Below, one piece after another: positions 1-35,196 of a stretch of DNA of 35,196 nucleotides. The stretch comes from Nitrospirota bacterium. Lineage in GTDB: Bacteria > Nitrospirota > Thermodesulfovibrionia > Thermodesulfovibrionales > SM23-35. A program made the position numbers and the translations under genes. The notes below the pieces were generated by a model. That model was not told where the DNA came from and made no database searches. It saw only the letters and a program-made list of their open reading frames with translations. Position 1 is the stretch's first letter, and each line of letters starts with the position of its first letter. Location of the stretch: NCBI GenBank assembly GCA_040754395.1, contig JBFMCL010000006.1, positions 1 to 35,196 of the forward strand, read 5' to 3'.

Positions 1-219
1 CACAGAAGTGCCGCAGTGAGCTACGGTATCGGCTTCAAGAAACCCCGGACGGGACTCGTCCCATTGGTTTGTCTTGATCGGTATCTGTTTTCTCAGAAGA
101 GTACCTGGCTTTGTCGTGGCCCGACCATGCCCTTTATATTTCACCCTGACCGGTTTGAGGAGCCTGTCAATTCGTGGGAGAGATCGTATCTTGACAGTTT
201 TCAGGAAGAGTTTTTATAA
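1..219 (+). CDS. C-terminal end of an unidentified protein (partial)
   Basis: The frame is open from the first base of the window to a TAA at 217-219, so this may be the tail of a gene beginning upstream. I do not recognise the 72 visible residues; they end in an acidic, aromatic stretch (SYLDSFQEEFL). There is no convincing ribosome binding site before the internal GTG at 16, which argues for a tail rather than a small complete gene. A consensus promoter for the next operon overlaps its last codons. It could also be a chance open frame; confidence is low. Confidence 0.35.
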   Translation, partial: HRSAAVSYGIGFKKPRTGLVPLVCLDRYLFSQKSTWLCRGPTMPFIFHPDRFEEPVNSWERSYLDSFQEEFL

Positions 220-220
220 T
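191..220 (+). promoter_or_regulatory. Consensus sigma70-type promoter of the yceD-rpmF-plsX-fabH operon
   Basis: TTGACA at 191-196 and TATAAT at 215-220 are separated by 18 bases. Both hexamers match the full consensus. Transcription would start near 227, leaving a leader of about 30 bases before the yceD start at 257. The element lies inside the last codons of the upstream open frame. Confidence 0.65.
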
Positions 221-256
221 TTAATGATTTAACGAAAAAATAGCGGTCTTTTATAA

Positions 257-754
257 ATGAAGGTATTTATCTCAGACATTCCTTATGAGGGATTAGATCT
301 TGAGCTGCAGCAAACAGTAGAATCCAGTGCCGTAATCTCACCCGTCAAGATTCAGCTAAGGGTCGAAAGAGTTGGTGATGAGGTTATTGTCAGGGGAATT
401 CTTTCTGCAGACATACGACTGGAATGCAGTAGATGTTTGAAAGAATTTTTTAGTATAATAACAGTTCCGGTTGATGTCGTGTATCATCCCGTGGAAGAGC
501 TCAGGGGTGAAGAAAAGCATGAGATTATGGGAGAAGAACTCGATCTGGATTTTTACACAGGAGAAGAGATTGATATTGACGCGCTTATCCAGGAGCAGAT
601 AGTCCTGAATCTCCCGATGAAGCCTCTCTGCAGGGAGATGTGCGGGGGAATATGTGCGAAATGCGGTGCTGACCTCAATGAAGGAAAATGTGCCTGCGAT
701 ACAAGGAAAACAGATTCAAGGTTTGATATTCTGAAAAAACTATTAAAGGAATGA
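257..754 (+). CDS. yceD: YceD/DUF177 family protein
   Basis: A 165-residue protein of the DUF177 (YceD) family, encoded almost universally just before rpmF and linked in the literature to 23S rRNA/ribosome assembly. Visible family traits are the central CSRCLKEF segment, an acidic stretch around residues 90-105, and a C-terminal cysteine cluster (CREMCGGICAKCGADL, then CACD) that probably binds metal, as in many non-enterobacterial members. The start at 257 gives the expected N-terminus but has no obvious Shine-Dalgarno sequence. The stop is 13 bases before rpmF, so they are co-transcribed. The family is secure from sequence plus context; the molecular role is poorly defined. Confidence 0.9.
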   Translation: MKVFISDIPYEGLDLELQQTVESSAVISPVKIQLRVERVGDEVIVRGILSADIRLECSRCLKEFFSIITVPVDVVYHPVEELRGEEKHEIMGEELDLDFYTGEEIDIDALIQEQIVLNLPMKPLCREMCGGICAKCGADLNEGKCACDTRKTDSRFDILKKLLKE

Positions 755-767
755 AAGGAGTATACCA

Positions 768-956
768 TTGGCAAACCCAACACATAGACATACAAGGTCG
801 AGAAGGGACAAGAGGAGAGCTAACTGGAAGGGCCAGTTGCCCAACCTCGGCCTCTGTCCTGACTGCAACGAACTGAAGCTGCCGTTCAGGGCCTGCCCGA
901 ACTGCGGTTCATACAGCGGGCGCAAGGTTCTCACAATAGTCGAAAAAGAAATATGA
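768..956 (+). CDS. rpmF: 50S ribosomal protein bL32
   Basis: A 62-residue basic protein with the bL32 N-terminus (ANPTHRHTRSRRDKRRANWK) and a zinc-ribbon pair CPDC...CPNC, so this is the zinc-binding type of L32. It is a structural protein of the large ribosomal subunit. The start codon is TTG at 768, set by AAAGGAG at 754-760 seven bases upstream and by the conserved MANP start. It overlaps plsX by four bases (ATGA), indicating translational coupling. The order yceD-rpmF-plsX-fabH is a classic arrangement linking ribosome and lipid synthesis. Confidence 0.96.
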   Translation: MANPTHRHTRSRRDKRRANWKGQLPNLGLCPDCNELKLPFRACPNCGSYSGRKVLTIVEKEI

Positions 957-1981
957 AGATTGCCCTGGATGCAATGGGGGGTGATTATGCCCCTGCAGTG
1001 AATATTGAGGGCGCTCTTGATACAATCAACAATTTCGATGATGTAGAAGTTATCCTCGTAGGTAATGAATCAATTCTCTCAAGGGAACTTGACAGCAGAA
1101 GATTCCCTCCCAGCAGAATATCCGTAAAACACGCATCACAGGTCGTCGGAATGGATGAATCTCCTGCTGCTGCGATAAGGAAGAAGCGGGATTCTTCCAT
1201 ACGGAGGGGCATAGAACTCGTCAAGCACGGTGAGGCCGATGCGTTTGTGAGCGCAGGGCATTCCGGTGTGGTTATGGCTACTGCGCTGCTGGTGCTCAGA
1301 GCGTCCGAGCTTGTCGACAGGCCCGCGATTGCTACCATCATGCCCACATTGAAGGCGCCTTTTGTGCTTATAGATGCAGGGGCAAATATTCACTGCAGAC
1401 CTGAGAACCTGCTCCAGTTTGCACTCATGGGAAGCACATACTGCAGGGTTATCCTCGGAAGGGCTGAACCGAAAGTTGCACTTATCAGCACAGGAGAGGA
1501 AGACACAAAAGGGAACGAACTGACCAAAGAAACGTTCAAGCTGCTCAAGGAGGCAGATATCAACTTTGTCGGCAATATCGACGGGAAGGATATCTTTACC
1601 GGTGACGTTGATGTGATAGTCTGTGACGGGTTTACCGGAAACGTTATCCTCAAGACCAGTGAAGGGCTTGCAGACGCACTCATCAGGATGCTGAAACGAG
1701 AAGTTGCCAACCTGGCATCAGGAAGAATAGGGTACCTGTTCATGAAGCCGGCACTGAAGAATTTCAAGAAAAAGACGGATTATGACGAGTACGGGGGGGC
1801 TCCCCTTCTTGGCATCAACGGCACCTGTATCATAAGCCACGGGAGGTCCACTGCCAAGGCGATCAGGAACGCCCTGAGGGTCGCTTCGGACTTTGCCTCA
1901 AAAAAGGTCTATGAAATCATATCCTCCACCATCGCCAAAGATCTTGCCCACCACGAAAGGCTGAAGGTTGCGAAGAAGTAG
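953..1981 (+). CDS. plsX: Phosphate acyltransferase PlsX
   Basis: PlsX converts acyl-ACP and phosphate to acyl-phosphate, the acyl donor for PlsY in phosphatidic acid synthesis; it is a peripheral membrane enzyme. The 342-residue length is normal. The N-terminal IALDAMGGDYAP motif is diagnostic, and the central STGEEDTKGN and CDGFTGNV motifs are also family-typical. The ATG overlaps the rpmF stop by four bases, and the 3' end overlaps the fabH start by 14 bases. Confidence 0.96.
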   Translation: MKIALDAMGGDYAPAVNIEGALDTINNFDDVEVILVGNESILSRELDSRRFPPSRISVKHASQVVGMDESPAAAIRKKRDSSIRRGIELVKHGEADAFVSAGHSGVVMATALLVLRASELVDRPAIATIMPTLKAPFVLIDAGANIHCRPENLLQFALMGSTYCRVILGRAEPKVALISTGEEDTKGNELTKETFKLLKEADINFVGNIDGKDIFTGDVDVIVCDGFTGNVILKTSEGLADALIRMLKREVANLASGRIGYLFMKPALKNFKKKTDYDEYGGAPLLGINGTCIISHGRSTAKAIRNALRVASDFASKKVYEIISSTIAKDLAHHERLKVAKK

Positions 1982-2948
1982 AATTATTTCGACCGGTTCC
2001 TATCTTCCGGAGAGGGTTCTTTCAAATTCCGAACTTGAGAAAACAGTCGATACGTCCGACGAATGGATTACCGAGAGAACGGGAATAAGGGAAAGAAGGA
2101 TTGCCGATGAAGGGCAGGCGGCGTCAGACCTCGCCTTCGGCGCTTCAAAGGTGGCCATCGAAAGGGCAGGGCTTACGCCCGATGACATTGATCTCATTGT
2201 TGTTGCAACCATTTCGGGCGACATGGCATTCCCCTCTACCGCCTGCTTTCTCCAGCATAAGCTCTCTGCAGCAAGAGCTGCGGGGTTTGATGTCAATGCA
2301 GCCTGTTCAGGGTTCGTGTATGCCCTTCACATTGCCGACAGTTTCATAAGGACCGGTGTGCACAACTACATCCTTGTTGTCGGGACCGAGGTGCTCTCGA
2401 AGATAACGGACTGGGAAGACAGGGCCACATGTGTGCTTTTCGGAGACGGTGCCGGCGCTGCAGTGCTCGGGCCGACCGATGAGGACAGGGGGGTGCTCTC
2501 AACGCACATTAATTCCGACGGCAGTATGTGGGAGCTGATTCACGTTCCGGGCGGTGGATCAAGGCAGCCTGCGTCTGAAGCGTCCGTAAGGAACAAGCAG
2601 CATTATATCAAAATGAAGGGAAACGAGACGTTCAAGGTTGCGGTGAGAACCCTTGAAGAACTTGTGATAAAGACCCTTGAAGAGAACGGGCTTGAACCGT
2701 CGCAGCTTTCCCTGCTTATCCCGCACCAGGCGAACCTGAGGATAATACAGGCAACTGCGGAAAGGCTTGGGATGCCGATGGAAAAGGTTGTCATGAATCT
2801 CGAAAGATACGGCAATACATCAGCGGCTTCCATTCCCATCGCTCTCGATGAGGCTGTTGCATCGGGCAGGGTGAAAGAAGGAGATTACATTCTCCTTGAG
2901 GCGTTCGGCGGAGGGCTCACCTGGGCTTCTGCATTAATAAAGTGGTAA
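1968..2948 (+). CDS. fabH: Beta-ketoacyl-ACP synthase III (KASIII)
   Basis: FabH condenses acetyl-CoA with malonyl-ACP to start type II fatty acid synthesis. The 326 residues include the catalytic triad Cys113 (NAACSGF), His253 (IPHQAN) and Asn283 (YGNTSAAS). The TTG start at 1968 lies inside plsX (14-base overlap); it gives the family N-terminus (RIISTGSYLPERVLSN) at the right distance. The 3' end overlaps the converging histidine kinase gene by 15 bases (2934-2948), with no terminator hairpin between them. It is the housekeeping initiator and distinct from the two FabF-like ketosynthases at 6834-9720. Confidence 0.96.
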   Translation: MRRSRIISTGSYLPERVLSNSELEKTVDTSDEWITERTGIRERRIADEGQAASDLAFGASKVAIERAGLTPDDIDLIVVATISGDMAFPSTACFLQHKLSAARAAGFDVNAACSGFVYALHIADSFIRTGVHNYILVVGTEVLSKITDWEDRATCVLFGDGAGAAVLGPTDEDRGVLSTHINSDGSMWELIHVPGGGSRQPASEASVRNKQHYIKMKGNETFKVAVRTLEELVIKTLEENGLEPSQLSLLIPHQANLRIIQATAERLGMPMEKVVMNLERYGNTSAASIPIALDEAVASGRVKEGDYILLEAFGGGLTWASALIKW

Positions 2949-5090
2949 GTCCCTGATTCTTGCATCAAGAAGCCGTCTTACTGTTGAAAGCAGTTCAATC
3001 CCCTCAAACGGTTTTTTTATGAAAGCGTTCACTGACTCATCCCTGGTTATGGCGTCGGTGCCGTAGCCGGACACAACGATGATCTTGACTCCGGGCCTGA
3101 TTTTCCTGAGATTCATGACCAGTTCCGGCCCTTCCATGAGCGGCATCATGACGTCGGTGATTATCAGCGGGACTTTGTCTGAAACACTCCTGAACGTGTC
3201 GATCGCCGTAAGGGGATTGTGTTCAGGCATGACCGTATAACCGTGTGTTTCGAGGATATCCCTGATATAATTCAGCACATCCCTGTCATCATCGATCACA
3301 AGGATATTCTCATTGCCTTCCACTGAGACAGGAAGCGGCTTAAGCACCTTCGGAGCAGTCTTTTCGGAAACAGGGAAAAAGATGTCAAACGTGGTGCCTT
3401 TGCCCACTTCGCTCTGAACAGAGACATATCCCCTGTGGTCTTTGACTATCCCGTAAACCGTTGCGAGGCCAAGGCCTGTTCCCTTTCCTTTTTCCTTGGT
3501 CGTGAAAAACGGGTCAAATATCTTTCCGATAAGTTCCTGGGGAATGCCGAATCCCGTATCGGAGGCGGTCAGAACGATATATCTGCCCGGAATGATGTAT
3601 GCGGGCATGTCCCTGGAGCTGCTGCCGACGTCGATCATGTCAGTTTTTATGGTGATGAGGCCCCCGTCCGGCATCGCGTCGCGCGCATTGACCATGAGGT
3701 TCATGATCACCTGTTCGATCTGGTTTGGGTCGCCCTCAATCAGGGGGATATTGTTCTGCAGATTTATCTTCAGGCCAATTCTCTTATCCAGTACCCCTTC
3801 GAACAACTTCGCAGAGTCGTTGACAATGTCGTTCAGGCTCAGCGGCAGCACCTCGTGCGCTTCTCTGCGTGCAAAGCTGAGGAGTTTTGATACCATTACC
3901 CCGGCCTTGCGCGCCGAACTTTCGATATTTCTCACCCTCTGTCTCGAAGTGTCATCAAGATTGCTGAACTCCAGCAGCAGCTCGGCATATCCGAGTATCG
4001 CGGTCAGGATATTGTTGAAATTGTGGGCGATCCCCCCGGCGAGCGCCCCGACGGACTCCATCTTCTGGGAATGCATGAGCTGTTCCTGTATTTTCTTCTT
4101 TTCAGTGATATCCCTGTAGAATGACTGGATATAGAGTTCATCGCCAATGGTAATGGCTTTTGAACTGACTTCAAGGAGAACCCTGCTTCCGTCTTTCTTG
4201 TAATGCTCTGTTTCGAAGATGAGGGATTCGCCCTGAAGGATCCTCGAAAACCGGTCAGCATGCTTTTCCCGCTCCCCGCTTGTCTTAAGGAGCTCAACGT
4301 TAATCCCGACTAACGCTGCACGGTCAAACCCATGTATCTCGCAGGCTTTCTGGTTCACATTGACGATGATCCCGTTCTTGTCGAGTACTATAACGCCGTC
4401 AGTCGCATTGTCAAAGATCGACCTGTGCCATTTTTCCGAGATGGCAAGCTCTTTTGTCCGTTCCTGGACCAATTCTTCGAGTTGGGCTGAATAGATTTTG
4501 AGCTGATTTTTTTGTTGATCTAAGTCATACTGAAGACTAAGTTCACTTAAAAGTCTCTTGTGACTCAAAAATCTCCAGATAAAAGCAACCGAAAAAATGG
4601 AAATCATAAAAGCGTTGTTACTCAAAAAAATTGATCGATTGGTTACTTGGTCAAATATCAATATGGGAAATAGATAGATCGAATATATGGAAAATCCGAC
4701 AAAAAACGATAGTGGTAAGTTGAGGGGTAATATTCCTAGAACACAAATGATAAGGAGCGTCATTCCGGCATAGTAAGGTGATTGATGACCGCCGAAAGAA
4801 AGAATCATAAGTTCAATTGCTATTGCTGATGCAATAGCTCCAACTATGAGAAGCGAATATTGATAATATAGACTTTTCTTGAGTCTGTTGAGAAAATATA
4901 GGGAGATTAGAATGGATGAAACTACTAAACGATAGACTATGAACTTATGAAAATTGTCTGGTGTGACGAAATAATCTAATATTCCAATTAACAAAAATAA
5001 AATTGCTCCGAATAAAGCACTCAGACCTGTCCATAAGTGCGTAAGCGTTTCAATGTAGTTTTTTAAATATTGTTCTTTTTCCGATTCCAT
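2934..5090 (-). CDS. Membrane-bound hybrid sensor histidine kinase (TM sensor, PAS, HisKA, HATPase, REC)
   Basis: A 718-residue hybrid kinase. Residues 1-180 are hydrophobic with about six membrane segments and no recognised ligand domain. A short coiled coil (185-220) leads to a PAS domain (about 221-330). The phospho-acceptor is His356 in GGIAHNFNN, an NtrB-like HisKA with Asn in place of the usual Asp. The ATPase has an N box ([11 protein letters not shown]), DTGFGIP (511-517) and GTGLGL (537-542). The C-terminal receiver has Asp646 (ITDVMMP) and KKP near 693. No DNA-binding output is encoded nearby. It is the last gene on the minus strand after the acyl carrier/ketosynthase operon, 49 bases behind the desaturase. 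Base composition changes sharply near codon 200: 4561-4620 is 19/60 GC while 3661-3720 is 37/60, suggesting a chimera of a conserved kinase core with a foreign sensor. Confidence 0.93.
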
Positions 5091-5122
5091 GGCTATATAT
5101 TCAATTTACAAGAAATCATCGT

Positions 5123-5141
5123 GACTGTCGAGCGACAAGTC
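5123..5141. repeat. Imperfect inverted repeat between desaturase and kinase genes
   Basis: GACTGTCG and CGACAAGTC flank a central AG. The inner five pairs are perfect and the outer three pair with one bulge. It abuts the desaturase stop and lies 32 bases before the kinase start. No T-tract follows on the minus strand, so an operator or weak attenuator is as likely as a terminator. A poor promoter-like pair (TTGACT, 17 bases, GATGAT on the minus strand) overlaps it. Confidence 0.3.
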
Positions 5142-6561
5142 AAGAACCCGATTTTTTTACTTTTTTTAGAATTAACCTAGCGGTGTCCATTCCCAAATAT
5201 GCCGCGCCCGGTATCCCTTGTGTTTGTGTCGTCCAGTGTCCGCATAAATAGAGCCTTTTAATTGAGGTAGACTGTCTCAATTCAGGAGTAAATAATTGTG
5301 AAGGTAAACTGGCCCAACCGTAGGCTGCTCCCTTGTAATTGAGAGTATATCTATAAAGGGTATAAGGCGTCGCGGCGTCTTTATAGATGATATGTGAAGA
5401 TAAATGAGGAATTATGTGTTTTTCTATTCGCTCTATGAAGGATTCTAATGATTTAGATTTATTATTTTTCCAGTACGCTCTGTTTTTAAAAGGGGCATTT
5501 ACAAATGCTAAAATAGTCTTATTGTCAGGTGATAAACGTACCATATATCCACCGACAGCTTCCAGGTCTCCCTTTTTTGCATACATATATATTTTGTCTA
5601 AATCATAATAAGGCAAATACCATACGTTGGTGCCTGGGTTTGGCAACGAATCAAAGACTTTATCAATACCCAGGTATAAAATAAAGGTCGACAACGAAGG
5701 AATCATACCATCAATTATTTGTAATACATCTTTGTTTACAGTTTTTTTGCCTAAAAGCTTGAAAAAAGTCTGCATTGCATCGCATGCAGAAATGACATAA
5801 TCAGAAGCGACAAAACCGTAGTTTTCCAGCATTACGCCGGTAACGCGATTATCTTTTGCTCTGATTTTCTTCACCAGGCTTGATAATAATAGCTCCCCAC
5901 CAAATGATTTAAACTTCTCCGCCAGGGTATCTGACAGCACCTGCATTCCTCCCTCGGGATAATACCCACCGTCAAGAATAAATTCAGTAAAAATCTTGGT
6001 ACCTGTGAAGGCAGAGATCATCGAAGGTGGTAATGCCCCATTACCGAAAGAGGGTAACGCGATCATGGCTTTTAAGTGTTCATCCTGAAAATATTGGTCA
6101 AGGAGTTCCTTAAATGTTTGTTTCCTAAATGCTGCAAAATTTATAGGATTAAAGGAGGTAAGGTGCTGGATGAATTTGCGAATATTGGCAGCTTCGTGAG
6201 GGAAAGTGTATTGAATTTGATCAATAGTCTTGTCTAAATCAGGCCAAAAGGTAATTTTGTGGTCAGGGGTAATGATAATATCGGAAGGAACATATCGTTT
6301 TATCTGTAGAGTATTTTCTAACCCGAGTCCTTCAATGATTAGCCTCATGTTTCCACCATGTCTGTAACTACCAAAAGAATGTGCAGCAGCGTCAAAGGTA
6401 TATCTTCCTCTTTTGAAGGAAGTACAATAGCCGCCTGGTTTGTGATGCTGCTCTGCGATAAGTACCTTCATCCCGGCTTTTGCAAGATAGCAGCCGCAGA
6501 CAAGGCCACCGAGTCCTGCCCCTATAATAATAGCGTCATATGAATCGATTTTATCAGGCAT
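5140..6561 (-). CDS. CrtI/phytoene-desaturase-like FAD-dependent oxidoreductase
   Basis: A 473-residue flavoprotein of the phytoene desaturase/retinol saturase superfamily. The N-terminal Rossmann FAD motif is IIIGAGLGGL (about residues 11-20), followed by EQHHKPGGYC. The C-terminal FAD signature is near residues 430-460 (LYLCGHW, then IPGAAYLGMDTA). Such enzymes introduce, move or reduce double bonds in polyenes; the substrate cannot be read from sequence. It starts two bases after the ACP stop, with GGAAG as a plausible ribosome binding site. No phytoene synthase or other carotenoid gene is in the window, so an ACP-bound or released polyene from the adjacent ketosynthases is the more likely substrate (inference). 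CrtI-like enzymes beside FabF, FabZ and ACP also occur in gene sets proposed for ladderane lipid synthesis in anammox bacteria. The gene is very AT-rich (18/60 GC at 5461-5520). Confidence 0.85.
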   Translation of the reverse strand: MPDKIDSYDAIIIGAGLGGLVCGCYLAKAGMKVLIAEQHHKPGGYCTSFKRGRYTFDAAAHSFGSYRHGGNMRLIIEGLGLENTLQIKRYVPSDIIITPDHKITFWPDLDKTIDQIQYTFPHEAANIRKFIQHLTSFNPINFAAFRKQTFKELLDQYFQDEHLKAMIALPSFGNGALPPSMISAFTGTKIFTEFILDGGYYPEGGMQVLSDTLAEKFKSFGGELLLSSLVKKIRAKDNRVTGVMLENYGFVASDYVISACDAMQTFFKLLGKKTVNKDVLQIIDGMIPSLSTFILYLGIDKVFDSLPNPGTNVWYLPYYDLDKIYMYAKKGDLEAVGGYMVRLSPDNKTILAFVNAPFKNRAYWKNNKSKSLESFIERIEKHIIPHLSSHIIYKDAATPYTLYRYTLNYKGAAYGWASLPSQLFTPELRQSTSIKRLYLCGHWTTQTQGIPGAAYLGMDTARLILKKVKKSGS

Positions 6562-6563
6562 TT

Positions 6564-6821
6564 CTAACTTCCATCTGTTTTTTGTTTAAGCAACATTATG
6601 GTCAAATCTATTACCTGTCTAGGAGTGGTAATGCTAGGGATGTCTTCATCTCGCACAGAAATCTTATATTTTTTTTCGATAGCAACAACAATCTCAATTG
6701 CCTTGATTGAATCGATCTCCAAATCATTTGCCAAATTCATATCTGCGGTAATGTCTTCCGTATCCGTTCCTGAAACATCAGAGATAATAGATATGATTTC
6801 TTGCTCTACATTTTCTACCAT
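6564..6821 (-). CDS. Acyl carrier protein of the accessory operon
   Basis: An 85-residue acyl carrier protein. Ser38 in LEIDSIKAIE is the phosphopantetheine attachment site. The DSIK form, rather than DSLD of housekeeping AcpP, resembles carrier domains of secondary lipid and polyketide systems. It is set up by AAGGAG upstream, 12 bases after the ketosynthase stop, and is followed after two bases by the desaturase gene. It presumably carries the chain handled by the two ketosynthases and the dehydratase next to it. No dedicated phosphopantetheinyl transferase is visible, so a cellular one would be needed. Confidence 0.93.
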   Translation of the reverse strand: MVENVEQEIISIISDVSGTDTEDITADMNLANDLEIDSIKAIEIVVAIEKKYKISVRDEDIPSITTPRQVIDLTIMLLKQKTDGS

Positions 6822-6833
6822 TATAGCTCCTTA

Positions 6834-8039
6834 TTAGATGAATTTTTTCAAAACCAGGCAGGCATTATTGCCACCGAAGGCATAAGAATTATTGAGTGCA
6901 AAATTGACTTCACACTCTCTAGAGTCATTTGGAACGCAATCAATATCACATTCAGGATCAGCAGTCTCAAAATTAATTGTCGGTGGTATGATATTATTCT
7001 TCACAGCGAGAGCACAGGCAATTGCCTCAAGTGATGAGGCAGCACCCATTGTGTGTCCGAGCATAGACTTGATTGAACTCACAGGAATGTGCAGATACCT
7101 GTCACCAAACACTTCTTTGATGGCAGCGCATTCGGTTTTGTCATTTGCTGGAGTTCCCGTGCCATGTGCACTGATGTAGTCTACATCCTCTTTTTGAATT
7201 CCTGCATTCTGTAAGGCTTTTGTCATGCACATAGCGACTCCTTCAACCGATGGTTGAGTCATATGACTGGCATCACAGCTAAGCCCATAACCCAATATCT
7301 CCGCATAAATTGTTGCATTCCTTTCCAAAGCGTGTTCTAACGCTTCCAATACGAGTATTCCTGCGCCTTCTGCAACCATCATGCCTTTGCGGTTTTTGTC
7401 AAAAGGCTGACATTTTTCTGGTGCGACAGCCGAAAATTGATTAAAACCGGTGAAAGATATTCTTGAAAATGGGTCTGAGGCACCTGCGAGGACCATATCC
7501 AACCTATTTAAAGATATTAAGTCGAAACCGTAACCTATTGCATAATTACCAGCTGCACAAGCAGTCGAAAATATGTAATTTCCACTGCCAAGATGCAAAT
7601 GCTTTGCTATTGCTGCCGGCGTAGAATGCACTGGAAGCTGACAAATCAGGTTCTGTTCTATATCTTCATTTCTGATTACCTTGTCATTAATATGCTCAAT
7701 GACCTGTATAGATCCTGAAGTTATGCCAATGCAAGTTCCAAATCTTGCAAGAGGTATTTCATGCTGGGGCAAGCGGGAATCCTGTATGGCAAGCAATGAT
7801 GCTGCAATTGCCAGCTGAGACGCGCGACTATGAAAAATCAGGTCTTCGACAGGTAAAAAATTTAAGGGGTCAAACAACTTTACTTCTCCACCATTGTGAG
7901 TAAAATGATTCGATGTATCAAAAGATGACACGGGACTGATCCCGGATTTTCCGTTCAGAAGGCTCTCCCAGAAGTCTTCCCAACCGATGCCGATGGAGGA
8001 AATAACTCCTAATCCAGTTATGACTACTCTCTTATTCAT
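6834..8039 (-). CDS. Beta-ketoacyl-ACP synthase, FabF-like, catalytically intact
   Basis: A 401-residue condensing enzyme with the full KAS I/II triad: Cys161 (STACAAGN), His292 (AHGTGTPAND) and His329 (MLGHTMGAA), plus the conserved Lys324. It would elongate an ACP-bound chain with malonyl units. It overlaps the dehydratase gene upstream by eight bases and is followed by the ACP gene. Its partner is probably the degenerate ketosynthase at 8485-9720, giving a KSalpha/KSbeta (chain-length-factor) pair as in type II polyketide and aryl polyene systems. The two proteins share fold landmarks throughout. The gene is AT-rich compared with the housekeeping fab genes at the window start. Confidence 0.93.
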   Translation of the reverse strand: MNKRVVITGLGVISSIGIGWEDFWESLLNGKSGISPVSSFDTSNHFTHNGGEVKLFDPLNFLPVEDLIFHSRASQLAIAASLLAIQDSRLPQHEIPLARFGTCIGITSGSIQVIEHINDKVIRNEDIEQNLICQLPVHSTPAAIAKHLHLGSGNYIFSTACAAGNYAIGYGFDLISLNRLDMVLAGASDPFSRISFTGFNQFSAVAPEKCQPFDKNRKGMMVAEGAGILVLEALEHALERNATIYAEILGYGLSCDASHMTQPSVEGVAMCMTKALQNAGIQKEDVDYISAHGTGTPANDKTECAAIKEVFGDRYLHIPVSSIKSMLGHTMGAASSLEAIACALAVKNNIIPPTINFETADPECDIDCVPNDSRECEVNFALNNSYAFGGNNACLVLKKFI

Positions 8040-8466
8040 TTTTTACACTAAACACAAGCTCAGCCTCTGAGACTTTGCTTTCATGAACAAATGCTGTTGC
8101 TGACACGTATGCACCATTTGGCAGGGATTTAGTATTAACTGCTTTAATTATTAGCTGATCACCGGGAAAAACGGGATGCAAAAAACGAGCTTTCACCGAA
8201 CCTAAAAAATAAAGTGCCTTCTTCATTCCGTTATTTTGATCGGCAGAAAAAAGCACTATTGCAGCCTGAGCCATAGCTTCTATTATTGCGACTCCAGGCA
8301 TGATTGCCTTTTCAGGAAAATGTCCCAGGAAAAAGATGTCGTTACCCGAAATATTCTTTACCGCAGTGACTTCTTTCCCCGGTGTAAATTCGATGACCTT
8401 ATCGATCATGATGAAAGGAAAACGTTGTGGTATAAATTTCTTTATTTCCTCAAAATCAAGAGTCAT
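8032..8466 (-). CDS. FabZ-like beta-hydroxyacyl-ACP dehydratase (hot-dog fold)
   Basis: A 144-residue protein with the FabZ active site: His49 in FLGHFPEKAIMPGV and Glu63 in IIEAMAQ. The N-terminal QRFPFIMIDKV segment is also typical of FabZ. It would remove water from 3-hydroxyacyl-ACP to give a trans-2-enoyl chain. With no ketoreductase or enoyl reductase in the operon, either primary-metabolism FabG supplies the 3-hydroxy substrate or the chain stays unsaturated (inference). It starts 18 bases after the chain-length-factor stop, with GGAG eight bases before the ATG, and overlaps the intact ketosynthase gene by eight bases. Confidence 0.92.
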   Translation of the reverse strand: MTLDFEEIKKFIPQRFPFIMIDKVIEFTPGKEVTAVKNISGNDIFFLGHFPEKAIMPGVAIIEAMAQAAIVLFSADQNNGMKKALYFLGSVKARFLHPVFPGDQLIIKAVNTKSLPNGAYVSATAFVHESKVSEAELVFSVKNE

Positions 8467-8484
8467 ACTCCAATCTCCATTATA

Positions 8485-9720
8485 TTAGTGTTTTCCAATA
8501 ATGATTGCTGAATTATGTCCGTAAGGATCGGAAGAGATAATCAGGGCTGCATTAACAGGTTGTTTCCTCGCACCATTTAGGACATAATCGAGATTGCATT
8601 CTTGGTCATTTTCTTTATGATTTACTGTAGGCGGGATAATCCCCTTTATGACAGTACCAACAGCGGCTGAAATAGACAGGGTGCCAGAGGCGGAAAATGT
8701 TTCTCCGACCATTGATTTCACCGCACTGACCGGAATGGTATAGGCATCTTTTCCAAAGACAGCCTTAATAACCTCGGTTTCCATCCTGTCAAGTCCTCTG
8801 GTCGAGTTGGCACCTGAAAATATGCAGTCTACTGCCTCAGGTGCCATTGATGCATCTTTCAGGGCAAGGACAATAGCATTTGTGAGACCTGTTCCGGAGC
8901 TATTGAATTTTTTGTCTGCATCGGGATCAAAGGCATTCCCATATCCGAGCACCTTTGCCACGATAGCCGCGCCTCTGCGTAATGCATGATGCTCATCTTC
9001 AAGGACAAGGACTGCTGCCCCCTCCGAGAGGATGATGCCGTTTCTCCGTGCATCAAAGGGGCAGCATATGGGCTCAGAACCATCCATGCCAGACAAATAC
9101 CCGAGTTTATGGAAGCCAAAAAAGGTCTCTTCACACAGTTCTTCGACTGCACCTGCAAGAACAACATCTGCCCTGTTTAAACGGATGAAGTCGGAAGCAT
9201 ATGTCACAGCATCGATTCCTGCGCAAAAACCTGTTGATATGGTGGTGTTGAACCCCTTAATTTGAAACCGGATAGAGACCTGACTTGCGGGAGAATTGAT
9301 TACGGTATTAGGGAAATGTGATGGATTGACATATTTTGGACCTTCTATCAGGCTGTCACGATCGAATTGTGAAATGCTATGGAGACTTCCGAATGTAGTT
9401 CCAATAGAAACACCTGTGATATAGGTGTTTTGCTCAGTAATCTGAAGTTTTGCATCATCAATAGCCAGTTGCGCAGCAGACATTAATAGCTTTGTGCTTC
9501 TGTCGAGCGTGCGGAGCCCCTTTTTCCCTAACAGCGATTCAGGATCGAAATCGCTGATTTCACCGGCGGTGTGAACACTAAATGAGGAAGTGTCAAAAAG
9601 GCCGATCTTTCTAAATCCTGTTCGGCCCTCAAACAGTCCTTCCCAGTAGCGATCTTTGCCTGTGCCGATAGGAGATATAACCCCGATCCCGGTTATGACA
9701 ATATTTCTCCTGGGAATCAT
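8485..9720 (-). CDS. Degenerate ketosynthase, chain-length-factor-like
   Basis: A 411-residue FabF-fold protein that aligns without gaps to its neighbour around the active sites but has lost the catalytic residues. The nucleophile position is Phe165 (ISTGFCAGID; a cysteine sits one residue later). The first His is replaced by Gly303 (FSGANSTRG in place of SAHGTGTPA), and the second by Glu340 (MVGETFSAS). Lys335 is retained. Non-catalytic KS homologues that pair with an active KS are known as chain length factors (KSbeta), in which Cys is often Gln; ketosynthase-like decarboxylases are the alternative. The ATG overlaps the methyltransferase stop by four bases. GC content is intermediate and rises towards the 5' end (35/60 at 9001-9060). 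Confidence 0.88.
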   Translation of the reverse strand: MIPRRNIVITGIGVISPIGTGKDRYWEGLFEGRTGFRKIGLFDTSSFSVHTAGEISDFDPESLLGKKGLRTLDRSTKLLMSAAQLAIDDAKLQITEQNTYITGVSIGTTFGSLHSISQFDRDSLIEGPKYVNPSHFPNTVINSPASQVSIRFQIKGFNTTISTGFCAGIDAVTYASDFIRLNRADVVLAGAVEELCEETFFGFHKLGYLSGMDGSEPICCPFDARRNGIILSEGAAVLVLEDEHHALRRGAAIVAKVLGYGNAFDPDADKKFNSSGTGLTNAIVLALKDASMAPEAVDCIFSGANSTRGLDRMETEVIKAVFGKDAYTIPVSAVKSMVGETFSASGTLSISAAVGTVIKGIIPPTVNHKENDQECNLDYVLNGARKQPVNAALIISSDPYGHNSAIIIGKH

Positions 9721-10997
9721 TTGCGAATAAGATAAAACACTATTATATCGGAATCTTCACGTATCTCGGAGATTGACGCATCGGGTATTCGCGCATGTCT
9801 CAGGATCGTTCTGAAATCTTCTTCATCCCGCTGCAGGAAGCCATCCCAGTCAACAATCCAGTGGTATTCCTGATGACGATATTTGGCAGCATCTTTGAAT
9901 GAAGTAATCAATAACCCACCGGGATTTAGGAGATTGTAAAGAGCATGAATCAGTTTTGTGAGGAAATCAGAATCCAGATAATCGAAGAACCCGACGCTGT
10001 AAATGATGTCTTGTCCTCCAAATTCATTCATATTCAATTCGTGATCAAACATTCTGATTGCGTTGTATTTCCGGAGGATAACCTGATTGGAAGTTGAAGG
10101 TGAAATGTTTGTAAACGAAAGGCGATTTGCGGCAAAAGAAAGCGCATCATTATCAAGGTCAATGCAGGTGAATTTAGCTGCAGATTCCGCTATAGTGGAA
10201 GATATTTCTACAACTTCACGGCAGGAACCACATGCGATATTCAAAACAGAGGAGCCATGTTTTTTCTGCAGTTCATTTTTCAGTATGTCTTCAAGGTTTT
10301 TTAGACGGTTTCTTACAGCTACTGCAAGAGAACTCTCGATCAAGATCGTATCAAGGTAGTGCCCGATTCCTTCAGAAAGCGGAGTTTTTCTATAGATGGT
10401 TTCCAGCATTCTATAATCTCCCTGATATCCCAATGGCCATGTCCTTGCACGGTTAATGGCATAGCTTTTCGACAGTATGGGATTGGTTTTCTGATGGAAA
10501 CGTCTCCGGGCGTCGCGGATAATGGTAATGTCCCGTGTTTCCTGTTCAAAACGCTGGCAGGCGGACAGCACATCATCGAAGGCAGAAGAGATGTCTTTCA
10601 GAATAGTATCCGGATTTGCGTCTTGATCATTGCATCTCTTCTCGATTTCTTCAAGACGCGCATTGAAGATATCCGTTGATTCATCAAGTTCCTTAATGCG
10701 TTTGCCGTCCAGTTCAACCCCGGCTCGGTAGGTGTTATCGAGTTTTTCGCACCATCTGACGAACCCCGCTTTTTCCTGAATCCCGCCGTTGAACCAGAGC
10801 ATATGACCGGGTGAAAGCGGGTAATCAGTCTGTATCCCTATCCCTGCTTCGCTGATGTCGACAGCCTTTCCTTTAAGGTTGAGCCATTTCCGTTCCCTGG
10901 CTTCTGACACGCTCACTGAATAATCGATGGTCTGCGTGAACGGCTTTCTTTCGTACCGTCTTACCTTCTCAAACTGGTGGGTTATCGCATTTTGCAT
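9717..10997 (-). CDS. PilZ domain fused to a SAM-dependent methyltransferase (PhcB/EF-biosynthesis-like)
   Basis: A 426-residue, two-part protein. Residues about 10-100 are a PilZ domain: RRYER (13-17) and DISEAG (47-52) match the c-di-GMP-binding RxxxR and DxSxxG motifs. Residues about 180-426 are a class I methyltransferase with SAM motif I VLNIACGSC (251-259) and an acidic CIDLD (278-282). The segment before it (RTWPLGYQGDY) recalls proteins annotated as extracellular-factor, 3-hydroxypalmitate methyl ester synthesis enzymes (PhcB-like), a resemblance recalled from memory. I moved the start from an ATG at 11033 to the ATG at 10997 because GGGGGAGG lies just before the latter. As first gene of the operon it could methylate the ACP-derived product, with c-di-GMP as switch (inference). 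Confidence 0.82.
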   Translation of the reverse strand: MQNAITHQFEKVRRYERKPFTQTIDYSVSVSEARERKWLNLKGKAVDISEAGIGIQTDYPLSPGHMLWFNGGIQEKAGFVRWCEKLDNTYRAGVELDGKRIKELDESTDIFNARLEEIEKRCNDQDANPDTILKDISSAFDDVLSACQRFEQETRDITIIRDARRRFHQKTNPILSKSYAINRARTWPLGYQGDYRMLETIYRKTPLSEGIGHYLDTILIESSLAVAVRNRLKNLEDILKNELQKKHGSSVLNIACGSCREVVEISSTIAESAAKFTCIDLDNDALSFAANRLSFTNISPSTSNQVILRKYNAIRMFDHELNMNEFGGQDIIYSVGFFDYLDSDFLTKLIHALYNLLNPGGLLITSFKDAAKYRHQEYHWIVDWDGFLQRDEEDFRTILRHARIPDASISEIREDSDIIVFYLIRK

Positions 10998-11000
10998 AAG

Positions 11001-11010
11001 ATCCTCCCCC
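11001..11010 (-). promoter_or_regulatory. Ribosome binding site deciding the start of the PilZ-methyltransferase gene
   Basis: On the minus strand GGGGGAGGAT precedes the ATG at 10997 at normal spacing. The alternative ATG at 11033, 12 codons upstream, has no such sequence. Confidence 0.7.
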
Positions 11011-11230
11011 GTTATTACGGTTCTTTCTTTCATACTCAGTTTTTACTGAACTGTTCCTGCATCTTCAAAACATAACGCTCTACATTTCTGCTGTCCTCCT
11101 TTTTGCAAAAACGTATATTATGATCGGTCTTTGTTTTTTATGGGTTTTTTCTGACCTCGATTGAGACGCAATCCTTTGAATATTCTTTCGGACTTATCCT
11201 TAGGTATTTACTTGATCTGATCGCAGTCCT

Positions 11231-12001
11231 TTATTTCTGTGTCATCTTGTCATAAAACGGCTTGAGCAGGTCTACGGGAACCGGGAATATTATTGTTGAA
11301 TTTTTTTCTGTAGCGATTTCCGTGAGAGTCTGAAGGAACCTGAGCTGCAATGCTCCGCTTTCTGTCGATATAATCTTTGCCGCATCTGCAAGCTTCTGGG
11401 ATGCCTGATACTCTCCCTCTGCATGGATGACTTTCGCCCTTCTTTCACGTTCAGCTTCTGCCTGCTTTGCGATAGCCCGCTGCATCTCTTCAGGCAGATC
11501 GACATTCTTGACCTCGACCGCTGTGACCTTAATGCCCCATGGTTCTGTCTGGAAGTCGATAACCTTCTGCAACTCCGTGTTCAGGTCTTCCCTTTTCGTG
11601 AGGAGATCGTCAAGCTGACTCTGCCCAAGGATGCTCCTGAGCGTTGTTTGGGCAATCTGCGAGGTGGCAAAATAAAAATCCTCAACCTCCGTGATCGCCT
11701 TAATCGGGTCCATAACCCTGAAATACACCACTGCGTTTACCTTCACGGTGATATTGTCCTGCGTAATGATGTCCTGTGACGGAACATCCATGGTAACGAT
11801 TCTGAGGCTGACTTTTACCAGCTTGTCAATGATCGGCCAGATGATTACCAGGCCGGGACCTTTCACCGGGATAATCCTTCCAAGCCTGAATACGACACCA
11901 CGCTCATATTCCTTCAGGATTTTTATCGCACTTGAAAGAAAATACAGGACGAAAAATGCTATCAGGAGAAAACTCATGAATGAAGGTGCTAAAGTCGGCA
12001 T
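11231..12001 (-). CDS. Slipin (stomatin-like SPFH/band 7 membrane protein)
   Basis: A 256-residue SPFH protein with one N-terminal membrane helix (about residues 7-25) and the slipin core ([32 protein letters not shown]). An Ala/Glu-rich coiled coil follows ([20 protein letters not shown]). Slipins form ring oligomers and membrane microdomains, and NfeD-type proteases act on them. It has a strong ribosome binding site (AAGGAGG, five bases from the ATG). It lies 99 bases downstream of nfeD on the same strand, the usual nfeD-slipin pairing. Confidence 0.93.
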
Positions 12002-12100
12002 ACATACCTCCTTTTTAACTAAGTTTTGTAGATGGTTTTTCCCAAATGAAAATGAAAATATTCAGCCGGTAAACCGGGCAAACCATATGTCCCCGATTCC

Positions 12101-13423
12101 TCACGGTGATTTTCTTACCTTTACCTTGAGCCCTGATATTGACTCAACCACGACCTTGTCGCCTTTGGCTATGGGTTCATCGGCGCAGGCTGACCATCGT
12201 TCTCCGTGCAGCGAGACCATGCCCGTGTCGCGGGTAATATCTGTATCTGCGATGCCCTGCAATCCGATGAGGCCTTCATATCCGGTAAGCGGTTTTCTCT
12301 TGTATGCCTTAAATGCAAGGCCGAATGTCAGCGTAAAAAACAGGGCGGTTGTCAGCGCGGCAGGGATTATGATGGCGAGCGAAAGCTTCATGAAAGGTGC
12401 GGGGGATTCGAAGAGCATCAGTGAACCTATTACCATAGAGATGATACCGCCGATTGTGAGCACTCCATGAGAAGTGATCTTTATTTCGAGCACGAAGAGA
12501 ATGATCGAGAGAATGATCAGGAGAAGTCCTGCGTAATTCACCGGAAGGGTCTGGAATGCGTAGAATGCAAGAATGACACATATCCCCCCGATGACTCCCG
12601 GGAAAAGGGAGCCCGGGTTTGTAAGTTCGAAGAACAGTCCGTAAAAACCAAGGAGCATAAGAATGTACGCGATATTGGGGTCAGTAATGAGGTTGAGTAT
12701 CCTGTACCTGAGCCCCATTTCTTCTCTGTTGACGACGGTATCCTTCGTGCTGAGGGTTTTTTCTCCTGTTACTGTTTTCACTTTTTTGCCGTCGATATCC
12801 GACAAAAGAGAATTAATATCCTTGGAGACGAGGTCGATAATATTTCCTTGCAGCGCCTCTGTCTCGGTTGCGGAAATGCTCTTTCTGACTGCTTCCTCAG
12901 CCCATTGCGCGTTTCGTCCCCTGCTTTCAGCAAGGGATTTAATGTACGCAGCAGCGTCATTGGTTGCTTTTTCAGACATTGTCTTGTCCATCTTCTCACC
13001 GACACCTACAGGATGCGCTGCACCGATATTCGTTCCCGGTGCCATTGCTGCAACATGTGAAGCAATGGCAATGAACACCCCTGCAGATGCTGCCCTGCTG
13101 CCGCTTGGTGAGACAAAGACCACCACTGGCACATCGCTTCCGATAATATCCTTCACAATGGTTCTCATTGAGGTATCGAGTCCGCCGGGTGTGTCCAGCT
13201 CAATGACAAGCGCTTCAGCTCTTTTTGCATTTGCGCTTTTTATGCTCTTCCCGATAAATTCTGCCGAGACAGGATTAATGACCCCGTTTACGGTGATTAC
13301 CATGACCTCTTTTTTCGTCTCTGATGAAAGGGGAGAAGTGAGGAAAAAAAATGTCAGGACCAAAAGAACAGAGGTGCTCATAAATATAAACATATTCTTT
13401 AAGATTATCTGCTTACTTTTCAT
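12101..13423 (-). CDS. nfeD: NfeD membrane-bound serine protease (ClpP class, long form)
   Basis: A long-form NfeD (about 440 residues from the ATG at 13423). An N-terminal signal/anchor is followed by a ClpP-like periplasmic protease with LDTPGGLDTS (77-86), catalytic Ser113 in RAASAGVF and a probable catalytic Lys152 (SEKATND). Four to five membrane helices and a C-terminal OB-fold (about 370-440) follow. Homologues cleave the C-terminus of their slipin partner, encoded next. A longer reading from 13465 is unlikely because the promoter at 13434-13462 would lie inside it. The ATG at 13423 has no ribosome binding site and begins about 10 bases after the -10 box; ATGs at 13393 or 13381 are alternatives. 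Confidence 0.9.
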   Translation of the reverse strand: MKSKQIILKNMFIFMSTSVLLVLTFFFLTSPLSSETKKEVMVITVNGVINPVSAEFIGKSIKSANAKRAEALVIELDTPGGLDTSMRTIVKDIIGSDVPVVVFVSPSGSRAASAGVFIAIASHVAAMAPGTNIGAAHPVGVGEKMDKTMSEKATNDAAAYIKSLAESRGRNAQWAEEAVRKSISATETEALQGNIIDLVSKDINSLLSDIDGKKVKTVTGEKTLSTKDTVVNREEMGLRYRILNLITDPNIAYILMLLGFYGLFFELTNPGSLFPGVIGGICVILAFYAFQTLPVNYAGLLLIILSIILFVLEIKITSHGVLTIGGIISMVIGSLMLFESPAPFMKLSLAIIIPAALTTALFFTLTFGLAFKAYKRKPLTGYEGLIGLQGIADTDITRDTGMVSLHGERWSACADEPIAKGDKVVVESISGLKVKVRKSP

Positions 13424-13433
13424 AATATAATGA

Positions 13434-13462
13434 ATTATAGACATTTGAAAAATAAAATGCAA
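13434..13462 (-). promoter_or_regulatory. Promoter of nfeD-slipin
   Basis: On the minus strand TTGCAT (13462-13457), 17 bases, then TATAAT (13439-13434). The -10 box ends ten bases before the ATG at 13423, so the mRNA would have a leader of only a few bases. Confidence 0.6.
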
Positions 13463-13497
13463 CAAAGGAGGAAAAGGAGGGAAAAGAAAATATTCTG

Positions 13498-14430
13498 TTA
13501 GTCTTCCAGTAGCTCTTTCAGTGTTTGCAGAACCGATTCACTGAGTGCCGGAAGATTATACCCGCCCTCGAGGGCAAACACATATGGCAGTGAAGGAAGG
13601 TACGTGGTGGTTCTCCTGAGGAGAATCCCCCTAATGATGCTTCTCATGCCTTCATTTGTTATCTTGATTCCGGAAAGAGGGTCACTGACATGAATATCGT
13701 ACCCGGCTGAAACAAGAATAATGTCGGGCCGGAAATTCTTGATGAGCCTGGGAAGGATATCCCGGTAGGCATAGTAATAGTCTTTGTCTCCCGATCCTAA
13801 TGGCATTGCGATGTTGTAAGTAAATCCCTCGCCTTTACCTTTACCCCTTTCAGTATCGTTTCCTGTTCCCGGATAGTGCGGGTACTGATGAGTACTGAAA
13901 AAGAAGACCGTGTCGTCTTCCTCGAAAATGTGCTGTGTTCCGTTTCCGTGGTGTACATCGAAATCAATGATGAAAACCCTGTTGTAACCGATTTTCTGTG
14001 CAAAACGCGCGCCTACTGCAATATTATTGAATATGCAGAACCCCATTGCCCTGCCGGATTCAGCGTGATGCCCCGGCGGCCTGACAGCACAGAATGCCCT
14101 GTCAATCTCGCCTTTTTTGCATCTCTCTATCGCTTCAATCACAGAACCCGCAGCATACAGTGCCGCCTCGAATGTATTTTCCGAGACGTATGTGTCCCCG
14201 TCGTAGTAACCGGTAAAACCGCTTATTCTGTCAAAATAATCTTTGGTGTGGACCTGTAGAATGTCTTCTTTTGCAGCGCGTCGCGGGTTAAGATGGATGA
14301 GCTGATCCCAGATTTCAGATTTTTTCAGGGTATCAAGTATCCTGAGCAGCCTCTGCGGGGATTCAGGATGCCCCGGCGGCATTTCATGTTTCAGAAAAAT
14401 ATTATCGTAGAGAAATCCGACTTTTTTCAT
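13498..14430 (-). CDS. Histone-deacetylase/AcuC-family zinc deacetylase
   Basis: A roughly 310-residue class II-like HDAC fold protein. It carries RPPGHHAE (catalytic His pair), DFDVHHGNGTQ (zinc Asp and His), THQYPHYPGTG, SAGYDIHVSDPL (second zinc Asp) and the terminal LEGGYN. Bacterial members remove acyl groups from lysines, polyamines or small molecules; the substrate cannot be assigned here. The ATG at 14430 gives the family N-terminus (KKVGFLYDNIFLKHEMPPGHPE). A TTG at 14457 would extend it through the terminator hairpin of the preceding gene and is less likely. Neither start has a clear ribosome binding site. The nfeD promoter lies just downstream of its stop. Confidence 0.9.
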   Translation of the reverse strand: MKKVGFLYDNIFLKHEMPPGHPESPQRLLRILDTLKKSEIWDQLIHLNPRRAAKEDILQVHTKDYFDRISGFTGYYDGDTYVSENTFEAALYAAGSVIEAIERCKKGEIDRAFCAVRPPGHHAESGRAMGFCIFNNIAVGARFAQKIGYNRVFIIDFDVHHGNGTQHIFEEDDTVFFFSTHQYPHYPGTGNDTERGKGKGEGFTYNIAMPLGSGDKDYYYAYRDILPRLIKNFRPDIILVSAGYDIHVSDPLSGIKITNEGMRSIIRGILLRRTTTYLPSLPYVFALEGGYNLPALSESVLQTLKELLED

Positions 14431-14437
14431 GCGCAAT

Positions 14438-14468
14438 ATAAAAGAGGACAACCACAACGGTTGTCCTC
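14438..14468 (-). terminator. Rho-independent terminator of fhs
   Basis: On the minus strand GAGGACAACC and GGTTGTCCTC form a perfect ten-base-pair stem around the loop GTTGT, followed directly by TTTTATATT. It lies 26 bases after the fhs stop and ends only about ten bases before the deacetylase ATG. Confidence 0.8.
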
Positions 14469-14493
14469 ATGAATTATATACTGGAATATTATT

Positions 14494-16257
14494 CTAAAAC
14501 AATCCCTTAACTTTACCGGTATCAACATCAACATCAACACGTCTGTATGCAGGGTCAGAAGCGGTTCCCGGCATCAGTTTGATAGCCCCGGCTACAGGAA
14601 CGACAAAACCGGCACCTTTATAGGTGAGAATATCCCGGACAAAGAGTTTCCAGTCTTTTGGCACTCCTTTCATATTCGGATTGTCAGAAAGGCTCAGGTG
14701 GGTCTTCACCATGCAGGTGCCGAGGGTCTGTATCTCGGGATCTTCTTCCATCCTTTTGACTTTTGCCAGTGCTTCCGACGAATACTCAACACCATCAGCG
14801 CCATAGACCTCCTTCGCGATCATGTCGATACGCTGCCGAAGAGGTGTGGAAAGGTCGTACAGGAACCTGAAATCATTCGGTTCATTGCATGCGTCAATGA
14901 CTGCATCTGCAAGCTCAAAGGCGCCTTCGCCGCCATACTGCCAGTGTTTGGAAAGCGCGACACGCGCCCCTGCTTTCTCGGCAAGTCTCCTTATGGCATT
15001 GATTTCATTGTCCGTGTCTGTATAGAACGCGTTAATGCAGACGACCGGATTTATTCCGGCTTTTTTCACGGTGCTGATATGATGGATGAGGTTTTCACAT
15101 CCCTTCTCGACCCATCCGACATTTTCACTCCTGTATTCTTCGGGCATCGGTTTTCCCGGCACCGGGATAGGAGCGCCGCCATGACATTTCAGTGCCCGTA
15201 TTGTGGAGACTATGACTGCAGCATGAGGCTTGAGAGTGGAAAAACGGCATTTCAGATTCCAGAACTTCTCAAACCCGATATCTGCGCCGAACCCCGATTC
15301 AGTGATGTGGTAATCCCCGAGTTTAAGTCCGACCCTATCGGCGATGATGGAAGACTGGCCGATGGCAATGTTGGCGAAGGGTCCCGCATGGACAAGAACG
15401 GGCTGGCCCTCGATGCTCTGCATGAGATTGGGGTTCAGCGCCTCGACCATCCAGGCGGTCATTGCTCCGGCGACTTCGAGGTCTTCTGTGGTTACCGGCC
15501 TGCCGTTTTTGTCATAGGCGACTACGATCTTTCCCATCCTCTCGCGCATATCCCTGAGGTCTTTTGATACTGCAAGGATAGCCATGATTTCGGACGAAAC
15601 GGCAATTGCGAAGCCGGAACTCATCATAAACCCGTCGATCTTGCCACCGATGCCTATTATTATCTCTCTGAGGGCCTGTGCGCAGAAATCCATGATCCAC
15701 TTCATCTCAACGTTTCTCGGATCAATGTTCAGGCGTTTCAGGTTACGCTTTCCGAGCTGTTCATCATTGTAGTTGAATTCATGCTGCATGCGTGAGGTGA
15801 GGGCTACCATGGCGAGGTTATGCGCATTCATGATCGCATTGATATCTCCGGTAAGACCGAGAGAGAAAGGGGTCAGCGGGATGCATTGCGAAAGGCCGCC
15901 GCCGGCAGCTGATCCTTTAATGTTCATCGTGGGACCGCCGGAAGGTTGCCTGATGGCGGCAATGACCTTTTTGCCTCGTTTTCCAAGCCCCTGAGTCAGC
16001 CCCATCGTGGTTGTCGATTTACCTTCTCCGAGTGGAGTGGGGGTGATTGCGGTAACATTAATGTATTTCCCGTCAGGTTTGTCGTTGAGGCGGTTAAGGA
16101 TGTTCTTGAAATCCACTTTTGCGACATAATGACCATGGGGAAGAAGCTCCTGTTTTTGCAGATCGAGTTCCTCTGCCAGCTGGTAGACTGTCTTCATGCC
16201 CGTTTCTGCTGCTTCTGCAATCTCCCAGTCTGCATATTTTGTTGGATCAAGCGGCAT
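14494..16257 (-). CDS. fhs: Formate-tetrahydrofolate ligase
   Basis: A 587-residue enzyme that makes 10-formyl-THF from formate, THF and ATP. The P-loop [13 protein letters not shown] is at residues 72-84, followed by [20 protein letters not shown], a hallmark of the family. The length is slightly above the usual 555-560. The ribosome binding site is GGAGG about eight bases before the ATG. It follows the formate dehydrogenase operon on the same strand, after a 210-base gap in which I saw no strong promoter, and is closed by a ten-pair terminator hairpin. With the NADH-linked formate dehydrogenase it forms the first steps of the methyl branch of the Wood-Ljungdahl or reductive glycine route, or their reverse. 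Confidence 0.97.
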
Positions 16258-16467
16258 AGTTACGTCCTCCTCTCTTAATAGTAATCAGAACAGCGGTCAG
16301 CACGTACAGAAAAAATACTCCGGGCTGGCTGCTGGGTTCTGTATTCGTGCATCTTCATGACCTGTCAGCCGGATATCTTTACAGTTCGGCGACCGAAGCA
16401 ACGCGAGGAATCCCGCAGTGAACAGCTTTTGCCATGATTTCCCGCAACGATATTGTAAAGAAAGCCC

Positions 16468-16923
16468 TTAGTAGCTGATCAGTGCACTCAGGAACTTGTC
16501 GTTCATCCTCCGCAGGTTTTTGCTCATGGCTATCGCAATTTTTTTGACTATACAGAGGGCCAGTGTGCAGTCTTCGTCCATCATTCGTTCGAATTCCTCT
16601 TTCGGTATCAGCAGGAGTTCCGTGTCTTCAAGCGCTACCGCGGAAGCAACGTGCTTTCTGTTCTCGAGAATGGAAAGCTCTCCGAAAAAATGACCTGCCG
16701 GAAGCACAACAAGCGTTTGTCTCCAGCCATCTGCGGTTACCCGGGAAATCTCTATTTTCCCCGACTGGATCATCCACAACCCCTGAGTTTCATCCGTTTC
16801 CTTGAAGAGAGGTTCGCTCTTCTTGAGTGAAATCTGCTTCACAATCTTTGCGATCTTGTTCAGTCCCGGGGTGTCCATTTCCTGCAGCAGAACCTGCTGT
16901 TTCAATACTTTCTGGCTAATCAT
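16468..16923 (-). CDS. Stand-alone cyclic-nucleotide-binding domain protein (Crp-type, no HTH)
   Basis: About 151 residues that contain only a Crp/PKA-type beta-barrel domain and a short C-terminal helix; there is no helix-turn-helix. The barrel core GHFFGELSILENRKHVASA aligns with the phosphate-binding cassette, but the usual ligand-contacting Arg (PRAA) is replaced (KHVA). Canonical cAMP binding is therefore doubtful. The start is the ATG at 16923, preceded by AAAGGAGGGA; an upstream ATG at 16947 lacks one. It overlaps the 3' end of fdhA by eight bases, so translation is coupled to the formate dehydrogenase. A sensor or protein-protein regulator of that enzyme is possible but unproven. Confidence 0.85.
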   Translation of the reverse strand: MISQKVLKQQVLLQEMDTPGLNKIAKIVKQISLKKSEPLFKETDETQGLWMIQSGKIEISRVTADGWRQTLVVLPAGHFFGELSILENRKHVASAVALEDTELLLIPKEEFERMMDEDCTLALCIVKKIAIAMSKNLRRMNDKFLSALISY

Positions 16924-19687
16924 GATACTCCCTCCTTTTACGTACATATTTTTTTTGGTCTGTATGTTTTACGTTAACCGCGCACACCTTGAGTTCGGGT
17001 ATTCTGGATATCGGGTCAGATGCAGTGTTTGTCAGTATGTTGGCAGCGGCTTCACTGAAGTGAAAAGGCATAAAAAGCACCCCTTTGGATGGCCTGCCGG
17101 AAATTCTTACCTGCGTGTCCACAGATCCTCTTCTGGAGGAAACCCTGACCATATCCCCATCGGCAAATCCCAGCATTTCCGCATCCTCGGGATGCATCTC
17201 GATATATGCTGCAGGAGATATTATGTTGATTGCATCAACACGTCTTGTCATGGTTCCCGTATGATACTGAAACAGTACTCTTCCCGTGGTAAAAATGAAA
17301 GGATACCGGCTGTCGGGAAGTTCTTCAGAAGGTCTGTAATGGACGGCGGTAAATGCGGCCTTGCCTCTTGGAAAACCTCCCTTAAAGAGATATTGTGTGC
17401 CGGGATGGTTTTTTGTAGGACATGGCCACTGGAGTCCATGCCGGGATATTCTTTTATAGGTGATACCGGCCAATGCCGGCCAGAGTTTTCCTGTTTCGTG
17501 CAAAACATCCTCAATAAGGCTGTAATTCATCTCAAAGCCGAGACGTTTTGACAGGTCAATGATAATGTGGGAATCTTCCCTTGCTTCCCCCGGAGGCGCC
17601 AGTGCCTTCCGGATTCTCTGAACCGTCCGCGATGTATTGGTGAATGTGCCGTCCTTTTCTGCAAAGCATGCTGCAGGCAGCACCACATCCGCGAATTCAG
17701 CAGTTTCGGTCAGGAAGATATCCTGAACCACCAGGAAATCCAGATTCCTGAGAGCCCTGACAGTATGGTGCATATCCGGGTCGCTCAGGACAGGGTTTTC
17801 CCCCATGATATACATTGCCCTGAGTTTTTTCTTCAGGGCCGCCTGTGTCATCTCAGTGGCGGTCAGGCCGGGTCTGTCGGAGAGTTGACTGCCCCATGCA
17901 GCCTGAAATTTTTCTTTCACTCCGGGGATAGTGGTTCTTTGATACCCGGGATAGAAATCCGGTATGCATCCCATGTCGGTCGCACCCTGGACATTATTCT
18001 GTCCTCTCAGCGGATTTACCCCGGTGCTTTCCCTTCCGAGATTGCCGGTCATGAGTGCAAGATTGGCGATGGCAAACACATTTTCTGTTCCATGGGTGTG
18101 CTGGGTAATGCCCATGGTATAGTAAATACCCGGGCGGACGGCCGACCCGTAAAGAAGGGCTGCCTTAATGATATCTCCTTTCGGCACTCCTGTAATCCTC
18201 TCTCCTTCTTCAGGGGTATACTCCGCGAGGGAATCCTTCAGTGCTTCATATCCTTCCGTGCGTTCTTTTATGAACTTGTTGTCGACAAGTCCCTCCCTGA
18301 TTATTACGTGCATCATGGCGTTCAGGAGCGCGACATCAGTACCCGGCCTCTGCTGCAGCCACACCGAAGAAAACCTCACAAGGTCGATCTTTCTGGGGTC
18401 GGCCACGATAATGTCAGCACCCCTTCTTGCCGCTTTTTTCATTCTTAGTCCGATGATCGGGTGGGCCTCCGTGGTGTTGGAGCCGATTACAAAAATGAGA
18501 TCATGATTCTCTATCTCGGCTATTGAGTTTGTCATTGCACCGGAACCGAAGACTCTGGCCAGACCGGCCACAGAGGAACTGTGTCAGTAGCGCGCACAAT
18601 GATCGACGTTGTTTGTTCCGATGACAGCCCTCATGAATTTCTGAAAAAGGTAATTCTCCTCGTTTGTGCACCGCGCTGAGGAAAGCCCGCCGATCGAGTC
18701 GGGTCCGTGTGCAGCTTTTATATCCCTGAATCTCTCTGCGATATGATCCAGTGCCTCATCCCACGAGACTTCTCTGAACCGTGAATATCCTTTCAGTTTT
18801 TCCTGGCCACGCGTTGTCAGAACCTTGCCGGAGGTATCTTCATCTTTGGGGGCAATTCTAATCAGTGGTTTTGTGAGTCTGTCGCTGCTGCTGATGAATC
18901 CGTACCCGAATCTGCCTTTCGCGCAGAGCCAACCTTCATTGACTGTGTCTTCCCTGGAAGAGACTCTTCTTACCTCATTGCGCCACACATGCAGTGTGAT
19001 ATTGCAGCCGCAGCCGCAGTAGGGGCAGATGGTATCAACTTCGCTGAAATTCTGTCTTCCCTTCTGGGCCCACATCTTGCCTGTAAGCGCGCCAGTAGGG
19101 CAGATTGCAACGCATTGACCGCAGAACTCGCAGTTCAGGTCTTTTTCGAAAGGTGGACAGATTTTTGTTTTCATCCCGCGGTATGCAAAGTCGATCGCGC
19201 CGACACCCTGTATTTCATCACAGATGCGTACACATTTACCGCACAGGATGCATTTTTCCATATCCCTGTCGATGAAAGGGTTGTTGTCTTTTTTCGCATA
19301 TGTTCTTCTTTCGCCAAAGAAACGGTTTTCCCGTATTCCGTAGAAATAGGCCAGTTCCTGAAGCTTGCAGTCACCGGCCCTTTCGCAGACCATGCAGTCT
19401 GTAGGATGGTCTGAGAGTATAAGCTCGAGGGTTGTTCTTCTCAGTTTCTCTATGTATGGGCTTGTCGTTCTTACCTCCATTCCCTCTTTCGCGAACGTTG
19501 TGCACGCGGTCACAGGTTTCCGGGAACCTTTAATTTCGACCAAACAGAGCCTGCACCCTCCGAACGGCGAAAGATCGGGGTGATGGCACAGTGTGGGTAT
19601 GGGAATGTCAAGTTTTCTCGCAGCATCGAGGATTGTCGACAATTTCCTCACCGTGATTTTTTTGCCGTCTATCCTGAGCGTCACCAT
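16916..19687 (-). CDS. fdhA: NAD-dependent formate dehydrogenase catalytic subunit, selenocysteine-containing
   Basis: One 923-residue protein read through an in-frame TGA at 18586-18584 (Sec368). Order: a NuoG-like [2Fe-2S] domain (C34, C45, C48, C62); a His-ligated [4Fe-4S] cluster (H94, C98, C101, C107); two ferredoxin-type clusters (C146-C156, C186-C196); the molybdopterin-domain [4Fe-4S] cluster (CPYCGCGC, 221-228, and C255); then the Mo/W-bisPGD catalytic domain. The context of the TGA, NNVDHCARY-U-HSSSVAGL, matches NNVDCCARV-U-HGPSVAGL of E. coli FdhF, and a SECIS hairpin follows. If Sec is ignored the gene falsely splits in two at 18584. It oxidises formate or reduces CO2, exchanging electrons with NAD through NuoEF encoded upstream. 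The start at 19687 gives the conserved N-terminus. Confidence 0.93.
18553..18586 (-). promoter_or_regulatory. Bacterial SECIS element of fdhA
   Basis: Directly after the TGA (18586-18584) the mRNA can fold as CUCU, a GU bulge, GGCC, loop GGUCU, GGCC, AGAG. The apical loop GGUCU and its distance of 18 bases from the UGA are the same as I recall for the E. coli fdhF SECIS, including an unpaired U in the upper stem. The element is inside the coding region, as usual for bacteria, and would recruit SelB with Sec-tRNA. Confidence 0.85.
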
Positions 19688-19725
19688 AACATGCCCTTAG
19701 CAAAAACATGATGAAATCCCTCTTC

Positions 19726-19787
19726 TGTCATTCTGGCGCGTCCGGAATATCGTTTCCCTGAAAATTTCCCTACAGGCGGGAATGACA
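19726..19787. repeat. REP-like palindromic element
   Basis: TGTCATTC at 19726-19733 and GAATGACA at 19780-19787 are perfect eight-base inverted ends of a 62-base element, in the 187-base gap between nuoF and fdhA. The right half (CTACAGGCGGGAATGACA) resembles dispersed bacterial intergenic repeats. No gene is seen in the gap. It may stabilise or attenuate mRNA between the two cistrons. Confidence 0.5.
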
Positions 19788-19874
19788 TGCACGCAGCAGT
19801 GCTTCTGAACTCCCTGGAAGGAAAAAGATTTTCAGATATCTTCTCATTGTTTGTCACGCCTAACCTCTGCTTTG

Positions 19875-21653
19875 CTACACTTTCGTGACTGCCCTGAATT
19901 TGCATACATCATAACAAGTGCCGCACTTAATGCACATATCCATATCAATCCTGTGAGGAGATTTTCTTGTCCCTCTTACCGCATCCGCGGGACATGCCCG
20001 TTTGCAGGCGCCACAGCCGGGACAGGACTCCTCAAGGATCGAGAACGTTATCAACTCCCTGCATACGGCAGCAGGGCATCTCCTGTCCCTGATATGAGCC
20101 TCATATTCGTTTCTGAAATACCTGAGCGTGCTGAGAACGGGATTGGGAGCAGTCATTCCGAGCCCGCACAGGGAAGCCGCCCTGATATACTGTCCGAGTT
20201 CCTCGAGGAGAAGGATATCTTCTTCTTTCCCGTTTCCGGATGTGATTCTTTCCAGTATTTCGAGCATCCTTTTTGTCCCGATTCTGCACGGGATGCATTT
20301 GCCGCATGATTCTGTCTGGGTGATTTCAAGAAAAAACTTTGCGGTATTGATCATGCAGCTCGTCTCATCAAAGACGACCATGCCGCCGGACCCCATGATA
20401 GAACCGGCCTGCGCAAGTGATTCATAGTCAACTTCGGTATCCAGAAGTTCCGCGGGGATGCAGCCACCCGAAGGGCCTCCTACCTGCACCCCTTTAAAGG
20501 ACTTTCCTCCCTCAATACCACCCCCGATGTCGAAGATTATTTCCCGGAGAGGCGTGCCGAGCGGCACCTCAATGAGGCCGGTGTTATTAATCTTTCCCGA
20601 GAGTGAAAAGACTTTGGTACCTCCGCTTCTGTCGGTGCCGAGGCTTCTGAACCAGCCTGCACCGTGTGCGATAATCTGGGGGATGTTTGCAAATGTTTCG
20701 ACATTGTTCAGCACCGTGGGTCTGTCCCACAGTCCTTTTTCTGCAGACCTCCATAATTTTGCGCTCGGCATGCCGCGCTTTCCTTCAATTGAGCGCATGA
20801 GGGCTGTAGCCTCGCCGCACACGAACGCGCCGGCACCCTGAAATATCTTCAAGTCAAAGTCAAAATCCGTTCCGAAAATTCCCCTGCCGAGAAATCCCTT
20901 CTCATAGCACTGCGTGATCGCCCTCTTGAGTCGTTTTACCGCCAGTGAATATTCTGACTTGACATAGATATAGCCGTGATGTGAACCGGTCGCCTTCGCG
21001 CATATAATCATTCCCTCAATGATCGCGTGAGGGTTTCCCTCCATGACCGAGGTATCCATGAATGCGCCGGGATCGCTTTCGTTTCCGTTGCAGATCACAT
21101 ACTTGATGTCCGATCTGAACCTCGACGCGAGTTCCCATTTAAGCCCTGTAGGGAAGCCGCCTCCTCCCCTCCCGCGCAGGTTTGATTTTTTTACGGTGTC
21201 AATGATCTCGCGCGGCTCCATCGAAGTGAGCGCCTTTCTGGAGGCTTCATACCCGTTCGCCGATATGTAGTCATCGATATCCTCAGGGTCGATTTCACCG
21301 CACTGGGAGAGGATTACTTTTTTCTGCCGGGAGTGGAACGTATGGAATTCGTCTTCGACCATCCATCCCGAGACCGGAGTTCCGTTCAGGATGTGCTCGG
21401 AAAAGATTTTCGGCACCATATCTTTGGTGATATGTTTATAGGTTGTCTTTTCGCCGTTGATGATGACGTCTACAAGGACATCTTTCGTGCAGAATCCCTT
21501 GCAGCCGACTTTCCGTGCCGAGCATCTTTCATAAAAAGTTGCCTGTATTCCCGCAGAAGCAATGGCATGCTGAAAAGCTGAAAGAACCTCTTCCCCGCCT
21601 GAGGCGACTCCACTGGTACCGGTACATACTTTTATGATAATGTCTTTGCTCAT
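19875..21653 (-). CDS. NuoF/HydB-type NADH-binding diaphorase subunit with C-terminal ferredoxin domain
   Basis: A 592-residue flavoprotein passing electrons between NAD(H) and the FeS chain of FdhA. An N-terminal thioredoxin-like domain keeps only C10, C51 and C55 of the usual four ligands, so its [2Fe-2S] cluster may be lost. The NADH site is GRGGGGFPTG (161-170) and the FMN site NGNESDPGAFMD (189-200). The N3-type [4Fe-4S] ligands are C450, C453, C456 and C496. A C-terminal 2x[4Fe-4S] ferredoxin has C544-C554 and C574-C584. This layout is shared with NAD-linked formate dehydrogenases and hydrogenases. The ATG overlaps the nuoE stop by one base (TAATG). A ferredoxin-bifurcating role is possible, as for HydABC-type complexes, but not shown. 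Confidence 0.93.
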   Translation of the reverse strand: MSKDIIIKVCTGTSGVASGGEEVLSAFQHAIASAGIQATFYERCSARKVGCKGFCTKDVLVDVIINGEKTTYKHITKDMVPKIFSEHILNGTPVSGWMVEDEFHTFHSRQKKVILSQCGEIDPEDIDDYISANGYEASRKALTSMEPREIIDTVKKSNLRGRGGGGFPTGLKWELASRFRSDIKYVICNGNESDPGAFMDTSVMEGNPHAIIEGMIICAKATGSHHGYIYVKSEYSLAVKRLKRAITQCYEKGFLGRGIFGTDFDFDLKIFQGAGAFVCGEATALMRSIEGKRGMPSAKLWRSAEKGLWDRPTVLNNVETFANIPQIIAHGAGWFRSLGTDRSGGTKVFSLSGKINNTGLIEVPLGTPLREIIFDIGGGIEGGKSFKGVQVGGPSGGCIPAELLDTEVDYESLAQAGSIMGSGGMVVFDETSCMINTAKFFLEITQTESCGKCIPCRIGTKRMLEILERITSGNGKEEDILLLEELGQYIRAASLCGLGMTAPNPVLSTLRYFRNEYEAHIRDRRCPAAVCRELITFSILEESCPGCGACKRACPADAVRGTRKSPHRIDMDMCIKCGTCYDVCKFRAVTKV

Positions 21654-22114
21654 TATTCACTTGACTTGATTTTCTTTATCTGTTTCATGAGCTTGCCAAG
21701 GGTTATGTTGCCGTGCACCTGACGGTTTACGATCGTAACCGGGGCAATGCCGCAGGCTCCGATGCAATTCACCTTTTCCAGCGTGAATCTGGAATCGGAT
21801 GAGGTGTCATCGTCATTCGGGATATCGAGTTCAAGCCTGAGCCGGTTTATCAGCCTCTCTGAGCCTTTCACATGGCATGCAGTTCCGCGGCAGACAGTAA
21901 TGATGTTTTTGCCACGCGGCTTGAGATGAAACTGGGAGTAAAACGTTGCAGTTCCAAAGAAACGGCTGGCCGGGATATCGAGCTTTCTTGAAAACCAGTA
22001 CACCGCTTCTTCAGGGATATACCCGAAAATGTTTTCGATGTCCTGAAGAATGGTGATAATGTTCAGGTCAGTCTGTGTGTAGTTGCGCAGTATTTGTTCA
22101 AGGGTTTCTTCCAT
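21653..22114 (-). CDS. NuoE/HydC-type [2Fe-2S] diaphorase subunit
   Basis: A 153-residue thioredoxin-like ferredoxin with the complete ligand set C75, C80, C117 and C121 (CRGTAC and CIGAC). It partners NuoF in transferring electrons to or from NAD(H). I prefer the ATG at 22114 (MEETLEQILRNY) over an ATG at 22186: it gives the family N-terminus and has GAGAGAA upstream, whereas the longer version runs into a REP-like repeat. It is the first gene of the nuoE-nuoF-fdhA-cNMP operon, with a leader of about 250 bases. Confidence 0.92.
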   Translation of the reverse strand: MEETLEQILRNYTQTDLNIITILQDIENIFGYIPEEAVYWFSRKLDIPASRFFGTATFYSQFHLKPRGKNIITVCRGTACHVKGSERLINRLRLELDIPNDDDTSSDSRFTLEKVNCIGACGIAPVTIVNRQVHGNITLGKLMKQIKKIKSSE

Positions 22115-22188
22115 AATGATTCTCTCTTCTGTTCGTGCAGTCTCCGGCAGATGCATGCACTGCGAAAACCATACGAACGGTGACACTA

Positions 22189-22268
22189 TGCGGTCACTCC
22201 GTTGCTGTGAGACGCAGAATTGTCCGGAGCCTTCCTTCGGAAGGATTCCCGATTCGCCGGAACGACAC
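22189..22268. repeat. REP-like structured element in the leader of the formate dehydrogenase operon
   Basis: Imperfect inverted ends (GTCACTCCG near 22193-22201; CGGAACGAC near 22258-22266) enclose a perfect short hairpin CCTTCC-TTC-GGAAGG at about 22230-22244. It resembles common GTCATTCCGGCG-type intergenic repeats. It lies in the leader of nuoE, downstream of its promoter. Confidence 0.4.
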
Positions 22269-22367
22269 CATTCTTATTAATTCATGAGTAACTGGAATAA
22301 TCATAACATTTTCAGTGAAGACCGCTTATAGAAAAAGAATCCCTCCATGGGTTGAGGGAAGGTCTGT

Positions 22368-22396
22368 ATTTTACCATAATGCTGCTGTCCTTACAA
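22368..22396 (-). promoter_or_regulatory. Promoter of the nuoE-nuoF-fdhA operon
   Basis: On the minus strand TTGTAA (22396-22391), 17 bases, then TAAAAT (22373-22368), with an extended -10 (TGG directly before). Transcription would start near 22361. That leaves a leader of about 247 bases, beginning with a TCCCTC/GAGGGA hairpin (22340-22359) and containing the REP-like element. The promoter is back to back with the surA promoter. Confidence 0.6.
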
Positions 22397-22419
22397 TAAA
22401 AATAAGCTGATGCTAATGA

Positions 22420-22449
22420 TTGTGTTTGCCTGTCACGTTATGGTATAAA
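22420..22449 (+). promoter_or_regulatory. Promoter of surA-purN
   Basis: TTGTGT (22420-22425), 18 bases, then TATAAA (22444-22449) with an extended TGG before the -10. The start would fall near 22456, about 40 bases before the preferred surA start codon. This makes a longer reading of the protein from a TTG at 22420 unlikely. Confidence 0.5.
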
Positions 22450-22497
22450 AATATTCTCCGGAAATTTCCGGAAGACTTGCGTTCACAGGAGCTTCAT

Positions 22498-23472
22498 TTG
22501 TTAAGGAAAACATCTTTGCGTGCGTTCTTTTCGGCTATTTTTCTCTCGATAACCTTTTTTGTTCCGGGCTTTTGCTCTTCCGCGGTTCTTCTCGATCGCG
22601 TCGTTGCAGTAGTGAACAAGGAAGTGATTACCTGGAGCGATCTCTACAAGATGATGGAATCAGAGGCAAGTGAACAGGTGAAGTCCCTGAGCGACCAGGA
22701 AAGGGTGAAAATATTCAAGGAAAATGAAGCGCTTTTTCTTGAAAAACTTATCGATTTCAGACTCCAGATACAGGAAGCGAGAAGACTTGGATTTGAAGTG
22801 AGCCACAGGGAGATTGCGGAGGCTGTTGAGAATATCAGGAAGAAATACTCACTTTCCGAGGAGACACTCAGGGAGTCCCTGAAGCAGGAGGGGTTATCCT
22901 TTGAAGAGTATAAAACAAGGCTCGGCGAACAGCTTCTTCTCAGTCAGGTTATAAACCAGCAGATCAGAAACAAGGTTGTGGTTTCTGATGATGAGATTTC
23001 AAAATATATGCAGGCGAACAGGCAACTTCTGAATGACGGGGAAACTTTCAGAATCAGACAGATATTTTTCAAAAAACCTCAGGATGAATCAGGGAAAAAA
23101 GGGATCGAAGAAAAAGCCCTGATTGTTATGCAGCGACTGAAGGCAGGAGAGGATTTTGCCGTTCTGGCGAGGGAATATTCTGAGGATCCTTCTGCGTCCC
23201 AGGGAGGAGACCTTGGGCATATCAGAAAAGACTTGATGGCGAAGGAATTCATTGACAGACTGAAAGAAATGAAGCAGGGGGAGTTCAGCGAACCTTTCTG
23301 GAGTGACAGGGGACTGCATATTCTCATGCGTGATGAGAAAAAAGACAGCAGGAAGCCGGATGAATTGCGGGAAGACGTGAGAAAGCAGCTTGCGGAGGAA
23401 CGTTTTCGGGAAAAATACAGCAGCTGGATCAAGGGCTTACGGGAAAATGCCCGCATAGAAGTCAGGTTATAG
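22498..23472 (+). CDS. SurA-type periplasmic peptidyl-prolyl isomerase/chaperone
   Basis: A 324-residue exported protein with a basic n-region (MLRKTSLR), a hydrophobic stretch ending near FCSSA, then the SurA N-domain (LLDRVVAVVNKEVITWSDL). One parvulin-type rotamase domain (about 165-265; RIRQIFF, EYSEDPSASQGGDLG) and a C-terminal helix follow. It would assist folding of outer-membrane or secreted proteins. The start is a TTG at 22498 with AGGAG six bases upstream (22487-22491). An in-frame TTG at 22420 lies in the promoter and has no ribosome binding site. The stop is 14 bases before purN. It has only one parvulin domain, as in many non-gamma-proteobacterial SurA/PrsA-like proteins. Confidence 0.88.
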   Translation: MLRKTSLRAFFSAIFLSITFFVPGFCSSAVLLDRVVAVVNKEVITWSDLYKMMESEASEQVKSLSDQERVKIFKENEALFLEKLIDFRLQIQEARRLGFEVSHREIAEAVENIRKKYSLSEETLRESLKQEGLSFEEYKTRLGEQLLLSQVINQQIRNKVVVSDDEISKYMQANRQLLNDGETFRIRQIFFKKPQDESGKKGIEEKALIVMQRLKAGEDFAVLAREYSEDPSASQGGDLGHIRKDLMAKEFIDRLKEMKQGEFSEPFWSDRGLHILMRDEKKDSRKPDELREDVRKQLAEERFREKYSSWIKGLRENARIEVRL

Positions 23473-23486
23473 CAGGGGAGGCTGAT

Positions 23487-24146
23487 ATTTCGCCACTAAG
23501 AATCGGGGTTCTTGCATCAGGCAGAGGCTCGAATTTTCAGTCGATCATCAATTCAATCGACAATAACACTCTGGACGCTGCTATTGCTGTTCTCATTACT
23601 GACAACCCCTCTGCGTATGCCATCGAAAGAGCGAAGTCCCGGAATATCGAGCATCTCGTGCTGCATCCCGCGAAATATGGTTCGAGGGATGAATTCTATG
23701 AAGAGATCAGCAGAGAACTGAGAAGCAGAGCTGTTGATCTGGTAGTCCTTGCAGGGTTTATGAGAATCGTCGGCAAGCCGCTGATCGATGCGTTTGCAAA
23801 CAAAATCATGAATATTCACCCCGCACTTCTGCCCTCGTTTCCTGGTCTGCACGGGCAGAGACAGGCTGTTGAATACGGTGTGAAGATTTCAGGATGTACG
23901 GTACATTTCGTTGACGAAGGCATGGACACCGGCCCGATCATCATACAGGCTGCAGTTCCGGTGTATGATGGCGATACCGAGGAAAGCCTGTCCGAAAGGA
24001 TACTTGCCCTTGAACACCGGATATACCCTGAAGCGATTCGGCTGTTTGCAGAAGGCAGCCTAGAGGTGCATGGAAGGATTGTAAAGATCAGAACCAATGC
24101 CGTTCAGAGAAGTTTCATTGCGAATCCCCTTCCGAGGGATTCCTGA
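23487..24146 (+). CDS. purN: Phosphoribosylglycinamide formyltransferase with an apparent ATT start
   Basis: The enzyme uses 10-formyl-THF to formylate GAR in purine synthesis. The frame contains the N-terminal phosphate loop VLASGRGSNFQ, the catalytic NIHPALLPSFPG (Asn, His) and DEGMDTGPI (Asp), and has 219 codons against 212 in E. coli. No ATG, GTG or TTG occurs in this frame before the family N-terminus. The only well-placed start is ATT at 23487, five bases after GGGGAGG (23475-23481). The first usual codon (GTG at 23658) would delete the substrate-binding loop. It is 14 bases behind surA. Its cofactor links it to fhs elsewhere in the window. Confidence 0.9.
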   Translation: MSPLRIGVLASGRGSNFQSIINSIDNNTLDAAIAVLITDNPSAYAIERAKSRNIEHLVLHPAKYGSRDEFYEEISRELRSRAVDLVVLAGFMRIVGKPLIDAFANKIMNIHPALLPSFPGLHGQRQAVEYGVKISGCTVHFVDEGMDTGPIIIQAAVPVYDGDTEESLSERILALEHRIYPEAIRLFAEGSLEVHGRIVKIRTNAVQRSFIANPLPRDS

Positions 24147-24221
24147 TCAGTTTGGACATCACACCAGGAACGCAGCAAATCCGGAAGTCCGCATTGCCTT
24201 GCGGTATGCCTGTTGCACAAT

Positions 24222-24250
24222 TTGCAGCGTCATGTAACTTTTAGTAATAT
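24222..24250 (+). promoter_or_regulatory. Candidate promoter of rsmD-coaD
   Basis: TTGCAG (24222-24227), 17 bases, then TAATAT (24245-24250). Only eight bases separate the -10 box from the rsmD ATG and no ribosome binding site precedes it, which suggests a leaderless transcript. The surrounding ATATATATATAA makes the exact -10 ambiguous. Confidence 0.4.
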
Positions 24251-24258
24251 ATATATAA

Positions 24259-24837
24259 ATGAAAATCTCGGGCGGAACGGCAAAGGGGAGACGGACTGCC
24301 GCACACAGGCTTCTTGCAGGAAAGTCCGCCGGAGAACGGCTCAGGCCAACCTCATCAAAAGTAAGAGAAGCGCTGTTCGATATACTTCGGAACAGAATTG
24401 AAGGATCACGTTTCCTGGATCTCTTTGCAGGGACCGGAACCGTGGGACTTGAGGCGCTTTCCCGGGGTGCCGGAAAGGCATTCTTTGTTGAGCCTGATGA
24501 GACACGCATCAGGGCAATCAGAAAGATTGTTGAAGAATTGGGATTTCAGCGCAGGGCGGTAGTGGTGAAGGGCAGGGCGCATACCTTCCTTATGAGAATG
24601 TCGGCTGAGCATGAGAGTTTTGACATACTTTTTTTGGACCCGCCCTATCATTCAGAAGATCTGGAAAAGATACTCCCTGTGATCGGAAAGGAAGGCCTGC
24701 TGCAAGAAGGAGGGGTGGTAGTCGTCGAGCATTTTTTCAAGAGGGAAATGCCTGAGGAAGCCGGACACTTGAGAAGAGAGAGAAGCTACCGGTACGGAGA
24801 TACTGTTCTGACACTGTACAAAGGAAACGGGACATGA
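24259..24837 (+). CDS. rsmD: 16S rRNA (guanine966-N2)-methyltransferase RsmD
   Basis: A 192-residue SAM-dependent methyltransferase. It shows the RsmD N-terminus MKISGGTAKGR, the RPTSSKVREALFDIL segment, SAM motif I LDLFAGTGTVGLEAL and the catalytic DPPY motif. It methylates G966 of 16S rRNA during 30S assembly. The ATG has no visible ribosome binding site and lies just after a -10-like sequence. It overlaps coaD by four bases (ATGA); rsmD-coaD is a very common pair. Confidence 0.95.
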   Translation: MKISGGTAKGRRTAAHRLLAGKSAGERLRPTSSKVREALFDILRNRIEGSRFLDLFAGTGTVGLEALSRGAGKAFFVEPDETRIRAIRKIVEELGFQRRAVVVKGRAHTFLMRMSAEHESFDILFLDPPYHSEDLEKILPVIGKEGLLQEGGVVVVEHFFKREMPEEAGHLRRERSYRYGDTVLTLYKGNGT

Positions 24838-25319
24838 AAACCACGGCGATTTATCCCGGAACTTTTGACCCGATAACGAACGGACACCTTGACCTCGTGA
24901 AGAGAGCGCTGGGTTTTTTCGACGAGGTGATTATCGCGGTTGCCCCGAGCAGGAAGAAGCAGCCCCTCTTTACCCTGGAAGAAAGACTTGAAATGATCAG
25001 GACTGCAGTGAAGGGCATGAAGGGGACAAGGGTCGAGGCATTCGACGGCCTGCTTGTCCTGTATGTGCGGGAGAAGAACGGAAATGCCATTCTCCGCGGA
25101 CTGAGGGCCATATCTGATTTTGAGTATGAACTCCAAATGGCTCATATCAACAGAAGGCTGGATGCCAATATCGAGACTGTGTTCATGATGCCGAATGAAG
25201 AATACGGGTTCCTGACATCGAGTATCGTAAGAGAGGTAGCGTTATTCGGAGGTTCTGTGAAGGGGCTTGTTCCGGACATCGTGGAAAACGCACTGAAAGA
25301 AAAACTGAAAGCCGTGTAG
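24834..25319 (+). CDS. coaD: Phosphopantetheine adenylyltransferase
   Basis: A 161-residue nucleotidyltransferase making dephospho-CoA from 4'-phosphopantetheine and ATP. The family signature [12 protein letters not shown] includes the TNGH nucleotide motif, and [12 protein letters not shown] is the C-terminal phosphate-binding motif. Length is normal. Its ATG overlaps the rsmD stop. CoA made here is the ultimate source of the phosphopantetheine arm for the acyl carrier protein encoded at 6564-6821. Confidence 0.96.
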
Positions 25320-25350
25320 GTTACCCGGCAACGACCCAAGGAGGTTTCAT

Positions 25351-26385
25351 ATGCCTCGCAGTGAACTCCCTGTCCCGCCTCATTTCAACCCTTCAGGGGT
25401 CGGCGAAGTCCGGAAGGTTCCTTACCAGGAACTTGCACGCGAGGCAGAGAAATGGGCTGCCTACAATCATATCAGGCCGGCTTCACATGACAGATTCAGG
25501 ATCTGCCTCGTAGCGGTAGATGTCCAGAATACCTTCTGCATCCCCGGGTTTGAATTATATGTTGGCGGGCGCTCAGGAACGGGCGCGGTCGACGACAACC
25601 GGAGGTTATGCGAATTCATTTACCGAAACCTCAGTGCGATAACCCAGATCTGCCCGACAATGGATACACATCAGGCGATGCAGATTTTTCATCCCGTATA
25701 TCTTGTCAATGACAGGGGGAAACACCCCGAGCCGTTTTCTCTCATTTCCGTTGAAGATATCGAGAACGGGGTATGGAAATTCAATCAGGCGCTCTGTTTC
25801 AGTCTGCACATCAGCGAGGATTACGGACAGAGACACCTTCTTTACTATGCGAGGAAACTGAAAGAGGGGGGCAAATATGCACTGACCATATGGCCCTATC
25901 ACGGGATGCTCGGCGGAACAGGACATGCGCTCGTTGCATCCGTAGAGGAGGCGATTTTCTTCCACTGCATGGCACGGTACAGTCAGCCGGATTTTCATGT
26001 CAAGGGAGACAGGCCTTTCACCGAGCATTACTCAGTCCTCGGTCCGGAGGTGCGGCAGGGGGTGAAGGGTGAAGTGATCGGCCAGAAGAGTGAAAAATTC
26101 TTCAAGAAACTCCTTGAATATGATGCGGTCGTCATTGCCGGAGAGGCCAAGAGTCATTGTGTGGCCTGGACTATTGACGACCTTCTGCATGACATTCTGG
26201 ATCAGGACAGGAGTCTTGTCAGGAAGGTATATCTGCTCGAAGACTGCACGTCCCCGGTAGTGGTTCCCGGAGTCATAGATTACACAGACCTCGCGGATGC
26301 TGCGTTTGCGAGATATGCAAAGGCAGGGATGCATGTAGTGAGGTCCGTTGATGCGATAGATAGCTGGCCGGGTATAACTGATTGA
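25351..26385 (+). CDS. Isochorismatase-fold cysteine hydrolase, enlarged (nicotinamidase-like)
   Basis: A 344-residue member of the cysteine hydrolase superfamily that includes nicotinamidase. Visible catalytic elements are Asp57 ([10 protein letters not shown]) and Cys270 ([11 protein letters not shown]). A possible metal site is D105/H107 (TMDTHQ) with His184 (WPYHGMLGG). It is about 130 residues longer than a typical member; the extra sequence includes an N-terminal arm of 45 residues and an insert around 120-175. The ribosome binding site is AAGGAGG before the ATG. It precedes the PEP synthase genes on the same strand. An NAD-salvage role is possible, but the substrate is not assignable. 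Confidence 0.85.
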
Positions 26386-26415
26386 AAAACGCAAAAAGGA
26401 AGCGGAAGAAGAGCT

Positions 26416-27249
26416 TTGAAAAAAAGAAAAGTCCACGTATATATTGTATCTGATGCGACGGGTATGACTGCTGAGATGGTAATCAGCGCGGTGCTGGTGC
26501 AGTTCAGGGAGATAGACCCGGTTTTCAAGAAATTCCCTTATATCAAAACAAGGGAACAGGTGAAGGCGATACTTGTACAGGCAGCGGAAGTGCAGGGCAT
26601 CGTGATTTATTCTCTTGTTTCCCAGGAACTCAGGTCGTGGGTCCGGAGAGAGAAACGCAAGATGAATATTATGGCGATTGATATCCTCGGACCACTGCTC
26701 GAAAGGCTTGGCAGGATGTGGAACCTGATCCCTACATTCAGTCCGGGTATTCTCAAGAGGGTCGGGGAAGAATCTATCCGGCTTGCGGAATCAATCGACT
26801 TTACCCTGCGGCATGATGACGGGCAGGGTGTTGATACCCTTGAACAGGCGGACCTCGTGCTTCTCGGAGTATCAAGGACCTCCAAGACGCCTACAAGTCT
26901 CTACCTCTCATGCAACAACAATCTGAAGGTTGCAAATGTGCCCATCATCGAGGGCATGAGCCCTCCGGAGGAAATCTTCAGACTGGGTATCCAGAAGGTT
27001 GGTCTCACCATCGCTCCCGAGAGACTTGCCTTCATACGGGAACGGAGGATGAAATACGCAGGGGCTACCGATTATCTTGATGTTACGCATATAAAAAAGG
27101 AGCTGGAGTTCTGTAACAGGATTTTCGGCCGGATAAAAGGATTGCAGGTGATCGATGTGACCCACAGTTCCATAGAGGAAGTGGCAAACAAGATAATAGA
27201 AAACAGACAGGAAAACAACAACAGCAGCAGCAGCAGGGAAAGGAGGTAA
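26416..27249 (+). CDS. ppsR: PEP synthase regulatory protein (DUF299 kinase/pyrophosphorylase), copy 1
   Basis: A 277-residue bifunctional regulator that phosphorylates PEP synthase (or PPDK) with ADP and removes the phosphate with Pi. Its nucleotide-binding motif GVSRTSKTPT is at 151-160; the N-terminus VYIVSDATGMTAEM is also characteristic. The start is a TTG at 26416 after GGAAGAAGAG. The C-terminus is a low-complexity Asn/Ser tail. The stop overlaps a possible ppsA ATG by one base, so this copy is the natural partner of ppsA. A diverged second copy lies downstream of ppsA. Confidence 0.93.
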   Translation: MKKRKVHVYIVSDATGMTAEMVISAVLVQFREIDPVFKKFPYIKTREQVKAILVQAAEVQGIVIYSLVSQELRSWVRREKRKMNIMAIDILGPLLERLGRMWNLIPTFSPGILKRVGEESIRLAESIDFTLRHDDGQGVDTLEQADLVLLGVSRTSKTPTSLYLSCNNNLKVANVPIIEGMSPPEEIFRLGIQKVGLTIAPERLAFIRERRMKYAGATDYLDVTHIKKELEFCNRIFGRIKGLQVIDVTHSSIEEVANKIIENRQENNNSSSSRERR

Positions 27250-27254
27250 TGATT

Positions 27255-29648
27255 ATGCGGAAGCAGAACGTGGTGTTATGGTTCAGGGATCTGGCCAAAG
27301 AAGATATTCCGATTGTGGGAGGGAAATGCGCCAACCTCGGCGAGCTGATCGGAAAGGTCAGGGTTCCGGTTCCGGACGGGTTTGCCGTTTCAGCACTGGC
27401 ATACAAGGCATTTCTTGACAAAACAAAGGCACACAGAAAGATTGAGTCACTTCTTTCCTCGATTGATCCGTCTGATATGAAGTCTTTGCAGGATACATCG
27501 GAAAAGATAAGGAAATATATTGAAGGCCTTCCGATGCCGAAGGAAATGGAAAAAGAGATTCTGCAGAAATACCGGGAACTTTGCAGAACATCGGGAAGGG
27601 ATAATCTTGCGGTCGCGGTGCGCTCCTCTGCGACAGCCGAAGATCTTCCGGGAGCCAGTTTTGCCGGACAGCAGGATACATTTCTGAATATTACGCAGAA
27701 AAACCTTCTGGAAAGTATAAAGAAGTGCTGGAGCTCACTTTTTACCCCGCGGGCTATTGTGTACCGGAAGGAAAAGGGATTTTCTGCCGACGAAGTCCTC
27801 ATCAGCGTTGCTGTGCAGGAACTGATATTCTCACAGACTTCAGGTGTCATGTTTACGATAGAACCTGTCAGCGGTGCCGAGGACAGGATTGTTATCAATG
27901 CGTCATGGGGTCTCGGAGAGGCTATTGTGAGCGGACAGGTGACGCCGGATGAATATGTGGTGAGGAAAAAGAATTTCAAAATAGATGAACGGCAGGTTGT
28001 GAGGAAGGAACGGCAGATTACCTCTGACAGGAAGGGCGGGACAAAATGGGAGGCGGTGCCGAAAGACCGTCAGGATGTGCAGACGATCACTGATGAACAG
28101 ATCGTACGCCTCGCGCAATACGGCGCCCAGATCGAAACGCATTACGGAGTTCCCCAGGATATTGAATGGGCCGTTGATGACAGAGGGAAAATATTCATAC
28201 TCCAGGCAAGGCCGGAAACAGTTCACGGCGCGGTGAAACAGGCAAAAGCCGGAGAAAGGAAGGAGATCATGGAACAAGAGATACTCATGAAAGGAATCGG
28301 GGTAAGTCCCGGCCAGGCTTCAGGAAAAGTCAGGGTTATTCTGAATGTCAGGGAAATCTCAAAGTTCCAGCAGGGTGAGATCCTGGTGACTGAAATGACC
28401 ACGCCGGACTGGGTTCCGGCCATGAAGATCGCGTCTGCCATCGTAACAAACCTTGGCGGTAAAACCTGCCATGCGGCGATCGTGAGCCGCGAACTTGGCG
28501 TCCCCTGTATTGTCGGGACAGAAAAGGCGACAAAAGTTCTCAGGGACGGTCAGGTTATCACCATAGACGGACAAAGGGGACTTGTATTCAGGGGAGAACT
28601 GGCGCGAAAGGAAGAGGCCGGGGTGCAGGCTGCCGGAATACCGGCGGATCTTTCCGCGCAAATCGTTACTGCTACCAAAGTATATGTAAATCTTTCCATT
28701 CCCGAAATTGCGCAGAAGATCGCCACGGAGACCCGCGCGGACGGCGTCGGATTGATGAGGGCAGAACATCTGATGCTCAGTATCGGGAAGCATCCGAGAC
28801 TCATCCTCGAAGAGGGCGGGGCAAAGGATATGGTTGATAAATTTGCGAACGGGGTTGGACAGGTGGCCGAGGCGTTTTTTCCGCGGCCTGTGGTATACCG
28901 CTTTCTCGATTTCAAGCCGGATGAGTTCCTTGAACTGCCCGGTGGAGAAAAGTATGAAAAGAACAATGTGGGGCCTAACCCCATGATAGGCTATCGAGGG
29001 GAATACAGGTATGCAAAGGAAGATGACATATTCCGGCTCGAGCTTCAGGCGATAAGGAAGGCAAGGGAACAACTGGGGCTCACGAATATTTGGGTCATGG
29101 TTCCGTTCGTGAGGACACTCGATGTTTTCAGGAAGACGGTGAGTATTATGCGGGAGGAAGGGCTTGACCACAGAGCAGACAGCAGCTTTCAGCTCTGGAT
29201 TATGGTTGAGGTTCCGAGCGCGGTTTTCATGATCGAAGAGTTCTGCAGGGAAGGTATCGATGGGGTGAGTTTCGGGACAAACGACCTGACTATGCTCGTC
29301 CTTGGTGTGGACAGGAACGATACCTCGGTGCAGGAACTTTATGATGAACGGAATCTGGGCGTCCTGAGGGCTATTGCCTACACCATGACGGTCTGCAGAA
29401 AATACGGGGTTACCACCTCAATTTGCGGACAGGCTCCGAGCGTATACCCCGATTATCTGGAATTCATGATTCGGTGCGGGGCAACATCGATATCGGTGAA
29501 CCCTGATACGGTTGTCTCATCAAGGAAAAGTGTTGCTGTCCTGGAGCAGAAAATCCTGATGGAAAAAGCACTCGGGGTGCAGAGCAGGCCAAAGATTGCG
29601 AAAATCCCGCTTGAAGAGGTGTTTTTTTGGAGAACAGCAGAAGAATAG
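27255..29648 (+). CDS. ppsA: Phosphoenolpyruvate synthase (pyruvate, water dikinase)
   Basis: A 797-residue enzyme making PEP, AMP and Pi from pyruvate and ATP, the entry to gluconeogenesis in an autotroph or syntroph. The N-terminal ATP-grasp domain includes AVAVRSSATAEDLPGASFAGQ. The phosphohistidine domain has His406 in NLGGKTCHAAIVSRELG. The C-terminal PEP/pyruvate barrel contains SFGTNDLTML and TTSICGQAPS. AAAGGAGG (27239-27246) is eight bases from the ATG at 27255 but only two from the ATG at 27249, so 27255 is preferred. It is preceded and followed by DUF299 regulators. Confidence 0.96.
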   Translation: MRKQNVVLWFRDLAKEDIPIVGGKCANLGELIGKVRVPVPDGFAVSALAYKAFLDKTKAHRKIESLLSSIDPSDMKSLQDTSEKIRKYIEGLPMPKEMEKEILQKYRELCRTSGRDNLAVAVRSSATAEDLPGASFAGQQDTFLNITQKNLLESIKKCWSSLFTPRAIVYRKEKGFSADEVLISVAVQELIFSQTSGVMFTIEPVSGAEDRIVINASWGLGEAIVSGQVTPDEYVVRKKNFKIDERQVVRKERQITSDRKGGTKWEAVPKDRQDVQTITDEQIVRLAQYGAQIETHYGVPQDIEWAVDDRGKIFILQARPETVHGAVKQAKAGERKEIMEQEILMKGIGVSPGQASGKVRVILNVREISKFQQGEILVTEMTTPDWVPAMKIASAIVTNLGGKTCHAAIVSRELGVPCIVGTEKATKVLRDGQVITIDGQRGLVFRGELARKEEAGVQAAGIPADLSAQIVTATKVYVNLSIPEIAQKIATETRADGVGLMRAEHLMLSIGKHPRLILEEGGAKDMVDKFANGVGQVAEAFFPRPVVYRFLDFKPDEFLELPGGEKYEKNNVGPNPMIGYRGEYRYAKEDDIFRLELQAIRKAREQLGLTNIWVMVPFVRTLDVFRKTVSIMREEGLDHRADSSFQLWIMVEVPSAVFMIEEFCREGIDGVSFGTNDLTMLVLGVDRNDTSVQELYDERNLGVLRAIAYTMTVCRKYGVTTSICGQAPSVYPDYLEFMIRCGATSISVNPDTVVSSRKSVAVLEQKILMEKALGVQSRPKIAKIPLEEVFFWRTAEE

Positions 29649-30019
29649 AAGGACTGGTGGACTATATCGCAGACCGCTATTCTGACGCAGCGGAGATCGG
29701 TATAGGGCATTTCCCCGATATTGCCTATGCCCTGAAACACAGGGGAGTGAATGTGTTTGCCTCTGACATAAGAACGATCCGGTTTGAGGGAATCAGGGTG
29801 ATTATCGATAATATCACAGATCCTGATCATGATGTATACCGGGGGTGTGATCTGATCTATGCAATGCGACCACCTCCCGAGCTTGTTCCTTATATGGTAA
29901 TGCTTTCAAGAGCGGTCTCCGCCGATCTGATTCTGAAGCCGCTGTCTTCGGAATATGCAGAAGGTTTCAGGATGATGCGGAATGGAAATACGACCTTTTT
30001 CTTCAAGGGAAAAGAATGA
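29627..30019 (+). CDS. UPF0146 family protein
   Basis: A 130-residue protein resembling UPF0146, a family I know mainly from archaea. It looks like a minimal Rossmann fold: EIGIGHFPDIAYALKHRG resembles SAM-binding motif I, and FASDIR follows as the acidic strand; the end of a methyltransferase core is missing. The function is unknown. The start is a TTG at 29627 inside the end of ppsA (22-base overlap), with GAAGAGG upstream. The overlap implies co-translation with ppsA. Confidence 0.75.
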   Translation: MENSRRIEGLVDYIADRYSDAAEIGIGHFPDIAYALKHRGVNVFASDIRTIRFEGIRVIIDNITDPDHDVYRGCDLIYAMRPPPELVPYMVMLSRAVSADLILKPLSSEYAEGFRMMRNGNTTFFFKGKE

Positions 30020-30042
30020 ACAGATTCGGAGAACGCTTTCAG

Positions 30043-30065
30043 AAACCTTGCAGGAAGGGTTTTTT
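30043..30065 (+). terminator. Possible intrinsic terminator after the UPF0146 gene
   Basis: AAACCTT (30043-30049) pairs with AGGGTTT (30056-30062), including one G-U pair, around the loop GCAGGA; the T run continues to 30065. It is short with a weak U-tract, so it is probably an attenuator at best. Confidence 0.35.
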
Positions 30066-30088
30066 AAGCGTGTGGGGGGTATTGTGAA

Positions 30089-30937
30089 ATGAAAAAGCTA
30101 TCGCCCTCAAAAAGGCTTCCCAGAAAAAAGGTGCTTTACCTTGTCGGTGAAGGCACAGGTGAGACCATAAGCAGAATCGCGAGGGCTTCTTTGGCGCAGT
30201 TTCACCGGGAAAACGTTGTGGTGAAAACTTGCTTTCTTGTCAATGATGAACAGTATATATCCCGCATCATGAAACAGGCGGTGAATGATGATGCCCTGGT
30301 CGCTTTCAGCATCGTTCAGCCCACTCTCAGGGACTATCTGATTAAGGAGGCTGAACGGCGCGGCATCAAGGCGATAGATGTAATCGGCAACTTTATTGTG
30401 CAGTTGTCCATATTCCTCAAAGAAAAGCCCCTTGAAATTCCGGGGAGACAGTATATACTGGATGAGGAATACTTCAGGAGGATCGAGGCGATCAACTTTT
30501 CGGTAAAGCATGATGACGGAAAATTGCCCCAGGGGCTGAAGGACGCTGATATTATCCTCATAGGGCTTTCCAGAACCGGCAAGACGCCGTTGTCAACATA
30601 CCTCGCGAATCAGGGATGGAAGGTTGCCAATATTCCTGTTCATCCTGCCATGGATGTTCCCGAAGAGCTCTTTCGGATAAAACAGAAGAAGGTTTTTGCA
30701 CTTGTCATAAATGTCGAGAGCCTGGTAAGGCTGAGAGAATCGCGCCTTGCGCATCTCGGACTTGGTGCAGAGGCAAAGTATGCTGACCCTATCCAGGTAT
30801 CCGCTGAAATTGAATGGAGCATGAATTTTTTCAGGGAGAATCCGCGCTGGAGAATTGTTGACGTTTCGAACAGGGCAATTGAAGAGGTCGCAGCAGGGAT
30901 CATGAATGCGTACCGGACCGGCAAGAAGGTAACATAA
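30089..30937 (+). CDS. PEP synthase regulatory protein (DUF299), copy 2
   Basis: A 282-residue DUF299 protein with the nucleotide motif GLSRTGKTPLS (from 159) and the SVKHDDG segment, matching TLRHDDG of copy 1. Beyond the motifs it is clearly diverged (DATGMT of copy 1 corresponds to EGTGET here), so it is not a recent duplicate. It may regulate a second dikinase, such as PPDK, or act in opposition to copy 1; no PPDK gene is in the window. The start ATG has a run of G bases upstream. It follows the UPF0146 gene by 69 bases, which contain a weak terminator-like hairpin. Confidence 0.92.
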   Translation: MKKLSPSKRLPRKKVLYLVGEGTGETISRIARASLAQFHRENVVVKTCFLVNDEQYISRIMKQAVNDDALVAFSIVQPTLRDYLIKEAERRGIKAIDVIGNFIVQLSIFLKEKPLEIPGRQYILDEEYFRRIEAINFSVKHDDGKLPQGLKDADIILIGLSRTGKTPLSTYLANQGWKVANIPVHPAMDVPEELFRIKQKKVFALVINVESLVRLRESRLAHLGLGAEAKYADPIQVSAEIEWSMNFFRENPRWRIVDVSNRAIEEVAAGIMNAYRTGKKVT

Positions 30938-30980
30938 CGCATTTTTCCGCAGGTATTCACAGACTTGAATGAGGTGACGA

Positions 30981-31685
30981 ATGGTTGAGAGAAGACGGAA
31001 TCTGAGGGTTGCGGTAACTGTGATGAACATGAAAGGAAGAACGGTTTTTACCAGCAGGGTGCAGATACTGAACCTGAGCGTCGGCGGAATTGCACTGAAG
31101 ATATCGAGGAGGCTTATGAAGGGGAAGCAATATGTGCTCCGGCTTGAAGGCAGGGGAAAGGTCCTGAATCTCACGGGCAGTGTTGAATGGTCTTCTTTCC
31201 ATGAGGAGGGAAAAACCGTCCCTGGAGCATATATGGTCGGGATGAAATTCAATAATGTGAGCAAAGAAAAGATGGCGGAGATACACGGTTTCATCGAAGG
31301 CTTCAGGAAAGAGCAGACGGGAACCCCGGACGTCAGCTACCTGAGCGGCACCAGGGCATATGTGAGATTTCAGATACACTCACCTGACAAAGCAGTGTTG
31401 TATGGTCAGGAGAAGTTCAGGCTGATCAACGTCAGTTTGAGCGGTATGCTTGTGGAGAGTGAAGATTTGCTTCAGACGGGAGAGAAACTGGTGATGGAAA
31501 TCAACCGGTCGAAACAGAAAGTGATCAAGTGCCTCGGAAGGATTGTCACAAGCCAGCCGTTCAGAAGGGATGACAGGGAATACTCTCGCATTGGCGTCGA
31601 ATTTGTTAACATGTCGGAAAAGGACAGGGAAATGCTGAAGGAAATCGTGTGTGTCGCAGAGAATATGGGGCTTGTTGCCCTGTGA
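30981..31685 (+). CDS. Tandem PilZ-domain protein
   Basis: A 234-residue soluble protein with two PilZ-like repeats. The first (about 1-110) has RRRNLR and NLSVGGIAL; the second (about 120-230) has RAYVR and NVSLSGMLVE. Both have RxxxR-type arginines and an N/DxSxxG motif, so each could bind c-di-GMP. No catalytic or transmembrane part is seen. GAGGTG lies just before the ATG. It follows the second DUF299 gene by 43 bases and may belong to that operon. With the PilZ-methyltransferase at 9717-10997 it makes two distinct PilZ proteins in the window; their targets are unknown. Confidence 0.85.
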   Translation: MVERRRNLRVAVTVMNMKGRTVFTSRVQILNLSVGGIALKISRRLMKGKQYVLRLEGRGKVLNLTGSVEWSSFHEEGKTVPGAYMVGMKFNNVSKEKMAEIHGFIEGFRKEQTGTPDVSYLSGTRAYVRFQIHSPDKAVLYGQEKFRLINVSLSGMLVESEDLLQTGEKLVMEINRSKQKVIKCLGRIVTSQPFRRDDREYSRIGVEFVNMSEKDREMLKEIVCVAENMGLVAL

Positions 31686-31820
31686 TCAGGGACAAAAGTT
31701 TATCTGTCCGTCAGTGTGTCACTATACGACGAAAACTGCAGCAGGGAAACCATGCGGAAAGAAAATTCATACAGTGCATGTTTTCCCCATTCCATCCGTT
31801 TCTGCATGTCCTTATCCCGG

Positions 31821-32298
31821 CTAAAACATATCCTGGACGCGGAAAGGATCCTTTATCTCCATCTTCGGATTGAATTGCAGTTTTTTCTCGCCCCGGTTTT
31901 CGAGATACTTTTTCAGCTCAAGGTCGACCTTCACCGGAACTTCAACGCCTGCTTTCATGAGGCCCTGCCATGGGAAGTAAATGCCGACTGACTTCATTTC
32001 CTGATCCTTCACAATATCATACGTAACATGACACTGGGCGCACACCATCACGATATTGTCCGCATCAAAACCCCTTTTATATTTGCTTTTGCCGGGCGCG
32101 GTCGGTTCCTCGGAATTTTTCCAGAGGTCATAGTGGAGAGGATAGGCTTTGCCCCAGTTGGCCGGATCAATCTCCCCGTCTGCGATCTTCACAGGCCTGA
32201 GACCGGTTCGGTTTTCTGGGGAGGACAGACGCAGAGAAAAACAGCGCGATCACAGAGAATAACAGAAGCGCCTTGAAACTATATGATGTAGTATTCAT
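31821..32298 (-). pseudogene. nrfA: Remnant of ammonia-forming cytochrome c nitrite reductase nrfA
   Basis: A strong ribosome binding site (AAAAGGAGGGA) and ATG at 32298 begin a signal peptide (MNTTSYSFKALLLFSVIALF). The reading then shifts twice: a few residues in a second frame (CPPQKTEPVSGL), then the third frame from about 32192. That frame reads IADGEIDPANWGKAYPLHYD and KSKYKRGFDADNI, then jumps to VCAQCHVTY. From recalled NrfA sequences, more than 100 residues with the active-site CxxCK heme and another heme should lie at this junction. A second junction after FPWQG appears to lead straight to the C-terminal tail. Only one CxxCH remains. It cannot be a functional reductase. Assembly error is an alternative. 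Confidence 0.75.
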
Positions 32299-32311
32299 AA
32301 AATCCCTCCTT

Positions 32312-32656
32312 TTACAAAGTTGTTCTCAGTCCCGTGTGCTGATGGGAAATCCTCTTATGGCAGTCGACGCACATGGTTCTCCTGTGAGAGGAATGCCGCC
32401 ATGCGTCATATTCTGCCTGCATGACATGACAGCTGATGCAGAAGACAGAGTCAGATATTGGGCGGGATTTTGACGAACCTGAGGCTGAAGCAACCAGTGG
32501 AAAGAAGAGAAGAATGAGAAACGGAATGATATATAGCCAACTCTGCCAATTAGGGTTCCTTCTAAGTGTGCAACGAGAAAGCACGGTGTTTTTATACGAA
32601 ATTGTCACACACATTGCGTTCGCAATGACAGCTCTTATCACTGTATCCGGGTTCAT
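32312..32656 (-). pseudogene. nrfH: Remnant of the nrfH membrane cytochrome c quinol dehydrogenase
   Basis: The frame encodes a hydrophobic anchor (WLYIIPFLILLFFPLV), the first NrfH heme region (CISCHVMQAEYDAWRHSSHR) and CVDCH, then runs directly into KRISHQHTGLRTTL and a stop. NrfH has four hemes in about 150-170 residues. Here the second CxxCH seems joined to the tail that normally follows the last one, so two hemes are missing. The 5' end is uncertain: a REP-like palindrome lies in it, and the frame extends upstream to 32698 into a promoter. It sits 13 bases before the nrfA start, the normal nrfHA order. It probably does not function. Confidence 0.7.
32603..32630. repeat. REP-like palindrome within the 5' part of nrfH
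   Basis: CATTGCG-TT-CGCAATG (32612-32627) is a perfect seven-base inverted repeat with a two-base centre, bordered by TGTCA on the left and TGACA at the right end. The minus-strand half begins TGTCATTGCGA, a start shared by many dispersed bacterial intergenic repeats and similar to the ends of the element at 19726. Confidence 0.45.
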
Positions 32657-32670
32657 ATTGCTTGCATATG

Positions 32671-32698
32671 ATTTTACCAGAACTGGATACACTGTCAA
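32671..32698 (-). promoter_or_regulatory. Promoter upstream of the nrfHA remnant
   Basis: On the minus strand TTGACA (32698-32693, perfect), 16 bases, then TAAAAT (32676-32671). The signal is better preserved than the genes it would drive. Confidence 0.55.
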
Positions 32699-32767
32699 TC
32701 TTTAGAATGTAGAAAACCGCACAAAACTATTCATCTGGGTATCTGACAAGGAAGCTCCTGCAAGGTG

Positions 32768-33220
32768 TTACCACAGTTTCGTTATTCCTCTTACGACATG
32801 ATACCATCTTCCATTGATATTTTCCCAGAGATCCTCCATGACAGTCACCCTGTCTCCTTCCGGTACCGGAAAGGGCAGCAACGGCCATTCTGAAACAAGT
32901 TTTACTCTGACAGGAGTGAGACCATCTGTGCCGCTTCCTTCCCTCCCGATTTCGAGGATTTCATAATCTTTAAGCTGAATGCCGCCTTCTGACCTGCTCA
33001 CGTATGTCCTCCGGTTGTTTTCACGTCTTTTTTCATCACTTTCGATGGACATCCGCTCCAAACGCCATGCTGCATCGAATTTCCCTTGTTTTTTCAGCTC
33101 ATAGAACGTGCTGACTGTTTCAGCCAGATCCCCGGGAGAAACAGGCCTGACCCCTGAAGGCACACACGCAAGCACGGCAAGAAGAGAGAACAGGATGGTC
33201 AATACGAAAGGCATCTTCAT
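32768..33220 (-). CDS. Putative lipoprotein of unknown function
   Basis: About 150 residues starting MKMPFVLTILFSLLAVLAC. The VLAC box before CVPSG suggests a lipoprotein signal peptide, though Leu at -2 is not typical. The mature part has no motif I recognise; it is mixed-charge with a Trp-rich C-terminus and may be a small beta-sandwich. An in-frame ATG at 33262 is rejected because it sits in the terminator hairpin of the preceding gene. The ATG at 33220 begins the hydrophobic signal but lacks a clear ribosome binding site; 33214 is an alternative. Confidence 0.6.
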   Translation of the reverse strand: MKMPFVLTILFSLLAVLACVPSGVRPVSPGDLAETVSTFYELKKQGKFDAAWRLERMSIESDEKRRENNRRTYVSRSEGGIQLKDYEILEIGREGSGTDGLTPVRVKLVSEWPLLPFPVPEGDRVTVMEDLWENINGRWYHVVRGITKLW

Positions 33221-33231
33221 GAGAAAGAGAA

Positions 33232-33260
33232 ACGCGAAGGAACTCACTGAGTTCCTTCGC
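33232..33260 (-). terminator. Terminator hairpin after the secreted-protein gene
   Basis: GCGAAGGAACTCA and TGAGTTCCTTCGC (33234-33260) are perfect 13-base arms around one base. On the minus strand the hairpin is followed by GTTTCTCTTT. It lies 21 bases after the stop of the gene at 33281-34495. Confidence 0.7.
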
Positions 33261-33280
33261 ATGTTACGCAGCAGGTACCA

Positions 33281-34495
33281 TTAAGGCAGGGTAATATGAT
33301 CAGTCGCATTATCGATGAGATCTTTATTGAGCGTCATGATATTGACACCACCGCGGTAGAGGGGGTAGAGATCAGCAAATGAGGCGGTTTCAGTGAAGAT
33401 AAAACCGACAACAGGCACGAAGGTCTCGAAACAGGCTTCTCCGGCTGTTGCTGCTCCGATATTGATTCCTGTTTCTCCAAAAGGAATGCCGGAGACCACA
33501 TGAAACGGTATGCCCCCCTGAAAAACCCATCCGCCTTCATCGTTATACGCATATACATTCAGATTTCTCGAAAACGCTGCAGCAGAAGCCTGAGCACTCT
33601 GCGGTGCAACAATGACCAGTTTTGACTGTGATCCCACTGAAGGGTTTACATTATAACGGCCACAGTATTTGTTGTCTGAAGATCCGATCGCGGAATAGAT
33701 TTTGTATCCCGGGGAGTCGCAGACGATGCCGGGCTGGGGAGAAATGTTCGAAGTAAGAAGAAGCTCAGGAAAATCGATATCAGCACCGTTGATGTCGTCG
33801 ATCACGTTAAAATTATCGATCGTGTCGCCGTCATTGTTCAAATCACAGGGGCGGGTGGCGTTCGGAGAGAGTGTGCTGTCGATGAAATCCGTATTCTCTC
33901 TTACCGTAGCCATATTTGCAAACCCCTGAAGCATGAATCCATTGAGCGCAAACGCATTATTTGGATTCAGCAGAGCCGAACGCACGTTGATATGATTGGA
34001 CACATATGCAGAATTTCCTGTGATGTTGCCGGAAGGGGCTCCTCCAATTCCCAGACAGCCGACATTTGTTTTAACAAAGGTCATATAGCCCCGCTGAATG
34101 CCGTCGGCATCAGCAGGCGCAAAAAACACCAATGGAGGGCCGACACTTGCATCATTCAGAATTGGTGTCCCGCCATATGCAGTGTCACTGTAGTCAAAAA
34201 GCTGGATATTGGTTCCGTCTCCTTCTACAGAGATACCCACGTTATCAAGCGGTCTCAGCGGCATGGTAACCCCGATGAGTTTGTTTCCGTTACTGTTATA
34301 TACCCCGACATATACCTGGGCACAGACATCACCAGACTGGATATTGATCAGCGATACCCAACCGTTTCCCGCCTGCCAGTATGCGATTCCCGCACCGCCC
34401 CAAAGATTGTCAATCGAAGAAGTAGCAGCCTGTGACGAAGCTGAAAAAGAGCATATGAGGAGGAAAAACGCTGCCAGAATAAAGGATTTTTTCAT
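33281..34495 (-). CDS. Secreted protein of unknown function with a calcium-loop-like segment
   Basis: A 404-residue exported protein. The signal peptide MKKSFILAAFFLLICSFSASSQA probably cleaves before ATSS. The mature part is rich in Gly, Asn, Asp and Ser, has several cysteines that could form disulfides, and contains DLNNDGDTIDN, which resembles a dockerin/EF-hand-type calcium loop. I do not recognise the family. The start at 34495 is set by AAAAGGAGG; an upstream ATG at 34528 has none. It has its own promoter and terminator, so it is probably a single-gene unit. A surface or matrix role is plausible from composition only. Confidence 0.75.
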   Translation of the reverse strand: MKKSFILAAFFLLICSFSASSQAATSSIDNLWGGAGIAYWQAGNGWVSLINIQSGDVCAQVYVGVYNSNGNKLIGVTMPLRPLDNVGISVEGDGTNIQLFDYSDTAYGGTPILNDASVGPPLVFFAPADADGIQRGYMTFVKTNVGCLGIGGAPSGNITGNSAYVSNHINVRSALLNPNNAFALNGFMLQGFANMATVRENTDFIDSTLSPNATRPCDLNNDGDTIDNFNVIDDINGADIDFPELLLTSNISPQPGIVCDSPGYKIYSAIGSSDNKYCGRYNVNPSVGSQSKLVIVAPQSAQASAAAFSRNLNVYAYNDEGGWVFQGGIPFHVVSGIPFGETGINIGAATAGEACFETFVPVVGFIFTETASFADLYPLYRGGVNIMTLNKDLIDNATDHITLP

Positions 34496-34535
34496 AAAAA
34501 AACCTCCTTTTCTTGAAATATTGCGCATTATATAA

Positions 34536-34563
34536 ACTATATCATACCGCAGAAAAAATGCAA
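34536..34563 (-). promoter_or_regulatory. Promoter of the secreted-protein gene
   Basis: On the minus strand TTGCAT (34563-34558), 16 bases, then TATAGT (34541-34536). The -35 hexamer is identical to that of the nfeD promoter. The leader to the ATG at 34495 would be about 33 bases. Confidence 0.45.
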
Positions 34564-34669
34564 AACGCTGTACTCATTAAAAACGCACGGTGCAAACAGC
34601 TCAACCAGATTATTCATGAAGCGTGGAATAGCGTCCGCAGTTTAATCAGAAAAACTATGAATAATATGT

Positions 34670-35196
34670 CTAACGGTCTTTTCTGTTATACCCGAACCTC
34701 TGTTCAAATACCGGTGCAATGAGATTGTCAACCGGTACATAGTCGTCACTGAGGACTACAGAATAGTTCTTTTTCATGAACCCCTCAATGACATGCCCGG
34801 GCACTATGGATGAAGATGTGTGCTGTGCGCCCCTGCTGCCTATATAAGAGGAAAAATCGCGTATCTGCACGGAGTCTCCTGCTGCAAGCACGATAAACGT
34901 GCTTATGCCCATGTTTTCGAACCGGGGACTGATCGAGATGAGATGAATGTTCCCTTCACCGAAGACCTCTGTCAGTGTCCTGATATAGGAAGGAAGAAAA
35001 GCACCGTTCTGAAAATCGTCAATGATATTCGTAAGCAGAATGCCATCCGGGTTCAGGATATCCCGTAACTGCATCGCGAATTCCCTTGTGGTCAGGTGAT
35101 AGGGAATCGAAAGGTCGTTGTAGGCATCGATAAAGATGACATCATATTTTTCCCTGCAGTTCATGACGAACCAGCGACCGTCGTCGTTGAATGAGC
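34670..35196 (-). CDS. Spermidine-synthase-like protein, C-terminal part (5' end beyond the window)
   Basis: The frame is open to the window edge; about 175 codons are visible. DDGRWFVMNC followed by KYDVIFIDAYND matches the second half of the aminopropyltransferase fold (spermidine synthase family), including the acidic IDAY motif, then LTTREFAMQLRDILNPDGIL. Such domains also occur as C-terminal parts of larger membrane proteins of unknown function, which cannot be excluded as the N-terminus is missing. The internal ATG at 35164 is not the true start because coding similarity continues upstream of it. Confidence 0.8.
   Translation of the reverse strand, partial: SFNDDGRWFVMNCREKYDVIFIDAYNDLSIPYHLTTREFAMQLRDILNPDGILLTNIIDDFQNGAFLPSYIRTLTEVFGEGNIHLISISPRFENMGISTFIVLAAGDSVQIRDFSSYIGSRGAQHTSSSIVPGHVIEGFMKKNYSVVLSDDYVPVDNLIAPVFEQRFGYNRKDR

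Follow-up and report, generated by a model that had tools for sequence, protein, structure and literature searches.

The window analysed here, a stretch of 35,196 nucleotides of DNA from a Nitrospirota bacterium, carries an operon on its minus strand in which six intact open reading frames were confirmed between positions 5140 and 10997 (Table 1), the family of each being backed by both Pfam and NCBIfam. Neighbouring genes are 2 bp (CrtI/ACP), 12 bp (ACP/KS), −8 bp (KS/FabZ), 18 bp (FabZ/CLF) and −4 bp (CLF/MT) apart, and these gaps of −8 to 18 bp bear out a preliminary description of six minus-strand genes that overlap or lie no more than 18 bases from each other. The Pfam and NCBIfam assignments and a check of the catalytic residues also agree with its view of a near-minimal type II acyl-chain system composed of a ketosynthase (KS), an inactive partner, a dehydratase, an acyl carrier protein (ACP) of its own, a CrtI-like enzyme and a methyltransferase (MT). 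Likewise, we prefer its MT start at 10997 over the longest-ORF start at 11033: the sequence GGGGAGG lies just 5′ of the former, and close orthologues start at the same MQN or MEN. The CrtI-like protein matches crtI_fam of NCBIfam at 1.1e-38, under that family's curated cut-off, and the PilZ match of the MT is barely over the Pfam cut-off (22.6 vs 22.5). A seventh gene, encoding a hybrid histidine kinase, lies 49 bp downstream of the CrtI-like gene; it had been overlooked, as had the FabG of sister operons and the pairing of MT and kinase independently of the acyl builder.

Table 1. Features of the operon and its downstream kinase gene in the window
Feature	Position	Strand	Support
Hybrid sensor histidine kinase	2934..5090	-	Pfam: membrane sensor, PAS, HisKA, HATPase_c, receiver
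Kinase sensor domain, aa 1-185	4536..5090	-	AF2 and VIA
CrtI-like FAD-dependent desaturase/isomerase	5140..6561	-	Amino_oxidase 3.8e-22; PDB 4dgk 3.8e-23
ACP, Ser in EIDS motif	6564..6821	-	PP-binding 1.4e-13; top PDB matches 7qv0_D, 7auf_A, 9s5i_E
KS, catalytic residues intact	6834..8039	-	Top PDB match 9s5h_B 1.7e-143
FabZ-type dehydratase	8032..8466	-	NF000582 over its cut-off; top PDB matches 8ayd, 7qv0, 8ayb
Chain-length-factor-like KS partner (CLF), without Cys/His	8485..9720	-	Top PDB match 9s5h_C 1.2e-111
PilZ-methyltransferase, first gene of the operon	9717..10997	-	Pfam; start from SD and orthologues
PilZ domain	10707..10964	-	PF07238 1.3e-4; RxxxR and DxSxxG motifs
MT half: helical part and class I SAM fold	9720..10688	-	AF2; nearest solved 3ocj

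The KS carries the FabF residue set C/H/T/T/K/H/E/F at all eight positions. At the same positions the CLF has F, G, N, T, K, E, S and P, and is thus without the Cys and both His. The two proteins are 55.5% and 47.2% identical to chains B and C of 9s5h, respectively, and 9s5h C matches Kuste3606 at all eight listed residues. We take the PDB entries 9s5h, 9s5i, 7qv0 and 8ayb to be products or orthologues of the anammox kuste3603-3608 cluster. The nearest solved relatives of the KS, the CLF and FabZ are anammox proteins, candidates for ladderane synthesis, while the ACP is only slightly nearest to these. In a tree, two clades unite KS and CLF with the anammox proteins, apart from FabF at 100/99, and the KS falls into one clade with 6kxd, presumably the polyene KS for ishigamide, apart from FabF at 100/100 with one such polyene KS in the tree. 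The nearness of KS, CLF, dehydratase and ACP to anammox proteins, together with the separation of the KS and CLF clades from FabF, makes the acyl builder, on sequence grounds, a type II synthase of a ladderane-like polyene type that lacks the radical SAM enzyme.

In the ten open reading frames scanned between 2934 and 14457 no domain of a radical SAM enzyme, an enoyl reductase, a thioesterase or an acyltransferase was found, nor an aromatic starter gene, as the preliminary description had reported. Its suggestion that the gene set overlaps with those for ladderanes and aryl polyenes and matches neither holds as regards the absent radical SAM and aromatic starter genes; however, the two are not equidistant, since among solved structures the anammox ones come closest to KS, CLF and FabZ. 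The polyene-type chain considered there appears plausible. A ketoreductase gene, noted there as missing, is often part of sister operons, FabG being present in 17 of the 32 Nitrospirota-type loci.

Our survey comprised 80 loci, 32 of Nitrospirota type and 48 others, nearly all from Omnitrophota. A search for the same gene set in relatives had been suggested from the start, and the gene order indeed recurs in the 32 Nitrospirota-type loci within the limits of their contigs (split in L053), a recurrence that exceeds chance. The acyl builder type is found in Nitrospirota (Thermodesulfovibrionia) and Omnitrophota, and a CLF in 32 of the 176 genomes of the order. Of 12 Nitrospirota loci with a full-length CrtI, 11 continue with the kinase as next gene, and in the twelfth, L074, the contig breaks off 162 bp past CrtI. 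In L038 and L054 no CrtI lies between ACP and kinase. Three genomes (G003, G439 and, with a fragment, G010) match CrtI although no CLF reaches threshold, and the same is seen at 34-35% identity in G426, G427 and G442. In genome G002, which is without an MT, the CLF is a fragment (52% over 258 residues). An acyl-thioester reductase is present in the cluster of 12 of the 48 other loci (five AAR-like, seven thioester-reductase-like), nine of the 48 have a kinase of at least 560 aa, and the membrane region of the Omnitrophota kinases is different from the Nitrospirota sensor. Within the phylum group that holds both the Omnitrophota genome of L060 and the genome of L097, titled Planctomycetales, 60 of 285 genomes have a CLF match at E 1e-95; this group of 285 genomes is not Planctomycetota.

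At the set thresholds, sixteen genomes of the order have an MT and no CLF. In 14 of these the MT and kinase genes are immediate neighbours, and in the other two the contigs end at or in the MT. The site NfeD-SPFH-VTT-MT-kinase exists both without the cassette (L134, L135, L138) and with it (L020 and others), and in four MT-kinase pairs the next gene encodes a receiver-HD_5 protein. Since MT and kinase are adjacent in genomes without a CLF, the synthase genes form a cassette between the two. That the pairing is independent of the acyl builder makes a sensed lipid, i.e. a signal, a likelier function than a bulk product.

The trees of the individual parts reflect this arrangement. In that of the MT the cassette loci form one side of one branch, with one change and starred supports of 98 and also 100/97; L137, whose contig ends after the MT, was left out, and the contigs of L042 and L057 carry no MT. 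The sensor tree equally shows one change (89/91, not starred), whereas that of the kinase core shows three, and on core data the cassette clade fails the AU test (p 8.3e-6). Sensor data in turn reject the 15-member clade of the core (p 1.6e-4), as do MT data for 12 of its rows (p 0.011). Both MT and sensor domain, unlike the kinase core, divide according to whether the cassette is present, and together with the cassette they behave like a single unit. Such a shared history can come from contiguity alone.

The PilZ family match of the MT contains the RxxxR and DxSxxG motifs of predicted c-di-GMP binding; PilZ is absent from several MTs (L053, L058, L059, L134). The AF2 model of the MT half resembles 3ocj (Foldseek 7.1e-12, VIA Z 20.8). 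Plasmid records yielded only distant matches to the MT, 128 records with an E limit of 1e-4, none reaching 60% identity, and 137 records with a 327-aa piece and an E limit of 0.01. Neighbours were checked for two plasmid matches: a histidine kinase and receiver adjoin the MT end to end on a Pseudanabaena plasmid, and do not on Rhizobium etli p42e. The sensor domain had no match in plasmid records at E up to 0.01. AF2 models this domain with six helices (pLDDT 90), and VIA aligns the model to the adenylyl cyclase 7pd4 with a Z of 16.8 and 3.0 Å over 180 residues. Adenylyl-cyclase membrane domains score Z 13-17 and the next unrelated row 9.3 in VIA-align, by which helical models without relatives can reach a best Z of about 14. 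Foldseek gave no match to the sensor at E <0.001 and the fold claim rests on VIA-align; hydropathy predicts five separate membrane segments, not six. In our model the sensor is a membrane domain of six helices that resembles its counterparts in adenylyl cyclases and has no periplasmic domain, a likeness that says nothing on the ligand.

We propose, giving the idea close to an even chance, that the seven genes together make up a lipid-signal system whose acyl chain is methylated and sensed by the kinase. KS/CLF, FabZ and the private ACP would produce a partly or fully unsaturated acyl chain, with the FabG step supplied by the cell's own fabG-like gene, which the host genome has beside fabF, or encoded in the operon itself in sister loci. 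The CrtI-like enzyme would add or move double bonds of the chain. Methylation by the PilZ-MT, probably under the influence of c-di-GMP, would give a methyl ester or a methyl branch, and the hybrid histidine kinase would then sense the methylated product through its six-helix membrane domain. The structure of the chain, the methylation site, the operon product as kinase ligand and the control by c-di-GMP are putative. It is also conceivable, with the balance of probability against it, that we are dealing with a new class of bacterial cell-cell signalling in which a dedicated, ladderane-like KS/CLF synthase makes a polyene-type acyl chain, a c-di-GMP-gated MT converts this into a diffusible signal, and a six-helix receptor kinase of the same operon receives it; synthase, MT and sensor would be swapped jointly as a module that sets specificity, the kinase half remaining with the host, and in some Omnitrophota an acyl-thioester reductase would provide an aldehyde or alcohol cap. 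The literature titles and abstract openings listed name no such pairing of a synthase or MT with a receptor kinase.

The main rival to a signal is membrane-lipid remodelling, in which an unusual membrane acyl chain, either polyunsaturated or cyclised, is the product of the cassette, the MT modifies lipids and a DesK-like sensor of the membrane state controls synthesis. DesK adjoins a desaturase, the operon converges on plsX-fabH, and the nearest solved relatives are enzymes proposed for the anammox membrane lipid. Related clusters of Desulfotalea accompany C31:8/C31:9 hydrocarbons, according to the available part of PMC2649909. We nevertheless find remodelling rather unlikely, because the MT-kinase pair persists without an acyl builder beside it and the sensor sorts with MT and cassette, not with its own kinase core, which a general fluidity sensor would not need. 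A polyene pigment or antioxidant resembling aryl polyenes, with the kinase as private regulator, would agree with the grouping of the KS with 6kxd and with an operon lacking an enoyl reductase. It appears improbable, as the ten reading frames scanned offer neither an exporter nor an aromatic starter, acyltransferase or thioesterase, and the MT-kinase pair alone would be left unexplained.

Production of a ladderane or its precursor is suggested by the KS and CLF identities to 9s5h B and C and by the CrtI-like enzyme, FabZ and ACP, as in kuste3603-3607, but we think it very improbable: a radical SAM gene like kuste3608 is absent among the ten reading frames, kuste3603-3608 yielded no new product in E. 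coli, and ladderanes are reported from anammox bacteria only. Hardly any weight can be given to a duplicate of ordinary fatty acid synthesis, which the preliminary description had named as a possible refutation. The families are FabF/FabZ-like, yet the cell has its own fabG-like gene beside fabF, CLF occurs in only 32 of 176 genomes, and the KS and CLF clades separate from FabF at 100/99 largely refute it. Regarding membership in established groups, we rejected strict ladderane clusters (no radical SAM gene in the ten reading frames, 2934-14457), aryl polyenes as described in the portion of the literature available (no aromatic starter, acyltransferase or thioesterase beside the KS set in the same frames) and ordinary fatty acid synthesis (clades apart from FabF, 100/99).

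For ladderane-type clusters outside anammox bacteria, the accessible part of PMC9902471 gives no established function and that of PMC2649909 proposed anaerobic polyunsaturated lipid synthesis. A receptor kinase travelling with the synthase would give such clusters a direct, testable function and provide a reporter for finding what they make; the bacteria concerned are represented here almost entirely by metagenome-assembled genomes. If the lipid-signal reading is true, a polyketide-type lipid joins the signals read by six-helix receptor kinases, amounting to a new kind of bacterial chemical signalling. Ladderane research would gain a simpler KS/CLF/FabZ/ACP/CrtI set to reconstitute.

Among known systems, anammox kuste3603-3608 likewise comprises KS, a Cys-less CLF with Glu333, FabZ, ACP and a CrtI-like enzyme, and the KS and CLF of the window are of the 9s5h type. 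The anammox cluster has the radical SAM enzyme kuste3608, whereas the window adds MT and kinase and is without radical SAM; route and product are putative for both. The antiSMASH calls of ladderane-type clusters in non-anammox phyla include Omnitrophota (PMC9902471), and the part of that paper available does not list Nitrospirota or name the MT-kinase pairing. The highly reducing type II PKS of 6kxd shares the KS clade and the KS/CLF/DH/ACP logic for polyenes; the window differs by the CrtI-like enzyme, MT and kinase, and organism and product differ as well. In comQXP pherotype loci, as summarized in the excerpts available, the signal genes vary together with the receptor, but the signal is a peptide, unlike in the window; it is the sensor part of ComP that varies. 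CqsS and LqsS have a six-helix membrane sensor on a histidine kinase, similar to the modelled window sensor. The CqsS synthase CqsA is a PLP enzyme, and so, in the partial source available, is the LqsS synthase LqsA, unlike the window cassette. The six-helix design of the quorum-sensing receptor CqsS goes with a lipophilic ligand in the available portion of PMC4821796, in which this receptor was joined to the catalytic part of a cyclase. In the Phc system of Ralstonia (phcBSRQ), methyltransferase and sensor kinase genes are adjacent and an acyl substrate is proposed; the signals are 3-hydroxy fatty acid methyl esters, and the partial account available names no KS cassette or PilZ. A methyltransferase beside a sensor kinase, the Phc trait, is found in the cassette-less relatives, while in the window the cassette sits between them. 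By analogy, the best reading is that the signal system would work like Phc/Lqs quorum sensing.

The six minus-strand ORFs that a preliminary description had presented as a compact set are all present, with neighbours overlapping or separated by 2–18 bp. Their families (Pfam/NCBIfam) are a CrtI-like amino-oxidase, a PP-binding ACP, a ketosynthase (KS), a FabA/FabZ protein, a KS-like partner (CLF) and a PilZ protein with a class I methyltransferase part (MT), whose proposed start at 10997 is supported both by a GGGGAGG box and by close orthologues, which begin at the same residue. A kinase gene 49 bp beyond CrtI belongs to the operon. As described, the operon contains no enoyl reductase. It likewise contains no ketoreductase, but this is a local absence since FabG is present in sister operons (17/32 Nitrospirota-type loci); the genome itself has a fabG-like gene adjoining fabF elsewhere. 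Upstream of MT, the SPFH, NfeD and histone-deacetylase-family genes are syntenic in several genomes of the family, relatives often having a VTT protein. Farther away, a single in-frame TGA (context HCARYUHSSSVAGL) splits an FdhA/NuoG-like gene and looks like the selenocysteine codon of a formate-dehydrogenase-type selenoprotein, and a PEP synthase/PPDK-like gene lies between two separate kinase-pyrophosphorylase genes.

Coordinates of the operon genes and of other features mentioned in the text
Sequence	Feature	Position	Strand
Window	Hybrid sensor histidine kinase	2934-5090	minus
Window	CrtI-like desaturase	5140-6561	minus
Window	ACP	6564-6821	minus
Window	KS	6834-8039	minus
Window	FabZ	8032-8466	minus
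Window	CLF, Cys-less KS partner	8485-9720	minus
Window	MT, PilZ-methyltransferase	9717-10997	minus
Window	SPFH, NfeD, histone-deacetylase-family genes	11231-14457	
Window	Molybdopterin-domain gene	16916-19687	minus
Window	In-frame TGA	18584-18586	minus
Window	Kinase-pyrophosphorylase (PF03618)	26416-27249	
Window	PEP synthase/PPDK-like gene	27249-29648	
Window	Kinase-pyrophosphorylase (PF03618)	30089-30937	
L147	Distant MT relative, histidine kinase and receiver	4908-7527	
L060	CLF-FabG-FabZ trio	5573-14885	

The operon is genuine and conserved. Its nearest known counterparts are the ladderane-like KS/CLF clusters, whose role is unexplained. Among PDB sequences, KS is closest to 9s5h_B (481.5 bits, 55.5% identity vs 39.8% to FabF), followed by 6kxd (347 bits), which we take to be the ishigamide KS, and FabF (300 bits), while CLF is closest to 9s5h_C (376.8 bits, 47.2% identity vs 34.8% to FabF), followed by FabF (251.8 bits). 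The best solved relatives of FabZ are 8ayd, 7qv0, 8ayb, 8ayi and 8ayc (129–121 bits; next 104.5). Those of the ACP are 7qv0_D, 7auf_A and 9s5i_E, at 46.8–42.8 bits, which barely discriminates because the next match reaches 40. The 7qv0, 7auf and 8ay entries are presumably anammox proteins. A careful tree took in 40 rows: 19 KS including 9s5h_B and 6kxd, 18 CLF including 9s5h_C, and three FabF-type. The KS and CLF clades each have 100/100 support and jointly separate from the FabF-type rows at 100/99. Catalytic residues were compared at the eight positions listed in Rattray's Table 2, by alignment to the FabF chain 4ls6, presumably from B. subtilis. They read C,H,T,T,K,H,E,F in KS, F,G,N,T,K,E,S,P in CLF and V,N,Y,G,K,E,Q,R in 9s5h_C. 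Because the last equals Kuste3606 at 8/8 residues in the part of PMC2649909 available to us, 9s5h is taken as the probable Kuenenia pair or a close orthologue.

A scan of genome contigs with the CLF alignment, keeping the best 80 of 196 relatives, gave 32 Nitrospirota-type loci (counting L042 and L053, though titled otherwise) and 48 others, nearly all Omnitrophota. In the 176 genomes of the window's order, CLF occurs in 32 (E 1e-100), MT in 48 including all 32 CLF genomes (E 1e-40), and CrtI in 27 (E 1e-40), some as fragments and three (G426, G427, G442) at 34–35% identity only; G002 has a sub-threshold CLF fragment without MT. Published work catalogues KS/CLF sets in Omnitrophica and Nitrospirae (PMC10132072); antiSMASH also calls ladderane clusters in Omnitrophota, among other phyla, without their function being established (PMC9902471). 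The gene set sought in relatives recurs in the Nitrospirota loci as MT-(FabG)-CLF-(FabZ)-KS-ACP-(CrtI)-kinase, but not always complete: FabZ is truly absent between CLF and KS in some (e.g. L038, L046, L051, L067, L068), and L038 and L054 go from ACP straight to the kinase, without CrtI. Contig ends cut many of the 32 loci; the counts are MT 30 (the contigs of L042 and L057 start only at FabG), FabG 17 (Pfam and NCBIfam calls), FabZ 16, KS 26, ACP 20, CrtI 16 and kinase 14. The kinase directly follows a full-length CrtI ORF in 11 of 12 loci; in the twelfth (L074) the contig stops 162 bp past CrtI. In G026 the set is split, MT-FabG-CLF standing ahead of unrelated genes and CrtI on a separate contig, and the lengths in G038 show the same arrangement. 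In one MT subgroup (L043, L046, L051) the N-terminus consists of a PilZ part and then a zinc-ribbon-like segment with a CxxC-CxxC pattern; several other MTs lack an N-terminal domain altogether.

The 48 other loci contain an AAR-like acyl-ACP reductase in five, a thioester-reductase-like protein in seven (an eighth match, L099, is weak) and nitroreductase-like proteins in seven, the TIGR04058, PigE and TIGR01746 matches lying under the curated cut-offs. A same-strand kinase of at least 560 aa is found in nine, with receivers next in L064 and L107, and in L093 an MT (27%) stands directly ahead of a kinase. At E 1e-3, the sensor profile built from the Nitrospirota kinases matched none of the kinases of these loci. 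In L060, CLF, FabG and FabZ form a trio that lacks KS, flanked by riboflavin/NusB genes on one side and a phosphoesterase-DNA ligase pair on the other, and L063, L078 and L081 (Omnitrophota) have neighbours of the same lengths. L097, titled Planctomycetales bacterium, falls in the same phylum group as the Omnitrophota genome of L060 and is probably mislabelled.

MT and kinase also occur as a pair without the cassette, i.e. the acyl-chain synthase genes between them. Sixteen genomes have MT without CLF at the thresholds used (CLF E 1e-100, MT E 1e-40), and in 14 of these (15 loci) the kinase directly follows MT on the same strand; the remaining two (G456, G009) have contigs that stop at or within MT. 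Three such pairs (L134, L135, L138) occupy an NfeD-SPFH-VTT-MT-kinase site (L138 begins at SPFH), and L020 carries the cassette between MT and kinase at this same chromosomal site. A receiver-HD_5 protein, presumably of the HD-GYP type, adjoins the kinase in four pairs (L130, L136, L140, L141), an HD_5 protein lies near L131, and a sigma-54 activator is upstream of L128 and L130. A distant MT relative on a Pseudanabaena plasmid (L147) directly abuts a histidine kinase and receiver, with a Tn3 transposase as neighbour.

In the MT tree (48 rows, 46 different, 33 with cassette and 15 without; L137 dropped), cassette presence is one change (SH-aLRT 98), and a careful tree of 27 rows gives the split at 100/97. 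Kinase trees (30 rows, 28 different, 17 with cassette and 13 without) were built separately for the sensor part and the PAS-kinase core. Cassette presence is again one change in the sensor tree (support 89/91, not starred), while the core tree requires three and a single cassette clade is rejected (AU p 8.3e-6). Conversely, the sensor data reject a core clade of 15 rows (p 1.6e-4) as well as two smaller core-derived groups (p 5.9e-7, 4.4e-9), and the MT data reject the 12 MT-bearing rows of that clade (p 0.011). Since the sensor and MT trees follow cassette presence and the core tree contradicts it, the kinase is a mosaic, with one history common to MT, cassette and sensor and another for the kinase half. 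To produce this pattern, a single exchange of a contiguous segment, or a few of them, would suffice. Synthase and sensor may have been selected to match.

The sensor model (aa 1-185, pLDDT 90) has six helices, a simple hydropathy pick giving five separate membrane segments. With VIA-align it matches ImcA (Z 17.1, 5.4 Å over 216) and adenylyl cyclases 9, 5 and 8 (Z 13.1–16.8; 7pd4, 3.0 Å over 180), and Rv1625c at Z 9.2 with the next unrelated row at 9.3; these values are good, not overwhelming, because, by VIA-align's own note, a best Z of 14 is typical of predominantly helical models that lack a clear match. Foldseek E values are weak (best 0.016). For the MT model (pLDDT 85) the nearest fold is that of 3ocj, which comes from Bordetella and has no assigned function (VIA Z 20.8 over 248 residues; Foldseek 7e-12). 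The fold names no substrate, since the next matches (Z 19.6 down to 16.2) are methyltransferases acting variously on small molecules, tRNA or proteins. The PilZ part of MT has what we take to be c-di-GMP motifs.

Most likely, an unsaturated chain would be built by KS, CLF, FabZ and ACP with FabG, desaturated or isomerised by the CrtI-like enzyme, methylated by MT and sensed by the kinase. The product could instead be a membrane lipid, for which DesK provides a precedent; we consider such remodelling a serious but less probable explanation than a signal. For a sensed product, the accessible part of PMC4821796 describes CqsS as having the same six-helix design as cyclase anchors and as able to drive a cyclase with its lipophilic ligand. 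As far as our literature search shows, the new part is the coupling of a ladderane-like KS/CLF cluster to MT and a mosaic receptor kinase. As far as the available portions of the sources go, the signal reading has parallels in the Phc system, where the PhcB methyltransferase and PhcS kinase share one operon like MT and the kinase (PMC10653808, PMC11960443, PMC8578825), in the photopyrones, signals made by a ketosynthase as the KS-built product would be (PMC4578411), and in pherotype loci, which co-vary as MT, cassette and sensor sort together here (PMC4408185).

Follow-up and report, generated by a model that had tools for sequence, protein, structure and literature searches.

The window, a 35,196-nucleotide stretch from the genome of an uncultured Nitrospirota bacterium, carries a seven-gene operon that opens with a PilZ domain fused to a methyltransferase (PilZ-MT) and closes with a hybrid histidine kinase bearing a six-helix (6TM) membrane sensor. 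An acyl-synthesis cassette lies between the two. In related genomes the kinase remains with the methyltransferase (MT) even in neighbourhoods without ketosynthase genes. We propose, with confidence about evenly balanced between yes and no, that the operon is a PhcB/PhcS-like module of signal synthase and receptor. The synthase would be gated by c-di-GMP, its acyl substrate would come from the cassette, and the 6TM kinase would be the cognate receptor. If this is true, a single enzyme directly links the private second messenger c-di-GMP to an outgoing chemical signal. The likely receptor would be encoded in the same operon as the synthase, making the link testable with three proteins. The proposal also gives ladderane-type KS/FabZ/ACP/CrtI-like cassettes a candidate role in signalling, not in membrane lipid alone, and gives an orphan class of 6TM sensor domains a candidate source of ligand.

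There is a real chance that this is a distinct class of signalling system. A broader version is tentative, and we would sooner bet against it than for it. It holds that the class is widespread and new, with an MT autoinducer synthase and its cognate 6TM kinase travelling as a pair across phyla. An exchangeable domain at the N-terminus, either PilZ or cNMP-binding, would place the synthase under the direct control of an intracellular nucleotide messenger, and c-di-GMP state would thereby be broadcast to neighbours. For Thermodesulfovibrionia this version predicts a dedicated signal, a polyunsaturated acyl methyl ester that the cassette would assemble.

A PilZ domain and a methyltransferase in one protein

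The longest open reading frame of the PilZ-MT gene spans 9717-11033 on the reverse strand and encodes 438 amino acids, and residue numbers refer to this form. M13, at position 10997, is the better start, since a strong Shine-Dalgarno sequence (gggggagg) precedes it and close relatives begin at the same place. The first-pass annotation had chosen this start, correctly on both counts. It had also described a c-di-GMP receptor domain and a methyltransferase in one protein at the head of a biosynthetic operon, and the reading frame, the Pfam matches and the operon layout bear this out. The gene and its parts are as follows.

9717-10997, reverse strand: PilZ-MT fusion gene (open reading frame and translation, Shine-Dalgarno sequence, start shared with relatives)
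10707-10964, reverse strand: PilZ domain, residues 24-109 (Pfam PF07238; beta-barrel in the AlphaFold model)
10947-10961, reverse strand: RxxxR c-di-GMP motif RRYER, R25 to R29 (conserved in the orthologues)
10842-10859, reverse strand: [DN]xSxxG c-di-GMP motif DISEAG, D59 to G64 (conserved in the orthologues)
10473-10706, reverse strand: helical linker from PilZ to methyltransferase (three long helices, residues 110-187, in the AlphaFold model)
9720-10472, reverse strand: class I SAM-dependent methyltransferase domain (Pfam Methyltransf_12/25, family signature, fold matches)

In the AlphaFold model (pLDDT 71), a barrel of six strands (residues 30-108, the PilZ domain) comes first, then three long helices, and last a methyltransferase with a Rossmann fold. 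The PilZ barrel is absent among the fold matches listed for the whole model, where the MT domain filled the list. The linker partly aligns with the Bordetella protein 3ocj, in an alignment that spans model residues 116-438.

The fusion is common to nine Thermodesulfovibrionia genomes, among which are members of f1 (the window's own family) and of two other families in the class, f16 and f18. It is not a chance joining, because all nine orthologous fusions retain both PilZ motifs. Viral contigs searched for homologues of the window protein gave no match. No PilZ-methyltransferase fusion is reported in the open-access literature that we searched, a scope that leaves most subscription papers outside, and only MapZ-CheR1 of Pseudomonas aeruginosa surfaced. 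There, as proposed here, a PilZ domain controls a methyltransferase with c-di-GMP, but it does so in trans: MapZ and the chemotaxis receptor methyltransferase CheR1 are separate proteins (PMC12564702), whereas PilZ-MT is one polypeptide with an MT of a different family.

Just upstream of PilZ-MT, at 11231-13465 on the reverse strand, are SPFH (band 7) and NfeD-like genes, a position kept in the window's family. A gene for a small DedA/VTT-like membrane protein precedes the MT in many relatives and is absent from the window.

Conservation of the c-di-GMP motifs

Among the nine fusions, 14 of the 89 PilZ columns are invariant and the remaining 75 vary. All four strictly fixed motif residues fall among the 14, for which random placement has a probability of 4e-4, a rough figure, since the conservation of Arg and Gly also has other causes. 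This pattern bears on whether the PilZ domain has lost c-di-GMP binding and persists only as a structural or protein-contact domain on a constitutive enzyme. Such a loss would fit the low Pfam score (22.6 bits against a cut-off of 22.5; 25.1 bits in the genome search), and PilZ is degenerate in sister lineages and missing in others. Yet the RxxxR and [DN]xSxxG motifs, which the first-pass annotation had called intact in the window as RRYER and DISEAG, are kept in 9/9 fusions despite divergence elsewhere in the domain, and we consider an inert PilZ unlikely. We infer from these residues that the PilZ domain binds c-di-GMP. The messenger should be available in the cell, since searches of the genome yield 24 matches to GGDEF, about 38 to PilZ and 8 to EAL, one of the EAL matches being interrupted by stops. 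Another protein of the window, at 30981-31685 on the forward strand, has two tandem PilZ domains (46.8 and 39.7 bits).

The N-terminal domain differs across the MT family. It may be an intact PilZ, a degenerate PilZ with a zinc ribbon, a cNMP-binding domain, or nothing at all, and an intact PilZ of another lineage is also present among the relatives. The intact-PilZ label requires four changes on the MT tree, so N-terminal control domains came and went. Judged by this variation, control through PilZ does not extend to the family as a whole. One member (L072:8377-9843) has a cyclic-nucleotide-binding (cNMP) domain where PilZ would stand. In five others (L042, L052, L055, L062 and L064), an N-terminal PilZ lacking one or both motifs is followed by a CxxC...CxxC zinc-ribbon-like stretch.

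The methyltransferase and its candidate substrates

Pfam Methyltransf_12 matches at residues 264-375, the class I methyltransferase match as a whole covers residues 263-376, and the family shares the signature GYxGDY / CGxxxE / DxIYSxGxFDYL. RTWPLGYQGDY (R197-Y207), which the first-pass annotation had read as a linker motif, is present in the protein but belongs to this MT signature, not to PilZ. A phylum search finds MT relatives in 41 of 246 Nitrospirota genomes.

Among the VIA fold matches to the model, the uncharacterised Bordetella protein 3ocj ranks first (Z 17.1 over 240 residues, model residues 116-438), and it also heads a profile search of the PDB. Structure prediction of the MT region had been put forward earlier as a check on its family. 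It yields mostly small-molecule methyltransferases, but some RNA enzymes are among the matches, and the predicted fold by itself does not settle the substrate. A polyketide synthase of the KS-ACP type, encoded on a conjugative plasmid of Enterobacter ludwigii (L086:3676-6810), ends in a domain of this MT family. Because of this homologue, the sequence evidence favours acyl or polyketide substrates.

The MT could instead modify a protein, such as the partner kinase or another receptor, in the manner of CheR, with PilZ making the modification c-di-GMP dependent. A kinase is indeed adjacent, Pfam gives a weak similarity to CheR, a Deinococcus homologue is annotated CheR, and MapZ-CheR1 is a known PilZ/methyltransferase partnership (PMC12564702). 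The CheR scores, however, are far below the cut-off, the fold matches mainly small-molecule enzymes, and the Enterobacter homologue is a polyketide synthase domain. We regard protein methylation as quite unlikely. For the preferred small-molecule reading, both the substrate and a methyl ester product are presumed from sequence.

A seven-gene operon ending in a six-helix sensor kinase

The operon runs in the order PilZ-MT, KS1, FabZ, KS2, ACP, CrtI-like FAD oxidase and hybrid histidine kinase, with successive intergenic gaps of -4, 18, -8, 12, 2 and 49 bp. The ketosynthases, dehydratase and ACP that the first-pass annotation placed beside PilZ-MT are confirmed by Pfam and NCBIfam matches. It had missed the last gene, the sensor kinase, and the loss of the catalytic histidines from KS1. 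A promoter and terminator scan gave results only slightly above shuffles, and none of the window's operon genes encodes a DNA-binding regulator. Downstream of PilZ-MT, the features are as follows.

8485-9720, reverse strand: KS1, ketosynthase-like without catalytic histidines, chain-length-factor-like (residue losses in 22 homologue rows)
8032-8466, reverse strand: FabZ-type 3-hydroxyacyl-ACP dehydratase (NCBIfam NF000582, 142 bits over cut-off; GHFP and E residues intact)
6834-8039, reverse strand: KS2, FabF-type ketosynthase with Cys-His-His intact (Pfam, NCBIfam, alignment)
6564-6821, reverse strand: acyl carrier protein with the DSI serine present (Pfam PP-binding)
5140-6561, reverse strand: CrtI/phytoene-desaturase-like FAD oxidoreductase (Pfam Amino_oxidase; NCBIfam crtI_fam below cut-off)
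2934-5090, reverse strand: hybrid histidine kinase, 6TM sensor - PAS - HisKA (H356) - HATPase - REC (D646) (Pfam and residues)
4446-5090, reverse strand: six-helix membrane sensor, MASE8-like, with a GGHxSxYYAG motif (six helices in AlphaFold; pairing with the MT)

The two ketosynthases differ in their catalytic residues. KS2 keeps the Cys, both His and the Lys in 15/15 rows. In KS1, His298 is lost, Thr300 is replaced by Asn, Lys328 is kept and His333 is replaced by Glu in 22/22 rows from 19 distinct loci, and the Cys is usually replaced by Phe. With both catalytic histidines gone and the Cys usually Phe, KS1 is expected to play a chain-length-factor-like role, as a partner that does not itself catalyse.

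The sensor makes up the first 215 residues of the kinase (AlphaFold pLDDT 90). Its nearest Pfam family is MASE8, which is detected in 11 of 16 members, the window copy being sub-threshold. The predicted fold is closest to the membrane domains of ImcA, Rv1625c and AC9. Such 6TM domains bind lipophilic ligands in CqsS chimeras and in mammalian cyclases (PMC4821796, PMC11606603). As in CqsS/LqsS and the 6TM adenylate-cyclase anchors, a six-helix domain without large loops stands ahead of the kinase core, with a PAS domain in between in the window copy. Where CqsS/LqsS have CqsA/LqsA as synthase, the putative synthase here is a methyltransferase, and the sensor is nearest to Pfam MASE8.

Pairing of the methyltransferase and the 6TM kinase across genomes

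An MT profile and a 6TM-domain profile were run over the same 246 Nitrospirota genomes. Because MT neighbourhoods supplied the seeds of the 6TM-kinase profile, the pairing counts are biased upward: for 27 of 57 MT matches, a 6TM kinase gene follows in the same orientation no more than 9 kb downstream, and 33 genomes have both genes, against 51 with the MT and 44 with the kinase (hypergeometric 8e-19, uncorrected for phylogeny). In five more operons a contig end intervenes, and the kinase half is found at the edge of another contig. At 14 MT loci the 6TM kinase is the immediate next gene. Elsewhere a cassette of inactive-type KS, FabZ, KS, ACP and CrtI-like oxidase, often with FabG, lies between them. 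Since these 14 loci have the pair without a cassette, the MT-kinase pair is independent of the lipid cassette.

Four cases are free of the seeding bias, two from genomes that were not seeds (G183 and G241) and two from plasmid loci found by the MT alone. G183 has the MT, a 6TM kinase and an OmpR-type regulator. In G241, an MT with two PilZ-like domains is followed by the kinase. The gaps between MT and kinase are 101 and 9 bp, respectively. On a Paraburkholderia graminis plasmid the order is MT, 6TM kinase, RR, RR, and both proteins are homologous to those of the window (hhalign E 3e-14 for the sensor and 5e-15 for the MT). On a Pseudanabaena plasmid the MT adjoins a kinase and an RR, with a weaker sensor match (70% probability).

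The acyl cassette and its product

Cassette-bearing MTs cluster on the tree (84/96; not starred), a pattern that fits a single event in which the cassette came to lie between the MT and kinase genes. KS1 relatives of at least 59% identity (20 genomes) sit in operons with the MT, one of which is interrupted by the end of its contig. FabG is found in many MT-cassette operons and not in the window's.

The nearest known gene sets are anammox kuste3603-3608 and the FASII-like clusters of Desulfotalea psychrophila, which share ACP, FabZ, FabF, a non-canonical FabF without His and a phytoene-desaturase-like oxidase (PMC4790861, PMC2649909). Unlike these clusters, the window operon adds PilZ-MT and the 6TM kinase. 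No radical-SAM enzyme is found among the window operon proteins with Pfam and NCBIfam, and for this reason we do not file the operon as an anammox/Desulfotalea pathway. A plain CrtI identity for the oxidase was also rejected: it scores below the crtI_fam cut-off, and its anammox relatives failed as phytoene desaturases (PMC4790861).

These parallels bear on a reading in which the operon's product is a membrane lipid or pigment with a structural or protective role, such as a polyene or a polyunsaturated hydrocarbon or fatty acid. The MT would tailor this product, its activity tied by c-di-GMP to life on surfaces or in biofilms, and what the 6TM kinase senses would be the state of the membrane, not a secreted signal. 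The window's set of inactive-type KS, FabZ, FabF, ACP and phytoene-desaturase-like oxidase equals kuste3603-3607 minus the radical-SAM enzyme (PMC4790861). The F163/N300/K328/E333 pattern of KS1 closely matches Kuste2805 and partly Kuste3606 (Table 2, PMC2649909). Polyunsaturated hydrocarbons are made by the Desulfotalea counterpart organism (PMC2649909). Related cassettes without an MT also exist, one with a 7TM kinase, so the cassette appears able to work without the MT. Tailoring alone nevertheless leaves unexplained the 14 loci at which MT and kinase pair without any cassette. We hold a purely lipid or pigment function to be rather unlikely, yet the likeliest of the alternatives to signalling.

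Under the signalling reading, the same likeness affects the expected product. An analogue of 3-OH-PAME may not be what is methylated, because the cassette is nearer to the proposed anammox and Desulfotalea polyunsaturated-lipid sets than to a supply of 3-hydroxy fatty acids.

The MT-free cassettes (L090, L091, L092 and L093) have the order FabG-KS1-ACP-(FabZ)-KS2, and their KS1 is 48-50% identical. In L090 the cassette is followed by the kinase with a 7TM sensor, and L091 contains a CrtI-like gene along with a kinase that looks similar.

Comparison with PhcB-PhcS and proposed mechanism

In PhcB-PhcS there is a precedent for pairing a kinase with an autoinducer synthase that is a methyltransferase (PMC10653808). 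As in the PhcB-PhcS-PhcR-PhcQ system of Ralstonia and Cupriavidus, a SAM methyltransferase is encoded with a membrane sensor histidine kinase. Two PhcB features are found for PilZ-MT, namely the class I SAM methyltransferase domain and a gene beside a membrane sensor kinase. The P. graminis locus has the MT-kinase-RR-RR layout, and its phospho-His 233 compares with H230 in PhcS (PMC11960443). The window differs from PhcB-PhcS in that PilZ is fused to the MT, an acyl cassette stands between MT and kinase, the kinase is a hybrid with PAS and REC, and the operon is without PhcR and PhcQ genes. The system therefore resembles PhcB-PhcS in layout, compared by gene arrangement alone, and is not assigned to PhcB. 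The plasmid searches gave no Ralstonia or Cupriavidus match among the organisms named, and the position of PhcQ R154 has no residue-for-residue match in the second P. graminis RR.

In the mechanism that we propose, the synthase of this clade would have gained a c-di-GMP receptor domain, and the acyl cassette would have been placed between the synthase and receptor genes. KS2 with the inactive KS1, FabZ, ACP, FabG (encoded inside or outside the operon) and the CrtI-like oxidase would build a specific acyl chain, probably polyunsaturated. Binding of c-di-GMP to the PilZ barrel would reposition the helical linker and change MT activity. The MT would then methylate the cassette-built chain, with a methyl ester as the simplest product. 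Being lipophilic, the methylated product would partition into membranes. It would be bound by the 6TM domain, in the producing cell or in its neighbours, and would so alter the phosphorelay through HisKA and REC. The direction of gating, the identity of the ligand, its secretion and the receptor function of the kinase all belong to the proposed part of this scheme.

Other neighbourhoods of the family

About half of the family MTs have no 6TM kinase nearby. In L069 and L070, MTs with an intact PilZ are paired with a kinase whose N-terminal membrane part is of a different type (many-helix plus GAF), so the link between MT and kinase may not be confined to kinases with a 6TM sensor.

Two plasmids show a second association of the MT family with c-di-GMP. 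The homologous MT gene is divergent from an annotated EAL gene on a Rhizobium plasmid (L080) and from an annotated GGDEF/phosphodiesterase gene on a Nitratireductor plasmid (L081).
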